Shown here in pieces: positions 1-59,467 of a DNA stretch of 59,467 bases (position 1 is its first letter; each line of letters opens with the position of its first letter). The position numbers and the translations under genes are program-made. The stretch spans positions 1 to 59,467 of the forward strand of contig JAUSII010000092.1 in assembly GCA_030648035.1 (NCBI GenBank), in the 5' to 3' direction. This stretch comes from Deltaproteobacteria bacterium. GTDB lineage: Bacteria; UBA10199; SPLOWO2-01-44-7. The notes under the pieces were generated by a model that saw nothing but the letters and a program-made list of their open reading frames with translations, was not told where the DNA came from and searched no databases.

Positions 1-753
1 TCGCAAGAGACAGTGGCGTGGCTCAAAGAACTTTTTCAATTTTGCCATTCCAAAGCACAGGAGTTGAAAAAAGAGGTCTCTTTCGAATTCGGCAAAGAAG
101 AACAGGGAGCAGAGGTGGAGGGGAACGAGGCCGCTTTTTCCGAATTTTTGGAGGAGATGGTCGCTTTTGCAAAAAAAGACAATATGCCACTGCCTCTTTT
201 TGTCGTCGGCCAGACCGGCACCAAGGTGTTAGAGAGACGAAACGTCGGAAATTTTGAAAATCATTTTCGTAAAGCCGGAGAGATCCCCCCACAGATTCAG
301 GTTCCAAAACTGGTGGATGCCTGCAATCGATACGGTGTCTGGCTCAAAGCCCATAATGTCGATTACCTGACGGATGAAGGGGTTCGCTGGCACGCGCAGT
401 TGGGAATTCACGCCGCCAATATCGCTCCCGAGTTTGGCGTTGGCGAGACACTCCAGATTCTGGCGATCTGCAAAGAGTTTGGTTTCAAACAGGAGACCGA
501 GGAGTTTTTGAGTCTGGCCTATGAATCGAGAAAGTGGGAGAAATGGATGATGCCCAACTCGACCGCCACGGACACCGAAAAGGCAATTATCTCCGGGCAT
601 TATGTTTTTTCAACGCCGTCGTTTCGTGAATTGAAAGAGAGACTTAAAGAAAAATGTCTGCCCCACAATATCGATCTGGATCAGTGTCTCAAGGAAAAAT
701 TAAAACAGCTTATATATCGTTATCTCTTCAATTTTAATCTGGTGCAGAGCTAA
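1..753 (+). CDS. Class II aldolase-like TIM-barrel protein (GatZ/KbaZ-like), 5'-truncated
   Basis: The frame is open to the left window edge, so the GTG at 13 is probably not the real start; about 250 C-terminal residues are visible. Motifs VVGQTGTK, HNVDYL and GIHAANIAPEFG occur in the same order as the HSTDYQ and KVGPALTFA segments that I recall from the non-catalytic GatZ/KbaZ subunits of class II tagatose-bisphosphate aldolases. That suggests a sugar-phosphate-binding TIM barrel. It lies 3 bp upstream of a glycosyltransferase-like gene in the same run. The exact reaction cannot be read from the sequence, and another sugar aldolase or lyase of the same fold is possible. Confidence 0.5.
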   Translation, partial: SQETVAWLKELFQFCHSKAQELKKEVSFEFGKEEQGAEVEGNEAAFSEFLEEMVAFAKKDNMPLPLFVVGQTGTKVLERRNVGNFENHFRKAGEIPPQIQVPKLVDACNRYGVWLKAHNVDYLTDEGVRWHAQLGIHAANIAPEFGVGETLQILAICKEFGFKQETEEFLSLAYESRKWEKWMMPNSTATDTEKAIISGHYVFSTPSFRELKERLKEKCLPHNIDLDQCLKEKLKQLIYRYLFNFNLVQS

Positions 754-756
754 ATC

Positions 757-1584
757 ATGTCCAAAAAAATCGCCACACTGGTGCTCAATAGAAACCTCAA
801 GTCCATTACCGACACATTGGTGGAGCATCTGCAGAAATTTGACGGGGATGTCTCTGATCTCTATGTGATTGAGAGCGGCTCTGCCCTGGAAAACTGTTCC
901 AAATATAAAAGTTATCGCGCCGACTGGACAGAGGCGGTGGAAGAGGGTCTCCGCTATCCGAGAGGTTTCAATTTTGGTCTGTCATCCCTGCTTCGCGACG
1001 GAAAATACGAACAGTATGATTATTTCTTTCTGGTCTGCAACGACAGCCTCTTTATGGAATCTCCGACCGTCGGTGTTCTTGCCGAAGAGATGTCGTCCCA
1101 CTCCAGAATCGGAATTTTGTCTCCCTGCGATGCCTCGTGGGGGGAATATCGCATTATCCCAGAAAACCAGACGCGCATGTTCTGGTATGGCAATCACATT
1201 GCCTGGATGGTGCGTAGAACCTTCATCGACCAGATTCGTGAAATGGAAAAGCCCGACCATCTCAACTTTCTCTACGACGGATCCAACTTTCGCGGTTATT
1301 ATCTCGATGTCGAGCTGATCGGAAAAGCCTATGCCAACAACTTCTGCTACGCCACCACCCGCAAGGCGATGTTTCGCGAAGAGGCCAACTTGAAAGAACG
1401 CTTCAGCTACATCATGCGGACCGACAAGACAGAAGAGAATCAGGACAAGATGTTTCTGGAGGGGAGCCAGTGGCTTCGCAAAAAATACGGCTTCCAGAGC
1501 CACTGGAACATGCTTCGTTATGTAAAAAGTTTTTACGATCAATTTTTGGAAAACAATCCCGAATACTTGCGTTTTAAAACATAA
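757..1584 (+). CDS. Glycosyltransferase-like protein (GT-A/GT2 type)
   Basis: A 275-residue protein with a GT-A-like opening (IATLVLNRN at residues 5-13, then alternating hydrophobic strands). A VCNDSLF segment near residue 90 sits where GT2 enzymes carry the metal-binding DxD-type motif. It resembles rhamnosyltransferase-like proteins that transfer a sugar from a nucleotide donor in the cytoplasm. No membrane segment is evident. The ATG follows the previous stop by 3 bp. Donor and acceptor are unknown. The family call rests on fold-like features rather than strong signature residues. Confidence 0.55.
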   Translation: MSKKIATLVLNRNLKSITDTLVEHLQKFDGDVSDLYVIESGSALENCSKYKSYRADWTEAVEEGLRYPRGFNFGLSSLLRDGKYEQYDYFFLVCNDSLFMESPTVGVLAEEMSSHSRIGILSPCDASWGEYRIIPENQTRMFWYGNHIAWMVRRTFIDQIREMEKPDHLNFLYDGSNFRGYYLDVELIGKAYANNFCYATTRKAMFREEANLKERFSYIMRTDKTEENQDKMFLEGSQWLRKKYGFQSHWNMLRYVKSFYDQFLENNPEYLRFKT

Positions 1585-1602
1585 ATTCAAAAGGAGACTA
1601 TT

Positions 1603-2097
1603 ATGATCAACGTGGGTGATATCGTAGAGTATGTGAATGGACTGAAGGGAAACAAAACCAAGCCGGTGATCCCCGCCAATTTTCCGAGCGGCATCAATAT
1701 TCAGACCTTCGGGGAAACGAAAATGGTTTCAAAGCCGTGGGGTTTTGAATTATGGCTGGCGCACGGCACCGAGCTTCCCTACGCGTTGAAAATGATTTAC
1801 ATTACGAAGGGAAATAAAACGAGTCTCCAGTATCACAAGGAAAAAACGGAACATAACGTGGTTTTTGCGGGGCAAGTGCGGCTCTATTATCACGATCAAA
1901 AAACGGGAGAGGTGGCGACCGAGGAATATTCCAGCGGATCGATCATTCAGGTTCGCCCCCCCTCTGTGCATCGCATTGAAGCATTGACCGATGTCTTTTT
2001 GGTGGAAGTCTCTTCCAATCATCTCGATGACGTCGTTCGTCTGCAGGATGATTTCAAACGTCCCGATGGAAAGATCGAATCTGAACACAAATCCTGA
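1603..2097 (+). CDS. Cupin protein resembling the C-terminal domain of type II mannose-6-phosphate isomerase
   Basis: A 164-residue single-domain cupin. KPWGFELWLAHG, LQYHKEKTEHNVVFAG and PPSVHRIEA match the order of the metal-binding cupin motifs in the isomerase half of ManC-type proteins (RPWG..., SLQ.H..R.EHW, PxG..HR.EN). His and Glu ligands are present. A strong Shine-Dalgarno, AAGGAG at 1591-1596, precedes the ATG by 6 nt. The gene overlaps the next by 32 bp. It is likely a sugar-phosphate isomerase/epimerase or a sugar-binding cupin feeding the neighbouring nucleotidyltransferase/kinase fusion. The substrate is unknown. Confidence 0.7.
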   Translation: MINVGDIVEYVNGLKGNKTKPVIPANFPSGINIQTFGETKMVSKPWGFELWLAHGTELPYALKMIYITKGNKTSLQYHKEKTEHNVVFAGQVRLYYHDQKTGEVATEEYSSGSIIQVRPPSVHRIEALTDVFLVEVSSNHLDDVVRLQDDFKRPDGKIESEHKS

Positions 2098-3715
2098 TTA
2101 TAAAGTCGCCATTCTGGCCGCGGGCCGTGGGACCAGGCTCGGGTCGAAGACCGCCGACATCAACAAAGCCCTTTTGCCGCTCGGTTTCAAGGCGATCCTC
2201 TCGCATATTGTCGAAAAATTCCCGGTTGAAATAGAGTTGGTGGTGGCACTGGGATTCAAGAAAGAGGAAATAAAAAATTATCTGGGTCTGGCGCATCCAG
2301 AGCGGCGTTTTACTTTTGTCGAGGTTGATAATTATGACGGCCCGGGGTCGGGTCCCGGTTACTCGCTCTTGTGTTGTGAAAAAGTTTTGGGCGATTCTCC
2401 GTTCATCATCACCACCGTGGATACTTTGGTAAAGGAGAATGTCCCTCCTCCAACCGAGGATTGGCTCGGCATCGCTCTCGTTGCCTCCACAGAAAAATTC
2501 AATTCGGTGCGTCTTAAAAACGGACTTGCGGTGAACATGCAGGATAAAAAAGAATGTGACAACACCCATGCCTTCATCGGGCTTTGCGGCATCAAAAATA
2601 CAGAGCTCTTCTGGAAAAATCTCAAAGGCGATGGCGCTTTGGTCAACAACGAGCTTCAACTCTCCAACGGGCTGAAAGCCCTGGTGGCACAAGGGGTGAA
2701 GGGGATGGAGTTCACCTGGTTTGATACCGGCGATGAAGTCAATTTTAAAAAAACATGGCTGGCCCTCTATCCCGATGCCGAACAGGCTTTTGATTTTTCC
2801 AAGAAGGATGAATTTATCTATTTTGTGAATGGAAAAATCGTCAAATATTTTCGCAATCCCGACATCGCCGCCAAGCGGGTAAAGCGGGCCGGTCTGCTGG
2901 CGGGTTTTGTTCCGAAGATCGAAGGGCATCAAAATCTTTTTTACAGTTACAAGCGGTTGGACGGGAATGTTCTCTATGCTTCCGTCAATGATGCGCTGGT
3001 TGAAAAATTGTTGCAGTGGTTGCACACCTCTTTTTGGAAAAAAGCCGATTTGGATGATACCCAAAAAACCTCTTTCAAAGAGGCGTGCCGAAAATTCTAT
3101 TACGATAAAACTCTGGAGCGGATCGGACTCTATTTCAAAAGCACCGGACAAAAAGATGAGGCGTTTAACGTGAACGGCGAGCGCGTTCCTTCTTTGGAGA
3201 GCCTCGTTGCAAAAATCCCGTGGCAAATTTTATTGGAAGGCGTTCCGGGCCGGTTTCATGGCGATCTCCAGTTCGATAACATTCTGGTCACCCCCGATTC
3301 CCCCTCCGGTTTTGTGATGATCGACTGGAGGCAGGATTTTGGTGGGCTCACCGAATATGGCGACATCTATTATGATCTGGCCAAACTCTATGGTGGTATT
3401 CTCCTTCCCTATGATCTGATCAAAAAAGGGGCCTTCTCCTGCACAGTAAGCGGAGAAAATGTTGAACTGAAAGTGAAAACCCGTCTCTCTCTTTTGAGCG
3501 CGGAAGAAATTTTCAAAAAAACCGTTTCCGGCCTGGGTTATGATATGCAAAAAATAAGACTGCTCACGTCGGTTATCTTTTTGAACATGTCGCCTCTGCA
3601 TGAGGCCCCCTTCAACGTTCTTTTGCATCATCTGGGGAAAAGAATGCTCCACCAGTTTTTTGAAGGGACAGATCAGAAAAATTGGCTCGATCCAATGTCA
3701 GAAGAAATTTTATGA
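2066..3715 (+). CDS. Bifunctional nucleotidyltransferase-APH-family sugar kinase fusion
   Basis: I place the start at ATG 2066, giving 549 residues; the ORF-track start at 1991 would run deep into the cupin gene. The N-terminal ~230 residues are a nucleotidyltransferase with signature ILAAGRGTRLGS and NKALLPLG. The C-terminal half is an aminoglycoside-phosphotransferase/choline-kinase fold with HGDLQFDNIL (catalytic His-Gly-Asp near residue 398) and IDWRQD (Asp near 420). This is the same pair of activities as MurU plus AmgK, or as cyclitol kinase plus nucleotidyltransferase pairs, in one chain. It probably phosphorylates a free sugar or cyclitol at C1 and activates it. The nucleotide and substrate are not deducible. 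Confidence 0.8.
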   Translation: MERSNLNTNPDYKVAILAAGRGTRLGSKTADINKALLPLGFKAILSHIVEKFPVEIELVVALGFKKEEIKNYLGLAHPERRFTFVEVDNYDGPGSGPGYSLLCCEKVLGDSPFIITTVDTLVKENVPPPTEDWLGIALVASTEKFNSVRLKNGLAVNMQDKKECDNTHAFIGLCGIKNTELFWKNLKGDGALVNNELQLSNGLKALVAQGVKGMEFTWFDTGDEVNFKKTWLALYPDAEQAFDFSKKDEFIYFVNGKIVKYFRNPDIAAKRVKRAGLLAGFVPKIEGHQNLFYSYKRLDGNVLYASVNDALVEKLLQWLHTSFWKKADLDDTQKTSFKEACRKFYYDKTLERIGLYFKSTGQKDEAFNVNGERVPSLESLVAKIPWQILLEGVPGRFHGDLQFDNILVTPDSPSGFVMIDWRQDFGGLTEYGDIYYDLAKLYGGILLPYDLIKKGAFSCTVSGENVELKVKTRLSLLSAEEIFKKTVSGLGYDMQKIRLLTSVIFLNMSPLHEAPFNVLLHHLGKRMLHQFFEGTDQKNWLDPMSEEIL

Positions 3716-4716
3716 ACAAAGATCAGAACAAAGGTTCTCGCATTTTGATTGTCGGTTGCGGACAATTGGGAAGCCGCCATCTGCAGGCCATCGCCTCTGT
3801 GCCGTTTGTGCGGGAGATTGAGGTGGTCGATCCCAGGCCGGAGGCGCTGGAAATCGGACGCAAACTTCTCTCCGAAATTCCGGAGCGGCAAAGACCGATC
3901 TCATTTCGATGGGTGACCTCCATCGAAGAGGCCACGAAAGGGGGCGACCTCTGCATTGTGGCCACACAGGCCAAGGGGAGAAGCGATATTATTTTTCAGG
4001 TTTCGGAACTGCTGGGGTATAAAAATTTTCTCATTGAAAAAATTGTGACCCAATCGGTTGCCGATTATGAACGGCTCCTCGATTTTGCGAAGAGAAAAAA
4101 ACTCTCCATCTGGGTCAACTGCAAGTCGCGTGCTCATCCCTCGCACAAGCGGGTGAAGGCTTCTCTCAAACCGGGCGAGCCGATTGTCTTTAATATTTCC
4201 GGGGGAAACCACGGGCTTGCCAACAACGGTTTGCACGGCGCCGATCTCTTTGCTTTTTATGATCAAACTTCTGAAATCAAAAATGCCGGTGCTGTCATCG
4301 ATCCTGTTTTGCATCCCTCCAAACGCGGACCCGAGGTCTTTGATCTGACCGGCACACTGCACGGTTACACCGACAAGGGGAGCCAGTTCACCCTTTCTTT
4401 TTCGGCCAACAACACCGCCCCCGCGCAGTTTTCAATCTGTTCCCCCTCGTATCGGGCGGTGGTGGATGATGCGATGAAATGGTTTTTTGAAAGCTCGGCC
4501 GATACCGGCTGGGTCTGGCGCCAAGTCCCCTATGAAGCCAACCTGATGGTGAGCAACATGACCAGGAATTTTGCAATGGATATTCTTTCCAAAGGGAAAT
4601 GCGAACTGCCGACACTGGAGGAATGTTTCCCGGCCCACCAGTTTATTTTGAACGCCCTGCAACCCCATTTTAAAAAGTTGATGAAAAAAGAGATCCAACA
4701 TTGTCCGGTAACCTGA
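3712..4716 (+). CDS. Gfo/Idh/MocA-like NAD(P)-dependent oxidoreductase (paralogue of 20623-21621)
   Basis: The start is ATG 3712, overlapping the previous stop by 4 bp (ATGA); the upstream in-frame start at 3682 has no support. The protein has 334 residues with a Rossmann motif VGCGQLGSRH near residue 13, CIVATQAKGR, and an EKIV segment in the place of the family's EKP motif. It is clearly paralogous to the gene at 20623: both share GCG.LGSRHLQA, GNHGLAN and an identical CPVT C-terminus. It probably oxidises or reduces a sugar intermediate, as PtmF-type proteins are thought to do in legionaminate loci. The substrate is unknown. Confidence 0.75.
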   Translation: MNKDQNKGSRILIVGCGQLGSRHLQAIASVPFVREIEVVDPRPEALEIGRKLLSEIPERQRPISFRWVTSIEEATKGGDLCIVATQAKGRSDIIFQVSELLGYKNFLIEKIVTQSVADYERLLDFAKRKKLSIWVNCKSRAHPSHKRVKASLKPGEPIVFNISGGNHGLANNGLHGADLFAFYDQTSEIKNAGAVIDPVLHPSKRGPEVFDLTGTLHGYTDKGSQFTLSFSANNTAPAQFSICSPSYRAVVDDAMKWFFESSADTGWVWRQVPYEANLMVSNMTRNFAMDILSKGKCELPTLEECFPAHQFILNALQPHFKKLMKKEIQHCPVT

Positions 4717-4718
4717 TC

Positions 4719-5741
4719 ATGAGTTTTTCAAAAAAAATTGCAGAGATCATGGCGGTGTCTGATTTTTCCGGGGCGAAAGTCACGGTGCTCGGTTACGGTG
4801 CCATGGGAAAAGAATATGTGAAGGCATTGCAAGCGTTGAAGGTAAAAGAGATTCTCGTCTGCTCCAGAAGCGAGGCACCCCTGAAAGAATTGCAGGGGTT
4901 CAAGGGAATCACTGTTCAAAGCGGTGGCTATGAAAATCTGAAAGCAAAGCCTCAAGAAAAGGAGTTGGTCATCATTGCCTTGCCGGTGGCCGATCTGATT
5001 CCGGCCTCAAAATTTTTGAAAGAACTGGGATATAAAAAATTTCTGATTGAAAAACCGGTCTCGCTTTATTCTTCCGAGCTTGAATCATTTTTGCATCAAT
5101 TTGAAACGCCCGGGATCAGTGCTTTCTGCGCCTACAACCGAATTGCTTATCCTTCTTTATTGGAGGCGAGAGGTTTTGCCGAAGCCGAAGGGGGTATCAC
5201 CTCTTGCCACTACACGCTGACAGAAATGGTGCGGAGCGATTGGACCGAACGGTTTTCCAAAGAAGAACTTTCGCGATGGGGGGCCTCCAACACAATTCAT
5301 GTCATCAGCATGGCGCATGCCTTGATCGGTGCTCCCAAAAGTTGGCAGGGCTCCCGCTCGGGCGACTCTCTCTCGTGGCATCCGTCGGGCACCACTTTTG
5401 TTGGGTCGGGAGTGTCGGAGAAAAATATTTTGTTTTCGTATCATGCCGACTGGTCTTCCAAGGGGCGCTGGGGCGTCGAATTTTATACCTCGAAAGCGGC
5501 ATATAGATTCTGTCCTCTGGAAAAATTATTTAGGAGAGAGGTGGCGACGAAAGATTGGGAAGAGGTTCCAATAACCACTTTTGCACCTGGAGTAAAGGTC
5601 GGTTTTGCCGAGCAGGTGGCGGCGACCTTGAATACAAATGTCCGTGAAAAAATGGGGTTCGTCTCTTTGAAAGAGGCTTATGTGTGGACACGGTTTGCGG
5701 AAGAGGTGTTCGGTTACAATGGAGAGAAAAATCATGCATAA
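4719..5741 (+). CDS. Gfo/Idh/MocA family oxidoreductase
   Basis: A 340-residue protein started at ATG 4719, two bases after the previous stop. It has the Rossmann signature VLGYGAMGKEY near residue 23 and the family's EKPVSLY motif near residue 108, where the Lys is usually catalytic. It sits in tandem with another Gfo/Idh protein and next to an SDR. The module therefore has several redox steps on one sugar or cyclitol backbone. It overlaps the following SDR by 8 bp. The substrate and direction of the reaction are not visible. Confidence 0.8.
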   Translation: MSFSKKIAEIMAVSDFSGAKVTVLGYGAMGKEYVKALQALKVKEILVCSRSEAPLKELQGFKGITVQSGGYENLKAKPQEKELVIIALPVADLIPASKFLKELGYKKFLIEKPVSLYSSELESFLHQFETPGISAFCAYNRIAYPSLLEARGFAEAEGGITSCHYTLTEMVRSDWTERFSKEELSRWGASNTIHVISMAHALIGAPKSWQGSRSGDSLSWHPSGTTFVGSGVSEKNILFSYHADWSSKGRWGVEFYTSKAAYRFCPLEKLFRREVATKDWEEVPITTFAPGVKVGFAEQVAATLNTNVREKMGFVSLKEAYVWTRFAEEVFGYNGEKNHA

Positions 5742-6438
5742 AAAAGCACTGGTGACGGGTGGCACGCGCGGGATTGGCAAATGTGTGGCCAAACTTTTAA
5801 GCCAGAACGGTTTTGAAGTGACGGTGACCGGAACTTGTGCCCGTGGAGAGGCTCCCAAGGGTTGCAGTTATCTGGCCGTCGATTTTTCGGACCTCCAAGC
5901 CATCGAATTATTTGCAAAAGAGATTCAGGAAATGGGATTTTCGGTGCTGATCAACAACGCCGGTATCAACAAGGTCGGTTCCCTGTCCGATTATGAATTA
6001 AAAGATTTTCAACTCTTGCAACAGGTCAACGTGACTGCTCCGTTTCTTCTCTGTCGTGCGGTGGTGCCGGGTATGTCGAAAAGAAAATTTGGAAGGATCG
6101 TCAACATCACCTCCGTTTTCGGTGTGGTCAGCAAAGAGGGACGCTCGGCCTATTCCGCAACCAAGTTTGCATTGTCAGGCTTGACGAAAGCACTCGCACT
6201 GGAGACCGCGAAAGACAATGTGTTGGTCAATTGTCTCGCTCCCGGTTTTGTCGATACCGAATTGACCCGCGGCATTTTGGGAGAAAAAGGAATTGTTGAA
6301 ATGTCCGAAAAAATTCCGATGGGACGCCTGGCCACTCCTGAAGAGATGGCCCATTATGTTTTGTTTCTCGCCAGTGAAGAGAATACCTATATGACCGGAC
6401 AGAATGTCGTGGTCGATGGAGGATTTACCTGTGGATAA
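5734..6438 (+). CDS. Short-chain dehydrogenase/reductase (FabG-like)
   Basis: The start is ATG 5734, overlapping the previous gene by 8 bp, which gives 234 residues, normal for a classical SDR. It has GGTRGIG (cofactor loop, TGxxxGxG type), NNAG, the active-site Ser in NITSVFG, YSATK (Tyr-x3-Lys) and PGFVDTEL. All catalytic residues are present, so it should be an active NAD(P)H-dependent ketoreductase or dehydrogenase. The last codons (Val-Asp-Gly-Gly) also provide the Shine-Dalgarno for the next gene. It is probably a sugar or cyclitol keto-reductase rather than a fatty-acid enzyme, judged from context. Confidence 0.88.
   Translation: MHKKALVTGGTRGIGKCVAKLLSQNGFEVTVTGTCARGEAPKGCSYLAVDFSDLQAIELFAKEIQEMGFSVLINNAGINKVGSLSDYELKDFQLLQQVNVTAPFLLCRAVVPGMSKRKFGRIVNITSVFGVVSKEGRSAYSATKFALSGLTKALALETAKDNVLVNCLAPGFVDTELTRGILGEKGIVEMSEKIPMGRLATPEEMAHYVLFLASEENTYMTGQNVVVDGGFTCG
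6418..6422 (+). promoter_or_regulatory. Shine-Dalgarno GGAGG inside the SDR gene, deciding the next start
   Basis: GGAGG encoded by the Asp-Gly-Gly codons of the SDR 3' end lies 8 nt before a GTG at 6431. It supports GTG 6431 over ATG 6404 or 6416 as the start of the cyclase. Translation of the two genes is probably coupled. Confidence 0.7.
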
Positions 6439-7492
6439 TGGAATAACCATTCAATCGCACAAAGGCCCGTATCGCGTGGTCTTTGGAGCTCCCTTTGCAG
6501 GTCTTGAAAAAGGTTTACAGAAGAACGAACATCTTTTGATTGATGCAAAAGTGGCCGAACTTTACAAAGAGATATTGGGACCGGCTCTGCAAGGTGCTTC
6601 GGTACTCAAAATTGCGGCGACGGAGAAAAACAAATCGCTTGAGAGAATCCCCGACTACGTCACTTTTTTGAGTGAGCATGGGGTCAAGCGGGGACATACA
6701 TTGATTGCGGTCGGCGGCGGTATTATTCAGGACACTGCGGCTTTCATCGCGGCGGTTTTGTTTCGCGGCATCTCCTGGCGCTTTTATCCCACGACCCTTT
6801 TGGCACAGGCCGACAGTTGCATCGGCTCCAAGTCATCGATCAATGTGGGGCAATATAAAAATCAGGTCGGCACTTTTACTCCACCTCAAGATATTCATCT
6901 TAGCACCGAAGTGCTGGAGACTCTGGAGGAGGCCGATTTTCGTTCCGGCATCGGCGAAATTTTAAAAGTCCATCTGATCGCCGGATGGGAGGACTTCAGG
7001 CCTCTGGCTGCGGATTATGACGGCCTCAAAAAAGACAAAACCAGACTCATGACCGCCATTCGCCGCTCCTTGGAAATCAAAAAAGCAATCATCGAAAAAG
7101 ACGAGTTTGATCTGAAAGAGCGTCTCATTTTGAATTACGGCCACAGTTTTGGACACGCGATCGAGAGCGCCACGCAATACGGCGTGCCGCACGGTCTGGC
7201 GATCACCATCGGCATGGATATGGCCAACTTTGTCTCGTGGCGGTTGGGATTGATCGACGAAAAAGTCTTTGCCGAAATTCATCCGGTTTTAAGAAAAAAT
7301 TATCGCGGGTTTGAATCGTCCAAAATTCCGGAAGATTCTTTTTTCTCGGCATTGTCGAAAGACAAAAAGAATGTGGAGAACGATCTCTCTCTGGTGCTGA
7401 TGCGCGGTCCGGGAAACATCTTCAGAGATCGCTATCCCAACGACGAAAAATTCCGGTCAATCTGTCAGGAATATTTCAAAAACATTTTATGA
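6431..7492 (+). CDS. 3-dehydroquinate synthase-like sugar-phosphate cyclase
   Basis: A 353-residue protein; the GTG start is chosen from the GGAGG 8 nt upstream. It shows NAD- and metal-binding signatures of the dehydroquinate synthase superfamily: GGGIIQDTAAF, PTTLLAQADS, a GSKSSINVGQYKNQ stretch keeping both Lys positions, GEILK (Zn-ligand Glu), NYGHSFGHAIE (Zn-ligand His) and PHGLAI (third ligand, with Leu for the usual Glu of HGE). It should cyclise a sugar phosphate. Being in a glycan locus and lacking aro neighbours, it is more likely a secondary cyclase (valiolone, 2-deoxy-scyllo-inosose or similar type) than AroB. Confidence 0.82.
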   Translation: MDNGITIQSHKGPYRVVFGAPFAGLEKGLQKNEHLLIDAKVAELYKEILGPALQGASVLKIAATEKNKSLERIPDYVTFLSEHGVKRGHTLIAVGGGIIQDTAAFIAAVLFRGISWRFYPTTLLAQADSCIGSKSSINVGQYKNQVGTFTPPQDIHLSTEVLETLEEADFRSGIGEILKVHLIAGWEDFRPLAADYDGLKKDKTRLMTAIRRSLEIKKAIIEKDEFDLKERLILNYGHSFGHAIESATQYGVPHGLAITIGMDMANFVSWRLGLIDEKVFAEIHPVLRKNYRGFESSKIPEDSFFSALSKDKKNVENDLSLVLMRGPGNIFRDRYPNDEKFRSICQEYFKNIL

Positions 7493-8481
7493 TGAATATC
7501 GGCATCATCGGTTTTGGAAAAATGGGCCAGATTCGTTTTGATTCGATTCGGGCGGATGGACGGGGTTGTGTCGTCGGCATTCATGAACCGCACCAGAATG
7601 TTTTTCTTCCGGAAGTGCGCATGTATGCCACGTCGTCCGAGTTGATTGCCGATCCCAATATTCACGCTGTCTTTGTCTGCACTCCCAATTATCTGAATTT
7701 GCCCCTGACGATTGAGGCGCTCAAGGCGGGCAAGCATGTTTTTTGTGAAAAACCCCCTGCGTTTTCTGCGGCGGAGGTGGAACAGATCATGGTGGCGGAA
7801 AAAAACTCGAATGGCAAAAAATTGATGTATGGTTTTAATCATCGCCATCACGACAGTATCAAAAAGGCCAAAGAATTGATCGATTCGGGAACCTATGGGC
7901 GCATTTTGTGGATGCGCGGGCGATATGGCAAAAGCGTCGACAAAGATTTTTACAACGACTGGCGTTCCAAAAGAGAATTCGCAGGGGGCGGCATTCTGAT
8001 GGATCAGGGCATTCACATGCTCGATCTTTTCCTTCATTTGGCCGGTGATTTTGACGAGGTAAAGGCCTTTGTTTCCAATCTTTATTGGAAGCTGGATGTC
8101 GAAGACAACGTTTTTGCAATGCTACGAAACAAGCAGGGAGTGGTGGCCTCGCTTCATTCCAGCATGACGCAGTGGCGGCACCTCTTTTCGCTGGAAATAT
8201 TTTTGGAGAAGGGCTACATCGTCATCAACGGACTTTTGACATCGTCGGGAACTTATGGCGAAGAAGTAATGACCGTGGCCAAAAACAGAACCAAAGCCCC
8301 GATGGCCACATGGGATGATGAAGAACATATCCGTTTTAATGTGAATAACTCGTGGCACTACGAGATGACACATTTTCTGGATGCAATGATTGAAAACAAG
8401 CCGATTCAGACCGGTAATTCGGCTGATGCATTAAAGTTGATGCGGATTATGGACAAAATTTATTCACAAAACGAAGCCTAA
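7489..8481 (+). CDS. Gfo/Idh/MocA family oxidoreductase (paralogue of 27443-28432)
   Basis: A 330-residue protein overlapping the cyclase stop by 4 bp; the start could be ATG 7489 or ATG 7492. GIIGFGKMGQIR is the Rossmann loop, VFVCTPN and CEKPP are the family signatures, and GFNHRHHDSIKKA plus ILMDQGIHMLDLF form the substrate-binding region. It is strikingly similar to the protein at 27443, sharing FCEKPP, GFNHR.H.SIK and DQGIHMLDLF. Following a cyclase, it may oxidise or reduce a hydroxyl of the ring or of a sugar acid. Confidence 0.85.
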   Translation: MMNIGIIGFGKMGQIRFDSIRADGRGCVVGIHEPHQNVFLPEVRMYATSSELIADPNIHAVFVCTPNYLNLPLTIEALKAGKHVFCEKPPAFSAAEVEQIMVAEKNSNGKKLMYGFNHRHHDSIKKAKELIDSGTYGRILWMRGRYGKSVDKDFYNDWRSKREFAGGGILMDQGIHMLDLFLHLAGDFDEVKAFVSNLYWKLDVEDNVFAMLRNKQGVVASLHSSMTQWRHLFSLEIFLEKGYIVINGLLTSSGTYGEEVMTVAKNRTKAPMATWDDEEHIRFNVNNSWHYEMTHFLDAMIENKPIQTGNSADALKLMRIMDKIYSQNEA

Positions 8482-8493
8482 GAGGAGACTGTC

Positions 8494-9063
8494 ATGAACA
8501 GAGATGAAGAAAAAAAGTGGTTGTCAGAATATTTCGATTTATATCAGCAGGCCATTTTTGCAACCGATGTTCGCAAAGAGCTTCTGGAGGTAAAGGAGCT
8601 GTTTCAAAAGTGCCATGGTCAGGGCAAAAAAATCATCTTCATCGGAAACGGTGGGAGTGCCGCGATGGCGAGCCATTGCGCGGTCGATTTTACCAAGAAT
8701 GCCGGCGTCCGCTGTATCAATTTCAATGAAGCGGATCTGATCACCTGTTTTGCCAACGATTTCGGTTATGAGAAATGTTTTCAAAAGGCGCTGGAATTTT
8801 ATGCTGATGCCGGAGACGTGGTGGTGTTGGTCAGCTCCAGCGGAAAGTCGGCCAACATTTTGCGCGCTGGCGAATATGCAAAAGAAGCGGGCCTGACGTT
8901 GGTGACGTTGACCGGTTTTGGAGCCGACTCTCCCCTGGCCGCGCTCGGCAACATCAACTTGTCTCTTAATAGCCGGGCCTACAATGTCATCGAAATGGTC
9001 CACCAAATCTGGTTGTTGGCTATCTGTGATCTGATCATCGGCAAAGCGGAGTATCCGGCCTGA
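8494..9063 (+). CDS. SIS-domain isomerase, GmhA-like (sedoheptulose-7-phosphate isomerase family)
   Basis: A 189-residue protein, the usual length for GmhA. FIGNGGSAAMASH and SSSGKSANILRA are the two sugar-phosphate-binding loops of SIS domains, and a helical N-terminus of about 40 residues matches GmhA. An AGGAGAC Shine-Dalgarno precedes the ATG. GmhA makes D-glycero-heptose 7-phosphate from sedoheptulose 7-phosphate. Here the neighbouring DHQS-like cyclase could use the same substrate pool. Other SIS ketose-aldose isomerases are possible, so I give no symbol. Confidence 0.8.
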   Translation: MNRDEEKKWLSEYFDLYQQAIFATDVRKELLEVKELFQKCHGQGKKIIFIGNGGSAAMASHCAVDFTKNAGVRCINFNEADLITCFANDFGYEKCFQKALEFYADAGDVVVLVSSSGKSANILRAGEYAKEAGLTLVTLTGFGADSPLAALGNINLSLNSRAYNVIEMVHQIWLLAICDLIIGKAEYPA

Positions 9064-9065
9064 TC

Positions 9066-9749
9066 ATGACCCAAGCCATTTCAAAATTTGCCGCACTGGT
9101 GCCCATGAAAGGACATTCGGAGCGGGTTCCCAACAAGAATTTGCGCCTTTTTGGGAAAAAGCCCCTCTATCATCATATTGTTGGTACTCTTTTGCAATGC
9201 CCCCATGTCGATTGTGTCTACATTAATACCGACAGCCCGCAGATCGCATCGGATGTTGCTCAAAATTTTAAGGACCGAGTTCGTCTGATTCAGAGACCCA
9301 AAGAAATCTGCGGTGATTTTGTCTCCATGAATGTGGTGATCAATCATGACCTGTCGCAGGTGGAAGGAAAATATTTTTTGCAGACCCACAGCACGAATCC
9401 GCTTTTAAAACCCGAAACAGTCACTCGTGCGATTGAAACTTTTTTGAGCCATCCAGAGTCGGATTCTCTCTTTGGCGTCAACCCGTTTCATGGCCGATTT
9501 TACGATGCAAAAGGAGATCCCATCAATCATAATCCCGAAGAGATGTTGCGAACGCAGGACTTGCCGCCTCTTTTCGAGGAGAATTCCAACTTGTATCTTT
9601 TTTCGAGGGAGTCTTTTATTAAAACAGGACGAAGAATAGGAAAGCGTCCGATCTTGCACCCCGTTTCCAAACTTGAGAGCATTGACATCGATACCGAAGA
9701 AGATTTTAAACTGGCGACGTTTGTTTATGAATACCTCAAAACAACTTAA
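9066..9749 (+). CDS. CMP-sugar cytidylyltransferase (NeuA/KdsB superfamily)
   Basis: A 227-residue protein that begins with a nucleotide-binding loop variant, ALVPMKGHSERVPNKN (classical form IPARGGSKGIPxKN). It continues with INTDSPQIA, HSTNPLLKP and a C-terminal SIDIDTEEDFKLA, all typical of acylneuraminate cytidylyltransferases. It activates an ulosonic or other sugar acid with CTP. Its end overlaps the following HpaI-type aldolase by 23 bp, a close pairing that suggests the aldolase makes its substrate. A PMKG loop in place of PARG may reflect a different substrate class. Confidence 0.85.
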   Translation: MTQAISKFAALVPMKGHSERVPNKNLRLFGKKPLYHHIVGTLLQCPHVDCVYINTDSPQIASDVAQNFKDRVRLIQRPKEICGDFVSMNVVINHDLSQVEGKYFLQTHSTNPLLKPETVTRAIETFLSHPESDSLFGVNPFHGRFYDAKGDPINHNPEEMLRTQDLPPLFEENSNLYLFSRESFIKTGRRIGKRPILHPVSKLESIDIDTEEDFKLATFVYEYLKTT

Positions 9750-10503
9750 AGAAAAAATAAAGAGGGGTGAGGTCACGGTCGGCTCCTGGCTGACGATTCC
9801 CAGCCCCGAAATAGCCGAGGTGATGGCCGGTCTCGATTTCGACTGGTTGACGATCGATTTGGAGCATTCTGTGATCGACTTCTCCACGGCCCAGGCGATG
9901 ATTCGCGCCATCGACTTGACGGGAAAGGCACCGCTGGTGCGCGTGGGGGTGAACGATCCCACCATTATAAAACGGGTGATGGATGCAGGGGCACACGGTG
10001 TCATTGTTCCAATGGTCAACTCGGCCGCAGAAGCAGAGGCCGCTGTATCTGCCGTCAAATATTCGCCGAAGGGGACCCGGGGGGTGGGGCTTGGTCGCGC
10101 GCAAGGATACGGAACCGCGTTTGAAAAATATAAAGGCTGGGTGAATGAGGGGAGTGTCGTGATTGTCCAGATTGAGCACATTCAGGCGGTAAAAAATATT
10201 GAGGAGATTTTATCGGTCGAAGGGGTAGACGGATTCATGGTCGGTCCCTATGATCTTTCCTCTTCGCTTGGAGTGCCCGGTGAATTTCAGCATCCGGAAG
10301 TTTTGAAGGCGATGGATAAAATCCGTTCGGCCTTCGACAAGTCCAAAGCTCTCCCCGGCTTTCATGTGATTGCCCCCGATCCGAATCAGGTCTTTGATAA
10401 AATCAGGGAAGGTTTTCGTTTTATCGCCTACAGCCTTGATACTTTGCTACTGGCAGAAACTTGCAAAGCGGGTCTTATGAAGATCCATTCGTTCCATCGT
10501 TAA
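9727..10503 (+). CDS. HpcH/HpaI-type class II pyruvate aldolase (first of two)
   Basis: The start is ATG 9727, inside the preceding gene; 258 residues, normal for the HpaI family. DLEHSVIDF, GVIVPMVNSAAEAE, GTRGVGLGRAQGYG, the metal-ligand Glu in VQIEHIQAV and MVGPYDLSSSLG match the family signatures. These enzymes reversibly join pyruvate (or a related 2-oxo acid) to an aldehyde to give 2-keto-3-deoxy acids. Adjacent to a CMP-sugar synthetase, it may build or degrade an ulosonic acid. A close paralogue is at 37690-38457, also near a cytidylyltransferase. Confidence 0.87.
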   Translation: MNTSKQLKEKIKRGEVTVGSWLTIPSPEIAEVMAGLDFDWLTIDLEHSVIDFSTAQAMIRAIDLTGKAPLVRVGVNDPTIIKRVMDAGAHGVIVPMVNSAAEAEAAVSAVKYSPKGTRGVGLGRAQGYGTAFEKYKGWVNEGSVVIVQIEHIQAVKNIEEILSVEGVDGFMVGPYDLSSSLGVPGEFQHPEVLKAMDKIRSAFDKSKALPGFHVIAPDPNQVFDKIREGFRFIAYSLDTLLLAETCKAGLMKIHSFHR

Positions 10504-10509
10504 TCCATA

Positions 10510-11505
10510 ATGAAAAATCCGATTAAAATTGCTGTTTATGGAACCGGAAGTATCGGCATGCGTCATCTTGAGGTGTTAAAGAGCATGGAAGGGATTGAAC
10601 CAATTGCAATTTCGAAGAGGCCCGGGAGATTTAAAAATCTTGAGGATATGGGATACAAGACCGCTCCCGATTTAGAGTCGGCGGCCAGGCTGGGTGTCGA
10701 ACTCTGCATTGTGGCGACCGACACCGCCTGCCATCTTCAAGACGGGCTTTGTGCCCTGGAATTGGGGATGGATGTTTTGATGGAAAAACCTCTCGCCAAA
10801 AATAGTTTGGAGGGTGCCGATCTGTTGAAGGCCTCCAAAAAAATGAAAAAAAAGATTTTTGTAGGGTGTGTGTTGCGGCAGGCTCAAGCCCTGAATATTT
10901 TTTGCGAGAAATTGCCTCAAGTCGGCAAAATTCATTCGGTCCATATTGAGTGCCAGTCCTATCTCCCCGATTGGAGAAAAGACCACCCCTATCGTGATTC
11001 TTATTCGGCGCGCAAAGAAGAAGGGGGCGTCTTGAGAGATCTGATCCACGAAATTGATTATGCCGGATCTATTTTTGGTTGGCCGGAAAAGTTGGAGGGG
11101 CATTTGGCGAATCTTGGAGTCTTGGGGATTGAGGCCGAAGAGAGAGCTGACTTGAGATGGGAAACAAAAGAAGGGGTGAGTGTTTTAATTTGCCTTGATT
11201 ACCTGACGAGAGTCCCCAGAAGAAAAATGAGGGCTTGTGGTGAAAAGGGAACTATCACATGGGACGGTATTCAAAAGACGGTTTTGCTGACGATCATTCA
11301 TCAAGATCCTCAATTGTTTGAAGCCCCCGAAGAAAACAATGCTCTCTATGCAAAACAGGCGATGGCTTTTATGGAGGCCTGTTTGCAGGGGAGTGCCACA
11401 AAGCTCGCAGACGGTGAGGAGGGGTTCAAAGCACTGGCCATCTGCGATGCGGCACGGTTGTCGTCACAATCACAAAAAACAGAAGTGGTTCATTATAAAA
11501 ATTAA
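10510..11505 (+). CDS. Gfo/Idh/MocA family oxidoreductase
   Basis: A 331-residue protein. AVYGTGSIGMRH near residue 8 is the Rossmann loop, MEKPLAKN contains the family's catalytic-type Lys, and LRDLIHEIDYAGSIFG corresponds to the substrate-binding helix. It resembles the protein at 50005 (shared LP.WR....YR..YS and HEIDY), so these two form another paralogous pair. It starts 6 bp after the aldolase and lies before the cyclase-family hydrolase. It is presumably a dehydrogenase acting on the same sugar acid or its precursor. Confidence 0.83.
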   Translation: MKNPIKIAVYGTGSIGMRHLEVLKSMEGIEPIAISKRPGRFKNLEDMGYKTAPDLESAARLGVELCIVATDTACHLQDGLCALELGMDVLMEKPLAKNSLEGADLLKASKKMKKKIFVGCVLRQAQALNIFCEKLPQVGKIHSVHIECQSYLPDWRKDHPYRDSYSARKEEGGVLRDLIHEIDYAGSIFGWPEKLEGHLANLGVLGIEAEERADLRWETKEGVSVLICLDYLTRVPRRKMRACGEKGTITWDGIQKTVLLTIIHQDPQLFEAPEENNALYAKQAMAFMEACLQGSATKLADGEEGFKALAICDAARLSSQSQKTEVVHYKN

Positions 11506-11509
11506 TTTT

Positions 11510-12157
11510 ATGCAAACGCTGATCGATATTTCGGTCCCCATTACTGAAAATATGGCCGTCTGGCCGGGTGCTCCCAGGACGGAGATCGGCTTTCGGCGTT
11601 CGATGGCGAAGGGGGACAAAAGCAACAACAGCAATCTTTTCATGAATTGCCACACCGGCACGCATGTGGATGCTCCGTTGCATTTTGTGGCGGATGGCAC
11701 TGCTGTGGAACAGATGTTGCTCGACAGCATGATTGGAGAGGCCTTTGTTGTCGACCTGTCAGCCCATCCAGAAATTGAAACCGATGATTTGGAAAAATTG
11801 TGGCCCCGTCGTCCGGTCAAGCGGGTATTGCTCAAGACAAGAAACTCCGCTTTATGGGAAACCAGAAGTCACGAGTTCGTAAGCGATTATTGTGCCTTGT
11901 CTCAAAAGGCCGCAGAATGGTTTTTGGAAAAAAGAGTGGCCTTGATTGGCATCGATTACCTCTCCATTCAAAAATTTGGCGATTCCCCGATTGTTCACGA
12001 ACTTCTTTTGAGCGCCGGGGTTGTGATTTTGGAAGGGATCAATTTGTCTGATGTGAACCAGGGATTTTATGAACTTTTTTGTCTTCCTCTGAATCTGGTC
12101 GGCGCGGAAGGCGCCCCGGCGCGGGCTGTTTTAAAATATACCGGAGAACCTATATGA
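11510..12157 (+). CDS. Cyclase-family hydrolase (kynurenine-formamidase-like)
   Basis: The start is ATG 11510, giving 215 residues; the ORF-track start lies inside the upstream gene. HTGTHVDAPLHF is the diagnostic HxGTHxDxPxH zinc-binding motif of the cyclase/arylformamidase family, and IGIDYLSIQ with HELLL follows as in bacterial members. The family hydrolyses N-formyl amides and some cyclic substrates. Tryptophan catabolism is unlikely in this setting. Hydrolysis of a formamido or lactone form of a sugar intermediate is an inference only. Confidence 0.8.
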   Translation: MQTLIDISVPITENMAVWPGAPRTEIGFRRSMAKGDKSNNSNLFMNCHTGTHVDAPLHFVADGTAVEQMLLDSMIGEAFVVDLSAHPEIETDDLEKLWPRRPVKRVLLKTRNSALWETRSHEFVSDYCALSQKAAEWFLEKRVALIGIDYLSIQKFGDSPIVHELLLSAGVVILEGINLSDVNQGFYELFCLPLNLVGAEGAPARAVLKYTGEPI

Positions 12158-13209
12158 CTTTAGACAACTCCCCCATTGTGCGCGAGGGACAGCTTCTCGA
12201 AAGAGCCATCTTTGTCGGAGGGTTGGGTGGGTGCGGAAAAACAATGCTGACGGCGATCATCGGTGGCTTTGACCGGGTGGAGATACAAAAATACAACTAT
12301 GTGATTGAAAATATATGCACCTTGCATCGGCTGGGCAAAGTGGGTGATGACGTGGCCTTTGCCATGATCCGGATGCAGACTGATCTCGACATTTATAACA
12401 TGATGATGTCGAGAGAGACAAATTTCAGATTCAGCGATTTGTCTTCTGTTTTTAAAAATCCCGGCAAATGGCGCTATTTCCGCCGCCTTTTTCAGGCCGG
12501 TGATGATGCCATTGTGGATCGGGTGAAAAATGAGCGCCCCATTTTGCATATCACCTTTCATGATCTGCTCCAGCACAGTCATCCTCTCTTGAAAGCGCTG
12601 GGCGAAAAGGCGAGGCTGTTGGAGCTGGTTCGGCACCCTTTGTATATGATCAAACAATGGTATAAAAATGTTGAGCAGTTCTACGACAACACTTTTAATC
12701 CGAGAGAATTTTCCATCCGCTTTCTTTATAAACAAAATTCTCTCCCCTGGTTTGTTTCGGGATGGGAAGAGGAATATTTGAAGATCACCAACAAAATGGA
12801 CCGGGTGATTTATATGATGCGCCATCATATTGAGGAGAGCAAACGATGCTATGAGGCGCTTTCCGAAAATGAGAAAAAACAGGTGATGATTATTTCTTTT
12901 GAGAATTTTGTCAAAAATCCGTGGGCCGACTTGGAAAAACTGGAGCATTTTCTGGACTCCAAAGTGACGAAGCGGACCTTGAAAGAATTGAAGAGGCAAA
13001 ACATTCCCCGAAAAATGCTGGCAGACGGGATCAACCTGAAAGTGTATCGAAAATACGGTTGGAAACCCTCTGATAAAAGACTTGGCGAGGCTGGGGAGCT
13101 TCAGGAAAGACGAAATTTTGCCGAAGAAAGAGCCAGCAGTGAAGGGATGCGCGTTTTGGACGCAATGTCAGCAAATTATGAAAAGGAATACTTTGACAGA
13201 AAAATCTAG
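12154..13209 (+). CDS. Sulfotransferase-like P-loop protein
   Basis: The start is ATG 12154 (4-bp overlap), 351 residues. GGLGGCGKTML at about residue 22 is a P-loop equivalent to the 5'-phosphosulfate loop, and ELVRHPLYMIKQWY near residue 160 resembles the 3'-phosphate-binding RxPxxxxxSxY motif with Gln for Ser. IISFENFVKNP then matches the late YExL..NP-type motif. It would use PAPS to sulfate a sugar. A non-sulfotransferase P-loop kinase cannot be excluded. The long charged C-terminus has no assigned role. Confidence 0.6.
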   Translation: MTLDNSPIVREGQLLERAIFVGGLGGCGKTMLTAIIGGFDRVEIQKYNYVIENICTLHRLGKVGDDVAFAMIRMQTDLDIYNMMMSRETNFRFSDLSSVFKNPGKWRYFRRLFQAGDDAIVDRVKNERPILHITFHDLLQHSHPLLKALGEKARLLELVRHPLYMIKQWYKNVEQFYDNTFNPREFSIRFLYKQNSLPWFVSGWEEEYLKITNKMDRVIYMMRHHIEESKRCYEALSENEKKQVMIISFENFVKNPWADLEKLEHFLDSKVTKRTLKELKRQNIPRKMLADGINLKVYRKYGWKPSDKRLGEAGELQERRNFAEERASSEGMRVLDAMSANYEKEYFDRKI

Positions 13210-13210
13210 A

Positions 13211-13936
13211 ATGTTGGCGGTGATTCCTGCAAGAGGGGGCTCCAAAGGTTTGCCAGGGAAAAATATCCGCCCCTTTTCCGGAATTCCGCTGATTGCCCAT
13301 TCCATTTTAATGGCCAAGATGGCTCCAGAAATTGATCGGGTCATTGTGAGTACGGATGATGCGAAGATTGCCGAGGCGGCGAAAAAATTTGGCGCTGATC
13401 TTCCTTTTATGCGCCCGGCAGAATTGGCAAAAGATGACACTCCGATGTGGCCGGTACTTCGCCACGCACTTCAAATGGTGGAAGAAGGGAATGAAAAATT
13501 CAAATATCTTTTGCTTCTCGATCCGACTTCGCCTGGGAGAATTCCCGCAGATATTACCGGTGCGCTGGAAAAATTGGAGCAAAACCCGGACGCCGTCGGC
13601 ATCGTCGGTGTTTCCAAGCCTGAATTCAATCCGATTTGGCATTGCGTGGTGGAAAAAGAGGGGTGGATGGAACTTTTGATAAAGGGGGGTGGTAGCGCTT
13701 ATGGCCGTCGTCAGGATGTCCCCCCCGTCTATCGGATCAACGCTTCGTTGTATATATGGAAAACCTCTTTTATCCGTCAATGCAGTGAAAATTGGCTTGA
13801 AAATGGGAAGCATCTTCTTTATGAAATTCCGGAAGTCCGTGCTATCCACATTGACGATCTCCACGAATTTGAGCGGGCGGAGTTGCTTCTTAAACATAAT
13901 TTGATCTTTTTTCCATGGCTGACACAAACACTTTAA
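13211..13936 (+). CDS. legF: CMP-N-acylneuraminate/legionaminate cytidylyltransferase
   Basis: The start is ATG 13211 (241 residues), one base past the previous stop; an in-frame ATG at 13178 would add 11 residues. AVIPARGGSKGLPGKNIRP is the textbook NeuA nucleotide-binding signature. STDDAKIA, LLDPTSPGR and the C-terminal IHIDDLHEFERAE follow as in PtmB/LegF proteins. It activates a nonulosonic acid with CTP. Genes for LegG-, LegI-, PtmE- and LegC-like enzymes follow within 11 kb, so legionaminic acid or a derivative is the likely substrate. Confidence 0.85.
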   Translation: MLAVIPARGGSKGLPGKNIRPFSGIPLIAHSILMAKMAPEIDRVIVSTDDAKIAEAAKKFGADLPFMRPAELAKDDTPMWPVLRHALQMVEEGNEKFKYLLLLDPTSPGRIPADITGALEKLEQNPDAVGIVGVSKPEFNPIWHCVVEKEGWMELLIKGGGSAYGRRQDVPPVYRINASLYIWKTSFIRQCSENWLENGKHLLYEIPEVRAIHIDDLHEFERAELLLKHNLIFFPWLTQTL

Positions 13937-14853
13937 ATCTGTCTATTCCGTTCAAAGTTTCTCTTCCGCGAAGAATTCTGAAAAGAATTCGGGATGGGGG
14001 ACTTTTCAAATTTATCGTTTACACGTTTTTATTCCGCATCCTCGGTGATTCAAAAATAAGAAACCGGATGATCCGTTTTTTCAGGATGTGTGCGACCCGT
14101 TTGGGCATTTCGCAATGGGCCACACGAGTCAATGGTGTTCGAATATGGGTGGATCCCCGTGATTTTTGGGTCATGCGTGAATATGTTCTCAAGCCCAGAT
14201 ATAATCACGAAGAGATTGATCTGGTGCGTCGGTTGATACCACGCACGTTTGATATGATTGATATCGGTGCCAATTACGGGGTTTGGTCCTTTTCTTTGGA
14301 GAGTCATTTTTCAAAGATTTTTCTTATTGAGCCCAATCCGGATTGTGTGCGGTGCATTCAGAAAACGATAGCCGATCATCAATGGCCCCACCTTCGATTT
14401 GTTCCCGGAGCTTTGTCGGACAAAGACGGGGAGACCCTCTTTTTCCCCTCCAAAGATCATGCCGCTGATGGCAGAATTTATGATGCCAAAGATACCGGTC
14501 GTATGGGTGGCCTCTCTGTCAAGACGTTCTCTTTTGAAACATTTATTCGGGAATGCCGGTTAAAAAATCCCCGTCTGTTTATTAAAATGGATGTTCAGGG
14601 AGCGGAGCCCGGCATCATAAAAGGGATTGCCCCATTATTGGCCATATCAAAGGACATCCTTTTATACAGCGAATGTCAGGATGACATATTAAGATCGGCC
14701 GGATCCAGTGCGGATGAATATTTTGATCTTTTGAGCCGGTTTAATATAAAGCCGGTGGATGCTTTGGATTCTTTCAAAATAAAAGACTGGGCTTTTGCCA
14801 AAAATCTTGTTGCTCAAAAGAAAGCAAATTTATGGTTCCGATATCAGGCATGA
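13915..14853 (+). CDS. FkbM family SAM-dependent methyltransferase
   Basis: A 312-residue protein whose ATG lies 22 bp inside the preceding gene. The SAM-binding region DMIDIGANYGVWSF with IEPNPDCVRC, and the late FIKMDVQGAEPGIIKG, are FkbM hallmarks. The basic N-terminus (residues 10-50) has no predicted function. FkbM enzymes O-methylate polyketides and sugars. Here it most likely methylates a hydroxyl of the nonulosonic acid or of the assembled glycan. It is the first of three FkbM genes in the window. Confidence 0.85.
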   Translation: MADTNTLNLSIPFKVSLPRRILKRIRDGGLFKFIVYTFLFRILGDSKIRNRMIRFFRMCATRLGISQWATRVNGVRIWVDPRDFWVMREYVLKPRYNHEEIDLVRRLIPRTFDMIDIGANYGVWSFSLESHFSKIFLIEPNPDCVRCIQKTIADHQWPHLRFVPGALSDKDGETLFFPSKDHAADGRIYDAKDTGRMGGLSVKTFSFETFIRECRLKNPRLFIKMDVQGAEPGIIKGIAPLLAISKDILLYSECQDDILRSAGSSADEYFDLLSRFNIKPVDALDSFKIKDWAFAKNLVAQKKANLWFRYQA

Positions 14854-15587
14854 AAACAATCCAACAACTCATGAATTTGAAAGGCCGCAAAGCCCTGGTG
14901 ACAGGGGGCAAGGGATTTATTGGAAGGGCCGTTTGCGAAACGCTTCAAGAACTGGAGGCCCAGGTCAAAATTCTGGATCTTCCGGAATGCGATTTAAAGG
15001 ATGAAAAAGCCACGCGTGATTTTGTGCAGAACGCCATCACCGAAATGAAGGGGCTCGACATATTGATCCACTGCGCCGCTTATGTCGGGACCACAAAGCT
15101 TCCCGGGTGGTCGTCTCCGTTTGAAGAACAGACCGTCAAAGCATGGGATGAGGCTTTGCGGGTGAATGTGACCTCCGCTTTTGTTGCGGTGCAGGAAGCC
15201 AAAAAAGCGCTAGAGGCCTCCGGGTGCGGTTCAGTTATTTTATTTAATTCCATTTACGGCGTTGTCGGTCCCGATATGCGTTTGTATGAAGGGACCGAGA
15301 TGCACAATCCGGTGGCTGGGGGTGTTTCAAAAGGAGGGTTGCTTCAATTGAGCCGTTACCTGTCAACGATACTGGCCCCCAAAGTTCGTGTGAATACGAT
15401 TTCGCCAGGGGGTGTCTGGAGAAAACAGCCGGAGGGTTTTCAGGAACGTTATGTCGCGCGCACGCCCTTAAAAAGAATGGCTACCGAAGAGGACATGAAA
15501 GGGGCTGTCGCCTATCTGGCCAGTGATTTGTCACGTTACGTTACCGGCCATAATCTGATGGTCGATGGAGGGTGGACAACATGGTAG
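14850..15587 (+). CDS. PtmA-like SDR lacking the catalytic tyrosine
   Basis: The start is ATG 14850 (ATGA overlap), 245 residues. TGGKGFIGRA is the cofactor loop and NSIYGVVGPD carries the active-site Ser. The segment NPVAGGVSKGG aligns with the NPxAYGASKGG of PtmA-type reductases, so the residue four before the catalytic Lys is Gly instead of Tyr. That change (codon GGG) should impair classical SDR chemistry. The gene lies between legF-like and legG-like genes, as ptmA lies near ptmB in Campylobacter flagellin glycosylation loci. It may be inactive, structural or altered in function. Confidence 0.8.
   Translation: MKTIQQLMNLKGRKALVTGGKGFIGRAVCETLQELEAQVKILDLPECDLKDEKATRDFVQNAITEMKGLDILIHCAAYVGTTKLPGWSSPFEEQTVKAWDEALRVNVTSAFVAVQEAKKALEASGCGSVILFNSIYGVVGPDMRLYEGTEMHNPVAGGVSKGGLLQLSRYLSTILAPKVRVNTISPGGVWRKQPEGFQERYVARTPLKRMATEEDMKGAVAYLASDLSRYVTGHNLMVDGGWTTW
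15567..15572 (+). promoter_or_regulatory. Shine-Dalgarno GGAGGG inside the SDR gene, deciding the legG start
   Basis: GGAGGG from the Asp-Gly-Gly codons of the upstream SDR lies 8 nt before ATG 15581. It favours that ATG over the GTG at 15572 used by the ORF track. Same position and spacing as at 6418. Confidence 0.7.
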
Positions 15588-16747
15588 CAACGCCATATCG
15601 GATTCTGCTGGTGTCCAGCACCCGTGCCGATCTCGGCTATTTGCGGTTTGTCATCAAGGCCCTGCAAAAAAATCCGAATTTTAAAATTATTGTGACGGCC
15701 ACTTGCATGCATCTGGCTGCCTCTTCTGGAAAGACCATTCGTGAGTTTGAAGAGTTGGGCATTGAGGTGGATGAAAAGGTTGAGATGCTCCTCGATTCTG
15801 ATTCTCCCGCCGGTATCGCCAAATCAATGGGTATGGGCATTCTGGGCTTTGCTGATCTCCTCGATCGGGTTCGGCCGCAGGCGGTGATGGTCATGGGAGA
15901 TCGCTTTGAAATTTTGTCGGTCGCCGCCGCATGTCTCCCTTTTGCAATTCCGGTCATTCATTTTTCGGGAGGTGATCTCACGGAAGGGGTGATCGATGAT
16001 GCCATTCGTCACGCGGTCACCAAACTGAGTCATTTTCATTTTCCGGCAACAGAAGTGCATGCAAAACGTTTGCAACAAATGGGAGAGGAATCGTGGCGCA
16101 TTCGTGCGGTGGGCGAGCCCGCTCTCGAATTCTTAAGTCAGGAAACGCTTCTGACAAAAAAAGAATTGGAAAAAGATCTGGGATTTGCATTGGAGGATTC
16201 CACTCTGTTGGTGACCTTTCATCCAGAGACACTCGAAGCGGGAGACTCAAAGAGGCAAGTGGCCATTCTCACCCAAACCCTCTCCAAACTGTCTCTCCCG
16301 ACCATTATCACCGGTCCCAATGTCGACACCGGTTCTTCCGTCATTCGCGAAACGCTCAAAAATTTTGCAAAACAAAATCCGAAGACCCTTTATGTGGAAA
16401 ATCTTGGGCACAAAAGATATTTGAGTCTTTTGCAGTTTGTCGGTGCCCTGCTTGGAAATTCCTCGAGTGGTATTGTGGAGGCACCTTCTTTTTCACTTCC
16501 GGTGGTCAACCTTGGAACGCGGCAGAATGGGAGAATCAAGGGGGTCAACATTATCGATACGCCGATTGAAACAGAACGGATCATGTCTGCGGTGGAAAAG
16601 GCTCTCTCCGGGGACTTCAAAAAAACCCTGGTGGGGATGCAAAATCCCTATGGCGATGGCAATACCAGCGCTCGTGTTGAGGAAGCCCTGCTGGAATGGA
16701 TCCCCCGTTCTGCTGAAGCACTGCACAAGAAATTTACAGAAAAGTAG
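15581..16747 (+). CDS. legG: Hydrolysing UDP/GDP-sugar 2-epimerase (NeuC/LegG type)
   Basis: A 388-residue GT-B-fold epimerase. VMGDRFEIL, HFSGGDLTEGVIDDAIRHA and KLSHFHF match the first half of the hydrolysing 2-epimerase signature, and GNSSSGIVEAPSFSLPVVNLG with RQNGR matches the second. NeuC/LegG enzymes remove the nucleotide and invert C2, giving the free manno-configured sugar used by the NeuB-type synthase. Start ATG 15581 is supported by GGAGGG. The gene belongs to a contiguous legionaminate-type set, so LegG is preferred over NeuC, but substrate specificity is inferred. Confidence 0.88.
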   Translation: MVATPYRILLVSSTRADLGYLRFVIKALQKNPNFKIIVTATCMHLAASSGKTIREFEELGIEVDEKVEMLLDSDSPAGIAKSMGMGILGFADLLDRVRPQAVMVMGDRFEILSVAAACLPFAIPVIHFSGGDLTEGVIDDAIRHAVTKLSHFHFPATEVHAKRLQQMGEESWRIRAVGEPALEFLSQETLLTKKELEKDLGFALEDSTLLVTFHPETLEAGDSKRQVAILTQTLSKLSLPTIITGPNVDTGSSVIRETLKNFAKQNPKTLYVENLGHKRYLSLLQFVGALLGNSSSGIVEAPSFSLPVVNLGTRQNGRIKGVNIIDTPIETERIMSAVEKALSGDFKKTLVGMQNPYGDGNTSARVEEALLEWIPRSAEALHKKFTEK

Positions 16748-16754
16748 TTCTTTC

Positions 16755-17831
16755 ATGCAATCAAAAATCCTCGATTTGAAACAGAGTGACACATGGGCCG
16801 CTTGCCTGGCAGAGTTTCCACGCGACAGGCAGGAACTTTTTTTCACACCCGGCTGGTATGAGGCCTTTGAACAAAAAGGGGATGGCAAAGCCCTCTGTTT
16901 TGTTTTTGAAAAAGAGGGAGATGTGGCCCTCTATCCTTTTTTGATGAACGATATAGGCCGTTATGACCCCGACTCTGTCATGGGGCGTTATTTTGATATT
17001 GAAGGAGCCTATGGCTACAATGGCGTTCTGGCGACGACGGCTTCCCCCTCTTTTGTCGGCCCCTTTCAAAAACATTTTCTGGAATTTTGCAGAGAGAGCC
17101 GCATTGTTGCCGAGTTCACCCGCTTTAATCCGGTTTTGAAGAACGAAGTCGTCTCCGATTATATGAAGATCATCCCTGTGAACGATAACATCATCGTCGA
17201 TCTGAAAATGTCTGAAGAAGATCTCTGGTTAAAATCCTATGACTATGCCGTGCGAAAAAGTGTCAACAAGGCGAAGAGAAATAATCTGAAAATGGTCGTC
17301 TCTGATGGTTGTACGGTCGCCTCCGGCGGTTATTTGGAGCAGTTTTTATCCATTTTTCATTCCACTCTGGACAGAAACCAGGCCACTCCGGAGAGCTATT
17401 TTGATCTTCATTATCTGCAAACTTTGAATAAAAATCTGGGTGAGAAGGCCCTCTATTTTTTCGCTCTGCTGGAGGACAAAGCCGTTTCGGCGGAACTGGT
17501 CCTTTTGTCTCCCAAAGGGGGCTATTCTTTTTTGGGCGGCACCCTTGCAGAGGCCTATGACTTCCGGCCCAATCATTTTTTGAAAGATCATCTGATCCGC
17601 CGGCTCAAAAAAAACGGCAAAGAATATTATTGTATCGGTGGCGGAAAAAAACGGGGGGATGGTATTTTCAAATACAAAAATTCCTTCGCGACAGATGGGG
17701 CACATCCTTTTTATATCGGCACCAAAGTGCATGATGAAGCAACCTATCATGACATTTGCAGTCGTTTTGCGGCAAGAAATCCGGAAAAAGCAGAACGCAA
17801 CAAAGATCTGATCTTCAAATATAAATTATAG
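16755..17831 (+). CDS. FemAB/GNAT-like acyltransferase
   Basis: The start is ATG 16755 (358 residues); the ORF-track start is far inside the preceding gene. The overall pattern resembles FemAB-like and Acetyltransf_6 proteins. There is an early FFTPGWYEAF, a central basic segment RKSVNKAKRNNLKM followed by the LEQFLSIFHSTLDRNQ helix typical of these enzymes, and a late YSFLGGTLAEA with PNHFLKDHLIRRL. These transfer acyl or aminoacyl groups to amines. Located between LegG- and LegI-type genes, it is a candidate for N-acylation of the legionaminate precursor (LegH role). That is inference. Confidence 0.65.
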   Translation: MQSKILDLKQSDTWAACLAEFPRDRQELFFTPGWYEAFEQKGDGKALCFVFEKEGDVALYPFLMNDIGRYDPDSVMGRYFDIEGAYGYNGVLATTASPSFVGPFQKHFLEFCRESRIVAEFTRFNPVLKNEVVSDYMKIIPVNDNIIVDLKMSEEDLWLKSYDYAVRKSVNKAKRNNLKMVVSDGCTVASGGYLEQFLSIFHSTLDRNQATPESYFDLHYLQTLNKNLGEKALYFFALLEDKAVSAELVLLSPKGGYSFLGGTLAEAYDFRPNHFLKDHLIRRLKKNGKEYYCIGGGKKRGDGIFKYKNSFATDGAHPFYIGTKVHDEATYHDICSRFAARNPEKAERNKDLIFKYKL

Positions 17832-17839
17832 GAGAAATT

Positions 17840-18508
17840 ATGGCACCCTTTGATCCAACGTGGGAGGAAGTTTATCAAAATACCGGTTTCGGCGGCGGCT
17901 ATCCCGATCTGGAGTTGGTCCGCTTTGTGGCGAGAAATCTGTATTCAAAAGACCGCGCCTCAACCCGCATTCTGGAGGTCGGTTGCGGGGTGGGGGCCAA
18001 CTTGTGGTATCTCGCACGAGAGGGTTTTGATGTGACCGGACTCGATGGCTCCGCGACTGCGATCAAAAAATGTTCGGAGAGATTTAAAACACAGAATCTG
18101 AAAGGACATCTGGTCGTGGGAGATGCCTGTGCTCTTGATTTTCCCGATCATTATTTTGATGCCGTGGCCGATATCGAGTGCATCTATGCCAATACCTTGA
18201 GCGACATCCGCAAAATTTTAGGCGAGATCCATCGCGTCTTGAAACCCGGTGGACATTTTTTCTCGATGATGTTTGCCACAGAAACGCATGGATATGGATT
18301 GGGCAAAGAATTGGAGCCGAACACTTATGCCGAAATTCCAAACAGAATATTCGGGGGCCGCGGAATTGCCCATTTTTTTACCGAACCGGAAGTGAAAACC
18401 ATTTTGGAAGAGACCGGTTTCAAAAAGAGTGAAGTCAATTTTCTGTTTCGCTCCGAAAAACATCAGGGAGAACTCATCAAAGAATGGATCGTGCAGGCAC
18501 AGACATGA
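17840..18508 (+). CDS. Class I SAM-dependent methyltransferase
   Basis: A 222-residue protein with an AGGAGAA Shine-Dalgarno just upstream. ILEVGCGVGANLWYLAREG is motif I, VTGLDGSATAI motif II, GDACALDFPDHYFD motif III/IV and LKPGGHFF the post-motif of Methyltransf_11/25 enzymes. These methylate small molecules, including sugars and sugar amines. Followed by an ATGA overlap with a PLP enzyme gene. The acceptor is not deducible; an O- or N-methyl group on the nonulosonic acid is plausible from context. Confidence 0.85.
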   Translation: MAPFDPTWEEVYQNTGFGGGYPDLELVRFVARNLYSKDRASTRILEVGCGVGANLWYLAREGFDVTGLDGSATAIKKCSERFKTQNLKGHLVVGDACALDFPDHYFDAVADIECIYANTLSDIRKILGEIHRVLKPGGHFFSMMFATETHGYGLGKELEPNTYAEIPNRIFGGRGIAHFFTEPEVKTILEETGFKKSEVNFLFRSEKHQGELIKEWIVQAQT

Positions 18509-19596
18509 AATATATTGGCGGTGATCTGGAGTTGGATCTGGATTACTTGAAGGCTCCCAAAACGGGTGGGGCGGAGTCCTTTTTTCATCTTGAAATGGCC
18601 CATGATTTTGTCTGGACCAGTCTCGGAGTGGATGCCTTGGCGCTGGCCCTCATCAATGAAGGGTTTGAAGCTGGTGATGAAGTCTGTTTGCCGGCCTATA
18701 ACTGCATGAAAGTGGCCGATGTGGTCGAAAATCTGAAAGGAGTTTGTCGGTATTATCCTGTCGCAGAAAATCTTCAGGTTTCTGCCGACGCACTTCTTGC
18801 GGAGGTTACGGAAAAAACGAAGGCGGTGATTTGGGTCAATTACTTTGGATTTTCAAAAACAGATTTTGAACTTTTGCAGGCCATCCGGGCGAAAAACAAA
18901 AATACGGCGATCATACTCGATTTTGCACAGGCCCTCTTTTCCATCGATAAAAAAATATTACAGAGTCCCTGTGTCGATTATATCGCAACCAGTTTTAGAA
19001 AATCACTCCCGGTTCCCGATGGGGCTCTGCTGATCTCCAATCACAAAAAAATAGATCGAAGGCATTTAAGTCCCTCGGTAAGGGGAATGGTTTGGGAGCG
19101 GGCGGCCGCAAAAATTTTCAAAGGGGTCTGGTTGAAAGAGGGTGGAAAATCGGAAGCGGCGGAAAAATTCTGTCTGGAATTGATCCATCATTCCGAAACC
19201 GCACTCGATGCGGGACAAAATTTGAGTGTCTCTTCCCGCCTTTCCCTCGAATATATTGAGAGAACCGATTTTGACACCATCGCCAAAAAAAGAAGAGAGA
19301 ACGCCCGTTTTTTATATCAACATCTGGATCAGAGTCTTTTTCTGTTTGATTTCGATTCTTCGGTTGTCCCTCTGGTCATCCCCATTTCGATTCCAGAAAG
19401 GGACCGTGTCAGGGTCGAGCTGATGCAGTCCCGTATTTTTCTTCCGGTCCATTGGCCCCTGGATGGGCGCATTGATAAACAACGTTTTGCGGCGGCCCAT
19501 CGGATGAGCGGCTCTCTCCTTGGCCTTGTTGTTGACCAGCGTTATGGAATGGAGCATATGCAATATCTGGTGGATGCGTTGAAAAAAATATTATGA
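18505..19596 (+). CDS. DegT/DnrJ-like PLP-dependent enzyme
   Basis: The start is ATG 18505 (4-bp overlap), 363 residues. DFVWTSLGVDALALAL, GDEVCLPAYNCMKV, VIWVNYFG, ILDFAQALF (PLP-binding Asp) and SFRKSLPVPDG (candidate Schiff-base Lys near residue 173) follow the order of fold-type I sugar aminotransferases of the DegT/DnrJ/EryC1 group. It differs from LegC- and PseC-type proteins elsewhere in this window, so it probably acts on another keto-sugar or keto-acyl substrate. It could also be a PLP-dependent dehydratase of the same fold. Confidence 0.72.
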   Translation: MKYIGGDLELDLDYLKAPKTGGAESFFHLEMAHDFVWTSLGVDALALALINEGFEAGDEVCLPAYNCMKVADVVENLKGVCRYYPVAENLQVSADALLAEVTEKTKAVIWVNYFGFSKTDFELLQAIRAKNKNTAIILDFAQALFSIDKKILQSPCVDYIATSFRKSLPVPDGALLISNHKKIDRRHLSPSVRGMVWERAAAKIFKGVWLKEGGKSEAAEKFCLELIHHSETALDAGQNLSVSSRLSLEYIERTDFDTIAKKRRENARFLYQHLDQSLFLFDFDSSVVPLVIPISIPERDRVRVELMQSRIFLPVHWPLDGRIDKQRFAAAHRMSGSLLGLVVDQRYGMEHMQYLVDALKKIL

Positions 19597-20630
19597 ACTG
19601 GTTTGAAACCCTTCAAAAAACGTCCAGACCCTATCTCATTGCCGAGGCGGGGGTGAATCACAACGGGGATATCCGCCTGGCGCATGAGCTGATTGATGTC
19701 GCCAAAGCGAGTGGGGCCGATGCAGTCAAGTTCCAGACGTTTGTCACTGAAAATCTGATGTCGCCATCCGCCCCTCTGGCCGATTATCAGAAAAAATCGG
19801 GGGAACTTTCCCAGTTTGAAATGGCCAAACAGCTGGAACTCTCTTTCGATGATTTTATAACACTCAAAAAATATGCTGAAAAACAGGGGATCACGTTTCT
19901 GTCAACCCCGGATGAGGAAGAGAGTCTTGAATTTCTTGTCTCTCTCAATCTTGAGGCGATCAAGGTCGGCTCCGGAGAGTTGACAAATCTCCCTTTCCTG
20001 CGTCTGATCGCCAAAGCGAACAGACCCGTTATTCTCTCCACCGGGATGTCGACTCTGGTGGAGATTGAAAAGGCTGTCTCGGCCATCCGGAGTTTGGGCA
20101 ATCATCAGATCGTTCTGCTCCACTGTGTTTCGGAATATCCGGCCCCGTTTGCCGATGTGAATTTGAAAGCGATGCAGACGATGCGGGAGACCTTTCAGCT
20201 TCCGGTCGGTTTTTCGGATCACACTTTGGGTTTTTCGGTTTCTCTCGCGGCGGCGGCGCTTGGGGCCTCTGTCATTGAAAAACATTTCACTCTGGACAAA
20301 TCGATGAAGGGTCCCGATCATGCCTGCTCCCTGGAACCCTCCGAATTAAAAGCCCTGGCCGATGGGTTAAAAGAAATAGCACTGGCCATGGGCAATGGCA
20401 TAAAAGTTCCAGCACCCTCGGAGTTGAAGAACAGGGAGGTTGTTCGCAAAAGTATTGTCGCCAAAAAAGATATTTCCGCCGGAGAGGTTCTCACAGAACA
20501 TCATTTTGCGTTCAAAAGATCGGGGGGCGGGATTGAACCCTCCGATGCCGACAAATTGATCGGCTTGAAATTGAAAAAAAATATTAAAAAAGATTCCCCT
20601 CTGGAATGGAGCCTTCTGGAACATGTCTGA
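19593..20630 (+). CDS. legI: N-acylneuraminate/legionaminate synthase (NeuB family)
   Basis: A 345-residue protein, 4-bp overlap with the upstream gene. It carries AEAGVNHNGD, VKFQTF, STPDEEESL, STGMST, LHCVSEYPAP, GFSDHTLG and EKHFTLDKSMKGPDH, including both metal-ligand His residues. A C-terminal antifreeze-like SAF domain follows from about residue 285 (RKSIVAKKDISAGEVL). NeuB enzymes condense PEP with a hexosamine to make a nine-carbon acid. With LegC, LegG, PtmE and LegF homologues around it, legionaminate is the likely product, although sialic acid cannot be ruled out by sequence alone. Confidence 0.9.
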   Translation: MNWFETLQKTSRPYLIAEAGVNHNGDIRLAHELIDVAKASGADAVKFQTFVTENLMSPSAPLADYQKKSGELSQFEMAKQLELSFDDFITLKKYAEKQGITFLSTPDEEESLEFLVSLNLEAIKVGSGELTNLPFLRLIAKANRPVILSTGMSTLVEIEKAVSAIRSLGNHQIVLLHCVSEYPAPFADVNLKAMQTMRETFQLPVGFSDHTLGFSVSLAAAALGASVIEKHFTLDKSMKGPDHACSLEPSELKALADGLKEIALAMGNGIKVPAPSELKNREVVRKSIVAKKDISAGEVLTEHHFAFKRSGGGIEPSDADKLIGLKLKKNIKKDSPLEWSLLEHV

Positions 20631-21621
20631 TTTTAATATTCTCATTGTCGGTTGCGGTGAATTGGGATCGAGGCACTTGCAGGCCGTCGCCTCTCTGCCG
20701 CGGGTAAGCCGCGTGGAAGTGGTCGATGCCAGGCCCGAGGCGCTGGAAGTTGCCAAGTCGCGTCTGAAAGATCTTCCCAATTTGAATCCCTCCATCCAAT
20801 TTCGCTGGCTCAACTCGCTGGAACAGGCGACTCGTGAAGGGGACTTGTGCATTGTGGCAACACAGGCCAAAGGACGAGCCAGGCTTGTCATGGAGATTGC
20901 GGAGAGGCTGGGCTTTAAACGTTTTATTCTGGAAAAGATTGTGGAGCAGTCGTTGTCCCAATACGAGACTCTGCTCCAATTTTCAAAGGCCCAAGGGTTG
21001 TCTGTTTGGGTCAATTTCAAAACCCGGACCTATCTCTATCACAAAAGAATCAAAGAGCTTCTTAAAGAGGCCTCTCCAATCACCTTCAGCGTGCTCTGCG
21101 GCAATCATGGTCTGGCCAACAGCGGCATTCATCTGGTCGATCTTTTTGTTTTTTATGACCATTGCCGGACGTTGCAAAAGTTGGGGAGCAATATTGATGC
21201 TGTTTTACACCCGACAAAAAGAGGGCTTTATGATTTGAGCGGCCAACTGCAGATCGGATCGGAGAAGGGGAGCATCCTGAATCTTTCTTATGATCAAAAA
21301 AATATGAACCCGCCTTTGTATTCCATTGTTGCCAAAGACCACCGTTTTGTCTTTGATCATGCTCATACCGACAGTTCAAAGCGCTGGGCTTTTGAAAGTC
21401 ATGCAGACGAGAGCTGGGTATGGAAACCCTTTTCTCTCGATGGAAATTTTCAGGTGAGTCATATGACAAGAGCTTTTGTGGAATCCATTCTGCTTAACAA
21501 TATTTGTGAACTGCCGACTCTGGAAGAGGTGCACCTGGCCCACTCTTTTCTGCTCGGTACCTTGCAACCGGTTTTTAATACATTGCTGAATCAAGAATCA
21601 AAGGATTGCCCTGTAACCTGA
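20623..21621 (+). CDS. Gfo/Idh/MocA-like oxidoreductase, PtmF-like (paralogue of 3712-4716)
   Basis: A 332-residue protein overlapping the synthase gene by 8 bp. ILIVGCGELGSRHLQAVAS, CIVATQAKGRA, LEKIVEQS, CGNHGLANSGIH and HMTRAFVE match its paralogue at 3712 almost motif for motif, and both end CPVT. Its position directly after the LegI-type synthase and before a PtmE-type guanylyltransferase mirrors the cj1327-cj1330 order in Campylobacter, where ptmF lies next to ptmE. The biochemical role of PtmF-type proteins is not well settled, so only the family is claimed. Confidence 0.72.
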   Translation: MSDFNILIVGCGELGSRHLQAVASLPRVSRVEVVDARPEALEVAKSRLKDLPNLNPSIQFRWLNSLEQATREGDLCIVATQAKGRARLVMEIAERLGFKRFILEKIVEQSLSQYETLLQFSKAQGLSVWVNFKTRTYLYHKRIKELLKEASPITFSVLCGNHGLANSGIHLVDLFVFYDHCRTLQKLGSNIDAVLHPTKRGLYDLSGQLQIGSEKGSILNLSYDQKNMNPPLYSIVAKDHRFVFDHAHTDSSKRWAFESHADESWVWKPFSLDGNFQVSHMTRAFVESILLNNICELPTLEEVHLAHSFLLGTLQPVFNTLLNQESKDCPVT

Positions 21622-21622
21622 C

Positions 21623-22702
21623 ATGTATATCGATCTCGACAAATTGTGTGTGCCCCTGGGAAGCTCCATTCTGGATGCCGTCCAGAGAATGACGCTCAAC
21701 CGTCTGGGTATTGTGCTGGTGGTCGATCAGGAGAAAAAACTGCTGGGGACCATTACCGATGGCGACATCCGGCGGACTATTCTGGCCAATATTGCCCTGA
21801 CTGGGACGGTGGCGATACTTCTGGAAAACAAGGCCAACACGCCCCACTCCAAACCTTTGACCGGAAAAGCGGGTGAATCGGGAAAACATTATCTTCAGTT
21901 GCTTAAAACACATCAGTTGTTGCAGTTGCCCCTGGTGGATGACCGGAACCGTGTAGTAGGGTTGGTCACCATGGATGAATTTGTCGATCCTGTCGATATC
22001 CGTTTGCAGGCGGTGGTGATGGCGGGTGGCCGCGGAGCCCGTTTGAATCCGTTGACGGAAGATATTCCCAAGCCGATGTTGACGGTCGGAGAAAAACCGT
22101 TGTTGGAAATTATCATTGCCCAATTGAGATCGGCTGGAATCCGGAATGTCAATATCACCACCCATCACAAGTCCGAAAAAATTTCGGATCATTTTGGAAA
22201 TGGGCAAAATTTTGATGTCAATCTCTCCTATGTTCCGGAAGAGACCCCGCTCGGCACCGCGGGGGCCATTGGTTTGATGAAGATGCCCAAAGATCCTCTG
22301 TTGGTGATCAATGGGGATATTCTGACGAAAGTCGATTTCAAGGCGATCCTCCAGTTTCATCGTGAACATCAGGCCGACCTGACGGTGGGGGTTCGGGTTT
22401 ATGATTTCAAGGTTCCCTATGGCGTGGTGGAATGTGATGGGGCAAAAGTAGTGGGCCTCGCAGAAAAACCGAGTTACAGTTTTCTGGTCAACGCGGGGAT
22501 TTACCTTCTCGAGCCGCATGTGCACCAGTTTATTCCACAGGGACAGCATTATAATATGACAGATCTCATTCAATCTCTGCTGGAGCGGGGGTGTAATGTC
22601 GTCAGCTTTCCTATTCATGAATATTGGCTCGATATCGGCAGTCATGCCGAATACCGAACCGCCCAGGAAGATGCGGTCTATTTTCATCCGGAACAAAAAT
22701 GA
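21623..22702 (+). CDS. ptmE: CBS-domain sugar-1-phosphate nucleotidyltransferase (PtmE-like)
   Basis: A 359-residue protein. Residues 1-120 contain two CBS repeats (VVDQEKKLLGTITDGDIRR and LVDDRNRVVGLVTMDEF). From about residue 130 there is a nucleotidyltransferase domain with VVMAGGRGARLNPLTEDIPKPM, GTAGAIGLM and INGDILTKVDF. The same order is found in PtmE, the glucosamine-1-phosphate guanylyltransferase of the Campylobacter legionaminate pathway. The CBS pair could sense adenine or guanine nucleotides. The location before a LegC homologue supports a GDP-amino-sugar route. Confidence 0.87.
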   Translation: MYIDLDKLCVPLGSSILDAVQRMTLNRLGIVLVVDQEKKLLGTITDGDIRRTILANIALTGTVAILLENKANTPHSKPLTGKAGESGKHYLQLLKTHQLLQLPLVDDRNRVVGLVTMDEFVDPVDIRLQAVVMAGGRGARLNPLTEDIPKPMLTVGEKPLLEIIIAQLRSAGIRNVNITTHHKSEKISDHFGNGQNFDVNLSYVPEETPLGTAGAIGLMKMPKDPLLVINGDILTKVDFKAILQFHREHQADLTVGVRVYDFKVPYGVVECDGAKVVGLAEKPSYSFLVNAGIYLLEPHVHQFIPQGQHYNMTDLIQSLLERGCNVVSFPIHEYWLDIGSHAEYRTAQEDAVYFHPEQK

Positions 22703-23865
22703 AAAATAATTTTATTCCATTGTCGAGACCCTGTCTCGGCGGCAACGAGTGGCTCTATGTCAAAGAGTGCCTTGATACCGGATGGGTCTCCTCCGCGGGG
22801 CCTTTCATAGACCGTTTTGAAAAAGCCGTGGCTTTTAATGTCGGGGCGGAGGATGCGGTTGCCGTCAGCAGTGGAACAGCCGCTCTCCATACTGCTTTGC
22901 TGGTGATGGGTGTCAAGGCCGGTGATGAAGTGATTGCTCCAGCGTTGACGTTTGTGTCGCCGATTAATGCCATTTGCTATGTGAATGCCTCGCCTGTTTT
23001 CATGGATGTTTCGCCTGATTCATGGAATCTCGATGTCAACAAGCTGGCCTCCTTCCTAGCGGAAAATTGTGAAGTGCGTGGAGAAGAATGTTTCAACAAA
23101 AAGAGTCAAAAAAGAATCCGGGCGATTGTTGCAGTGCATCTTCTGGGGAATTGTTGCGATATGGACCCGATTCTGGATATGGCAAAACGTTATCATCTCA
23201 AGGTGATCGAAGATGCGGCCGAAGCAATGGGGGTTCTCTACAAGGGAAAATCGGTCGGAACACTGGGGGATATCGGTTGCTTCAGCTTTAACGGCAACAA
23301 GGTGATCACCTGTGGCGGTGGGGGAATGATCGTCGCAAAAAATAAAAAAGATCTGGATTATGCCCGTTATCTGACGACGCAGGCCAAAGATGATCCGCTG
23401 GAATATATCCACAATGAGATCGGCTACAACTATCGGCTCACCAGTCTGCAGGCGGCGGTTGGTTTGGCCCAGTTGGAACAACTGGATCAGTTTGTGGCAA
23501 AAAAAAGGCAAATCGCCTCTTTTTATCAGGAGGCTTTCAAAGATTTGGAAGAGCTGACACTCATGTCCGCTCCCTCCTATTGTGAGTCGACCTGGTGGCT
23601 CTACACCGTTTTGCTGGGGGCGAAGAGGTCTTTGCAAGAACGCAAGGATCTCCTTCGCACATTGAAAGAAAATGGGATCGACGCCAGACCCTTCTGGCAT
23701 CCCATTTATACGCTTGCTCCCTACAAAAATTTTGAATCCTACAAAATGGAAAAGACGATGTCTCTCTACGAAAGAGGGGTCTGTCTTCCTTCCAGTGTCG
23801 ATGTGACCCCCGATGAACTCCAAAAAGTGGTTGCTGTGTTCAAAAAGTCTCTCGCCAGTTTATAA
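22699..23865 (+). CDS. legC: LegC-type PLP aminotransferase
   Basis: The start is ATG 22699 (ATGA overlap), 388 residues. RPCLGGNEWLYVKECLDTGWVSS, SSGTAALHTAL, GDEVIAPALTFVSPINA, VIEDAAEAMG (PLP Asp) and CFSFNGNKVITCGGGGM (Schiff-base Lys) are the features of LegC-family DegT aminotransferases, which aminate C4 of the 4-keto-6-deoxy hexosamine nucleotide. The LegB dehydratase that should supply the keto sugar is not seen in this stretch. The last gene of the compact legionaminate-type block. Confidence 0.88.
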   Translation: MKNNFIPLSRPCLGGNEWLYVKECLDTGWVSSAGPFIDRFEKAVAFNVGAEDAVAVSSGTAALHTALLVMGVKAGDEVIAPALTFVSPINAICYVNASPVFMDVSPDSWNLDVNKLASFLAENCEVRGEECFNKKSQKRIRAIVAVHLLGNCCDMDPILDMAKRYHLKVIEDAAEAMGVLYKGKSVGTLGDIGCFSFNGNKVITCGGGGMIVAKNKKDLDYARYLTTQAKDDPLEYIHNEIGYNYRLTSLQAAVGLAQLEQLDQFVAKKRQIASFYQEAFKDLEELTLMSAPSYCESTWWLYTVLLGAKRSLQERKDLLRTLKENGIDARPFWHPIYTLAPYKNFESYKMEKTMSLYERGVCLPSSVDVTPDELQKVVAVFKKSLASL

Positions 23866-23868
23866 CTT

Positions 23869-25911
23869 ATGAATTCAGTCTGTTTTGTCGAAAAATTGAC
23901 TCCGATCAATTGGTTTCTGAAGATTTTGCCTTCTGTGAGGCAGAAGCGCTTTGAGCACATTTTTGTCATCGATGCTTCGCCGTGGGTGCTGCGTTTGGCC
24001 CAGGCAATGTCCAGACGTTATGGCCTCTCTATTGAAAAATTGGCCTTTCGCCTGGTGGAGGTAAAGGATGAAAATAAGTTGCTCTTGAGACTGCGCATCT
24101 CTTTCGATGATATCGGTCAAATTCGTAATGCCATTTATAGATTGCCGAGATTTGAGTCTTTAATGTCCAATATTGAGACGGATGATTTACTGCAATTCTA
24201 TTTTTCGAAGAGTCTGACCGCATTTGAGTGTAACGCAAACTCTAACCTTTGGCAGGCTCTTCTGTTGATCCAGATTTCGGCCTGGAAAATGAGACGTCTT
24301 GGAAAAGAAAAAACGCCTCGCACCCTTTTTTTATACCGTCGTCCCTGGATGGAGGTGATGCGGGAGTATGGCGCAACAGAATTGGTGGAGATAAAAACGC
24401 TTTTTTCATCTTTGGGGATGAATTTTCGGGGGGGAGCATTGAGTCACTGGCTTCGGCTGGGAAGAATTGCCGCATGGCATTTCAAAAAGATTCCGGGCAA
24501 GGGATGGAAATGGCCAAAAAGAAAACAGGAAGAACTTTCGCCGCGGGTTTTGCTGGAGTGTTACTACCATTTGAATCTGGACCGCCCGGAACTTTTTTCA
24601 GATTTGGCCTTTTGGCAGGAGTCCAGCTTGTCCGGCAATGATATTCTGGTTTCATTTCACATTCACAAGGAACCTCTGGACAGAATAAAGCTTGATCAGA
24701 TGAAAGCACACGGCATGACCCCCATTGTTTTGGATCCGAGGGCCACAACCATCAGGGATTGCCCCCCGTTTTTTCCCACACGGATTTTTTCGATGGGCCC
24801 GCGTAGCCTTCCAAAGAAGGCCCGTAGTGGTTTTTTGGGGCTTGAGAAAAAATGGCTTGATGCAAGTTGGAGTCATTTCAAAAGAAGAAAACACTATTGG
24901 AGAAACCTTTTTGAAAAAAAGGGAGTGAAAGTTTTCGTGACATGGAATCGTTATGACGCCAATCACTGCATTATCGCCAATGCCTTGAAGGATGTGGGTG
25001 GTGTTTTGGCGGTGTATCAACGGGCTTTGGACACCCGGTCTTCAACAGAACTGGCCATTGTCAGTGATGTCTGTTTCGGTTTTTCTGCTTTGGCCGCAGA
25101 GGTCGAAAAGGGGTTTGGATCGACCATTCCCTATTTTGTGGTGACCGGTTTTTTGGGGGACCATCGTATTCCTCTTTTGAAAACTGCCGCCGATCAGGTT
25201 CGTGAAAAATTACAGACGGCCGGGGCCAGGCAGATTATTGCGTATACGGATGAAAATTCCTGTGGCGATTCCAGATGGCATACGGGTCACGAGTTTATGC
25301 GTGAGAATTATGTCTTTTTGCTGGAAAAACTTTTGTCGACACCTGAATTGGGTCTGGTGCTCAAACCAAAAGTGCCTTCAACATTGCGCCAACGCCTGGG
25401 GAATGTTGCGGAACTGCTTAAAAAAGCGGAGCAGACCGGGCGCTGTTATATATTTGAGGAGGGTACTGCTCATGGGCATTATCCCCCCGCCATTGCCGCA
25501 TTAGCCGCCGATGTGGCCATTCACGGGCATTTATGCGCGTCAACGGCTGGGCTCGAATGTGCGTTGACCAAAACTCCGACACTTCTTCTTGATCGCGAGG
25601 GATGGTCGGTCAGTCCCCTGTATGATCTGGGTGTTGGCAAGGTGGTGTTCAACGATTGGACCTCTTTGTGGAAGGTGTTTCAGGAACATCAGAAAAATAA
25701 TGACGGTGTTCCCGGTTTCGGAGACTGGTCATCCATGCTCGACCGGTTTGATCCGTTTCGGGATGGAAAAGCGTCGCATCGGATGGGGACTTATATCCAG
25801 TGGTTGATAGAGGGTTTCAAACACGGGCTCCCGCGCGACACCGTTCTCTCGGATGCCGCCGAACGCTATGCCAAACAGTGGGGCGCCGACAAAATCATTT
25901 CAATTTCATGA
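23869..25911 (+). CDS. Large unassigned protein, probable GT-B-like surface carbohydrate transferase
   Basis: A 680-residue protein of unrecognised family. The C-terminal ~330 residues look Rossmann/GT-B-like: VFVTWNRYDANHCIIANAL, then LVLKPKVPS, an AADVAIHGHLCASTAGLECAL stretch, and TPTLLLDREGW. This is the pattern seen in capsule and surface-carbohydrate proteins where a conserved acidic or His region binds nucleotide sugar. No signal peptide and no obvious membrane segment. Its stop overlaps the next gene (also large and unassigned) by 4 bp. It may be the transferase that attaches the nonulosonic acid made by the preceding genes. Confidence 0.5.
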   Translation: MNSVCFVEKLTPINWFLKILPSVRQKRFEHIFVIDASPWVLRLAQAMSRRYGLSIEKLAFRLVEVKDENKLLLRLRISFDDIGQIRNAIYRLPRFESLMSNIETDDLLQFYFSKSLTAFECNANSNLWQALLLIQISAWKMRRLGKEKTPRTLFLYRRPWMEVMREYGATELVEIKTLFSSLGMNFRGGALSHWLRLGRIAAWHFKKIPGKGWKWPKRKQEELSPRVLLECYYHLNLDRPELFSDLAFWQESSLSGNDILVSFHIHKEPLDRIKLDQMKAHGMTPIVLDPRATTIRDCPPFFPTRIFSMGPRSLPKKARSGFLGLEKKWLDASWSHFKRRKHYWRNLFEKKGVKVFVTWNRYDANHCIIANALKDVGGVLAVYQRALDTRSSTELAIVSDVCFGFSALAAEVEKGFGSTIPYFVVTGFLGDHRIPLLKTAADQVREKLQTAGARQIIAYTDENSCGDSRWHTGHEFMRENYVFLLEKLLSTPELGLVLKPKVPSTLRQRLGNVAELLKKAEQTGRCYIFEEGTAHGHYPPAIAALAADVAIHGHLCASTAGLECALTKTPTLLLDREGWSVSPLYDLGVGKVVFNDWTSLWKVFQEHQKNNDGVPGFGDWSSMLDRFDPFRDGKASHRMGTYIQWLIEGFKHGLPRDTVLSDAAERYAKQWGADKIISIS

Positions 25912-27443
25912 AAGAAAAAAAACTTTTTAAAGTCTGTCACGAGCTTCGCGACCGTTGGCCGAATCTGGCCCTGATGGCCATTGGTTGGATGCATTTCACC
26001 AATGCGCGCCAGAGTGTGACTGAAAAAATTCTGGTGGGCAAAAAGGCCCCCGGAGTATTTTATAATGTGGCGAGGTGTGGCTGGATTTTATGGAAAGGCC
26101 TTTCTGTTTTTTGTCTCGTTTTATTTTTGCGTTGGGATTTGCGTTGTGAGAGAAAAGCCCTCGCCCAAAAAAGATTCGAGGTGATCGGAAAAACCTGGTC
26201 GTTCGGGCCCGATTCTTCAAAAGAGACTCCTGATTTTTATTACGGCAATCTGCAGGAAAAATTGGCCAAAGAGGGTCTGAATTTTCTTCTTCTTTGTGGT
26301 AACGTGCAAAGAAAAGAGTGGCGCCGTTTTGCCAGGGGTCATGTTCGAACAGAAGGATTGTGCCGCCTTCCGGAATTATGTCTTGTCTCTCCGGTTGATG
26401 TTTTGAAATCTGTTTTGTTGCAGATAAAAACCTCTTTTTTTCTTTTGAAAAAGAGTCGCCATGAAAAAGATCTTCTTGCTCGCACCGTTTTGGAATGGGC
26501 CGCATGTGATGTTTTGAGGCAACAGACACTTTTCAACATGCTCCACTATTTTCTGGCGAAGAGTGCGGTTGCCCTATGGCATCCTCAAGCCTTTCTGACT
26601 TTTTATGAGGGACACGCGTGGGAGAAATGTATCTGGAAAGGGGTCAAAGAGATCTCGCCTGGTTGCAAAACATTCGGTTATCAACACACGGTGATCATGC
26701 AGAGGGCCTCTGATCTTCTTGTCCCCGCGCCAGATGGAAACTTTCCGACGATGCCCGATGTTGTTTTGTGCAGTGGACAAAGAAGTTTTGAAATGATGGG
26801 AGGTAAGGCCAATCATCCCCAAACAAAATTTGTCGTGTTTGGTTCCTTCAGAGCTGGCAAAACTTCCGGTGTTAAAATGGCAAAAGCTCCTCCCTCTCTG
26901 CGCCGCACTGTGCTGGTCACCCCCGAGGGACTTCTTCCCGAGGCGGTTTTACTCTTTGATGCGGCGATGATGGTGGCGAAGAATTTGCAGGATCACCGGT
27001 TTATCTTTCGCTCACATCCGGTTCTCCCTTTTGAAAGGGTCCGGCCCCATTTGAAAATCGACCCGGCAACCCTGTCGAATATCGAAATTTCGACCAAGCC
27101 CTCCATTGAAGAGGATTTTGACCTTGCCTCGGTTCTCCTCTATCGTGGTTCCTCCGCCGTTTTTTATGCGATTTTGAAGGGGTTAAAGCCCTTTTATTTT
27201 CATCGACAAGACCTGGAAGTGATTGATCCGGTATTTGAGTTAACATATTGGAAAATATATGTTAATTCTGAAAAAGAATTGGGTGATGGTTTGAAGGACT
27301 ACGAAAAAACCGACATTGAAAAAAATATCCTGGCATGGCAGGTTGCTGAAAAATATGTGAAGGATTACAACATCCCCGTGGAAAAGGGATCGATTGATTT
27401 GTTCCTGGCCTCCATGCAAATTTCAGAAAGGGCTTCAATATAA
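25908..27443 (+). CDS. Unassigned membrane-anchored protein, GT-B-like
   Basis: The start is ATG 25908 (511 residues); the ORF-track start lies inside the upstream gene. A hydrophobic stretch near residues 57-75 (ILWKGLSVFCLVLFLRW) could be a membrane anchor. The C-terminal half contains FGYQHTVIMQRAS, PDVVLCSGQ, FIFRSHPVLP and a SVLLYRGSSAVFYAIL segment. These resemble the strand-loop pattern of GT-B transferases of the CDP-glycerol or surface-carbohydrate group. I do not recognise the family. With its overlapping neighbour it may form a transferase pair. Confidence 0.5.
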   Translation: MKEKKLFKVCHELRDRWPNLALMAIGWMHFTNARQSVTEKILVGKKAPGVFYNVARCGWILWKGLSVFCLVLFLRWDLRCERKALAQKRFEVIGKTWSFGPDSSKETPDFYYGNLQEKLAKEGLNFLLLCGNVQRKEWRRFARGHVRTEGLCRLPELCLVSPVDVLKSVLLQIKTSFFLLKKSRHEKDLLARTVLEWAACDVLRQQTLFNMLHYFLAKSAVALWHPQAFLTFYEGHAWEKCIWKGVKEISPGCKTFGYQHTVIMQRASDLLVPAPDGNFPTMPDVVLCSGQRSFEMMGGKANHPQTKFVVFGSFRAGKTSGVKMAKAPPSLRRTVLVTPEGLLPEAVLLFDAAMMVAKNLQDHRFIFRSHPVLPFERVRPHLKIDPATLSNIEISTKPSIEEDFDLASVLLYRGSSAVFYAILKGLKPFYFHRQDLEVIDPVFELTYWKIYVNSEKELGDGLKDYEKTDIEKNILAWQVAEKYVKDYNIPVEKGSIDLFLASMQISERASI

Positions 27444-28432
27444 TGCGGTGTCTGATACTGGGCTACGGTTATATGGGAAAAATCCGCCACAAGATTCTGG
27501 CGGAACGTTCCGATATAAAAAGCGTTAAAATCTACGACCCTCAAATCGATCCCGTGAAGGAAAATATCAGGGAGCTTTTCTTAAATCCGTCCGAAGAAAT
27601 TGCCTGGAATAATTTCGACGCTGTTTTTGTCTGCACCCCCAACAATGTGACGGCCCAATATGCCATTCTGGCGCTGAAACATTGTGGCAACGTTTTCTGT
27701 GAAAAACCCCCCGGCCGAAACTGGGAAGATTTTTTGGGCATTGATGAGGCGGCACGGGCCAGACCCGATCGCGTGCTGGTATTCGGTTTCAACCATCGTC
27801 TCCATCCCTCCATCAAGGCGGCCAAGGCGATGGTGGGTGAGGGTGGGCTGGGCAACATTTTGTATGTGAAGGGGACCTACGGCAAATCGGGAGGCTCTCA
27901 TTATCGTGAGAGCTGGAGAAACAATCGCGAAATTTCGGGCGGCGGCATTCTTCTCGATCAGGGGATTCATATGCTCGACCTTTTCGGCCATTTTTTGGGT
28001 TCGCTGAAACTGGTCGACAACGTTTTGACCGATGCTTTCTGGAAATGCGGTGTGGAAGACAATGCCTTTGTTCTGCTGAAAAATTCGGAGGGGATTCCGG
28101 CTTTTCTTCATTCTTCCGCCACGCTCTGGAAGCACACGTTCCAATTGGAAATCGGTTTGAGAGACGGCTATCTGCTAGCCAGTGGTCTGCTCTCCAAAAC
28201 GGGAAGCTACGGACGCGAGCAGTTGGTGATCGGCAGACGCCAGTTTGAAGACGAAGCGGCCGCACTAGGCAATCCGCGTGAAGAGATGATCTATTTTGAT
28301 CGCGACGATTCGTGGAAATTGGAAGTCGATGATTTTATTTCTGCCGTTCACGAAAAAAGACCGGCCACGCACGGAACACTGGATGAGGCCCGGCAGGTGA
28401 TGTCATTGGTGAATGATGCCTACCAAAAGTAG
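27443..28432 (+). CDS. Gfo/Idh/MocA family oxidoreductase (paralogue of 7489-8481)
   Basis: A 329-residue protein whose ATG overlaps the previous TAA by one base (TAATG). ILGYGYMGKIRH is the Rossmann loop, VFVCTPN and FCEKPP the family motifs, and GFNHRLHPSIKAAKA with LLDQGIHMLDLF the substrate side. It is close to the oxidoreductase at 7489. It is the last gene before the first structured gap, so it probably ends a transcript segment or module. The substrate is probably similar to that of its paralogue. Confidence 0.85.
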   Translation: MRCLILGYGYMGKIRHKILAERSDIKSVKIYDPQIDPVKENIRELFLNPSEEIAWNNFDAVFVCTPNNVTAQYAILALKHCGNVFCEKPPGRNWEDFLGIDEAARARPDRVLVFGFNHRLHPSIKAAKAMVGEGGLGNILYVKGTYGKSGGSHYRESWRNNREISGGGILLDQGIHMLDLFGHFLGSLKLVDNVLTDAFWKCGVEDNAFVLLKNSEGIPAFLHSSATLWKHTFQLEIGLRDGYLLASGLLSKTGSYGREQLVIGRRQFEDEAAALGNPREEMIYFDRDDSWKLEVDDFISAVHEKRPATHGTLDEARQVMSLVNDAYQK

Positions 28433-28447
28433 ATAGCGGTGGGGGTT

Positions 28448-28537
28448 GTCAGGGAGGAGCGTCATCAAGGCTTGGCTTTGCCAAGCCGCGAAGCAAACTC
28501 GAAGAGTTTGCGGAGTAGGGTAGACGCTCCCCCTGAC
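28448..28537. repeat. Two-armed (cloverleaf-like) inverted-repeat element
   Basis: In the 157-bp gap 28433-28589. An outer stem pairs GTCAGGGAGGAGCGTC (28448-28463) with GACGCTCCCCCTGAC (28523-28537), 15 pairs with one bulged A. Inside are two perfect 8-bp hairpins: GGCTTGGC-TTT-GCCAAGCC (28469-28487) and GCAAACTC-GAA-GAGTTTGC (28493-28511). No U-run follows, so it is not an ordinary intrinsic terminator. It shares boundaries GTCA...TGAC and the two-arm layout with 40719-40782. It could act as a folded RNA spacer, a processing site or a mobile repeat. Confidence 0.75.
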
Positions 28538-28541
28538 TTTA

Positions 28542-28569
28542 GCTAGCATCCGGCTTTGCCGGTGCGAGC
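28542..28569. repeat. Third hairpin adjoining the two-armed element
   Basis: GCATCCGGC-TTT-GCCGGTGC with a bulged T, extended by flanking GCT/AGC pairs. It lies 4 bp after the two-armed element and about 20 bp before the start of the next gene. The TTT loop is shared with arms in both structured gaps. No poly-T follows. Confidence 0.6.
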
Positions 28570-28589
28570 GAATAGAAAGGTTGATGGAT

Positions 28590-29555
28590 ATGCAATCGAT
28601 ACAGACCAGTCATGTTTTTTCGCTTTCAGAAGTCAAACCGTTGGAGGGGCTCCTCCGTTACCGTGAATTTTGTCTGAACGCGACGAAGAAGGCTTTGGCA
28701 AAAGGGGCAACGCGCCGGAATATTTCGCCGATCAATGGCGTTTCAATGGAACCATGGGGGAATATCGGCGGGCTGGAATATCTTCGTTGCCCGGCAAGCG
28801 GGAGTCTTTTTCTTGCAGAGGTTGCAACGAGTGAAGTTTGGAAAAAACTATTGGCTGAAGTGGCGCAATTCCGCCGCTCCCCTCAAACATTCCATGCGGA
28901 TATCACGAAGTCGCGCACAGAGAATGTTTTTGAACCAAAGCTTCACTGGATTCAAAGTACTTTGCGGGTTGAGGGCGTGCATCGCCCAAAAATTTTGGAA
29001 GTGGCTACTCCTCCCAGCGGCTTTACTGCCATGATTCAATCGCGCGGCGGTTTTGGCGAGATTTTGTCGGTGGATGAAACAGATCTGAGCCAAGGGAAAC
29101 CTGCTTTTGAAAAGCTTGATGCCGCTCTTCTTCTGGAATCGCTCGATCGTGTGAATGATCCTCTCGCTCTACTGAAAAATGTTCATGATTCGCTTGCCGA
29201 TCAGGGATTAATCTTTGTCACCGGCCTGGTGTCATCGGGTTTTGATATGATGATTTTGGGGTCCAACAATGCCTACCTGTATCCTCCGGATCGGGCCAAC
29301 TGTTTCAGCCTTGAAGGATTAAAAGCCCTGATAACCAAAGCCGGGTTCCAACTTCTGGAAGTCAGCACGCCAGGGGTGCTGGATGTTGAAATTGTAAAGT
29401 CCCATCTGAATCATAATCCGGATACTTCTCTTTCTACTTTTGAAAAAAAACTACTTGGGGCCGATAGAGTAACTCACACAGCTTTTCAATCTTTTTTACA
29501 ACAATCAAACATGAGTTCTTTTGCTAGAATCGTGGCGAGAAAAACAAAATGCTAA
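28590..29555 (+). CDS. Divergent SAM methyltransferase-like protein
   Basis: I favour ATG 28590, which lies 9 nt after GAAAGG; TTG 28581 and ATG 28584 are in frame but badly spaced. About 321 residues. PKILEVATPPSGFTAMI takes the place of motif I but lacks the usual GxGxG. LDAALLLESLDRVNDPLALLKNVHDSLADQGLIFVTG matches the motif IV to post-motif region of Methyltransf_11/23 proteins. FSLEGLKALITKAGFQLLE is typical of sugar methyltransferases. The weak SAM loop suggests altered cofactor binding or a non-catalytic role. Confidence 0.6.
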   Translation: MQSIQTSHVFSLSEVKPLEGLLRYREFCLNATKKALAKGATRRNISPINGVSMEPWGNIGGLEYLRCPASGSLFLAEVATSEVWKKLLAEVAQFRRSPQTFHADITKSRTENVFEPKLHWIQSTLRVEGVHRPKILEVATPPSGFTAMIQSRGGFGEILSVDETDLSQGKPAFEKLDAALLLESLDRVNDPLALLKNVHDSLADQGLIFVTGLVSSGFDMMILGSNNAYLYPPDRANCFSLEGLKALITKAGFQLLEVSTPGVLDVEIVKSHLNHNPDTSLSTFEKKLLGADRVTHTAFQSFLQQSNMSSFARIVARKTKC

Positions 29556-30091
29556 AATTTTTGGCCAAATCCATTTATGAGCCGGTTCGATTTCAAAAAA
29601 TGCGGTGGAGTGTGTGGCGTAAATTTCGTTGTTTTCTTCCCAGTAGCACCATTATTGCAACTCCCAAGTTCATCAAGATCGGCAAAAATCTGGCTTTGGG
29701 AAAATTCTGCCAAATATATTGCCAGGATCCGGAAAAGGGGAGTGTCCTGGAGATTGGCAACAATGTCAGTTTGAATTCAAATGCCATGATTATCGCTAAC
29801 GAAGGGGGAAAAATTTATATTGGTAATGATGTTTTGTTGGGTCCCAATGTTGTCTTGCGCGCTGCCAACCATTCTTTTGAGTCAAAAAATATCCCCATCC
29901 GTAGTCAGGGGCATAAGGGCGGGACTATTGTGCTGGAAGACGATGTCTGGCTGGGTGCCGGAGTCGTTGTTCTGCCTAATGTGCGCATTGGCAAAGGTTC
30001 TGTCGTTGGAGCTGGCAGTGTTGTGACAAAAGATATTCCCCCTTTTAGCGTTGCAATGGGTGTCCCGGCGCATGTTGTTCGGTCTCGATGA
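29549..30091 (+). CDS. Hexapeptide-repeat acyltransferase (LbH family), first of a pair
   Basis: A 180-residue protein overlapping the upstream gene by 7 bp. Imperfect [LIV]GxxxxI hexapeptide turns run through the protein (IGNNVSLNSNAMIIA, IGNDVLLGPNVVLRA, VWLGAGVVVLPNVRIG, GSVVGAGSVVTKDIPP). It has the NHSFES loop containing the His used for catalysis in the maltose/galactoside acetyltransferase group and a GVPAHVV end. Trimeric left-handed beta-helix O- or N-acyltransferase. Lying next to FkbH and ACP genes, it may take an acyl-ACP donor rather than acetyl-CoA. Confidence 0.85.
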   Translation: MLKFLAKSIYEPVRFQKMRWSVWRKFRCFLPSSTIIATPKFIKIGKNLALGKFCQIYCQDPEKGSVLEIGNNVSLNSNAMIIANEGGKIYIGNDVLLGPNVVLRAANHSFESKNIPIRSQGHKGGTIVLEDDVWLGAGVVVLPNVRIGKGSVVGAGSVVTKDIPPFSVAMGVPAHVVRSR

Positions 30092-30116
30092 TTTTAGATA
30101 CACAAGAGAACGTAAA

Positions 30117-30770
30117 ATGATCAAAAAAATAAGACGTTTTTTTGAGTTGGTGCAAAAAAGGCAATTATGGAGCCTTTTGTATATGAGGATCTGTCTTTAT
30201 AAACTTCGTGAAATCAGAGGCCACTTTTCACTTTTGTTCCATAAACTTCTTTATCATAATTTTTCTGTTGGAAAAAACGTGAGGTGTTGGGGAAAGATCA
30301 TTGTGGGAATGAGTGAGGATAGCTTCATTACTCTTGGAAATAATATTCGCATGGCTTCCGATAACAAACGTTCCGGTATTGCCCTTTTTTCGCATTGTAA
30401 ATTTCGCACATTTGCCAATGGAAAAATTGTTATTGGGAATAATGCCGAGTTAAGCGGGGTATCCATTACTTCCCGCAAAAAGATTGTCATTGGCGATGGA
30501 GCAATGCTGGGCCCCAATACGATTATTGTTGATTCTGATTTTCACAAATTTTGGCCTCCGGAAGAAAGAGCTCTTGGAGCCGGTTTTGAAGAAGATAGAG
30601 AGGTGATTATCGGAAAACAAGTCTATGTAGGTATGAATTCGATTATTTTAAAAGGTGTGAATATTGGGAATCATTCCATTGTTGCAGCGGGGAGCGTTGT
30701 CTCTGGGGTTTTCCCTGCAGATGTTGTGATCGCAGGCAATCCTGCCCGTGTTGTGGGTAAGCGACCATGA
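30117..30770 (+). CDS. Hexapeptide-repeat acyltransferase (LbH family), second of a pair
   Basis: The start is ATG 30117 (217 residues), after a 25-bp gap that is the longest ordinary gap in the window. A basic N-terminus of about 65 residues is followed by hexapeptide turns: VGKNVRCWGKIIVG, IGNNAELSGVSI, IGDGAMLGPNTIIVDSDFHKF, IGKQVYVGMNSIILKGVNIG and NPARVVG. The DSDFHKF loop supplies the usual catalytic His. It is AT-richer than most of the window. With the preceding gene it gives two acyltransferases beside a dedicated acyl-ACP system. Confidence 0.82.
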   Translation: MIKKIRRFFELVQKRQLWSLLYMRICLYKLREIRGHFSLLFHKLLYHNFSVGKNVRCWGKIIVGMSEDSFITLGNNIRMASDNKRSGIALFSHCKFRTFANGKIVIGNNAELSGVSITSRKKIVIGDGAMLGPNTIIVDSDFHKFWPPEERALGAGFEEDREVIIGKQVYVGMNSIILKGVNIGNHSIVAAGSVVSGVFPADVVIAGNPARVVGKRP

Positions 30771-32491
30771 AATTTTCAGAAGCACTTCAAATCACAAGAC
30801 TGCGCCATTCCTTTGATGGAACAATGTGGTGCCTTGCCTCCTATAATCCGTTTGTTCTAAAAACTTTTCTTCAGGCCCATTTGATAAAAAATTCGGAAAA
30901 AAATCAGATGTGTTATGAGGTGAAGAATTTTGATTATGATGTATTGCGGCGTGCTCTTGAAGAAACTTCTTCTGATGATAAAAGAGCTGATCCGGCAGTG
31001 CTCTCTTTGATGTGGGAAGATTTTATCCCTGCCTTGGGCTGGAGAAGCAGACAGTCTGGATCCGCCAGGCCTGATTTGATTTTGGAGCCTTCAGAAGCGT
31101 TGTGTTCCTCCATTGTTCAGTGGGGAGAAGATAGAAGTAAAATCGGTGGATTATCGATTGTGCTTTTACCTCCTCTCTCGTGGTTGCCGCCAACGGGTGG
31201 AGAACCTTCGTTTTTGCTGGATTCCAATCATATCGAATTAATGACATGGCGTACAAAATTTTCCCAGGATTTGAAAAAAAGAGGCATGTTTGTTTTTGAT
31301 TTGGGTCAGCCCAAACTCAATCTTCGGGATATGCTCTCTTCCGGTTCTCCCTGGGCCCTGGAGGAGGCTCGGGAGATTTCTTCCAAGATTGCTGCGATGA
31401 TTGCCCCTTTGAGTGCCCGGATTAAAGCCATTGTTGTGGATTTGGATAATACGCTGTGGCAGGGGATTTTGGAAGATGGCTCTGCACTGCAGAATGCGTC
31501 GGAAGAATCATGGAATCATAAACCCTATCACGTTTTCGCCTCCATGCTTTTGTCCCAGAAAAAACGGGGCATTTTTCTTGCCTGCTGTTCCAAAAATGAT
31601 CTGGGTCTCGTTCAGGAAAACTTCTCCAGGTTAAACAATGCAATGTCTTTGGAAGATTTTAATGCAGTTGTAATCGATTGGAGTTTAAAGTCAGCCGGTA
31701 TCGCCCATATTTGTGCTTCGCTCAACATTCTCCCGCAGAATGTTCTTTTTGTGGACGATAATCCGGCTGAATTGTTGGAGGTTCAAAATAAATTTCCCGA
31801 AATCATCTGCCTTAAAACACCCAATGAAAATGAAACGCAGGAATGGCTCGATTTTTATGCCCAGTTCAAGGAGATTTGTTTTCGACCCTCTGCTGCATCT
31901 TTGGAAGATACTATTCGAGTCCAGGATAAACATGCAGTAGAGCGAAAGGCGCTTTCTTCCCATGCGGGCGGAACTTCCCTGAAAGAATATCTCCGTTCTT
32001 TAAAGCTTGTTTTGGAAGTGCAGCAAGGGCTTTGGGAAGAAAAAAGGACGCTCGATTTGATCAATAAAACAAATCAGTTTACTCTCAATGGCAATCGTTA
32101 CACTCCCTCCCAATTTTTAGAACTTCGCAAAGACAATAGCGCTTGGTGCTTGTCAGGGAACCTGACAGATATTCACGGTGTTTTTGGAACGATTGCCGTG
32201 ATGTGCGGCCATCAGACTTCGGAAGCGATTTTTATTGATGCCATGGCTGTCAGCTGTCGGGCCTTTGACAGAAATGTGGAATACGCTTTTTTGCAGGCCT
32301 TGTTGCAGATCAAAAATTGCAAAAAAATCGTGTTTGTGGTCAAGGAGACTCCGCGTAATGCCCATGCGCGCAAATTTCTTGAATCATTGGCTTTGTCGTG
32401 GGAGCAAACAGAGCTTTTGGATATTCCCTCTTTGTTGGGGGTTCTTGAAAATAAATGTTCAGAAGCCGGAACAAAGGTGGTGATTAGATGA
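30767..32491 (+). CDS. FkbH-like HAD-IIIC protein with flanking domains
   Basis: A 574-residue protein with ATGA overlap. An N-terminal domain of ~215 residues is followed by a HAD domain with AIVVDLDNTLWQGILEDG (nucleophile Asp) and VLFVDDNPAELLEV. A C-terminal acyltransferase-like region follows, with LINKTNQFTLNGNRYTPSQF. This is the full-length FkbH architecture. FkbH proteins dephosphorylate 1,3-bisphosphoglycerate and load glyceryl onto an acyl carrier protein. The ACP gene follows immediately (4-bp overlap). The acyl group here is inferred to be glyceryl-derived or a related hydroxyacyl, destined for sugar acylation. Confidence 0.88.
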   Translation: MKFSEALQITRLRHSFDGTMWCLASYNPFVLKTFLQAHLIKNSEKNQMCYEVKNFDYDVLRRALEETSSDDKRADPAVLSLMWEDFIPALGWRSRQSGSARPDLILEPSEALCSSIVQWGEDRSKIGGLSIVLLPPLSWLPPTGGEPSFLLDSNHIELMTWRTKFSQDLKKRGMFVFDLGQPKLNLRDMLSSGSPWALEEAREISSKIAAMIAPLSARIKAIVVDLDNTLWQGILEDGSALQNASEESWNHKPYHVFASMLLSQKKRGIFLACCSKNDLGLVQENFSRLNNAMSLEDFNAVVIDWSLKSAGIAHICASLNILPQNVLFVDDNPAELLEVQNKFPEIICLKTPNENETQEWLDFYAQFKEICFRPSAASLEDTIRVQDKHAVERKALSSHAGGTSLKEYLRSLKLVLEVQQGLWEEKRTLDLINKTNQFTLNGNRYTPSQFLELRKDNSAWCLSGNLTDIHGVFGTIAVMCGHQTSEAIFIDAMAVSCRAFDRNVEYAFLQALLQIKNCKKIVFVVKETPRNAHARKFLESLALSWEQTELLDIPSLLGVLENKCSEAGTKVVIR

Positions 32492-32736
32492 GTCATGCTA
32501 TTGAAGAGAGATTGGAAAAGCTTTTTAAAAATATTTTTCCGGAGCCGCTTCATCCGGAAATTCGTCAAATCAGTCAGATGAATTCCGTGGAATGGGACAG
32601 TTTGATGCATCTAAATGTAGTGCTGTCTTTGGAAGAGGAGTTTGGGGTGCAACTCAATGATGAGGATGCCCTGGATGTCAATTCCTTTGACAGCGCTGTT
32701 GCCGTTATTAAAAGCAAGCTGGGAACTCAGTCATGA
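32488..32736 (+). CDS. Acyl carrier protein
   Basis: An 82-residue acidic, helical protein overlapping neighbours by 4 bp on both sides. VEWDSLMHLNVV contains the DSL motif; Ser38 should carry 4'-phosphopantetheine. LEEEFGVQLNDEDALDVNSFDS matches helices II-III of ACPs. A stand-alone ACP between an FkbH protein and a MaoC-SDR fusion indicates a dedicated, non-housekeeping acyl-building line. No phosphopantetheinyl transferase gene is present in the window. Confidence 0.92.
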   Translation: MSHAIEERLEKLFKNIFPEPLHPEIRQISQMNSVEWDSLMHLNVVLSLEEEFGVQLNDEDALDVNSFDSAVAVIKSKLGTQS

Positions 32737-33881
32737 AAATGGGAGAATCCAAATCGTTTTGTGTCATGATTGACCAGAAATTGGTTCAATCCTTTGCCGA
32801 TTTTTCCGGCGACTACAATCCTATTCATGTTGATGCGGGTGTGGGTAGTCGCTCTGAATACAAGGGGTGTATTGCGCATGGTGCCCTGTTATTGTCATTT
32901 GTTTCCAGGATGCTTGGCATGGAATTGCCGGGCCCCGGTTGCGTGATCCTTCGCCAGGAGGTGCAGTTCCCAAAGGCATTAAAGGCCCCCGCTGAAATTT
33001 TGGTCGAAGCAAAACTCGTTCATTTTAATGAGGAAAGAAAAGATGGCAAAGTGGAAGTGACCGTTTCCAGTCATCAGGGAACACATGTGTTAACCCATGT
33101 TTATTTCATGCTTCATCATCAAACTTCCGAAACTTTATCAATAAAATCCCTTCCTGATGTCGGCAATGTTTTCCCAAAACCAAAAAAAGAGGGTGGTGTT
33201 AATAAACTGCTTATCACCGGTGGAACAGGTGGGGTTGGGGCCGACATTGTGAATATTCTGAGCCAACATTATGAATGCCTCGTGATTTCCAGACGCCCTC
33301 TGGAAAACAAAAAAAAAGTTCATTTTTGCAAATTGGATCTTGAATCGGAAGAGAGCCTTCGTTCTGTTTTAAGCGATTTGAATCCCGCAGATTTTTGGGG
33401 CATTGTTCACATGAGTTCTCTCGTTCCTGTTGAACGCCGTCTTTTGGGTTCCATCGAAGAGATGAAAAAACATTTCCACCATTCTGTTGAATTGCCCCTC
33501 TCTTTTGCCGGGTGGGCGAGTCAAAATCAGTCCAATGTTCATAGAATGATTCTTTTGGGGTCGACTGCAGGTTCCAAACATTTGGAAAAGTCGATGCCCG
33601 GGTATTCTCTGGCAAAATCATGCATGGGACCTCTGGTTCAGTTGCTGGCGCCGGAATTAAGTCGTCTTAAAATCACAATCAATGTTGTTTCCCCTGGTTT
33701 TATACCCGCCGGAATTAATGCGGGAACCCCGGAGCGCAAACAAACGGCTCTGGCAGGTATGACGCCGACCGGCAAATTGACCTCTCCAAATGATATTGCC
33801 TCTGTTATTACCTTTCTTTTGTCTCCCGAGGCTTCCCAGGTGAATGGTTCCAATATAACCGTGGACGGCGGCATTCTGTAA
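32733..33881 (+). CDS. MaoC hydratase - SDR ketoreductase fusion
   Basis: A 382-residue protein with ATGA overlap. Residues 1-135 are a MaoC/hot-dog hydratase: FSGDYNPIHVD (catalytic Asp and His) and IAHGALLLSF. Residues ~150-382 are an SDR: ITGGTGGVGADIV, LLGSTAGSK with the active Ser, PGYSLAKSCMG (Tyr-x3-Lys), SPGFIPAG and VDGG. The two halves would catalyse 3-hydroxyacyl/enoyl and 3-keto/3-hydroxyacyl conversions on an ACP- or CoA-bound acyl chain. Directly after the ACP gene, the protein probably supplies or trims a short hydroxyacyl group for glycan N- or O-acylation. Confidence 0.88.
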   Translation: MKMGESKSFCVMIDQKLVQSFADFSGDYNPIHVDAGVGSRSEYKGCIAHGALLLSFVSRMLGMELPGPGCVILRQEVQFPKALKAPAEILVEAKLVHFNEERKDGKVEVTVSSHQGTHVLTHVYFMLHHQTSETLSIKSLPDVGNVFPKPKKEGGVNKLLITGGTGGVGADIVNILSQHYECLVISRRPLENKKKVHFCKLDLESEESLRSVLSDLNPADFWGIVHMSSLVPVERRLLGSIEEMKKHFHHSVELPLSFAGWASQNQSNVHRMILLGSTAGSKHLEKSMPGYSLAKSCMGPLVQLLAPELSRLKITINVVSPGFIPAGINAGTPERKQTALAGMTPTGKLTSPNDIASVITFLLSPEASQVNGSNITVDGGIL

Positions 33882-33898
33882 TACAGAAGTATTTGAAA

Positions 33899-35002
33899 AT
33901 GGATAAACTGACCATCATTTTTCCCACGAAGAACCGGCATCATTTTCTTAAAATGGTTTTGGAATATTACGCCCAAAACAAATGCCAGTTTCCCATCGTT
34001 ATCGGGGATGCCAGCGACAAAGAAGTCTTTGAGCAGAATCGCCGGCTTGTGGAAGGTCTCAAAGGTCGGTTGAATATCGATCATCAGGCACATCCCCTGC
34101 AATTAAGTTCACAAGCTTCTGTGGTGCGCTCTCTTGAAATGATAAAGACGCCTTATTCTGTTTTCTCCGGAGACGATGATTTTTTTGTTCCTGCCTGTTT
34201 GCAAGAATGCGTTGATTTTTTGGATGAAAATCCGGATTATAATTTGGCCAGCGGCGAATTTTTGATGGCCTATGTAAAAAGAACACCCCAAAGTCGGTAT
34301 GAAATGGATAAAATAGTATTTGGGGATTTTCGCAGATCCGTCTTGGATAATTCAGCACGCGCTCGGCTGATTCAGAGTTATTACCCACGCCAGGTTATCA
34401 ATACATTTTCAGTGCAAAGAACCAAAAATATTCTTCACATGTATAAAAAAATACTTCATGCGGGTTTGGATGCAGATATGTATGGCAATATCTTGTGTGA
34501 AGTGGCCGCGAACGGATTGAGCCTCATTTACGGAAAAGAAATGAAGCTCCCGAGGCTTTATATTGTTGCATTAAAACATGGGGAGCAATTGTATCAATCT
34601 CGTGCGGCGGGTTTGAATTCGATTTCCCGCATTACATTCGAATATTGGCCTCTTTATCTGAAAAAAGTTATTCAATTATTGACAGATGCTTTGATGGAAA
34701 AAGATTCAATACCGCTTGATGAGGCGCAGTCCATTGCGGAAACATGCATTCTTTATTATCACACCAATGTTTTGATGCTCGGTTATCCTACGGATGTTTT
34801 AAAAGAACATGGCATAACTTTTGTTTCGTCACAGCACGGCATAGGCCGGCTCCTTTTTAATAAAGTCGCCGCCAGATTCCCTTTTTTAAAGAATTTAAAG
34901 CAGCGTTTGCGTCCATCTAAAGCTGCTTTGCCAAATCTTCTGAATCCGAAGTCGCCTTATCACGCAGACTTTATGCCAATTTACAGTTCTTTTGAAAAAT
35001 AA
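33899..35002 (+). CDS. TIGR00180-type glycosyltransferase (paralogue of 47665-48801)
   Basis: The start is ATG 33899 (367 residues). TIIFPTKNRHHFL, GDASDKEVF and VFSGDDDFFVP (DDD metal motif near residue 98) define a GT-A transferase of the TIGR00180 group. The C-terminal ~150 residues contain a helical domain that is not part of classical GT2 folds. It shares PTKNR, IGDASD, SGDDDF.VP and a terminal DFMPIY with the paralogue at 47665. It uses a nucleotide sugar donor in the cytoplasm. AT-rich like its upstream neighbours. Confidence 0.8.
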   Translation: MDKLTIIFPTKNRHHFLKMVLEYYAQNKCQFPIVIGDASDKEVFEQNRRLVEGLKGRLNIDHQAHPLQLSSQASVVRSLEMIKTPYSVFSGDDDFFVPACLQECVDFLDENPDYNLASGEFLMAYVKRTPQSRYEMDKIVFGDFRRSVLDNSARARLIQSYYPRQVINTFSVQRTKNILHMYKKILHAGLDADMYGNILCEVAANGLSLIYGKEMKLPRLYIVALKHGEQLYQSRAAGLNSISRITFEYWPLYLKKVIQLLTDALMEKDSIPLDEAQSIAETCILYYHTNVLMLGYPTDVLKEHGITFVSSQHGIGRLLFNKVAARFPFLKNLKQRLRPSKAALPNLLNPKSPYHADFMPIYSSFEK

Positions 35003-35008
35003 TTGCCT

Positions 35009-35962
35009 ATGAGTGACAACCTTTCTTGCCCCCTTTGTCTGGCTTCTCAAACTCCCAAAAAGGAAAAAGAGCGTGTTTACAAGACGCATCATCCCTTGTT
35101 TGCCTCCTGTCAGATTGTTTTTTGCGAGGCTTGTAAAAGCGGCTGGGTTTCCAATCCGCCAGATGGAAAACTTTTGCAGGAATATTATGACATCGAGAGC
35201 AATAAAGTCAGTTCCTTTTTTGGGTTTACAGTAAAACCACTTTTGACGCTGGAGCGTTGTCAATCTCTGGCGCGATGGCGATTTATTCTGGATGCTGTCC
35301 GGAAGGCAGGAAGAAAAGATTTTTTAAACAAGTTTTCTGTTTGCGACATCGGTGCCGGATATGGTTGCACGCTTGAAGTGGGGAGATATCAGAAGTTTGA
35401 TTTTGATTTTTTTGCGTTTGAGAAATCGAAAACACTGCGCCAGCATATTACGGCGTTGGGAGGGACGGTGTCCGGTGATCTTTTTGAAACAGAAGAAAAA
35501 AAACAATTTGATCTTGTTTGGGCGAGCCATATTTTGGAACACTATGCCGACCCCGATATTTTTATAAAAGAAATTAAACAGCTGATGAAGTTGGAAGGGC
35601 TTGGTTTTGTGGAGGTTCCCTTTCTCGATTGCGAATATAAAACCAATTTGACCGAACATCTTCTCTTCTTCACCATGGATGGATTGCAAAAAGTCCTGGA
35701 ACGCAATGGTCTGAAAATTTTATCTCTCGATTCCGTGGGGCTTTCGCGGGAAAAAACAAAAATGATTTTTGAGCAATATCCCAAAAACAGGCATTCCTGG
35801 CACAACAAGGCAAAAAGGGCCCTTTCTTCCATTTTTGTTCGCAAAAATCTTGCAACCGATCTGCAAAACAATGCTGTGTTTGATGAGTGGGGCATGGAAG
35901 CTTATGGCGGAGGAGATCGATGCTGGATTCGTGCCGTTTTTTCGAAAGGGTGTGACGCATGA
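35009..35962 (+). CDS. Class I SAM methyltransferase with N-terminal zinc ribbon
   Basis: The start is ATG 35009, 317 residues. Residues 7-45 hold a CPLC ... CEAC zinc-ribbon pair (TTHHPLF-like spacing between). Then VCDIGAGYGCTLEVG (motif I), FAFEKSKTL, DLVWASHILEHYADPDIF and FVEVPFLD follow. The zinc ribbon plus Methyltransf_23 layout is seen in sugar C-methyltransferases and related enzymes of nucleotide-sugar pathways. AT-rich. It overlaps the next gene by 4 bp. Methylation of a keto sugar or of the acylated glycan is an inference. Confidence 0.8.
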   Translation: MSDNLSCPLCLASQTPKKEKERVYKTHHPLFASCQIVFCEACKSGWVSNPPDGKLLQEYYDIESNKVSSFFGFTVKPLLTLERCQSLARWRFILDAVRKAGRKDFLNKFSVCDIGAGYGCTLEVGRYQKFDFDFFAFEKSKTLRQHITALGGTVSGDLFETEEKKQFDLVWASHILEHYADPDIFIKEIKQLMKLEGLGFVEVPFLDCEYKTNLTEHLLFFTMDGLQKVLERNGLKILSLDSVGLSREKTKMIFEQYPKNRHSWHNKAKRALSSIFVRKNLATDLQNNAVFDEWGMEAYGGGDRCWIRAVFSKGCDA

Positions 35963-36753
35963 ACAAAGAGCGCTTCACCCACTATCTTAATAAAATCCGT
36001 TATGACTATCTGATGTCGATCCAGTGGTGGCTTTCCGGCGCCATTGCTCCCAGACGAACGGTTCGCTCACGCAATCTGCGCTTCACGCTTCCGTGCAATA
36101 ACTGGATCACGCATCACCGTTGGAAAAATTACAACGCCAAGGAGCCGATGACGCTCGACTGGATCGATACGGTGGTCAAAGACGGCGATCTCTTTTTTGA
36201 TATCGGCGCCAACATCGGTGTCTACTCTCTTTACGCCGCTTTTCGACATCCCAATCTGAAGGGGATTGCTTTTGAACCGGAATACTCCAATCTCCACCTC
36301 CTCAAAGAAAATGTTATGAAGAACAATCTGGAAAAAAGGGTTGAGGTCTTCGGTGTGGCTTTGGGCAATAAGGTCGGTTTAAGCTATTTGCATATCCAGG
36401 ACCTTCAGCCCGGCTCCGCCAAACACACCGCTTCTCCCAAACTCTTGAAAAAAACAGTGGAGAAGTGTCCCGTCCTCTGGAGGGAAGGAGTTTGCACTTA
36501 TACGGTCGATCTTTTCTGCCGCGAGAAAAATTTGAAACCCAACTGCATCAAACTCGATGTCGACGGCAATGAACCCGAAATCCTGGAGGGGGCGAGAGAA
36601 ACTCTTTTGTCTCCGGAACTCCGTTCAGTTTTGATCGAGAGCTCCGATATCGATTCGGTGCAGAATTTTTGTGAACAAGTATTGAGGGATTCCGGCTTTA
36701 GGCGCGCCCGCCACGATCCGAAAGAGCGTTTGGAAATGTGGGTGCGCAAATGA
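35959..36753 (+). CDS. FkbM family methyltransferase (first of a tandem pair)
   Basis: A 264-residue protein, ATGA overlap. LFFDIGANIGVYSLYAAF and AFEPEYSNLHLLKENV form the SAM site, and CIKLDVDGNEPEILEG is the FkbM late motif. GC content returns to the level of the rest of the window from here on. It overlaps the second FkbM gene by 4 bp. The tandem arrangement suggests O-methylation at two positions or on two sugars. Confidence 0.85.
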   Translation: MNKERFTHYLNKIRYDYLMSIQWWLSGAIAPRRTVRSRNLRFTLPCNNWITHHRWKNYNAKEPMTLDWIDTVVKDGDLFFDIGANIGVYSLYAAFRHPNLKGIAFEPEYSNLHLLKENVMKNNLEKRVEVFGVALGNKVGLSYLHIQDLQPGSAKHTASPKLLKKTVEKCPVLWREGVCTYTVDLFCREKNLKPNCIKLDVDGNEPEILEGARETLLSPELRSVLIESSDIDSVQNFCEQVLRDSGFRRARHDPKERLEMWVRK

Positions 36754-37688
36754 TGATGTTGAACTCCATTAAAAAAATGGCGGCGAAGATTCTCTTTACA
36801 CCGGTCGACACTTCAACACGCCTCCGTGAAAAATTGCTGGGGCAGAAAATCCAGACACGCAATCACTACTATCTGATGAAAATGTTTCGTCTTCTCTCAA
36901 AACAATATCTCATAGATTTTGATTATCCCAATCCGCTCGACCCCGCTTTAAGGCTGAAACTGAAACTCGATTTGTGTCAGAACACGCAGCAGTGGCTTTT
37001 TCGTTCTGGCGGAAGTTATGAAATGGCGTGGATCAAAAAAATCGGCCAGGGTTTGAAGACAGCTGATGCGTTTGTCGACATCGGCGCGCATGTCGGTGTC
37101 TTTGCTTTGACTCTGGCCCAGGCACATCCTTCAAAGCGGGTGATCGCAGTAGAGGCCAATACCCAAAATTATGACCGGTTGGTCGACAATATTGGCGCAA
37201 ATGGTCTGCAAAATGTGAAGGCGGTCCAGGGAGCGGTGGCCCTGCAAAAAGGAAAGGCCCGGTTTTATTTCAATCCGATCAACGACGGCGGGGGATCTCT
37301 TCTGCCGTTTGAAAAATACAAGACCGGGGGGATCAGCCTTGATGCAAAAACATACCAGACGCAAAACGCCAATTTTATCCCATCAGATGAGGTTTTCACC
37401 TATCGTCTGGATGATCTGATCACAGAGAAAAGTGTCGTTAAAATAGATGTCGAGGGGAGCGAAATGGAGGTATTGACGTCTGGCGAGGGTTCTTTTAGTA
37501 GAGGATGGGTTCAAATGGTGGTGATTGAGGTCGGGAACGAGATAACGCCTGAGGTCCTGGCCTGGTTTGATAAAAAAGATTTTGATTGTTTCACTCTGGA
37601 AAATCCAAAGCCGATCCAACAAGATGGCGATTGGGGTTCCAAAATAGGTTACGGCGGCCGCATGCTCATTGCCAGCCCAAGGAGATAA
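36750..37688 (+). CDS. FkbM family methyltransferase (second of a tandem pair)
   Basis: The start is ATG 36750 inside ATGATGATG (ATG 36753 is also possible), about 312 residues. FVDIGAHVGVFALTLAQ with AVEANTQNYDRLVDNI is the SAM site, and VVKIDVEGSEMEVL is the FkbM late motif. It is longer at the N-terminus than its tandem partner. No other domain is apparent. The last codons contain AAGGAGATAAA, the Shine-Dalgarno for the next gene. Confidence 0.85.
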   Translation: MMMLNSIKKMAAKILFTPVDTSTRLREKLLGQKIQTRNHYYLMKMFRLLSKQYLIDFDYPNPLDPALRLKLKLDLCQNTQQWLFRSGGSYEMAWIKKIGQGLKTADAFVDIGAHVGVFALTLAQAHPSKRVIAVEANTQNYDRLVDNIGANGLQNVKAVQGAVALQKGKARFYFNPINDGGGSLLPFEKYKTGGISLDAKTYQTQNANFIPSDEVFTYRLDDLITEKSVVKIDVEGSEMEVLTSGEGSFSRGWVQMVVIEVGNEITPEVLAWFDKKDFDCFTLENPKPIQQDGDWGSKIGYGGRMLIASPRR

Positions 37689-37689
37689 A

Positions 37690-38457
37690 ATGACGTTGAA
37701 GAAAAAAATCAGAAATCGCGACATCGTTTTCGGTGCCTGGACTTCGTTGGCTCATCCGCAGATCACCGAGATGTTCGCCTCCATTATGAAGCCCGACTTT
37801 ATAGGCATCGATATTGAACACAGCACGATTAATCACGGAGAATCTCAAAGAATCATTGCGGCAGGACAAGCCGCCGGGGTTCCGGTTTTGCCGAGAGTCG
37901 CCTCGCACAACGGCGAACAGATCCGCCGTCTTCTCGATTCAGGCGCCGACGGTCTCATTGTCCCGATGGTGAACACGGTCGAAGAGACAGGGCAGATCGT
38001 CAACTGGTGCAAATATCCCCCGGTGGGTAAAAGAGGTTTCGGCATCGCGCGCGCACAAGGATACGGCGCCACGTTTGCGGAATATACCTCCATTTGGAAT
38101 GAGAAATCAGTTTTGATGATCCAGGCCGAATCGATTCAGGCGGTTGAAAATATCGACAAGCTCCTTGAAAATGAGCAGGTCGATGGCGTAATGGTCGGAC
38201 CCTACGACATCTCCGGCTCTCTGGGAATCCCCGGAAAACTGACCGACCCCAAAGTGGTCGCGGCGAGCAATCGCGTGGTGGACGCCTGCAAACGCCACGG
38301 CAAGGCCTGTGGCACACAGATTACCGAACTCCCCGACGCAGAAAAAATCGGCAAGGCAGTCGATGGTGGTTACACATTTATTGTTCTGGCCTCCGATATT
38401 TTTCTTTTCTGGCACTGGTCGGCACAGATGAGACAACTCAAGGAGAAATTTTTATGA
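37690..38457 (+). CDS. HpcH/HpaI-type class II pyruvate aldolase (second of two)
   Basis: The start is ATG 37690 with AAGGAG upstream; 255 residues. FIGIDIEHSTINH, GLIVPMVNTVEE, KRGFGIARAQGYGA, IQAESIQAV (metal-ligand Glu) and GVMVGPYDISGSLG parallel the aldolase at 9727, with shared ARAQGYGA and GPYD. Two SDR genes and then a KdsB-like cytidylyltransferase follow with 4-bp overlaps. This gives a compact predicted route: pyruvate aldol addition, redox tailoring, CTP activation. The aldehyde partner is unknown. Confidence 0.87.
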   Translation: MTLKKKIRNRDIVFGAWTSLAHPQITEMFASIMKPDFIGIDIEHSTINHGESQRIIAAGQAAGVPVLPRVASHNGEQIRRLLDSGADGLIVPMVNTVEETGQIVNWCKYPPVGKRGFGIARAQGYGATFAEYTSIWNEKSVLMIQAESIQAVENIDKLLENEQVDGVMVGPYDISGSLGIPGKLTDPKVVAASNRVVDACKRHGKACGTQITELPDAEKIGKAVDGGYTFIVLASDIFLFWHWSAQMRQLKEKFL

Positions 38458-39221
38458 ACACGCCGATACTGACACTGGAAGATCGATTTCGGTTGAAGGA
38501 AAAAGTGGCGGTCGTCATCGGCGGGGCTGGTTTTATCTGTTCCTCTCTGTCGAAGGCCTTTCTCGAATCGGGAATGAAAGTGGCGATTCTCGATCAGGCC
38601 AAAGAGCCTCCGGCCGATCTCTCCGGCAGAGTTCTTTTTTTAAGCGTCAACGCCACCTCCAAAAGCGATTTGCTGGCCGCCCGTGAAACAGTGCTCAAAG
38701 AATATGGAAGAGTCGATCTCCTGTTGAATGGCATCACCGCCAACGCACCGACACCTTTTTTGGAAATCGGCGAAGAGGAGATGGACCGGATTTTGGGTGC
38801 CAACGTCAAAGCGGTCGTTCTGGCCTGCCAGGTGTTTGGAGAAACGATGGTGAAAAATAAATCGGGGAGCATTATCAATTTTGCCTCGGCCTCTTCGGGG
38901 CCGCCGCTCTCCAAAGCCTTCATCTATTCCGCCGCCAAGGCTGGCGTGATGAACATCACTCAAAATCTGGCGCGCGAGTGGGCGCCATTCAATGTGCGCG
39001 TGAATGCATTGCGGCCCGGGTTTTTTCCGACCGAGTGGAGTTTGAAACATTTTATCGATGAAGAACGCAAAGCAAAGATCATGGGCCACACGCCAATGAA
39101 GCGCTTCGGCAAACCCGAAGAGCTGGTGGGGGCTGCGCTCTGGCTCGCCTCTGATGCGGCATCGTTTGTGACCGGCTCCATTGTCTCCATCGACGGTGGA
39201 TTTACCGCAATGACGATATGA
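38454..39221 (+). CDS. SDR family oxidoreductase with altered cofactor loop
   Basis: A 255-residue protein, ATGA overlap. The cofactor loop reads IGGAGFICSS, with Cys at the last Gly of TGxxxGxG. NFASASSGPP (active Ser), IYSAAKAGV (Tyr-x3-Lys) and ALRPGFFPTEW are otherwise normal. So it should still be a functional dehydrogenase, perhaps with changed cofactor preference. It works between an HpaI-type aldolase and another SDR. Probable role: redox step on a 2-keto-3-deoxy sugar acid or its precursor. Confidence 0.85.
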   Translation: MNTPILTLEDRFRLKEKVAVVIGGAGFICSSLSKAFLESGMKVAILDQAKEPPADLSGRVLFLSVNATSKSDLLAARETVLKEYGRVDLLLNGITANAPTPFLEIGEEEMDRILGANVKAVVLACQVFGETMVKNKSGSIINFASASSGPPLSKAFIYSAAKAGVMNITQNLAREWAPFNVRVNALRPGFFPTEWSLKHFIDEERKAKIMGHTPMKRFGKPEELVGAALWLASDAASFVTGSIVSIDGGFTAMTI

Positions 39222-39976
39222 ATAATAATAAAAATAAAAAAGTGGTGGCCATTACAGGTGGGTCGAGAGGGATCGGACGCGCGATAGCCGAATTGTTTTC
39301 GGCCAAAGGTTTCTCCGTTGCGGTCTGCTCGCGCTCTCCCAGAGAGACAACACTCTCCTCCGATATTTTTCACATGCAGGTCGATGTTCGCAAAAAAGAG
39401 GAACAGAATCGTTTTGTGGCCGAGACGGTGGAACGCTTTGGCGGATTGCATGCGTATGTCAATTGCGCCGGGGCTTCGCGCTGGAGAGAGATCGAAAAAA
39501 TAGACGAGGCTTTCGTTGCCGAAATTATTGAGACCAGTCTTTTGGGAACTTTGTGGGGTTGTGCCGCCGCGGCATCGGTTCTTTCCAAAGAGGGTGTCAT
39601 CGTGAACGTTTCGAGTCTGGCCGGAAAACGGGGTTCGGCCAACAACAGCGCCTATTGTGCCGCCAAGTTTGCCGTCAACGGCATCACGCAGTCGCTGGCA
39701 AAAGAGCTGGGGCCCAGAGGCATTCGCGTCAACGCGGTCTGTCCCGTTTATGTGGAGACCCCCTACATTTTAAATTCGCTCGAAGAAAAATCTTCACCTG
39801 CTGGTGGAAAATCGGTGCGGGAATATCTCGATCTTTTTGCCAAAACGCAAACAGCCCTGCATCGTCTGCCGACAGAAGAGGAAGTGGCCGAGGTGGTCTT
39901 TTTTCTGGCAAGCAGTCAGGCCTCCGCGATCACCGGCCAGTGTATCAATGTCGACTGTGGAGTACTCCCACAATGA
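39218..39976 (+). CDS. SDR family oxidoreductase (FabG-like)
   Basis: A 252-residue protein, ATGA overlap. ITGGSRGIGRAIA (cofactor), NCAGASRW, NVSSLAGKRG (Ser), SAYCAAKFAVNG (Tyr-x3-Lys), CPVYVETP and the end TGQCINVDCG are canonical except that DGG is DCG. The codons at the end still contain GGAG 10 nt before the next ATG. Two consecutive SDRs between an aldolase and a CMP-transferase suggest a two-step reduction or epimerisation through a keto form. Confidence 0.88.
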   Translation: MNNNKNKKVVAITGGSRGIGRAIAELFSAKGFSVAVCSRSPRETTLSSDIFHMQVDVRKKEEQNRFVAETVERFGGLHAYVNCAGASRWREIEKIDEAFVAEIIETSLLGTLWGCAAAASVLSKEGVIVNVSSLAGKRGSANNSAYCAAKFAVNGITQSLAKELGPRGIRVNAVCPVYVETPYILNSLEEKSSPAGGKSVREYLDLFAKTQTALHRLPTEEEVAEVVFFLASSQASAITGQCINVDCGVLPQ

Positions 39977-40734
39977 AAACGTCCAACGTCAAAATTGCCG
40001 CCATAATACCCGCCCGCATGGCTTCGGCCCGTCTGCCGGGAAAACCTCTGCTCGAGATTGAAGGTTTGCCGATGATTGAGCATGTGAGACGCAGAGTTCT
40101 TCTGTCCGGCGCATTTTCCGATGTGGTGGTGGCCACCTGTGACAGGGAAATTGCAGAGGTGGTGGAGAAAAATGGGGGTCGCGTAATGATGACCTCCATT
40201 GCGCACAAAGTGGCGACCGAGAGAATTGTGGAGGCGATGCAAAATTTGGACTGCACCCATGTGATGAATGTGCAGGGCGACGAAATTCTGGTTTTGCCCG
40301 GCGATCTTGCCCAAATGGCAGAGGCCATCCGCGCCAATCCTTCTGGGGCATCGGTCTGGAACGCCATCGCCAGAATTACAGAACCGAAAGATTTGATGGA
40401 TACGGCCATTGTAAAGTGTGTCGTCTCCAAAACCGACCGGCTTCTTTTTTGTTCCCGTAAATTTTTGTTTTCCGAATCGGTCTTTCAAGTGGTCGGTATT
40501 CTGGCTTATCAGAGAAAATTTTTGGAAGAGTTTTCAAAATTAAACCAGACGCCGTTGGAACTTCTGGAATCGGTGGAGCAGTCGCGCATTCTGGAGCACG
40601 ACATGACGATTCAGGGAGTCCGCTTTGAAAAAGGCTACCCCGGCATCAACACACCGGTGGAGGCCGAAACGGTGAAACTTATTTTGAAGGAAGATCCGAT
40701 CCAGCGATCGATCTTGTTGTCATTGCGAGCGTAG
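39973..40734 (+). CDS. KdsB-like CMP-ulosonate cytidylyltransferase
   Basis: The start is ATG 39973 (ATGA overlap), 253 residues, the length of KdsB. AIIPARMASARLPGKPL is the KdsB-type nucleotide loop, VVVATCDREIAE and VMNVQGDEILV follow, and a late KGYPGINTPVEAE matches KdsB's INTPEDLE. It activates Kdo or a related 2-ulosonic acid with CTP. The last four residues (SLRA) and the TAG stop lie inside the palindromic repeat at 40719-40782. So the natural C-terminus has been replaced or trimmed by that insertion. Confidence 0.85.
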   Translation: MKTSNVKIAAIIPARMASARLPGKPLLEIEGLPMIEHVRRRVLLSGAFSDVVVATCDREIAEVVEKNGGRVMMTSIAHKVATERIVEAMQNLDCTHVMNVQGDEILVLPGDLAQMAEAIRANPSGASVWNAIARITEPKDLMDTAIVKCVVSKTDRLLFCSRKFLFSESVFQVVGILAYQRKFLEEFSKLNQTPLELLESVEQSRILEHDMTIQGVRFEKGYPGINTPVEAETVKLILKEDPIQRSILLSLRA

Positions 40735-40782
40735 CGAAGCAATCCCGGGATTGCCACGGCCCCTTTGGGGCCTCGCAATGAC
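40719..40782. repeat. Palindromic two-armed repeat overlapping the kdsB-like 3' end
   Basis: A perfect 11-bp terminal inverted repeat, GTCATTGCGAG (40719-40729) and CTCGCAATGAC (40772-40782). It encloses the 16-bp palindrome GCAATCCCGGGATTGC (40739-40754) and the hairpin GGCCCC-TTT-GGGGCC (40758-40772). I recall sequences starting GTCATTGCGAG as frequent intergenic repeats in deltaproteobacterial and candidate-phylum genomes. It shares the GTCA...TGAC ends, two-arm design, a GCGAAGCAA core and TTT loop with 28448-28537. No U-run follows. Confidence 0.85.
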
Positions 40783-40797
40783 AGTGAAGGAAATTTT

Positions 40798-41736
40798 ATG
40801 ACACAAAAAACAGTCTATGTGACCCTTTCTGAATTTTGCAAAAATGATGAAACGCCGCGTCGCATTTTGAAAGAAGCGGGTTACACCATTTTGGAAAATA
40901 CCTCCGGTCGCCGCATCAAAAAAGAGGAGATGTTCGACGCGCTAAAAAATGCCGATGCGGTGGTGGCGGCGGTCGAACCTTATGAAGCGGAATTGTTGCA
41001 GAAGCTTCCCAAACTCAAGGTGATCAGCCGTCTGGGAGTGGGGACCGATGCGATTGATCTGGAAGCGGCAAAAAAATTGGGAATCGAAGTGACAATCACC
41101 GTGGAGGAGATTGTCGCACCGGTGGCAGAAATGACGGTGGCGATGATTCTGGGTTTGGTGAGAAACTTTCCCCTGCATGCAAACGATTTTGCAAAAGGGG
41201 AATGGAAAAAGCACACCGGCTTTCTCCTCTCCGAATTGAATATCGGTCTGATCGGTTTCGGCAGAATCGCCAGAACCGTGGAGCGTTTTCTAAAACCCTT
41301 CGGAACAAAAGTGCGCGTGATGGATCCCTTTGTGAAAAAAGAATCCCTGCCGGAGGGTGTGGATCTCTGCAGTCTGGAAGAATTGCTTAAAAAATCGGAT
41401 ATCGTTTCTCTCCATGCCGCTCGTTCTCCTAAAGAGGGTTTTCTGTTGAGCATAAAAGAATTTTCCCTGATGAAACCGGGAAGTTTTCTGGTCAACACGG
41501 CGAGAGGTTATATGGTTGATGAAAAAGCCCTTGAAGCGGCGCTCCTCTCGAAACAGTTGGCCGGTTGCGCCCTCGATGTTTTTGAAGAGGAACCCTATGC
41601 CGGGCCCCTGGCCAAATTCCCCAACGTTTTGTTGACACCGCATGTTGGGACTCTGACCCGGGGGTCGAGAACGGCGATGGAGATTCGCTGTGCAGAGAAC
41701 GTCGTCAATTTTTTTAAAAAACAAGAGGTGTTATGA
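40798..41736 (+). CDS. D-isomer-specific 2-hydroxyacid dehydrogenase
   Basis: The start is ATG 40798, with GAAGGA upstream; 312 residues. ISRLGVGTDAIDL, GLIGFGRIARTVERFL (NAD loop), VNTARGYMVDE (catalytic Arg), ALDVFEEEPY (Glu) and LTPHVGTLT (His) give the full catalytic set of the SerA/LdhA-like family. The usual HxPxTxxT segment is replaced by HAARSPKEG. It interconverts a 2-keto acid and a D-2-hydroxy acid. In front of RmlC/RmlA/RmlB-type genes, it might form a hydroxyacid unit or act on a sugar acid. Confidence 0.88.
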   Translation: MTQKTVYVTLSEFCKNDETPRRILKEAGYTILENTSGRRIKKEEMFDALKNADAVVAAVEPYEAELLQKLPKLKVISRLGVGTDAIDLEAAKKLGIEVTITVEEIVAPVAEMTVAMILGLVRNFPLHANDFAKGEWKKHTGFLLSELNIGLIGFGRIARTVERFLKPFGTKVRVMDPFVKKESLPEGVDLCSLEELLKKSDIVSLHAARSPKEGFLLSIKEFSLMKPGSFLVNTARGYMVDEKALEAALLSKQLAGCALDVFEEEPYAGPLAKFPNVLLTPHVGTLTRGSRTAMEIRCAENVVNFFKKQEVL

Positions 41737-42173
41737 AAACGAGAGTCATCGAAGAAAAAAAAATTGTGACCAAAGACAAGAAGGGGACGCCCAATGGGTT
41801 CGTCATCTCCTTGTGGAAAAATTGGGAAAAATATTTCAAGGCGGAGCCCAAGCAGATCTATATGAATATCTGCACGCCAAAATCGGTAAAAGGGCCCCAC
41901 CTGCACATGAACCGCTGGGATTATTTTGTCTGCATCCAGGGAAAAATCCGGTTCATCGTCAAATGGGGAAATGAATATGAAGAGGTCGAGGTCGACGCCG
42001 ACAAAGATCCCTGTTTTAAAATTGTCGAAGTGCCGCCGGCCATCCCCTGCGCCATTCAAAATGTGGGGGAAAGCGATGCGTGGTTTATCAACATGCCCAA
42101 CCCGGCCTGGCACCCGGAAGATCAGGATGATCATCCCATCTCTTTTGACCACTACGTTTGGAGGAACTTATGA
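41733..42173 (+). CDS. RmlC/FdtA-like cupin (sugar-nucleotide epimerase/isomerase family)
   Basis: A 146-residue protein, ATGA overlap. GPHLHMNRWDYFVCIQGKIRF carries the His-x-His and aromatic pattern of RmlC-like cupins, and VEVPPAIPCAIQNVGE with DDHPISFDH completes the barrel. Shorter than RmlC (~180 residues), closer to the FdtA/QdtA 3,4-ketoisomerase length. It acts with RmlA and RmlB encoded directly downstream, probably on the dTDP-4-keto-6-deoxy sugar. Confidence 0.8.
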   Translation: MKTRVIEEKKIVTKDKKGTPNGFVISLWKNWEKYFKAEPKQIYMNICTPKSVKGPHLHMNRWDYFVCIQGKIRFIVKWGNEYEEVEVDADKDPCFKIVEVPPAIPCAIQNVGESDAWFINMPNPAWHPEDQDDHPISFDHYVWRNL

Positions 42174-42886
42174 AGGGAATTATACTCGCAGGTGGGTCCG
42201 GCACCCGTCTCCATCCTTTGACAAAAGGGATCAACAAACATCTTCTCCCGGTGGGAAAGAAGCCGATGATTTTGCATCCGATCCTGAAACTCCAGGAATT
42301 TGGCATTAAAGATGTGCTGGTTATCACCGGGCCGGAATCTTTGACCCCTTTTGCGCAACTTCTGGGAGACGGCAGTGAGTGGGGGATGCGTCTCTATTTT
42401 CGCGCACAGCCCAAACCGGGTGGCATTGCGGAAGCCCTGAATCTCGGTCGTGAATTTGTGGGGGGAGAATCCTTCTGGGTTTTGCTGGGCGACAATCTCT
42501 TTGGAGAATCTTTGGCGTCGATGCAATCACATTTTCCATTGAAAGAAGACGAGGCCTTTGTTGTCTTGAAAGAGGTTCCCAATCCGGAACAGTTCGGCAT
42601 CGCCGAGATGAAAGACAATCGCATTGTCGACGTCGTCGAAAAACCGAAAACTCCAAAAGGCAATCTCTGTGTAACCGGTGTCTATGCCTACACACCCAAA
42701 GTGTTCGATGTGATCCAAGAAATCAACCCCTCCGCTCGGGGAGAGCTGGAGATCAGCGCCGTAAACCAATTCTACGCCCAGGCTCAAAAACTGAAGCATC
42801 ATATTTTCAAAGACTGGTGGTTGGACGCCGGAACGATGGAAGACTTTCTCACTGCCAATGAACAGATGAAGGGGACAGAGTCATGA
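42170..42886 (+). CDS. rfbA: Glucose-1-phosphate thymidylyltransferase (short RmlA form)
   Basis: The start is ATG 42170 after TTGGAGGAAC; 238 residues. IILAGGSGTRLHPLT, NKHLLPVGKKPM, QPKPGGIAEAL, LLGDNLFG and KDWWLDAGTMEDFL are RmlA signatures. At 238 residues it lacks the C-terminal extension of the ~290-residue enterobacterial RmlA, as do several shorter homologues. It makes dTDP-glucose for the RmlB-type dehydratase whose gene overlaps by 4 bp. Confidence 0.88.
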   Translation: MKGIILAGGSGTRLHPLTKGINKHLLPVGKKPMILHPILKLQEFGIKDVLVITGPESLTPFAQLLGDGSEWGMRLYFRAQPKPGGIAEALNLGREFVGGESFWVLLGDNLFGESLASMQSHFPLKEDEAFVVLKEVPNPEQFGIAEMKDNRIVDVVEKPKTPKGNLCVTGVYAYTPKVFDVIQEINPSARGELEISAVNQFYAQAQKLKHHIFKDWWLDAGTMEDFLTANEQMKGTES

Positions 42887-43941
42887 ATACGGTTTTAATC
42901 ACCGGCGGTGCCGGCTTTATCGGGTCCAATTTTGTCCGGTATATTTTGAACAAATATCCCGACTATTTCGTCATTAATCTTGATAAACTGACCTATGCGG
43001 GGGTGTTGCAGAATCTTCAAGGGTTGGAGGGCCATGAGAGACATTTTTTTATTCAGGGCGATATTTGTGATCGACGGTTACTGGAAGAGATTTTTTCCGG
43101 CCGCTATTTCAATGAACCCTCGGTTTTGGAGAAAAAAGGTGCCGATTTTCCCAAAGAGATTTCGATTGCGGCGGTCATCAATTTTGCGGCCGAGTCGCAT
43201 GTCGACCGCTCCATCCTGGATCCCGAAATTTTTTTAAAGAGCAATGTCTACGGCACCGGCGTTTTGCTCGATGTCGCAAAAACATTCTGGCAACAGAAAG
43301 ACGAATCTTTCAAAAAATCATTTCGATACGTTCAGATTTCCACTGATGAGGTGTATGGGAGTCTGGGGCTCAATGATCCGGCCTTCACTGAAACTTCGCC
43401 GCTTCTCCCCAACAGCCCTTACGCGGCTGGCAAGGCGGGGGGCGATTGTGTGGTGCGGTCTTATCATGAAACTTATGGCCTGCCTGTTTTGACCACACGC
43501 TGTTCCAATAATTACGGACCCTATCAGTTTCCAGAAAAACTTATTCCGCTGATGATCACCCATATTCTCGACAAAAAATCCCTGCCGGTTTACGGCGACG
43601 GAAAAAATATTCGGGACTGGATTCACGTTTCGGACCACTGCTCCGGCATCGATGCCGTCTGGCACGAGGGACGTGTCGGTGAGATATACAACATCGGAGG
43701 TGAGAACGAATGGTGCAATATCGATATCGTCAACGGACTCTGCGATACCGTTGATGATCTTCTCAAACGCCCCAGAGAATCGCGCACCCTCATCCGTTTT
43801 GTAAAAGACCGCCTGGGGCACGACCGCCGCTATGCTCTGGGGATTGGCAAAATAAAAGAACATCTCGGCTGGAAGCCCTCCATCGGTTTTGAACAGGGTT
43901 TGAAAGATACTGTTGCCTGGTATTTGGAACATTCCTCATGA
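42883..43941 (+). CDS. rfbB: dTDP-glucose 4,6-dehydratase
   Basis: A 352-residue protein, ATGA overlap. ITGGAGFIGSNFVRYIL (NAD loop), NFAAESHVDRSI, QISTDEVYGSL, SPYAAGKAGGD (Tyr-x3-Lys), RCSNNYGPYQFPEKLIPL and KNIRDWIHVSDHC are the defining RmlB motifs. It produces dTDP-4-keto-6-deoxyglucose. No RmlD is adjacent. The epimerase/dehydratase at 44966 or the cupin at 41733 may take the product further. This is not a LegB- or PseB-type enzyme. Confidence 0.95.
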   Translation: MNTVLITGGAGFIGSNFVRYILNKYPDYFVINLDKLTYAGVLQNLQGLEGHERHFFIQGDICDRRLLEEIFSGRYFNEPSVLEKKGADFPKEISIAAVINFAAESHVDRSILDPEIFLKSNVYGTGVLLDVAKTFWQQKDESFKKSFRYVQISTDEVYGSLGLNDPAFTETSPLLPNSPYAAGKAGGDCVVRSYHETYGLPVLTTRCSNNYGPYQFPEKLIPLMITHILDKKSLPVYGDGKNIRDWIHVSDHCSGIDAVWHEGRVGEIYNIGGENEWCNIDIVNGLCDTVDDLLKRPRESRTLIRFVKDRLGHDRRYALGIGKIKEHLGWKPSIGFEQGLKDTVAWYLEHSS

Positions 43942-44969
43942 CAACACCCATCACCGTCCTGATGACGGTTTACAATAACGGGAAATATTTGCGCGAGGCG
44001 ATTCAGAGCGTTCTGGCGCAGACTTTTCGCGATTTTGAATTTTTGATCATCGATGATGCGAGTCAGGATAATTCGGTGGAGATCATCAAAGAATTTGAAG
44101 ACAAAAGAATCCGCCTTGTTTTGCAGGAAAAAAATTTGGGACAGACACCCTCGCTCAATCACGGGTTGGAACTGGCGAAAGGGGAATATGTGGCCCGGAT
44201 CGACGCCGATGATATCGCCCATCCGGAGCGCATTGAAAAACAATTTGAGTTTGCAAAGGCCGCCCCGGCAAATTTTGCGGCCGTTGGCGCCTGTTTCACA
44301 TTCATTGACAGCAATGGTCGTTCCATTTTTTCGCCCAAGGCGACTTGTGAAGCGACCGATATGGTCTGGCATCTCCTTTTCACCAGCCCTATCGCACACC
44401 CCTCCGCTTTTTTGAAAAAAGAGGCGGTGGTTTCTGTCGGCGGATATGATCCCCGCTTTCGATATGTGCAGGACCAGATTTTGTGGACCCGTCTGCTTTT
44501 CAAAAATTTTGGCATTTACAATATGGAAGGTCTTCCGCTGATGCAGGTGCGCCTTCATCCAGACTCCGCCACCCATAAGGGAAAAGAGGCGAGAGAAAAA
44601 GAGGCGGTGTTAGCGCTGAAAGAGGTTTTGGAATCGCTCTTCGGGTTTAAAATCGACGCCGAAGAGGCCAAAGATTTTCACAATCTGATGACCGGCTCCG
44701 CTCCTTTGGACAAACAGGCTAAAGAAAAATCGGTGGCATGGCTGCAAAAATGTTATCAAAAATTATTGCCAACAAAAGCGATCGCTCTTCCGTGGGGGAG
44801 AACCCTGTTGCGTCTGGCCCTGTTTGGGAAGAATGTGGGATTCTCTTTGAGACTTCGTTTTCTTTTCTGGGCCGTTCGGGATAACGGGCTGCATATTTTT
44901 CAGACCCGCTCTTTGAGTCAAATGTGGCAAGGGCTTCGCTACTTTATTCTCTTGAGGAGAGCGTCATGA
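43938..44969 (+). CDS. GT2 family glycosyltransferase
   Basis: A 343-residue protein, ATGA overlap. VLMTVYNNGKYLREAIQSVL, DFEFLIIDDASQDNS and VARIDADDIAHPER (DADD metal motif near residue 92) are classical GT2 features, and HPSAFLKKEAV matches the acceptor-side loop. The C-terminal ~80 residues are basic and amphipathic and could touch the membrane. It probably transfers the dTDP-deoxysugar made by the preceding genes. Confidence 0.92.
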   Translation: MTTPITVLMTVYNNGKYLREAIQSVLAQTFRDFEFLIIDDASQDNSVEIIKEFEDKRIRLVLQEKNLGQTPSLNHGLELAKGEYVARIDADDIAHPERIEKQFEFAKAAPANFAAVGACFTFIDSNGRSIFSPKATCEATDMVWHLLFTSPIAHPSAFLKKEAVVSVGGYDPRFRYVQDQILWTRLLFKNFGIYNMEGLPLMQVRLHPDSATHKGKEAREKEAVLALKEVLESLFGFKIDAEEAKDFHNLMTGSAPLDKQAKEKSVAWLQKCYQKLLPTKAIALPWGRTLLRLALFGKNVGFSLRLRFLFWAVRDNGLHIFQTRSLSQMWQGLRYFILLRRAS

Positions 44970-45889
44970 TCGTTGTCACCGGGATTTCAAGTTTTGTCGG
45001 TTTTCATCTCGCTTTGGGTCTTAAAAAAAAGGGGTTTGAAGTGACGGGCATCGTGTCAAAACCTTTGGAAGAGTATTCAGGTACCCGCAAAACAAGGCTT
45101 GATCATATTAAAGATCATTGCGCGCTTCGGGTGCTCGATATGACAAATGAGACCGAAATGCGCCGCTTCATTTCAGAACAAAAACCGCAAGTCTGGATCC
45201 ATCATGCCGGTTTCGCCGTTCAATATGCCTCTCCCGATTACGACCGGAAAATGGGGCATGCGGTGAACGTGGAGCCGCTCTATCCCCTCTTTGAAGCCCT
45301 GCATCAAAATGGAGCTTTAGGTGTGATCGTGACCGGCTCTTCCATGGAATATTCGGTCTCCTCCGAGGGAAACAGCGAAACCGATTTTTGTTCTCCCAAT
45401 ACGCCCTACGGACTTTCCAAACTGGCGGAGACATTGACCGCCATGCAACTCTCTTCAAAATATAATCTCCCGCTGCGTATTGCCAGACTCTACATTCCAT
45501 TTGGCACGTTCGATGCAGAAGAAAAACTGGTGTCGCAAGTGGTGAACCGCCTGAAAAACAGAACCCCCGTCTCTCTGGTGCCACAGAATGTCCAGCGCGA
45601 TTTTCTCTACATCGAGGATGTCGTCTCGGCTTATGCCACACTGGTGGAAGATTTGAAAAAAGGGGGTGCTGAAATTTACAATGTCTGCAACGGAAGACCC
45701 ATTTCGATCGGAGAGCTGGCCGAGTTTTTTTCAAAAGCGCTTCAGGCGCCCGCCGATCTGCTTCAGTTTGGAGTCTACTCGGTGCGTGCCGGAGAGGGAT
45801 TGGCTTCCTGGGGGCGCAATGAAAAATTAAAAGCCCTGGGCTGGAGTCCAAAACCTTTGGAAGAGGGGATTCGAAATTTTCTAAAATGA
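44966..45889 (+). CDS. NAD-dependent epimerase/dehydratase family protein
   Basis: The start is ATG 44966 (ATGA overlap), 307 residues. VTGISSFVGFHLA is the Rossmann loop, IHHAGFAVQYAS the NxAG-like loop, TGSSMEYS the Ser region and TPYGLSKLAETL the Tyr-x3-Lys. DFLYIEDVVSAY and GAEIYNVCNGRPISI are extended-SDR features. Likely a 4-ketoreductase (RmlD- or Fcd-like role) or epimerase finishing a dTDP- or other NDP-deoxysugar. Substrate unknown. Confidence 0.85.
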   Translation: MIVVTGISSFVGFHLALGLKKKGFEVTGIVSKPLEEYSGTRKTRLDHIKDHCALRVLDMTNETEMRRFISEQKPQVWIHHAGFAVQYASPDYDRKMGHAVNVEPLYPLFEALHQNGALGVIVTGSSMEYSVSSEGNSETDFCSPNTPYGLSKLAETLTAMQLSSKYNLPLRIARLYIPFGTFDAEEKLVSQVVNRLKNRTPVSLVPQNVQRDFLYIEDVVSAYATLVEDLKKGGAEIYNVCNGRPISIGELAEFFSKALQAPADLLQFGVYSVRAGEGLASWGRNEKLKALGWSPKPLEEGIRNFLK

Positions 45890-47664
45890 AAAACCATTCT
45901 CATCTCTATTGGAAGCTCATTTTCAAACCCAATCTTTGGGCGATGTCGCTGATGACCGGGATGGCCTTTGTCGTCGCCTTTTTTGGCATGTTGACGATCG
46001 GGTTGAGTGTTCCGCTGATCAACATGGTGATGGGTTCGGGGCAGACCGGCCCCGGTCATTTAATAATACTGACCAACCGGCTTCTGATGTATTTTGGTTT
46101 TCCATCCGACAGGCAATATCTGGTTTTGATTCTGCTCATTCTCATCAGCGCGGTGGCGATTGTACACAGCATTTTTCTTTTTTTTCAGCAATATGGAACA
46201 GCGATTTTTGCCCAGGATCTGTTTGCCAAAACCAAACTTATTCTTCTTGATAAAATTCTTCACAGCCGATTTGCCTATTTCTCCAACCGGGGGCGCGGCG
46301 CCATCCTCTACGATATCAATACTCCCGCACAGGCGGTCTATTCCATCGTCGATCTCTTTGGTCGAATGATGGTGAGCCTCTTGCAGGCCCTCGTGATGGT
46401 GGGACTCATGATTTATTTTTCGTGGCAGGCGACTCTGGTGATCGGCGTGTTGGCTTCTGTTTGGTGGTGGAAATTGCGCGGTAATCTGGGTACTCTTTCA
46501 GCAAAACTGGGGCGCAAAGTCTACGATTCCAACATGGAGCTTGGAAAAGTCGACGTCGATGCCATCGACGGAATCAAGGTGGTGAAGTCGCATGGGCTGG
46601 AATCAAAAATATTGGAGACAGAAAGCCGTTTGCTGGAGACACAGCGCGCTCCAAAATTGTGGGTTGATCTGCTGGTGCGCGGCGTAGTTCTGTTGAATGA
46701 GGCGGTGGCGGGTCTGGTGGTGATTGCGCTCGGGGTCATGACCCTCGGTCTCCACTGGATTCCAATGTCATTTGCGGAACTGGTGGCTTTTATGATGGCG
46801 ATTCGCCGCGTTAGTCCTTCGCTTGGCACTTTCAATTCAATGTATCTGCAGTTCAGCAAAGAACTTAAAAATCTTGAAGTGATCGAAGAAATTCTCGAAA
46901 AAACACCGCAGGAAATCAGCGGGGGAGAGTCTTTGGGCCCAGTGGAGAAGGTTTCGCTGGAAGAAGTCTCATTCTATTACAAAGAAGACTCGCCGGTTTT
47001 GAAAAAATTATCCTTCTCGATGGAGAAGGGGAATATCACGGCCATCGTCGGTTCGAGCGGTGCGGGAAAAAGCACTCTCGTGAATCTTCTTCTGGGATTG
47101 TATGAGCCCCTCTCCGGAAAAATTACGGTCGATGGTATCGATCTCAAAAAAATGGATCACGCCTCCTGGCGAAAAAAAGTCGGGTTTGTTTCGCAGGATA
47201 TTTTTCTGTTCAACGATACCCTCCGAAACAACATCTCTCTCTGGAATAAAAATTTGGGAGAAAAAGAGATCGAAGAGGCGGCCCGTTTGGCTCAACTGTA
47301 TGATTTTATTGCAGAACTTCCCGAAGGCTACGAGACAAAGGTGGGTGACCGCGGTTTGAAATTGTCGGGGGGGCAATGCCAGAGAGTCGCCATTGCCAGA
47401 GAGATTTTGAAACGTCCCCAGATTTTAATTTTTGATGAAGCGACCAGTGCCCTCGACAATCTCACCGAAAAAGCGGTCTATGAAGCGATCTCTTTTTTAA
47501 GCAAAGAAGCGATTGTGGTGGTGGTGGCCCATCGTTTGACCACCATCCAGGAGGCCGACCAGATTGTGGTGCTGGAGCAGGGAAAGATTGAATCGCTGGG
47601 ACAACACACCTCTCTTCTCAAAGAGGGTGGTTTGTATGCGCAACTCTATCAGGAGATAAGTTAA
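45886..47664 (+). CDS. ABC exporter (MsbA/PglK-like, fused permease-ATPase)
   Basis: A 592-residue half-transporter, ATGA overlap. The N-terminal ~310 residues have about six hydrophobic helices (for example MSLMTGMAFVVAFFGMLTIG). The ATPase has IVGSSGAGKSTLVNLLLGLY (Walker A), VSQDIFLFNDT (Q-loop), LSGGQCQRVAIAREIL (signature) and LIFDEATSALD (Walker B). PglK and MsbA flip lipid-linked glycans. The only transporter in the window, it likely flips the finished oligosaccharide or a glycolipid intermediate. Confidence 0.93.
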   Translation: MKNHSHLYWKLIFKPNLWAMSLMTGMAFVVAFFGMLTIGLSVPLINMVMGSGQTGPGHLIILTNRLLMYFGFPSDRQYLVLILLILISAVAIVHSIFLFFQQYGTAIFAQDLFAKTKLILLDKILHSRFAYFSNRGRGAILYDINTPAQAVYSIVDLFGRMMVSLLQALVMVGLMIYFSWQATLVIGVLASVWWWKLRGNLGTLSAKLGRKVYDSNMELGKVDVDAIDGIKVVKSHGLESKILETESRLLETQRAPKLWVDLLVRGVVLLNEAVAGLVVIALGVMTLGLHWIPMSFAELVAFMMAIRRVSPSLGTFNSMYLQFSKELKNLEVIEEILEKTPQEISGGESLGPVEKVSLEEVSFYYKEDSPVLKKLSFSMEKGNITAIVGSSGAGKSTLVNLLLGLYEPLSGKITVDGIDLKKMDHASWRKKVGFVSQDIFLFNDTLRNNISLWNKNLGEKEIEEAARLAQLYDFIAELPEGYETKVGDRGLKLSGGQCQRVAIAREILKRPQILIFDEATSALDNLTEKAVYEAISFLSKEAIVVVVAHRLTTIQEADQIVVLEQGKIESLGQHTSLLKEGGLYAQLYQEIS

Positions 47665-48801
47665 ATGCAGAACAAGTTGACTATTGTCATTCCGACCAAG
47701 AACCGAAGTCGTTTTTTGGGGAAGTTGCTCCAATATCATTCCGGTATGAATTTTGGCGGGACTATTTTGATCGGGGATGCCAGTGATCCTCTTGAATATC
47801 AAAAGGGGAAGGAGATCGTTGAAAGTGCCCAACAAAAACTGAAAGTGGCGCATTATCAGCATACCACCAACACTTCCCTGATCGAGGGGATCAATCTGTT
47901 GTTGGCTGAGGTGATAACGCCCTATGCCGTTTTGTCTGGGGATGACGATTTTTTGGTGCCAGGTGAGTTGGATCGTTGTGTGCAGTTTTTGGAGCAGAAT
48001 CGGGATTATAGTTGTGCTTGTGGACAGCAGACCTATGTTTTTGTCCGACGTCTTTCTGACACCAGTATGAAGGTGGATCGGGTGACGGCCGGATATGTCA
48101 TGAACCATGAAAATGCCTCTGCGATGCAAAGACTTGTGGAATATGTCAGTCACGGCCGGGCGAACAATACTTTCTCCGTTCAAAGAACGGATGGCATGCG
48201 GGAACGCTGGAGAAAGGCATCGGACATCGGTTTGGACACGACCAAATATCATGGATGTCTTCATGAAGTCTCTGTCAATGTTGTGAGTCTTATCCAGGGA
48301 AAACAAAAAAAATTTCAAAATCTCTATCATGCCATGTTGCGGCACAATGAAAGAATCGAGGCAACCAGTGTCAGCTGGGATATCCGCTGGATTGAACGCA
48401 TGGCCAAATGGGACTGGTCCAAAGAAGTGTTGCAGATGCTGGATTGGTGGGCGGTGGAACTGATGGCATTTGAAAAACTGGAGAAAGAAAAGGCGTATGA
48501 TGTGGCCGAGGCGGTGTTTTTGTCGTGGATGGGTTCTTTCATTACAGATTGCCGCAATTCACTTTTTGAGAAGAATAATTTGGCTCCAAAATACCGCAAA
48601 AATTCCAAGGAATACATTTTGCAATCCCTTAAAAAGATGGCCTTGGTTCGGCGTGTCTGGGAACGTGTGCGTGGCGGAAAGAAAATATCGCTCTCTGTTT
48701 TCCTGGACAAAAAATCTATGTATTTTGAGGATTTCATGCCTATATACCGCGAGTTAACCGAACAGGGAGTAAGTCAGGAGAGCCGTAAGCATGCCCAATG
48801 A
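47665..48801 (+). CDS. TIGR00180-type glycosyltransferase (paralogue of 33899-35002)
   Basis: A 378-residue protein beginning right after the exporter stop, with AGGAGATAAG upstream. TIVIPTKNRSRFL, LIGDASDPLEY and LSGDDDFLVP (DDD metal motif) match the paralogue at 33899, and both end in a DFMPIY segment. A helical C-terminal domain is shared. It is GC-typical of the window, unlike its AT-rich paralogue, which argues against a recent duplication. Confidence 0.82.
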   Translation: MQNKLTIVIPTKNRSRFLGKLLQYHSGMNFGGTILIGDASDPLEYQKGKEIVESAQQKLKVAHYQHTTNTSLIEGINLLLAEVITPYAVLSGDDDFLVPGELDRCVQFLEQNRDYSCACGQQTYVFVRRLSDTSMKVDRVTAGYVMNHENASAMQRLVEYVSHGRANNTFSVQRTDGMRERWRKASDIGLDTTKYHGCLHEVSVNVVSLIQGKQKKFQNLYHAMLRHNERIEATSVSWDIRWIERMAKWDWSKEVLQMLDWWAVELMAFEKLEKEKAYDVAEAVFLSWMGSFITDCRNSLFEKNNLAPKYRKNSKEYILQSLKKMALVRRVWERVRGGKKISLSVFLDKKSMYFEDFMPIYRELTEQGVSQESRKHAQ

Positions 48802-50008
48802 TCTGATCCGATATTCGAGCCAGTCGATTGATGACGACGATATTAAAGAGGTGATTGCCGCCTTGAAGTCGTCTCATCTGGCGCAGGGCCCCCGTATTGC
48901 CGCCTTTGAAAACGCGGTCTCTCTTTTTTGCAGTGCCCCGTTTGCGGTTGCCTGTTCCAGTGGCACCGCCGCTCTGCATATCGCCTGCATGGCCGCGGGT
49001 GTGGAACCGGGCGATGAAGTGATCACCTCACCCATCACGTTTGTGGCCTCCGCCAATTGCGCCGTCTATTGCGGTGGTAAACCGGTTTTTGCCGACATCG
49101 ACCCCGCCACTTATAATATTTTGCCCGAAGAGATCGCAAAGAAAATCACCGCAAAGACCAAGGCCGTTATTCCGGTCCATTTTGCCGGACAGAGTTGCGA
49201 CATGGAGGCGATTGTGAATGTGGTGAGAAATGCCGAGAAAAAATTCGGCCACAAAATTACGATCATTGAAGATGCCTCGCATGCCCTTGGGTCGAAGTAT
49301 AAAAAAAGAGCGATCGGTTCCTGTGCTTTTTCCGACATGACTGTGCTCAGTTTTCATCCGGTGAAACACATCACCACCGGAGAAGGGGGGATGGTTCTCA
49401 CTGCCGACAAAAATCTGGGGAACCGTCTCAAGCGTTTTCGGTCGCACGGGATCACGAGCAACGCAGAAGAACTGGTCTGCCCGGAAGAGGCCTGGGACAA
49501 GAGCGAAGCCCAACCTGTATTGAAGACCTGGTATTATGAGCAGAACGATTTGGGTTACAACTATCGCATCACCGACATCCAGTCGGCTTTGGGAATTTCG
49601 CAGCTGAAAAAACTTCCAAAATTTGTCCAACGCCGTCGTGAGATTGTGAATCTTTATAATGAGAGCTTCGCCGGAATGAAAAACGTTCAAATTCCTTTTG
49701 AAAAATCGTTTTCAGAGAGCAATTTTCATCTCTATGTCCCGCAGTTCGATTTTGAAAAGATGGGGGTGAGCCGGGCTCATTTTATGCAGGAACTTAAAAA
49801 CAAAAACATACAGACCCAGGTCCATTATGTTCCTGTTTATACCCAGCCTTATTATCGAAAAAAATTCGGCACTGCGTGGGGAGATTGTCCCAATGCGGAG
49901 AGTTATTATCAGAAATGTCTCTCCATTCCCTTGTATCCGGCGATGACCGATGAAGAGGCCCGTCATGTGATTTCTGCCGTCAAGGCTCTGGCCAGGGGGA
50001 AAAAATGA
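48791..50008 (+). CDS. pseC: PseC-like UDP-4-keto-sugar aminotransferase
   Basis: A 405-residue protein overlapping the preceding gene by 11 bp. IRYSSQSIDDDDIKEV, SSGTAALHIAC, SPITFVASANCAVYCGG, IIEDASHALGSKY (PLP Asp) and SFHPVKHITTGEGGM (Schiff-base Lys) are PseC-specific. PseC aminates the 4-keto group of UDP-2-acetamido-2,6-dideoxy-L-arabino-hexos-4-ulose in pseudaminate synthesis. A PseI synthase lies at the end of the window. PseB, PseH and PseG homologues are not visible here. Confidence 0.88.
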   Translation: MPNDLIRYSSQSIDDDDIKEVIAALKSSHLAQGPRIAAFENAVSLFCSAPFAVACSSGTAALHIACMAAGVEPGDEVITSPITFVASANCAVYCGGKPVFADIDPATYNILPEEIAKKITAKTKAVIPVHFAGQSCDMEAIVNVVRNAEKKFGHKITIIEDASHALGSKYKKRAIGSCAFSDMTVLSFHPVKHITTGEGGMVLTADKNLGNRLKRFRSHGITSNAEELVCPEEAWDKSEAQPVLKTWYYEQNDLGYNYRITDIQSALGISQLKKLPKFVQRRREIVNLYNESFAGMKNVQIPFEKSFSESNFHLYVPQFDFEKMGVSRAHFMQELKNKNIQTQVHYVPVYTQPYYRKKFGTAWGDCPNAESYYQKCLSIPLYPAMTDEEARHVISAVKALARGKK

Positions 50009-50994
50009 GCCTCTCTGTCTTGGTCATCGGCTGTGGTTCCATCGGACGGCGACACATCAAAATTTTGAAGCAACAGGGGATTAACGTGTCCGGTTTTGAT
50101 CTGAACCCCGCTCTTCTCAAGAGCCTTCAGGGAGAGATTCCAGTTTTTGACAATCTGGAGACGGCACTGAAAGAAAAACCATCCGCCTGTTTTGTTTGTA
50201 CTCCGAACAATACACATATCCCTCTGGCTCTCGATCTGGCGCAGAAAAAAATCCCCTTCTTTCTTGAAAAGCCGCTCTCTCACAATTGGGAAGGGGTGGA
50301 GGATCTCATCTCACTCGTGAAAAAAAACAATCTTGTCACGTTGGTCGGATGCAATTTGCGTTTCGTGAAATCGTTAAAAAAAGTCAAAGAGATGATCGGA
50401 GAGGGTGTGATCGGAAAAATTCTCTCCGTGCGGGCGCAATGCGGTTTTTATCTCCCCTCTTGGAGACCGCATCTCGATTATCGTGAAAATTACAGTTCCC
50501 AGCGTTCTCAAGGTGGTGGAGTGATTTTGGACAATGTGCATGAGATCGATTATCTCCAGTGGATTTTGGGTCGGCCCAAAGATGTTTTCTGCAGGGCGAG
50601 AAAGTTGAGCCATTTGGAGCTGGATGTGGAAGATATGGCCGAGATTCTTTTTTCATTTGAAGAGAATGTCTTCGCCCAACTGCATCTCGATTATCTCCAA
50701 AAAAGCTATCGCCGCTCCTGTGAATTCATTGGGGAAAAAGGGCTCATCATCTGGGACTACATCAAAAAGGAGACCCGGATTTGCACAGAGGGGAATAATC
50801 AGTGGACTGTTTTGAACGACGATATCAATCTGGAATTAAACCAGATGTATATCGATCAGCTTAACCATTTTATCAAATGTCTTCAGGGGGAAGAAAAATC
50901 GTGCAACGATGTGGAAGAGGCCGCCTTTACTTTAAAAGTGGCGCTCACATGTCATGCCTCTGAAAAATCTGGAACCATTTTGAACATTCACTAA
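50005..50994 (+). CDS. Gfo/Idh/MocA family oxidoreductase
   Basis: A 329-residue protein, ATGA overlap. VIGCGSIGRRHIKIL (Rossmann), CFVCTPNNTH, FLEKPLSHN and ILDNVHEIDYLQWILG are family motifs. It resembles the protein at 10510. Located between PseC-like and divergent NeuB-like genes, it may adjust a hydroxyl or amine on the ulosonic acid precursor. Confidence 0.84.
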   Translation: MSLSVLVIGCGSIGRRHIKILKQQGINVSGFDLNPALLKSLQGEIPVFDNLETALKEKPSACFVCTPNNTHIPLALDLAQKKIPFFLEKPLSHNWEGVEDLISLVKKNNLVTLVGCNLRFVKSLKKVKEMIGEGVIGKILSVRAQCGFYLPSWRPHLDYRENYSSQRSQGGGVILDNVHEIDYLQWILGRPKDVFCRARKLSHLELDVEDMAEILFSFEENVFAQLHLDYLQKSYRRSCEFIGEKGLIIWDYIKKETRICTEGNNQWTVLNDDINLELNQMYIDQLNHFIKCLQGEEKSCNDVEEAAFTLKVALTCHASEKSGTILNIH

Positions 50995-51008
50995 CAAGGA
51001 GAAATAGC

Positions 51009-51995
51009 ATGCAAAACAAAATATTCATCATCGCCGAAGCGGCGCAAGGGTATGAAGGAAGTCTGGAGAAGGCCAAGTTGCTTCTGAAGGGGGCCATCGC
51101 AAGTGGCGCCGATGCTTTCAAAATACAAATTTTCGCGACAGACGAGCTGGCCCGTCACGATTACAAATATTTTTCCCTTTTTCAAACGCTGGAAATGCCG
51201 ATGGCATCTTGGGCAGAGCTGATCCATGAAGCCAAATCGAACGGGCTCAAATTTTATGCCGATGTTTTTGGCCTGGAGACGGCACAAAAACTGCATGAGC
51301 TGAAAGTGGACGGCTACAAAATCCACTGCTCCGATGTCTCCAATCCGCCTCTTCTCGAATTTCTCTCCAAGACCGGTGCTTCGCTTCTCCTGTCTTGCGG
51401 GGGAAGCACGCTGGAGGAGATCGAAAACGCACTCAAAATTCTCTCCAATGGGATCAGCCCTGTCTCTCTCCTGACCGGCTTTCAGGGAGAGCCTTCTCCC
51501 CTGGAAGAGACCCATTTGAACCGAATCCGTTTTTTGGCGGAGAAATTTGGTCTCCCGGTCGGACTGCAGGACCATGTGGAAGGGGGATGCGAAGAGAGTT
51601 TCCTGATTCCCTATATGGCGATTGGCGCCGGAGCGGCGATTATCGAAAAACATATCACCCTCTCCAGACTGCTTCAGATGGAAGATTACGGATCGGCCCT
51701 CACGCCCGAAGAATTCCAGCGGTTTGTCAAGACGATCCGAACTCTCGAAGTGGCGGTTGGCGTCAATGGTTTTGAATTGAGCGCCAAGGAGAATCAATAT
51801 CGGACTCTAATGAAAAAACATGTGGTGGCCAAGGTCGATTTGAATCCGGGAACTGTTCTTTCCTATGACAATATGGCCCTCAAAAGGACGGCAGAAAATA
51901 ATGTGCCGCTCTTTTCCAGCGCCGGTCTCGTCGGAAAAAAGACAGCGACTGTCGTTAAAAAGGATCAGATCATTTTGCCGGAGATGCTTTCATGA
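51009..51995 (+). CDS. Divergent NeuB-family ulosonic acid synthase
   Basis: A 328-residue protein with AAGGAGAAA upstream. It keeps the fold markers AEAAQGYEG (replacing AEAGVNHNG), FKIQIF, GLQDHVEGG (first metal His), IIEKHITLS (second metal His) and a C-terminal SAF-like end (KKHVVAKVDLNPGTVL). The NHN loop and the GPDH substrate loop of NeuB/LegI/PseI are changed (YEG and MEDYGSALTPEEF). PEP condensation should remain possible, but the sugar partner must differ. Paired with the SpsF-like cytidylyltransferase by a 4-bp overlap. Confidence 0.83.
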   Translation: MQNKIFIIAEAAQGYEGSLEKAKLLLKGAIASGADAFKIQIFATDELARHDYKYFSLFQTLEMPMASWAELIHEAKSNGLKFYADVFGLETAQKLHELKVDGYKIHCSDVSNPPLLEFLSKTGASLLLSCGGSTLEEIENALKILSNGISPVSLLTGFQGEPSPLEETHLNRIRFLAEKFGLPVGLQDHVEGGCEESFLIPYMAIGAGAAIIEKHITLSRLLQMEDYGSALTPEEFQRFVKTIRTLEVAVGVNGFELSAKENQYRTLMKKHVVAKVDLNPGTVLSYDNMALKRTAENNVPLFSSAGLVGKKTATVVKKDQIILPEMLS

Positions 51996-52726
51996 AATTG
52001 ATCGCCGCCATTCCCTGCCGCGCGCAGTCGAGCCGTCTGTATGCGAAACCTCTCCAACATATCGATGTGGAGAACAAGGTGACGATACTCGAATATCTGG
52101 TGCGGCAGATCCGAATGCAAAAAGAGGTCTCCGATATTGTTTTGGCTGTCGGTGAGGGACCGGAGAATACCCCGTTTCTCGATCTGGCCCAAAAAATGGA
52201 GATCAGTGCGGTAGTGGGAGACACAGAAGAGGTGATGTCGCGTATGATTTGCGCTGCCAAAAGTGTCGGGGGTGACACCATTTTACGCATCACCAGCGAA
52301 TGTCCTTTTATTTATTTCGATACTTTTACGGAAGTATTTGAGCTGCATTGCAAAGAGAAGTCGGATCTGACGGTCATCGAAAATCTTCCTGATGGCGCTT
52401 ATTATGAGTTGATACAGACCAAAGCCCTTGTCCGTTCGTATGAGATGGGACATCGTGGGGCCTGGGTGACACTGCATATCAAGGAGCACCCGGAGATTTT
52501 CAAAACTTTAAAATTGCAACCCCTGAAGGAATTGTGTCGACCCGAGTTGAGGATAACCGTCGATTATCCGGAAGACCTGATGGGGGTTAGGGCTATTTAT
52601 TCGGCATTAAAAGGGGAAAAACAATTTCCAGCTCTTCGTGACATTATCGGTTTCCTCGATGCCCATCCTGTTGTAAGAGGATGGGTCACTGCGCATGAAG
52701 CCGGTGCCGGAAGGATTTGGGATTAG
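51992..52726 (+). CDS. SpsF/PseF-like cytidylyltransferase
   Basis: A 244-residue protein, ATGA overlap. LIAAIPCRAQSSRLYAKPL is a KdsB/SpsF-type loop with PCRAQSSR in place of PARxxSxR. RITSECPFIYFDTF and LRITVDYPEDLMGVRAIY match SpsF and PseF proteins. It activates the product of the upstream NeuB-like enzyme with CTP (inference from overlap and pairing). The PCR variant of the loop is worth noting. Confidence 0.83.
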   Translation: MKLIAAIPCRAQSSRLYAKPLQHIDVENKVTILEYLVRQIRMQKEVSDIVLAVGEGPENTPFLDLAQKMEISAVVGDTEEVMSRMICAAKSVGGDTILRITSECPFIYFDTFTEVFELHCKEKSDLTVIENLPDGAYYELIQTKALVRSYEMGHRGAWVTLHIKEHPEIFKTLKLQPLKELCRPELRITVDYPEDLMGVRAIYSALKGEKQFPALRDIIGFLDAHPVVRGWVTAHEAGAGRIWD

Positions 52727-52732
52727 AAAAAT

Positions 52733-54424
52733 ATGACGACCGCTCCACAACGTTTTTATCAGCGATTTGGGACTCAAGGTGAGATATTGAGTCTCGATTG
52801 GTCCCGCATCACCACGGAAAAATCATCCCTTGGCTTTGAACCGCGCGCAGAAGGGCTCGATGTTTTGTTTATCAACGCCCCCATTCGCGAGTGGTCTTTT
52901 CCCAACATCATGCCTATTGGACACGGGTATGTCGGCTCCATTACGGTGATGGATGGCCATCGTCTCGATGTACTCGATTTAAATGCCGAGAGAAAAAAAC
53001 CGGTTGAAGATGCCGCCGGTTTTATTCCCTGGGTTGAAGCGCGGGTTTTGGAAAAACTGAAACAAAAAAAACCCGATGTGATCGGACTGGGCGGCATCAT
53101 CACACAATACAGCTGGCTGAAACGGATTGCGCGTCTCTGCAAAGAGACCTATCCCGATGTTCCAATTGTTTTGGGGGGAGGCATCGCCTCGTCCATGCCG
53201 GAATTCATGGTGCGGCGCATGCCGGTCGACATCGCAGTGCAGGAAGAGGGGGAGTCGACTTTTTCAGAAGTTTTGCATCGTCTCGAAATGAAAATATCGC
53301 TCGAGGGTTTGAAGGGGACCGCCTATCGCGACCCTGCTTCGGGCGAGGTGCGCAACAACGGGTTGCGTCCCTCCATTCAATCTCGTCATATGGGGTTGGA
53401 TGGTCTCCCGTGGCCTTTGCGCAAAGCATGGCCGGAAGAAGAGGTCTACAAACGCAATCCCGTCGGGCATCTCAACTGGCAGACCAAATGGATCAACGGG
53501 GCCTCGACCGATTCCAACCAATATTCGGTTTCGATGATCGCCTCGCGCGGTTGTCCTTATGCCGCGAGCGCCTGCGATTATTGTTACGCCGCTTACCTGG
53601 GAAAACTTTATCGGTTGAGAAGTCCCAAAGAAGTGGTCGATGAGATGCAGTTTTTGAAAGAGCAATATGATGTCACCTATATCCATTTTCTGGATGATTT
53701 GATGATGACGAATTACAAGTGGGCTCTGGAACTCTGCGAAGAATTACGACAGAGAAAGGCTGCCACCGGTTTTGAAGTGTTGTGGGGCGGCACTTGTCGC
53801 ACCAATATCATCGCCGACGATGTGATCCGCGCCAAAAAAGAGGGACGCCCACACATGCTCGAGCAGGCGCATGAGGTGGGGATGCGCCAGGCCGGCTTCG
53901 GTGTGGAATCGGCCAGTCCCACCATTTTGAAATCAATCGACAAGAGTGGGCAGACGGTGGAAAAAATGGAAATCTGCATTCGGGAAACACAGAGAATCAT
54001 GGGTTACGCCGATTGTTCTTTCATGATCGGTTCTCCTGGAGAATCGAAACAGACTATGCAGGAGACAGTCGATTTTTGCAGAAGGGTCGGCTTGAAGCCG
54101 GAAGTTTTTTTCTTCACTACCGCCTATCCCGGCACCACCTTCTGGCAGTTGGCCCTAGACAAAGGTTTGATTGGCAAGGCGGTGACGGGAGAATTGGGGC
54201 CTGCCAACGAAGATGTCATCGAACAATATTTTATCCGTCTGGGAGAACAGGGAGAAGAGGTGCGGACCAATTTCAGCGATCTTCCCGATGAAGAGGTAAT
54301 TGAATTATCGTGGTGGGCTATCAATGAATTGGGGGCGCAGAACAAAGTGCGCCATCCCCACACCGGAGAGATTCAGGATCGCAAACGGGCCACGGTGCGT
54401 GGCGCCAGCAAAGCCGATTTGTAG
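52733..54424 (+). CDS. B12-binding-domain radical SAM protein with CX6CX2C cluster motif
   Basis: A 563-residue protein. Residues 1-190 look like a B12-binding-type Rossmann domain (FINAPIREW, DVIGLGGIIT, IVLGGGIAS, EEGESTF) but lack DxHxxG. The radical SAM domain starts near residue 265. Its Cys motif is SRGCPYAASACDYCY, which reads C-x6-C-x2-C instead of C-x3-C-x2-C. FLDDLMMTNY and GFGVESAS are typical downstream strands. B12 radical SAM proteins often methylate unactivated carbons or phosphinates. Role here unknown; next to a class III aminotransferase. Confidence 0.87.
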   Translation: MTTAPQRFYQRFGTQGEILSLDWSRITTEKSSLGFEPRAEGLDVLFINAPIREWSFPNIMPIGHGYVGSITVMDGHRLDVLDLNAERKKPVEDAAGFIPWVEARVLEKLKQKKPDVIGLGGIITQYSWLKRIARLCKETYPDVPIVLGGGIASSMPEFMVRRMPVDIAVQEEGESTFSEVLHRLEMKISLEGLKGTAYRDPASGEVRNNGLRPSIQSRHMGLDGLPWPLRKAWPEEEVYKRNPVGHLNWQTKWINGASTDSNQYSVSMIASRGCPYAASACDYCYAAYLGKLYRLRSPKEVVDEMQFLKEQYDVTYIHFLDDLMMTNYKWALELCEELRQRKAATGFEVLWGGTCRTNIIADDVIRAKKEGRPHMLEQAHEVGMRQAGFGVESASPTILKSIDKSGQTVEKMEICIRETQRIMGYADCSFMIGSPGESKQTMQETVDFCRRVGLKPEVFFFTTAYPGTTFWQLALDKGLIGKAVTGELGPANEDVIEQYFIRLGEQGEEVRTNFSDLPDEEVIELSWWAINELGAQNKVRHPHTGEIQDRKRATVRGASKADL

Positions 54425-54429
54425 GAATC

Positions 54430-55725
54430 ATGGCAAATTATTCCAAAAATCTGGAAGCACTGAAACGGGCGAAACAATTTATTCCCGCCGCGTCGCAGGT
54501 CTACAGCAAAAGTTACAAATATTTTTGCGAAGGGGCCGCACCCGTTTTCGCCGACCGCGGTTTGGGTTCTCACCTTTGGGATATCGACGGCAACGAATTC
54601 ATCGACACAATTCTGGGTCTGGGGGCTGTCACCGTCGGTTATAATGATGAACGGGTCAACAACGCCATTCGCCTGCAACTTGAAAAAGGGATGAGTTTTA
54701 CGCTCCCCTCCATTCTCGAAGCAGAATTGGCCGAGACATTGGCAGAAATTATTCCCTCCGCTGAAATGGTGAAGCTGGTGAAGAACGGTTCCGATGCCAC
54801 CACCGCCGCTGTCCGTTTGGCCAGGGCCCATACCGGCAGAGAGATGATTCTCACCTGCGGGTATCACGGCTGGCATGATTGGTCGATCGGCCTGACGGAA
54901 AAAAATAGTGGTGTTCCCCTCGCTGTTCAAAAACTGACGCAAAAATTCAAATACAATGATTTGGCAGGGCTTGAAAAAAAGTTGGAAGAAAATAAAAATG
55001 GAGTCGCTTGCGTCATCATGGAACCGATCCAGTTGGAATTCCCGCAGAGCGGCTATCTTGAAGGGGTGCGCGCGCTGACACACAAGCACGGAGCTCTTCT
55101 TATTTTTGACGAAGTCGTGACCGGTTTTCGTTTTCATATTCAGGGGGCACAAGGTTACTTCAATGTGACCCCCGACCTCTCCTGCTTTGGAAAGGGAATG
55201 GCCAACGGTGCCGCGGTGTCGGCGGTGGTTGGAAGAAGAGATGTGATGCGGTTGATCGAAGAGGGGGTTTTTATCTCGAGCACTTTTGGCGGTGAGGCCC
55301 TCTCTTTGGCTGCGGCTCTGGAGACAATTGCGATTCTCAAAAAACCGGAGTCTTTTGAAAAAATATGGGAGATGGAAAATCTTCTTTTGATAGGTCTGAA
55401 TGAGACGATTGCATCCCTCGATCTGGGGTCGGTGGCCTACACCTGCCGTTTGCCTGCGCACACCGCTCTCCTATTCAAACCGGTTTCTGAAACTGTTTCA
55501 GCCCTCGATATTCAATCCTATTTTCAACAGGAGGTTTTGAAAGAGGGGATTCTCTATATGGGCGTTCACAATTTCTGTCTGGCCCATTCCAAAGAGGATA
55601 TGCAAAAGATGATTGCCGCCTATTCAAAAACCTTGAAAAAAGTAAAAGAGGTTCTTGGGTCCAAAAATCTGGAGAATCAGATGGAAGGGGCCAAGATCCG
55701 CCCGGTGTTTACCCGCAACGAATAA
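54430..55725 (+). CDS. Class III aminotransferase (glutamate-1-semialdehyde aminomutase-like)
   Basis: A 431-residue protein. NGSDATTAAVRLARAHTGR, YHGWHDW, LIFDEVVTGFRFHIQGAQ (PLP Asp) and LSCFGKGMANGAA (Schiff-base Lys) are class III signatures, closest to glutamate-1-semialdehyde 2,1-aminomutases. HemL function is unlikely in this setting. It more likely transaminates or shifts an amino group on a sugar or acyl aldehyde. It follows the radical SAM gene by 5 bp. Confidence 0.88.
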   Translation: MANYSKNLEALKRAKQFIPAASQVYSKSYKYFCEGAAPVFADRGLGSHLWDIDGNEFIDTILGLGAVTVGYNDERVNNAIRLQLEKGMSFTLPSILEAELAETLAEIIPSAEMVKLVKNGSDATTAAVRLARAHTGREMILTCGYHGWHDWSIGLTEKNSGVPLAVQKLTQKFKYNDLAGLEKKLEENKNGVACVIMEPIQLEFPQSGYLEGVRALTHKHGALLIFDEVVTGFRFHIQGAQGYFNVTPDLSCFGKGMANGAAVSAVVGRRDVMRLIEEGVFISSTFGGEALSLAAALETIAILKKPESFEKIWEMENLLLIGLNETIASLDLGSVAYTCRLPAHTALLFKPVSETVSALDIQSYFQQEVLKEGILYMGVHNFCLAHSKEDMQKMIAAYSKTLKKVKEVLGSKNLENQMEGAKIRPVFTRNE

Positions 55726-55730
55726 ACAAA

Positions 55731-56483
55731 ATGGAATTTGCACTCAAATTATGGTCGACCAACGGCAGCCTCATCTCTGCCGCGCGGGAACTCCATTCAC
55801 AAAAATATTTCGACCGGATTGAGTTGTATGCAGTTCCAAATTCTTACAGACAGGAGATCTCCAAATGGATAGAGCTGGAGATCCCCTATATTATTCATGC
55901 CCCCCATTTTGGACACGGGTTCAATCTCTCTTTGGCTGAAAACTGGGAGAAAAATAGGGAGATGTTCGGTGAGGCGAGACAATATTGCGAAACCTTGAAC
56001 GCCAAAAATATTGTGGTCCATCTGGGAACAAAGGGAACATTGAAAGAGAGCCTTCGCCAATTAAAAGAGTTGGAATATTCCAAAGTGGTCGTCGAAAATA
56101 AACCGCAGATTGCCCTGGATGGAACCACCTGCATCGGCACTTCGCCGGAGAATATAAAAAAGGCGATGGAGACCTGCGACGTCGGGTTCTGTCTCGATCT
56201 CTCCCACGCCACCGCCTATGCAACCTTTCATAAAAAAAATCCCTTCGATATTTTAAAAGAGTTCATCGCCTTGAAGCCGTCCCAGTATCATCTCTCTGAC
56301 GGATTGGTTCAGAATATTCAGGACAAACACATGAATCTGGGGAAAGGGAATTACGATTTGAAAAATATTTTTGCACTGCTTCCCAAAGAGGCACTTATCG
56401 TCTTGGAGACACCCAAGACCTCTGATGTCTGTCTTGACGTCTTTGTAGATGAGATTCATTTTATTCGGGAGCATCTGTCATGA
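55731..56483 (+). CDS. Xylose-isomerase-like TIM-barrel protein
   Basis: A 250-residue protein of sugar phosphate isomerase/epimerase (AP_endonuc_2) type. FDRIELYAV, IIHAPHFG (metal His), KNIVVHLGTKG, VVVENKPQ (metal Glu), FCLDLSHATAY (Asp/His), YHLSDG and VLETPK follow the alternating metal-ligand strands of that fold. Substrate unknown; it overlaps the tandem formyltransferase gene by 4 bp. It may isomerise or epimerise an amino sugar before formylation. Confidence 0.75.
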   Translation: MEFALKLWSTNGSLISAARELHSQKYFDRIELYAVPNSYRQEISKWIELEIPYIIHAPHFGHGFNLSLAENWEKNREMFGEARQYCETLNAKNIVVHLGTKGTLKESLRQLKELEYSKVVVENKPQIALDGTTCIGTSPENIKKAMETCDVGFCLDLSHATAYATFHKKNPFDILKEFIALKPSQYHLSDGLVQNIQDKHMNLGKGNYDLKNIFALLPKEALIVLETPKTSDVCLDVFVDEIHFIREHLS

Positions 56484-57742
56484 AAATTCTATTTTTAGGA
56501 TATCCCGATTCTTCGCTGATCCCTTTTTTAAAAAGCTTCGGTGACACTGTCACCGTGGTGGAGTCTGACAAAAAAATCGCACCAGAATGGGTTCGCTCGA
56601 ACGGTTTCGATTTTCTTTTGAGCTACGGCTATCTCCATATCTTGAAAAAAGATATTCTGGGACAGTTTTCAGGAAGGGCTATCAACCTGCACATTGCTCT
56701 TCTCCCATGGAACCGTGGAAAGGATCCCAACTTTTGGAGTTTTGTCGAAGGGAGTCCCAAGGGGGTGACGATTCATCTGTTGGATGAAGGGGTCGATACG
56801 GGAGATATTCTGGTTCAAAAGGAGATTTCATTTTCTAATCATGAGACGCTTCGTTCAAGCTATGCGATACTTCGCAATGAAATCGAAAAACTTTTTTTTC
56901 AAAACTGGGAAAAGATTCGCAGTCTTGCCTGCACTGTCACAAAACAATCTGACGGTGGGAGTTTTCATAAGGCATCGGAAAAAGAATCGCTGTTGCATCT
57001 GTTGACGGAAGGTTGGGAGACCCCCGTTAGAAATCTGATTGCCTATGGCCAGAAAAATGAAAATTATCTGGTGCTGGGGAACAGACCGTGGAGCGTCAAA
57101 ACATTTGAAGAGACTCTTAAAAATTGGTCCGGGCGCTGGCATTTCATTGGGACAAAAGAGGGGTTGACGCTGGAAGCGGTGGAAAAAATAAAACCGAAAT
57201 ATCTTTTTTTTCTCCACTGGTCATGGATTGTTCCCAAAGAGATTTTAAATCGGTTTGAATGTGTTTGCTTTCACATGACCGATCTCCCCTTTGGTCGCGG
57301 TGGAACACCTCTGCAGAATCTTATTTTACAAGGGTTTGAGAGAACAAAGCTTTCCGCTTTTCGGATGACTTCGGAAGTGGATGGCGGCCCGATTTATATG
57401 AAAGAAGCTCTCTCTTTGGAGGGGAATGCCGATGCCATTTATCACCGCTCCAATCTTCTCTCGGCGCAGATGATCGGACGTCTTGTGGCAGAAAATCCGA
57501 AACCGGTGGATCAAACGGGCGAGGTGGTTCATTTTCGGCGCCGCAAACCCGAAGAGAGTGCCTTACCCTTTCTCTCTTCTGCAAAAGAGTTCTACAATTT
57601 TATACGGATGCTCGATGCGGAGGGATATCCCAAGGCCTTTGCCGACTTTGGTCCTTTTCGTTTTGAATGGAGTGGGGCTGTGCTAAAGGATGGAGTACTT
57701 GAGGCCGATGTGAACTTTAAATTGAAGGAGACCCAAAAATGA
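56480..57742 (+). CDS. Tandem formyltransferase fusion
   Basis: A 420-residue protein, ATGA overlap, with two formyltransferase-like domains. Domain 1 (residues ~1-190) has INLHIALLPWNRG (Asn69, His71) and DEGVDTGDILVQ (Asp106), the N-H-D catalytic set of 10-formyl-THF transferases. Domain 2 (~200-400) has CFHMTDLPFGRGGTPLQN and SEVDGGPIYMK; the Asn is Cys but His and Asp are present. It probably N-formylates an amino sugar, for example to give a formamido-nonulosonic acid. The PIG-L deacetylase gene follows. Confidence 0.83.
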   Translation: MKILFLGYPDSSLIPFLKSFGDTVTVVESDKKIAPEWVRSNGFDFLLSYGYLHILKKDILGQFSGRAINLHIALLPWNRGKDPNFWSFVEGSPKGVTIHLLDEGVDTGDILVQKEISFSNHETLRSSYAILRNEIEKLFFQNWEKIRSLACTVTKQSDGGSFHKASEKESLLHLLTEGWETPVRNLIAYGQKNENYLVLGNRPWSVKTFEETLKNWSGRWHFIGTKEGLTLEAVEKIKPKYLFFLHWSWIVPKEILNRFECVCFHMTDLPFGRGGTPLQNLILQGFERTKLSAFRMTSEVDGGPIYMKEALSLEGNADAIYHRSNLLSAQMIGRLVAENPKPVDQTGEVVHFRRRKPEESALPFLSSAKEFYNFIRMLDAEGYPKAFADFGPFRFEWSGAVLKDGVLEADVNFKLKETQK

Positions 57743-58419
57743 AGATACTTGTTGTTGTCGCCCATCCCGATGACGAAGTTCTGGGTTGCGGTGGAACCAT
57801 GGCCCGTCTTGCAAAAGAGGGAAACGATATTTATGTGGCCATTTTGGGAGAAGGTGTCACTTCGCGCTACGCCAAACGGGAAGAGGCTGATGCCCAATTG
57901 CTGAAAGATCTGCACGATCGGAGCCGACAGGCGGTGAAAATTCTGGGAGCCAAAGATCTTTTTATGTCGGGTCTTCCCGACAACCGTTTTGACACTGTCC
58001 CTTTGCTTGATGTCGTAAAAATTGTGGAGGATCTGGTTGCCAGGCTTCAGCCCGCTGAAATTTATACCCATCACAGCGGCGATTTGAATATCGATCATAC
58101 AGTAGTGAATCGCGCGGTAATGACGGCCACACGCCCGCTTCAGGGTGGGATTGTGAAAAACATTTATGCCTTCGAAGTTCCCTCTTCCACCGAGTGGGCT
58201 TTCCAGAGATTTGAACCGGCTTTTCGTCCCAATATTTTTACCGATATCTCTTCAACACTCGATCTGAAAATCAGGGCGATGGCCTGTTATGAATCCGAAA
58301 TTAGGCCTTTCCCTCATCCCCGTTCCGCGGAGGCTTTGCAATCGATTGCCAAACGATGGGGGAGTGTGGCGGGCAACAATGCCGCAGAGGCTTTTGAGTT
58401 GATCCGATCTTTGAGATAA
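57739..58419 (+). CDS. PIG-L family deacetylase
   Basis: A 226-residue protein, ATGA overlap. VVVAHPDDEVLGCGGTMARL holds the catalytic Asp and metal ligands, and THHSGDLNIDHTVVNRAV the HxxDH late motif. PIG-L enzymes remove N-acetyl groups from sugars. Next to the formyltransferase it suggests an exchange of N-acetyl for N-formyl, followed by the PseI synthase. The substrate is inferred to be the pseudaminate precursor or a CMP-ulosonate. Confidence 0.92.
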   Translation: MKILVVVAHPDDEVLGCGGTMARLAKEGNDIYVAILGEGVTSRYAKREEADAQLLKDLHDRSRQAVKILGAKDLFMSGLPDNRFDTVPLLDVVKIVEDLVARLQPAEIYTHHSGDLNIDHTVVNRAVMTATRPLQGGIVKNIYAFEVPSSTEWAFQRFEPAFRPNIFTDISSTLDLKIRAMACYESEIRPFPHPRSAEALQSIAKRWGSVAGNNAAEAFELIRSLR

Positions 58420-58429
58420 TTTTTAATTT

Positions 58430-59467
58430 ATGAAAAAAACGATTCAAATAGGTTCCCGTCTCATCGGCCCCGGTCATCCGGTCTATATGGTCGCCGAAAT
58501 GTCGGCCAATCATAACCAGGATTTTGACCAGGCAGTGGCCATTCTCAAGGAGGCCAAAGAATCGGGAGCCGATGCGGTCAAATTGCAGACCTACACCCCC
58601 GATACGATGACGATCGACTGCGATAATGCACACTTCCGTCTGGGCCCAAAAAATACCTGGGCGGGGGAGACACTCTATCAACTCTACTCCAGGGCCTATA
58701 CCCCGTGGGAATGGCAGCCGAAGCTCAAAAAAATTGCGGACGAGATCGGCCTCGACTTTTTTTCGACCCCCTTTGATTTTTCAGCCACTGATTTTTTGGA
58801 AACGATGGATGTCCCGGTTTATAAAATCGCTTCTTTTGAAATGGTCGATATTTCTTTGATCGAATACATTGCGAAAAAGGGAAAGCCGATCATTCTCTCC
58901 ACCGGTCTTGGAAAATGGGAGGAGATAGAGGAGGCTGTGACGGCCATTCGCAATGCCGGCAACGACCAGATTGTTCTGCTCAAGTGTACAAGTGCCTATC
59001 CCGCATCTCCTGAAAATATGCATCTTAAAGCGATGCCCCTTTTGTCTGACAAACTGAATGTTCTTTGTGGCCTATCGGATCACACGTTGGGGATGAATGC
59101 CGCTCTGGCGAGTGTCACCCTGGGGGCCAGTGTGATTGAAAAACATTTTACACTCTCCAGAAAAAACGGCGGGCTTGACGCCAAATTTTCCCTCGAACCT
59201 GCAGAATTTTTGGAACTGGTTCGAAATGTGCGGTTGACCGAAGCGGCATTGGGAACAGCTGTTTTTGAACCGAGTGCGGAAGAGGAATCAAATCTTGTTT
59301 TCAGAAGATCTCTCTTTGTGGTTCAGGATGTGAAGCCCGGAGAATATATTACAATGGAAAATGTCCGCTCCATCCGTCCTGGAAACGGTTTGCACCCCAG
59401 ATATTTGAAACAGATTTTTGGAAAAGCTTTTACAAAGGGGGTCCCCCGCGGAACACCTCTTCGTTTG
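58430..59467 (+). CDS. pseI: Pseudaminic acid synthase, 3'-truncated by window end
   Basis: Not in the ORF track because it has no stop before the edge; 346 codons are visible from ATG 58430, near the full family length. VYMVAEMSANHNQDF, AVKLQTYTPDTMTID, FFSTPFDF, YKIASFEMVDI, LSTGLG, LKCTSAYPASPENM, GLSDHTLG and EKHFTLSRKNGGLDAKFSLEP are PseI signatures. A C-terminal SAF domain runs to the edge (FRRSLFVVQDVKPGEYIT). It condenses PEP with 6-deoxy-AltdiNAc to make pseudaminic acid. Classical, unlike the divergent homologue at 51009. Confidence 0.93.
   Translation, partial: MKKTIQIGSRLIGPGHPVYMVAEMSANHNQDFDQAVAILKEAKESGADAVKLQTYTPDTMTIDCDNAHFRLGPKNTWAGETLYQLYSRAYTPWEWQPKLKKIADEIGLDFFSTPFDFSATDFLETMDVPVYKIASFEMVDISLIEYIAKKGKPIILSTGLGKWEEIEEAVTAIRNAGNDQIVLLKCTSAYPASPENMHLKAMPLLSDKLNVLCGLSDHTLGMNAALASVTLGASVIEKHFTLSRKNGGLDAKFSLEPAEFLELVRNVRLTEAALGTAVFEPSAEEESNLVFRRSLFVVQDVKPGEYITMENVRSIRPGNGLHPRYLKQIFGKAFTKGVPRGTPLRL

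Follow-up and report, generated by a model that had tools for sequence, protein, structure and literature searches.

Glyceryl-ACP is made by FkbH and an ACP in the tetronate cassette (FabH-like protein, FkbH, ACP and acyltransferase), which requires a KAS III and a polyketide chain. FkbH is also accompanied by a stand-alone ACP in the methoxymalonyl-ACP cassette (FkbG-FkbK), where FkbI/FkbK dehydrogenases and an O-methyltransferase are employed and there is no MaoC-SDR protein. In the FR901464 and lankacidin systems, bifunctional DH-KR proteins convert glyceryl-S-ACP to lactyl-S-ACP (He 2014, 10.1002/anie.201406602, as reported in PMC4765723); according to that secondary account, these enzymes feed polyketide synthases. 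Related acyl groups are known from surface glycans. The capsule of Psychrobacter marincola contains an N-lactyl, (R)-2-hydroxypropanoyl pseudaminic acid (PMC7281560), and the Campylobacter jejuni flagellin glycan system combines dimethylglyceroyl pseudaminic acid with an fkbH-domain gene (PMC3068675, PMC7099621).

The locus described here was found in a contig of a Deltaproteobacteria bacterium (JAUSII010000092.1, assembly GCA_030648035.1), and the window is the whole stretch analysed, 59,467 nucleotides. Its features are given in Table 1. The genes for an FkbH-like protein, an ACP and a MaoC-SDR fusion are joined at both junctions by 4-bp ATGA overlaps, and the hexapeptide ORF upstream ends at 30770, inside the start of the FkbH gene. 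The trio with two hexapeptide genes before it had been described in the first-pass annotation, and its coordinates and overlaps proved exact. The surroundings had been called a nonulosonate locus, and this was borne out by NeuB, NeuC and LegC-type genes, all above curated cut-offs, as in a legionaminate-type locus.

Table 1. Features of the locus, with coordinates as positions in the window.
Feature	Coordinates	Strand	Remarks
NeuC-type UDP-GlcNAc 2-epimerase	15572..16747	+	TIGR03568, 412 vs 236 bits
NeuB-type nonulosonate synthase	19593..20630	+	TIGR03569, 455 vs 400 bits
LegC-family aminotransferase	22624..23865	+	TIGR04181, 480 vs 420 bits; putative source of free amino group
Class I methyltransferase (Methyltransf_23)	28581..29555	+	Edge of low-GC cassette; GC3 0.45
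Hexapeptide (LbH) acyltransferase 1	29549..30091	+	PF00132; WbbJ/NeuD/LpxA-like below cut-offs; second candidate lactyltransferase
Hexapeptide (LbH) acyltransferase 2	30117..30770	+	PF00132; ORF opens at TTG 30051, ATG at 30117; candidate lactyltransferase
FkbH-like HAD-IIIC protein	30767..32491	+	574 aa; predicted glyceryl loading from 1,3-bisphosphoglycerate onto ACP
Stand-alone acyl carrier protein	32488..32736	+	82 aa; WDSL motif, Ser38
MaoC dehydratase-SDR reductase fusion	32733..33881	+	382 aa
TIGR00180-family glycosyltransferase, after fusion	33893..35002	+	TIGR04440, 139 vs 70 bits; GC3 0.41
Class I methyltransferase	35003..35962	+	Other edge of low-GC cassette; GC3 0.43
Second NeuB-family gene	51009-51995		

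The FkbH protein was matched by the curated model TIGR01686 at 179.3 bits (cut-off 146.65, E=1e-52), and the HAD-IIIC model was also passed. When it was compared with 89 relatives, 34 of the 35 columns conserved at 95% or more were kept, among them D225, D227, S275, D330, D331 and C497; the sole change was from N to T439. Its AlphaFold model had a pLDDT of 79, and Foldseek matched it to BF1531 (3slr) and to HAD/GNAT folds.

The ACP carries its serine in a DSL motif and fell just below the PF00550 cut-off (20.1 against 20.8 bits), and a model trained on FkbH-associated ACPs gave it 55 bits; it is therefore described as ACP-like and divergent. WDSL was present in 46 of the 59 scored FkbH-associated ACPs and is typical of FkbH partners, while the housekeeping AcpP of the same genome carries ADSL. 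Judged by its sequence, the ACP of the trio is a dedicated carrier distinct from AcpP. A PPTase is present in the genome (PF01648 match above cut-off).

Both domains of the fusion passed their models (PF01575, residues 13-113; PF13561, residues 190-381). The motifs GDYNPIHVD at 26, TGGTGGVG at 162, Ser277 and YSLAK at 291 were invariant or nearly so across six other fusions, and the catalytic residues, MaoC Asp27/His32 and SDR Ser-Tyr-Lys (with Tyr291), are kept. No relatives of the fusion were found when genome and viral contigs were scanned with its single sequence, and profiles were required. With tblastn against plasmids, every match fell short of 80% query coverage, and those listed were to the SDR half.

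The SDR half was nearest to FabG-type 3-oxoacyl-ACP reductases, a placement also given by Foldseek, and the MaoC half to (R)-specific enoyl-CoA hydratases. These affinities, together with a KAS III gene in one related locus (L149), would suit a 3-hydroxyacyl group (e.g. 3-hydroxybutyryl) formed by MaoC and SDR from ketoacyl- or enoyl-ACP, with FkbH supplying a unit or partner. This is improbable, as no ketosynthase was found in the window by profile search and KAS III was absent from 26 of 27 related loci. A motif regular expression for ketosynthases was dropped, its own positive controls having been missed. Genome-wide statements refer to family searches; that for beta-ketoacyl synthases (PF00109) matched two thiolases and nothing else. 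Because the window has no ketosynthase, MaoC and SDR are proposed to act directly on the FkbH-loaded glyceryl, and with KAS III in just one of the 27 loci as well, extension of the C3 unit is unlikely. Most likely, then, both halves work on the C3 glyceryl itself and give a 2-hydroxyacyl (lactyl) group.

On balance, and with modest confidence, we favor a lactyl-ACP pathway dedicated to acylating a glycan, for which we infer the following chemical steps, product, transferase and acceptor. FkbH would use 1,3-bisphosphoglycerate, strip the phosphate and place D-glyceryl on the stand-alone ACP. The MaoC half would remove the C3 hydroxyl of glyceryl-S-ACP to give an enolpyruvyl and, by tautomerisation, a pyruvyl thioester, and the SDR half would reduce the alpha-ketone to lactyl-S-ACP. 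One of the two adjacent hexapeptide acyltransferases may then transfer the lactyl to a sugar amino (or hydroxyl) group, a plausible acceptor being the 4-amino sugar from the LegC-type aminotransferase, en route to a legionaminic-acid-like nonulosonate; a neighboring methyltransferase may cap the lactyl group afterwards. Homologues of hexapeptide acyltransferase 2 adjoin FkbH elsewhere (in locus L110 at 11 bp), but hexapeptide, GNAT, MBOAT and AAC(3)-like acyltransferases all occur across the loci, which makes the choice of transferase here a guess. The first-pass annotation had proposed that a short hydroxyacyl group is assembled on its own ACP and transferred to a surface sugar. That proposal fits the recurring gene set, the conserved active sites, the glycan context and the precedents in the literature. 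As the window has no ketosynthase, it needs refining, the most likely chemistry being dehydration and alpha-keto reduction instead of the ordinary 3-hydroxyacyl kind.

The likeness to the FR901464 and lankacidin systems, as far as the secondary account describes them, lies in a glyceryl-ACP substrate and one bifunctional dehydratase-reductase; FkbH, an ACP and a bifunctional protein occur together here also, as known from the genes. Rather than feeding polyketide synthases, the enzymes here stand alone amid sugar genes, and a MaoC domain of about 110 aa would serve as dehydratase. Unlike the tetronate cassette, the window gave no match to KAS III by profile search. FkbI (acyl-ACP dehydrogenase) and FkbK (3-hydroxyacyl dehydrogenase) were absent beside FkbH, where the neighbors are hexapeptide proteins, the MaoC-SDR fusion, a glycosyltransferase and methyltransferases. 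The Psychrobacter capsule sugar corresponds to the predicted end product, a lactyl amide on a nonulosonate. The C. jejuni locus resembles this one in having an fkbH-domain gene (cj1302) in a nonulosonate system and, as predicted here, a C3 acyl group carried by the amine of the nonulosonate, but its product is a methylated glyceroyl (Pse with 2,3-di-O-methylglyceroyl), unlike the lactyl predicted here, and the role of cj1302 there is putative.

That precedent raises the alternative that glyceryl-ACP from FkbH and ACP is transferred unchanged, perhaps O-methylated as in C. jejuni, with the MaoC-SDR protein serving another reaction. Methyltransferase genes lie within the same low-GC cassette, FkbM genes follow, and among 80 FkbH loci taken from other genomes, 47 had an ACP with no MaoC or SDR. 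We regard this as unlikely, because the fusion gene and the ACP gene share 4 bp and, in a reverse test, six of seven MaoC-SDR fusions newly found by searching without FkbH adjoined an FkbH gene, which argues that the fusion acts on the FkbH product. NeuB was nearby in three of those six.

Recurrence of the trio in other genomes had been proposed as a check, and the set does recur: 20 of the 80 FkbH loci have MaoC and SDR next to FkbH, either fused or as separate genes, in Planctomycetota, Acidobacteriota, Pseudomonadota, Bacteroidota, Myxococcota and Bacillota. Cultured carriers include Flavobacterium geliluteum (locus L080) and Fournierella massiliensis (L054). Chance is excluded for this proximity: of the 28 MaoC ORFs, 25 shared a strand with FkbH and lay no more than 1.6 kb from it, where 4.7 would be expected and 2000 random placements never gave more than 14. 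NeuB, glycosyltransferase or DegT aminotransferase genes mark several related loci as glycan loci. Such loci, and a window in which no PKS, NRPS or ketosynthase was found, make it very unlikely that the acyl group serves a different product, e.g. a small secondary metabolite, and that the glycan-locus position is incidental, even though polyketide, tetronate and NRPS clusters are the best-known setting of FkbH.

The first-pass annotation did not recognize the combination as described. That claim is narrowed by the presence of the set, fused or split, across many phyla and by reports of the same logic for polyketide starters, and the novelty is best read as polyketide-style lactyl-ACP logic, already known, now in glycan loci. 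Among the open-access papers searched, nothing was found on FkbH with MaoC and glycosylation, or on FkbH with O-antigen. More tentatively, FkbH, ACP and MaoC-SDR (fused or split) might convert a glycolytic intermediate into lactyl-ACP in many phyla, with dedicated acyltransferases lactylating nonulosonic acids and other surface sugars, as a widespread and previously undescribed system. Such a system would fill a gap in the biosynthesis of N-lactyl sugars, that of Psychrobacter among them. If right, the proposed pathway would provide a genetic signature and biosynthetic route for the lactylation of bacterial surface glycans, tie central glycolysis directly to surface decoration, make polyketide-style starter chemistry common to glycan loci across phyla, and give a clear prediction for genomes with already solved glycans.

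A single origin of the module cannot be claimed, because the FkbH of the window is on a long branch (2.41) in the FkbH tree and the MaoC-SDR label showed no significant clustering there. Its closest tree neighbors had neither ACP nor MaoC-SDR. Some FkbH-ACP-MaoC loci had no detected SDR, and MaoC followed by SDR was also seen without FkbH, as five split pairs and one fusion.

The FkbH, ACP and MaoC-SDR genes were re-examined in the window, and their positions matched the first-pass annotation exactly. Both of the 4-bp overlaps it had described were confirmed as ATGA, and the end of the upstream hexapeptide ORF was found to overlap the FkbH start as well. The FkbH protein scored above its NCBIfam cut-off and the fusion above the Pfam cut-offs for both MaoC and SDR; the ACP fell slightly under the PF00550 cut-off, with Ser38 in a WDSL motif. 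This motif occurred in 46 of the 59 FkbH-associated ACPs with a readable motif, versus ADSL in the AcpP of the window's own genome (32% identity to the window ACP over 41 residues). A phosphopantetheinyl transferase was located in the same genome by family search. Its PF00109 (ketoacyl-synthase) matches were two thiolases only (C75 and C104), yet a canonical AcpP was present; fatty-acid synthesis may follow an unusual route, or the bin may lack some genes. The trio is real, recurrent and functionally coherent, a putative acyl-ACP assembly line with a specific product prediction.

Features of the window and of FkbH or MaoC-SDR loci from other genomes (L-numbers)
Feature	Location	Strand	Content
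Ulosonate-like gene set	6404-13936
Low-GC block	28581-35962		methyltransferase, two hexapeptide acyltransferases, FkbH, ACP, MaoC-SDR, glycosyltransferase, methyltransferase
Hexapeptide acyltransferase	29549-30091	+
Hexapeptide acyltransferase	about 30117-30770	+
FkbH	30767-32491	+
ACP	32488-32736	+
MaoC-SDR fusion	32733-33881	+
Ulosonate-like gene set	37669-42173
Ulosonate-like gene set	50005-58419
KAS III gene	L149:5901-6950		adjoins FkbH/ACP/MaoC-SDR set
Long protein	L042:8950-10425		about 490-500 aa, adjoins FkbH + ACP
Long protein	L100, ORF after fkbH		as L042
Long protein	L111:8294-9790		as L042
Set without SDR	L032:2340-4923		FkbH, ACP, AAC(3)-like acyltransferase, MaoC, methyltransferase
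Set without SDR	L091:3726-8143		as L032

The C3 unit loaded by FkbH domains is glycerate (PMC10099666, PMC8609519, PMC4979870). The window protein kept 34 of 35 near-universal FkbH columns; among them are both aspartates of HAD motif I, Ser275 and the adjacent Asp330 and Asp331. Cys497, likewise kept, sits in an invariant SCR motif and may carry the glyceryl. Across seven fusions, conservation covered Asp27 and His32 in the MaoC half and, in the SDR half, the Gly motif together with Ser277, Tyr291 and Lys295. AlphaFold models of moderate confidence (pLDDT 79 for FkbH, 74 for the fusion) matched BF1531, HAD phosphatases and, more weakly, GNAT for FkbH, and FabG-type reductases foremost for the fusion.

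Since no ketosynthase was found in the window, and profile search detected KAS III in only 1 of 27 related loci, there is no obvious 3-ketoacyl substrate for MaoC and SDR. In that single locus (L149) the KAS III may extend the C3 unit. For the window trio, the proposed route has glyceryl-ACP itself dehydrated to enolpyruvyl/pyruvyl-ACP, which would then be reduced to lactyl-ACP. DH-KR proteins of FR901464 and lankacidin biosynthesis are described as converting glyceryl-ACP to lactyl-ACP by dehydration and reduction (He 2014, as cited in PMC4765723). A 2020 paper (PMC7281560) described N-lactyl pseudaminic acid and called it the first example of its kind, and C. jejuni has a glyceroyl-type pseudaminic acid and an fkbH-domain gene in its flagellar glycosylation region (PMC3068675, PMC7099621). 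Enzyme logic and end product thus both have precedents, and we infer that the two are linked in glycan loci.

Species genomes were scanned with an FkbH alignment, and the best 80 of at least 557 relatives were studied as loci. The gene set, whose co-occurrence elsewhere the first-pass annotation had left to be checked, recurred fused or split: among these best 80, an ACP gene lay within 1 kb of FkbH in 69, adjacent same-strand MaoC and SDR genes occurred in 20, and MaoC in 25. MaoC ORFs lay within 1.6 kb of FkbH in 25 of 28 cases (4.7 under random placement; maximum 14 in 2000 trials). Fusions were found in Planctomycetota (L036, L043), Myxococcota (L038), Pseudomonadota (L049, L053) and Bacteroidota (L083), and split genes in Bacillota, Bacteroidota, Acidobacteriota, Planctomycetota and Pseudomonadota. 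The set was also present in split form on a plasmid-assigned contig of Subdoligranulum variabile. The order hexapeptide-FkbH-ACP-MaoC-SDR recurred in L038 and L110. MaoC-SDR was present in 3 of the 4 NeuB-bearing loci among the 80, a small number. The long proteins of L042, L100 and probably L111 had an N-terminal MaoC-type and a C-terminal SDR/KR domain; polyketide DH-KR proteins may be their closer relatives. The sets without SDR in L032 and L091 are sisters that should yield a different C3-derived acyl group.

So that FkbH played no part in selection, a fusion alignment was searched against about 1,300 genomes in four groups (E limit 1e-25 in the first, 1e-34 in the others), and genomes that had supplied the alignment were omitted from the counts. 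Six of seven new single-ORF fusions lay beside FkbH, mostly with an ACP too, and three of these six (L147, L153, L158) had NeuB within about 9 kb. Five stop-split MaoC/SDR pairs in this search lacked a nearby FkbH; the pair alone is therefore not specific.

The nonulosonate assignment of the first-pass annotation held, with NeuC, NeuB and a LegC-type aminotransferase all above cut-off within a large sugar-nucleotide and ulosonate locus that also encodes a CBS-nucleotidyltransferase, glycosyltransferases and an ABC transporter. The three further ulosonate-like regions contained a 3-dehydroquinate-synthase-like gene, two HpaI aldolases, CMP-sugar-type transferases (four in the window), a second NeuB-family gene, B12-radical SAM, a formyltransferase and a PIG-L deacetylase; the locus may produce two or more unusual acidic sugars. 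GC3 in the block around the trio was 0.35-0.45 versus 0.47-0.63 in most checked neighbours on both sides, and its 1-kb GC was 0.405-0.453 versus 0.492 +/- 0.025 elsewhere, which suggests a single horizontally acquired cassette. An FkbH match (E<=1e-20) was obtained in just one other genome of 46 searched in the phylum. Because methyltransferases share this cassette, transfer of the glyceryl from FkbH/ACP unchanged, perhaps O-methylated, stays a live if unlikely alternative to the lactyl product.

By position and co-occurrence, the hexapeptide genes are the best candidate transferases for the predicted lactyl group. Other loci had GNAT, MBOAT or AAC(3)-like neighbours instead. MBOAT acyltransferases occurred within the FkbH-ACP-MaoC loci L045, L056, L069, L075, L099, L100 and L105; they recall DltB, which takes D-alanine from DltC, and by this analogy suggest acyl-ACP-dependent transfer across the membrane in those loci.
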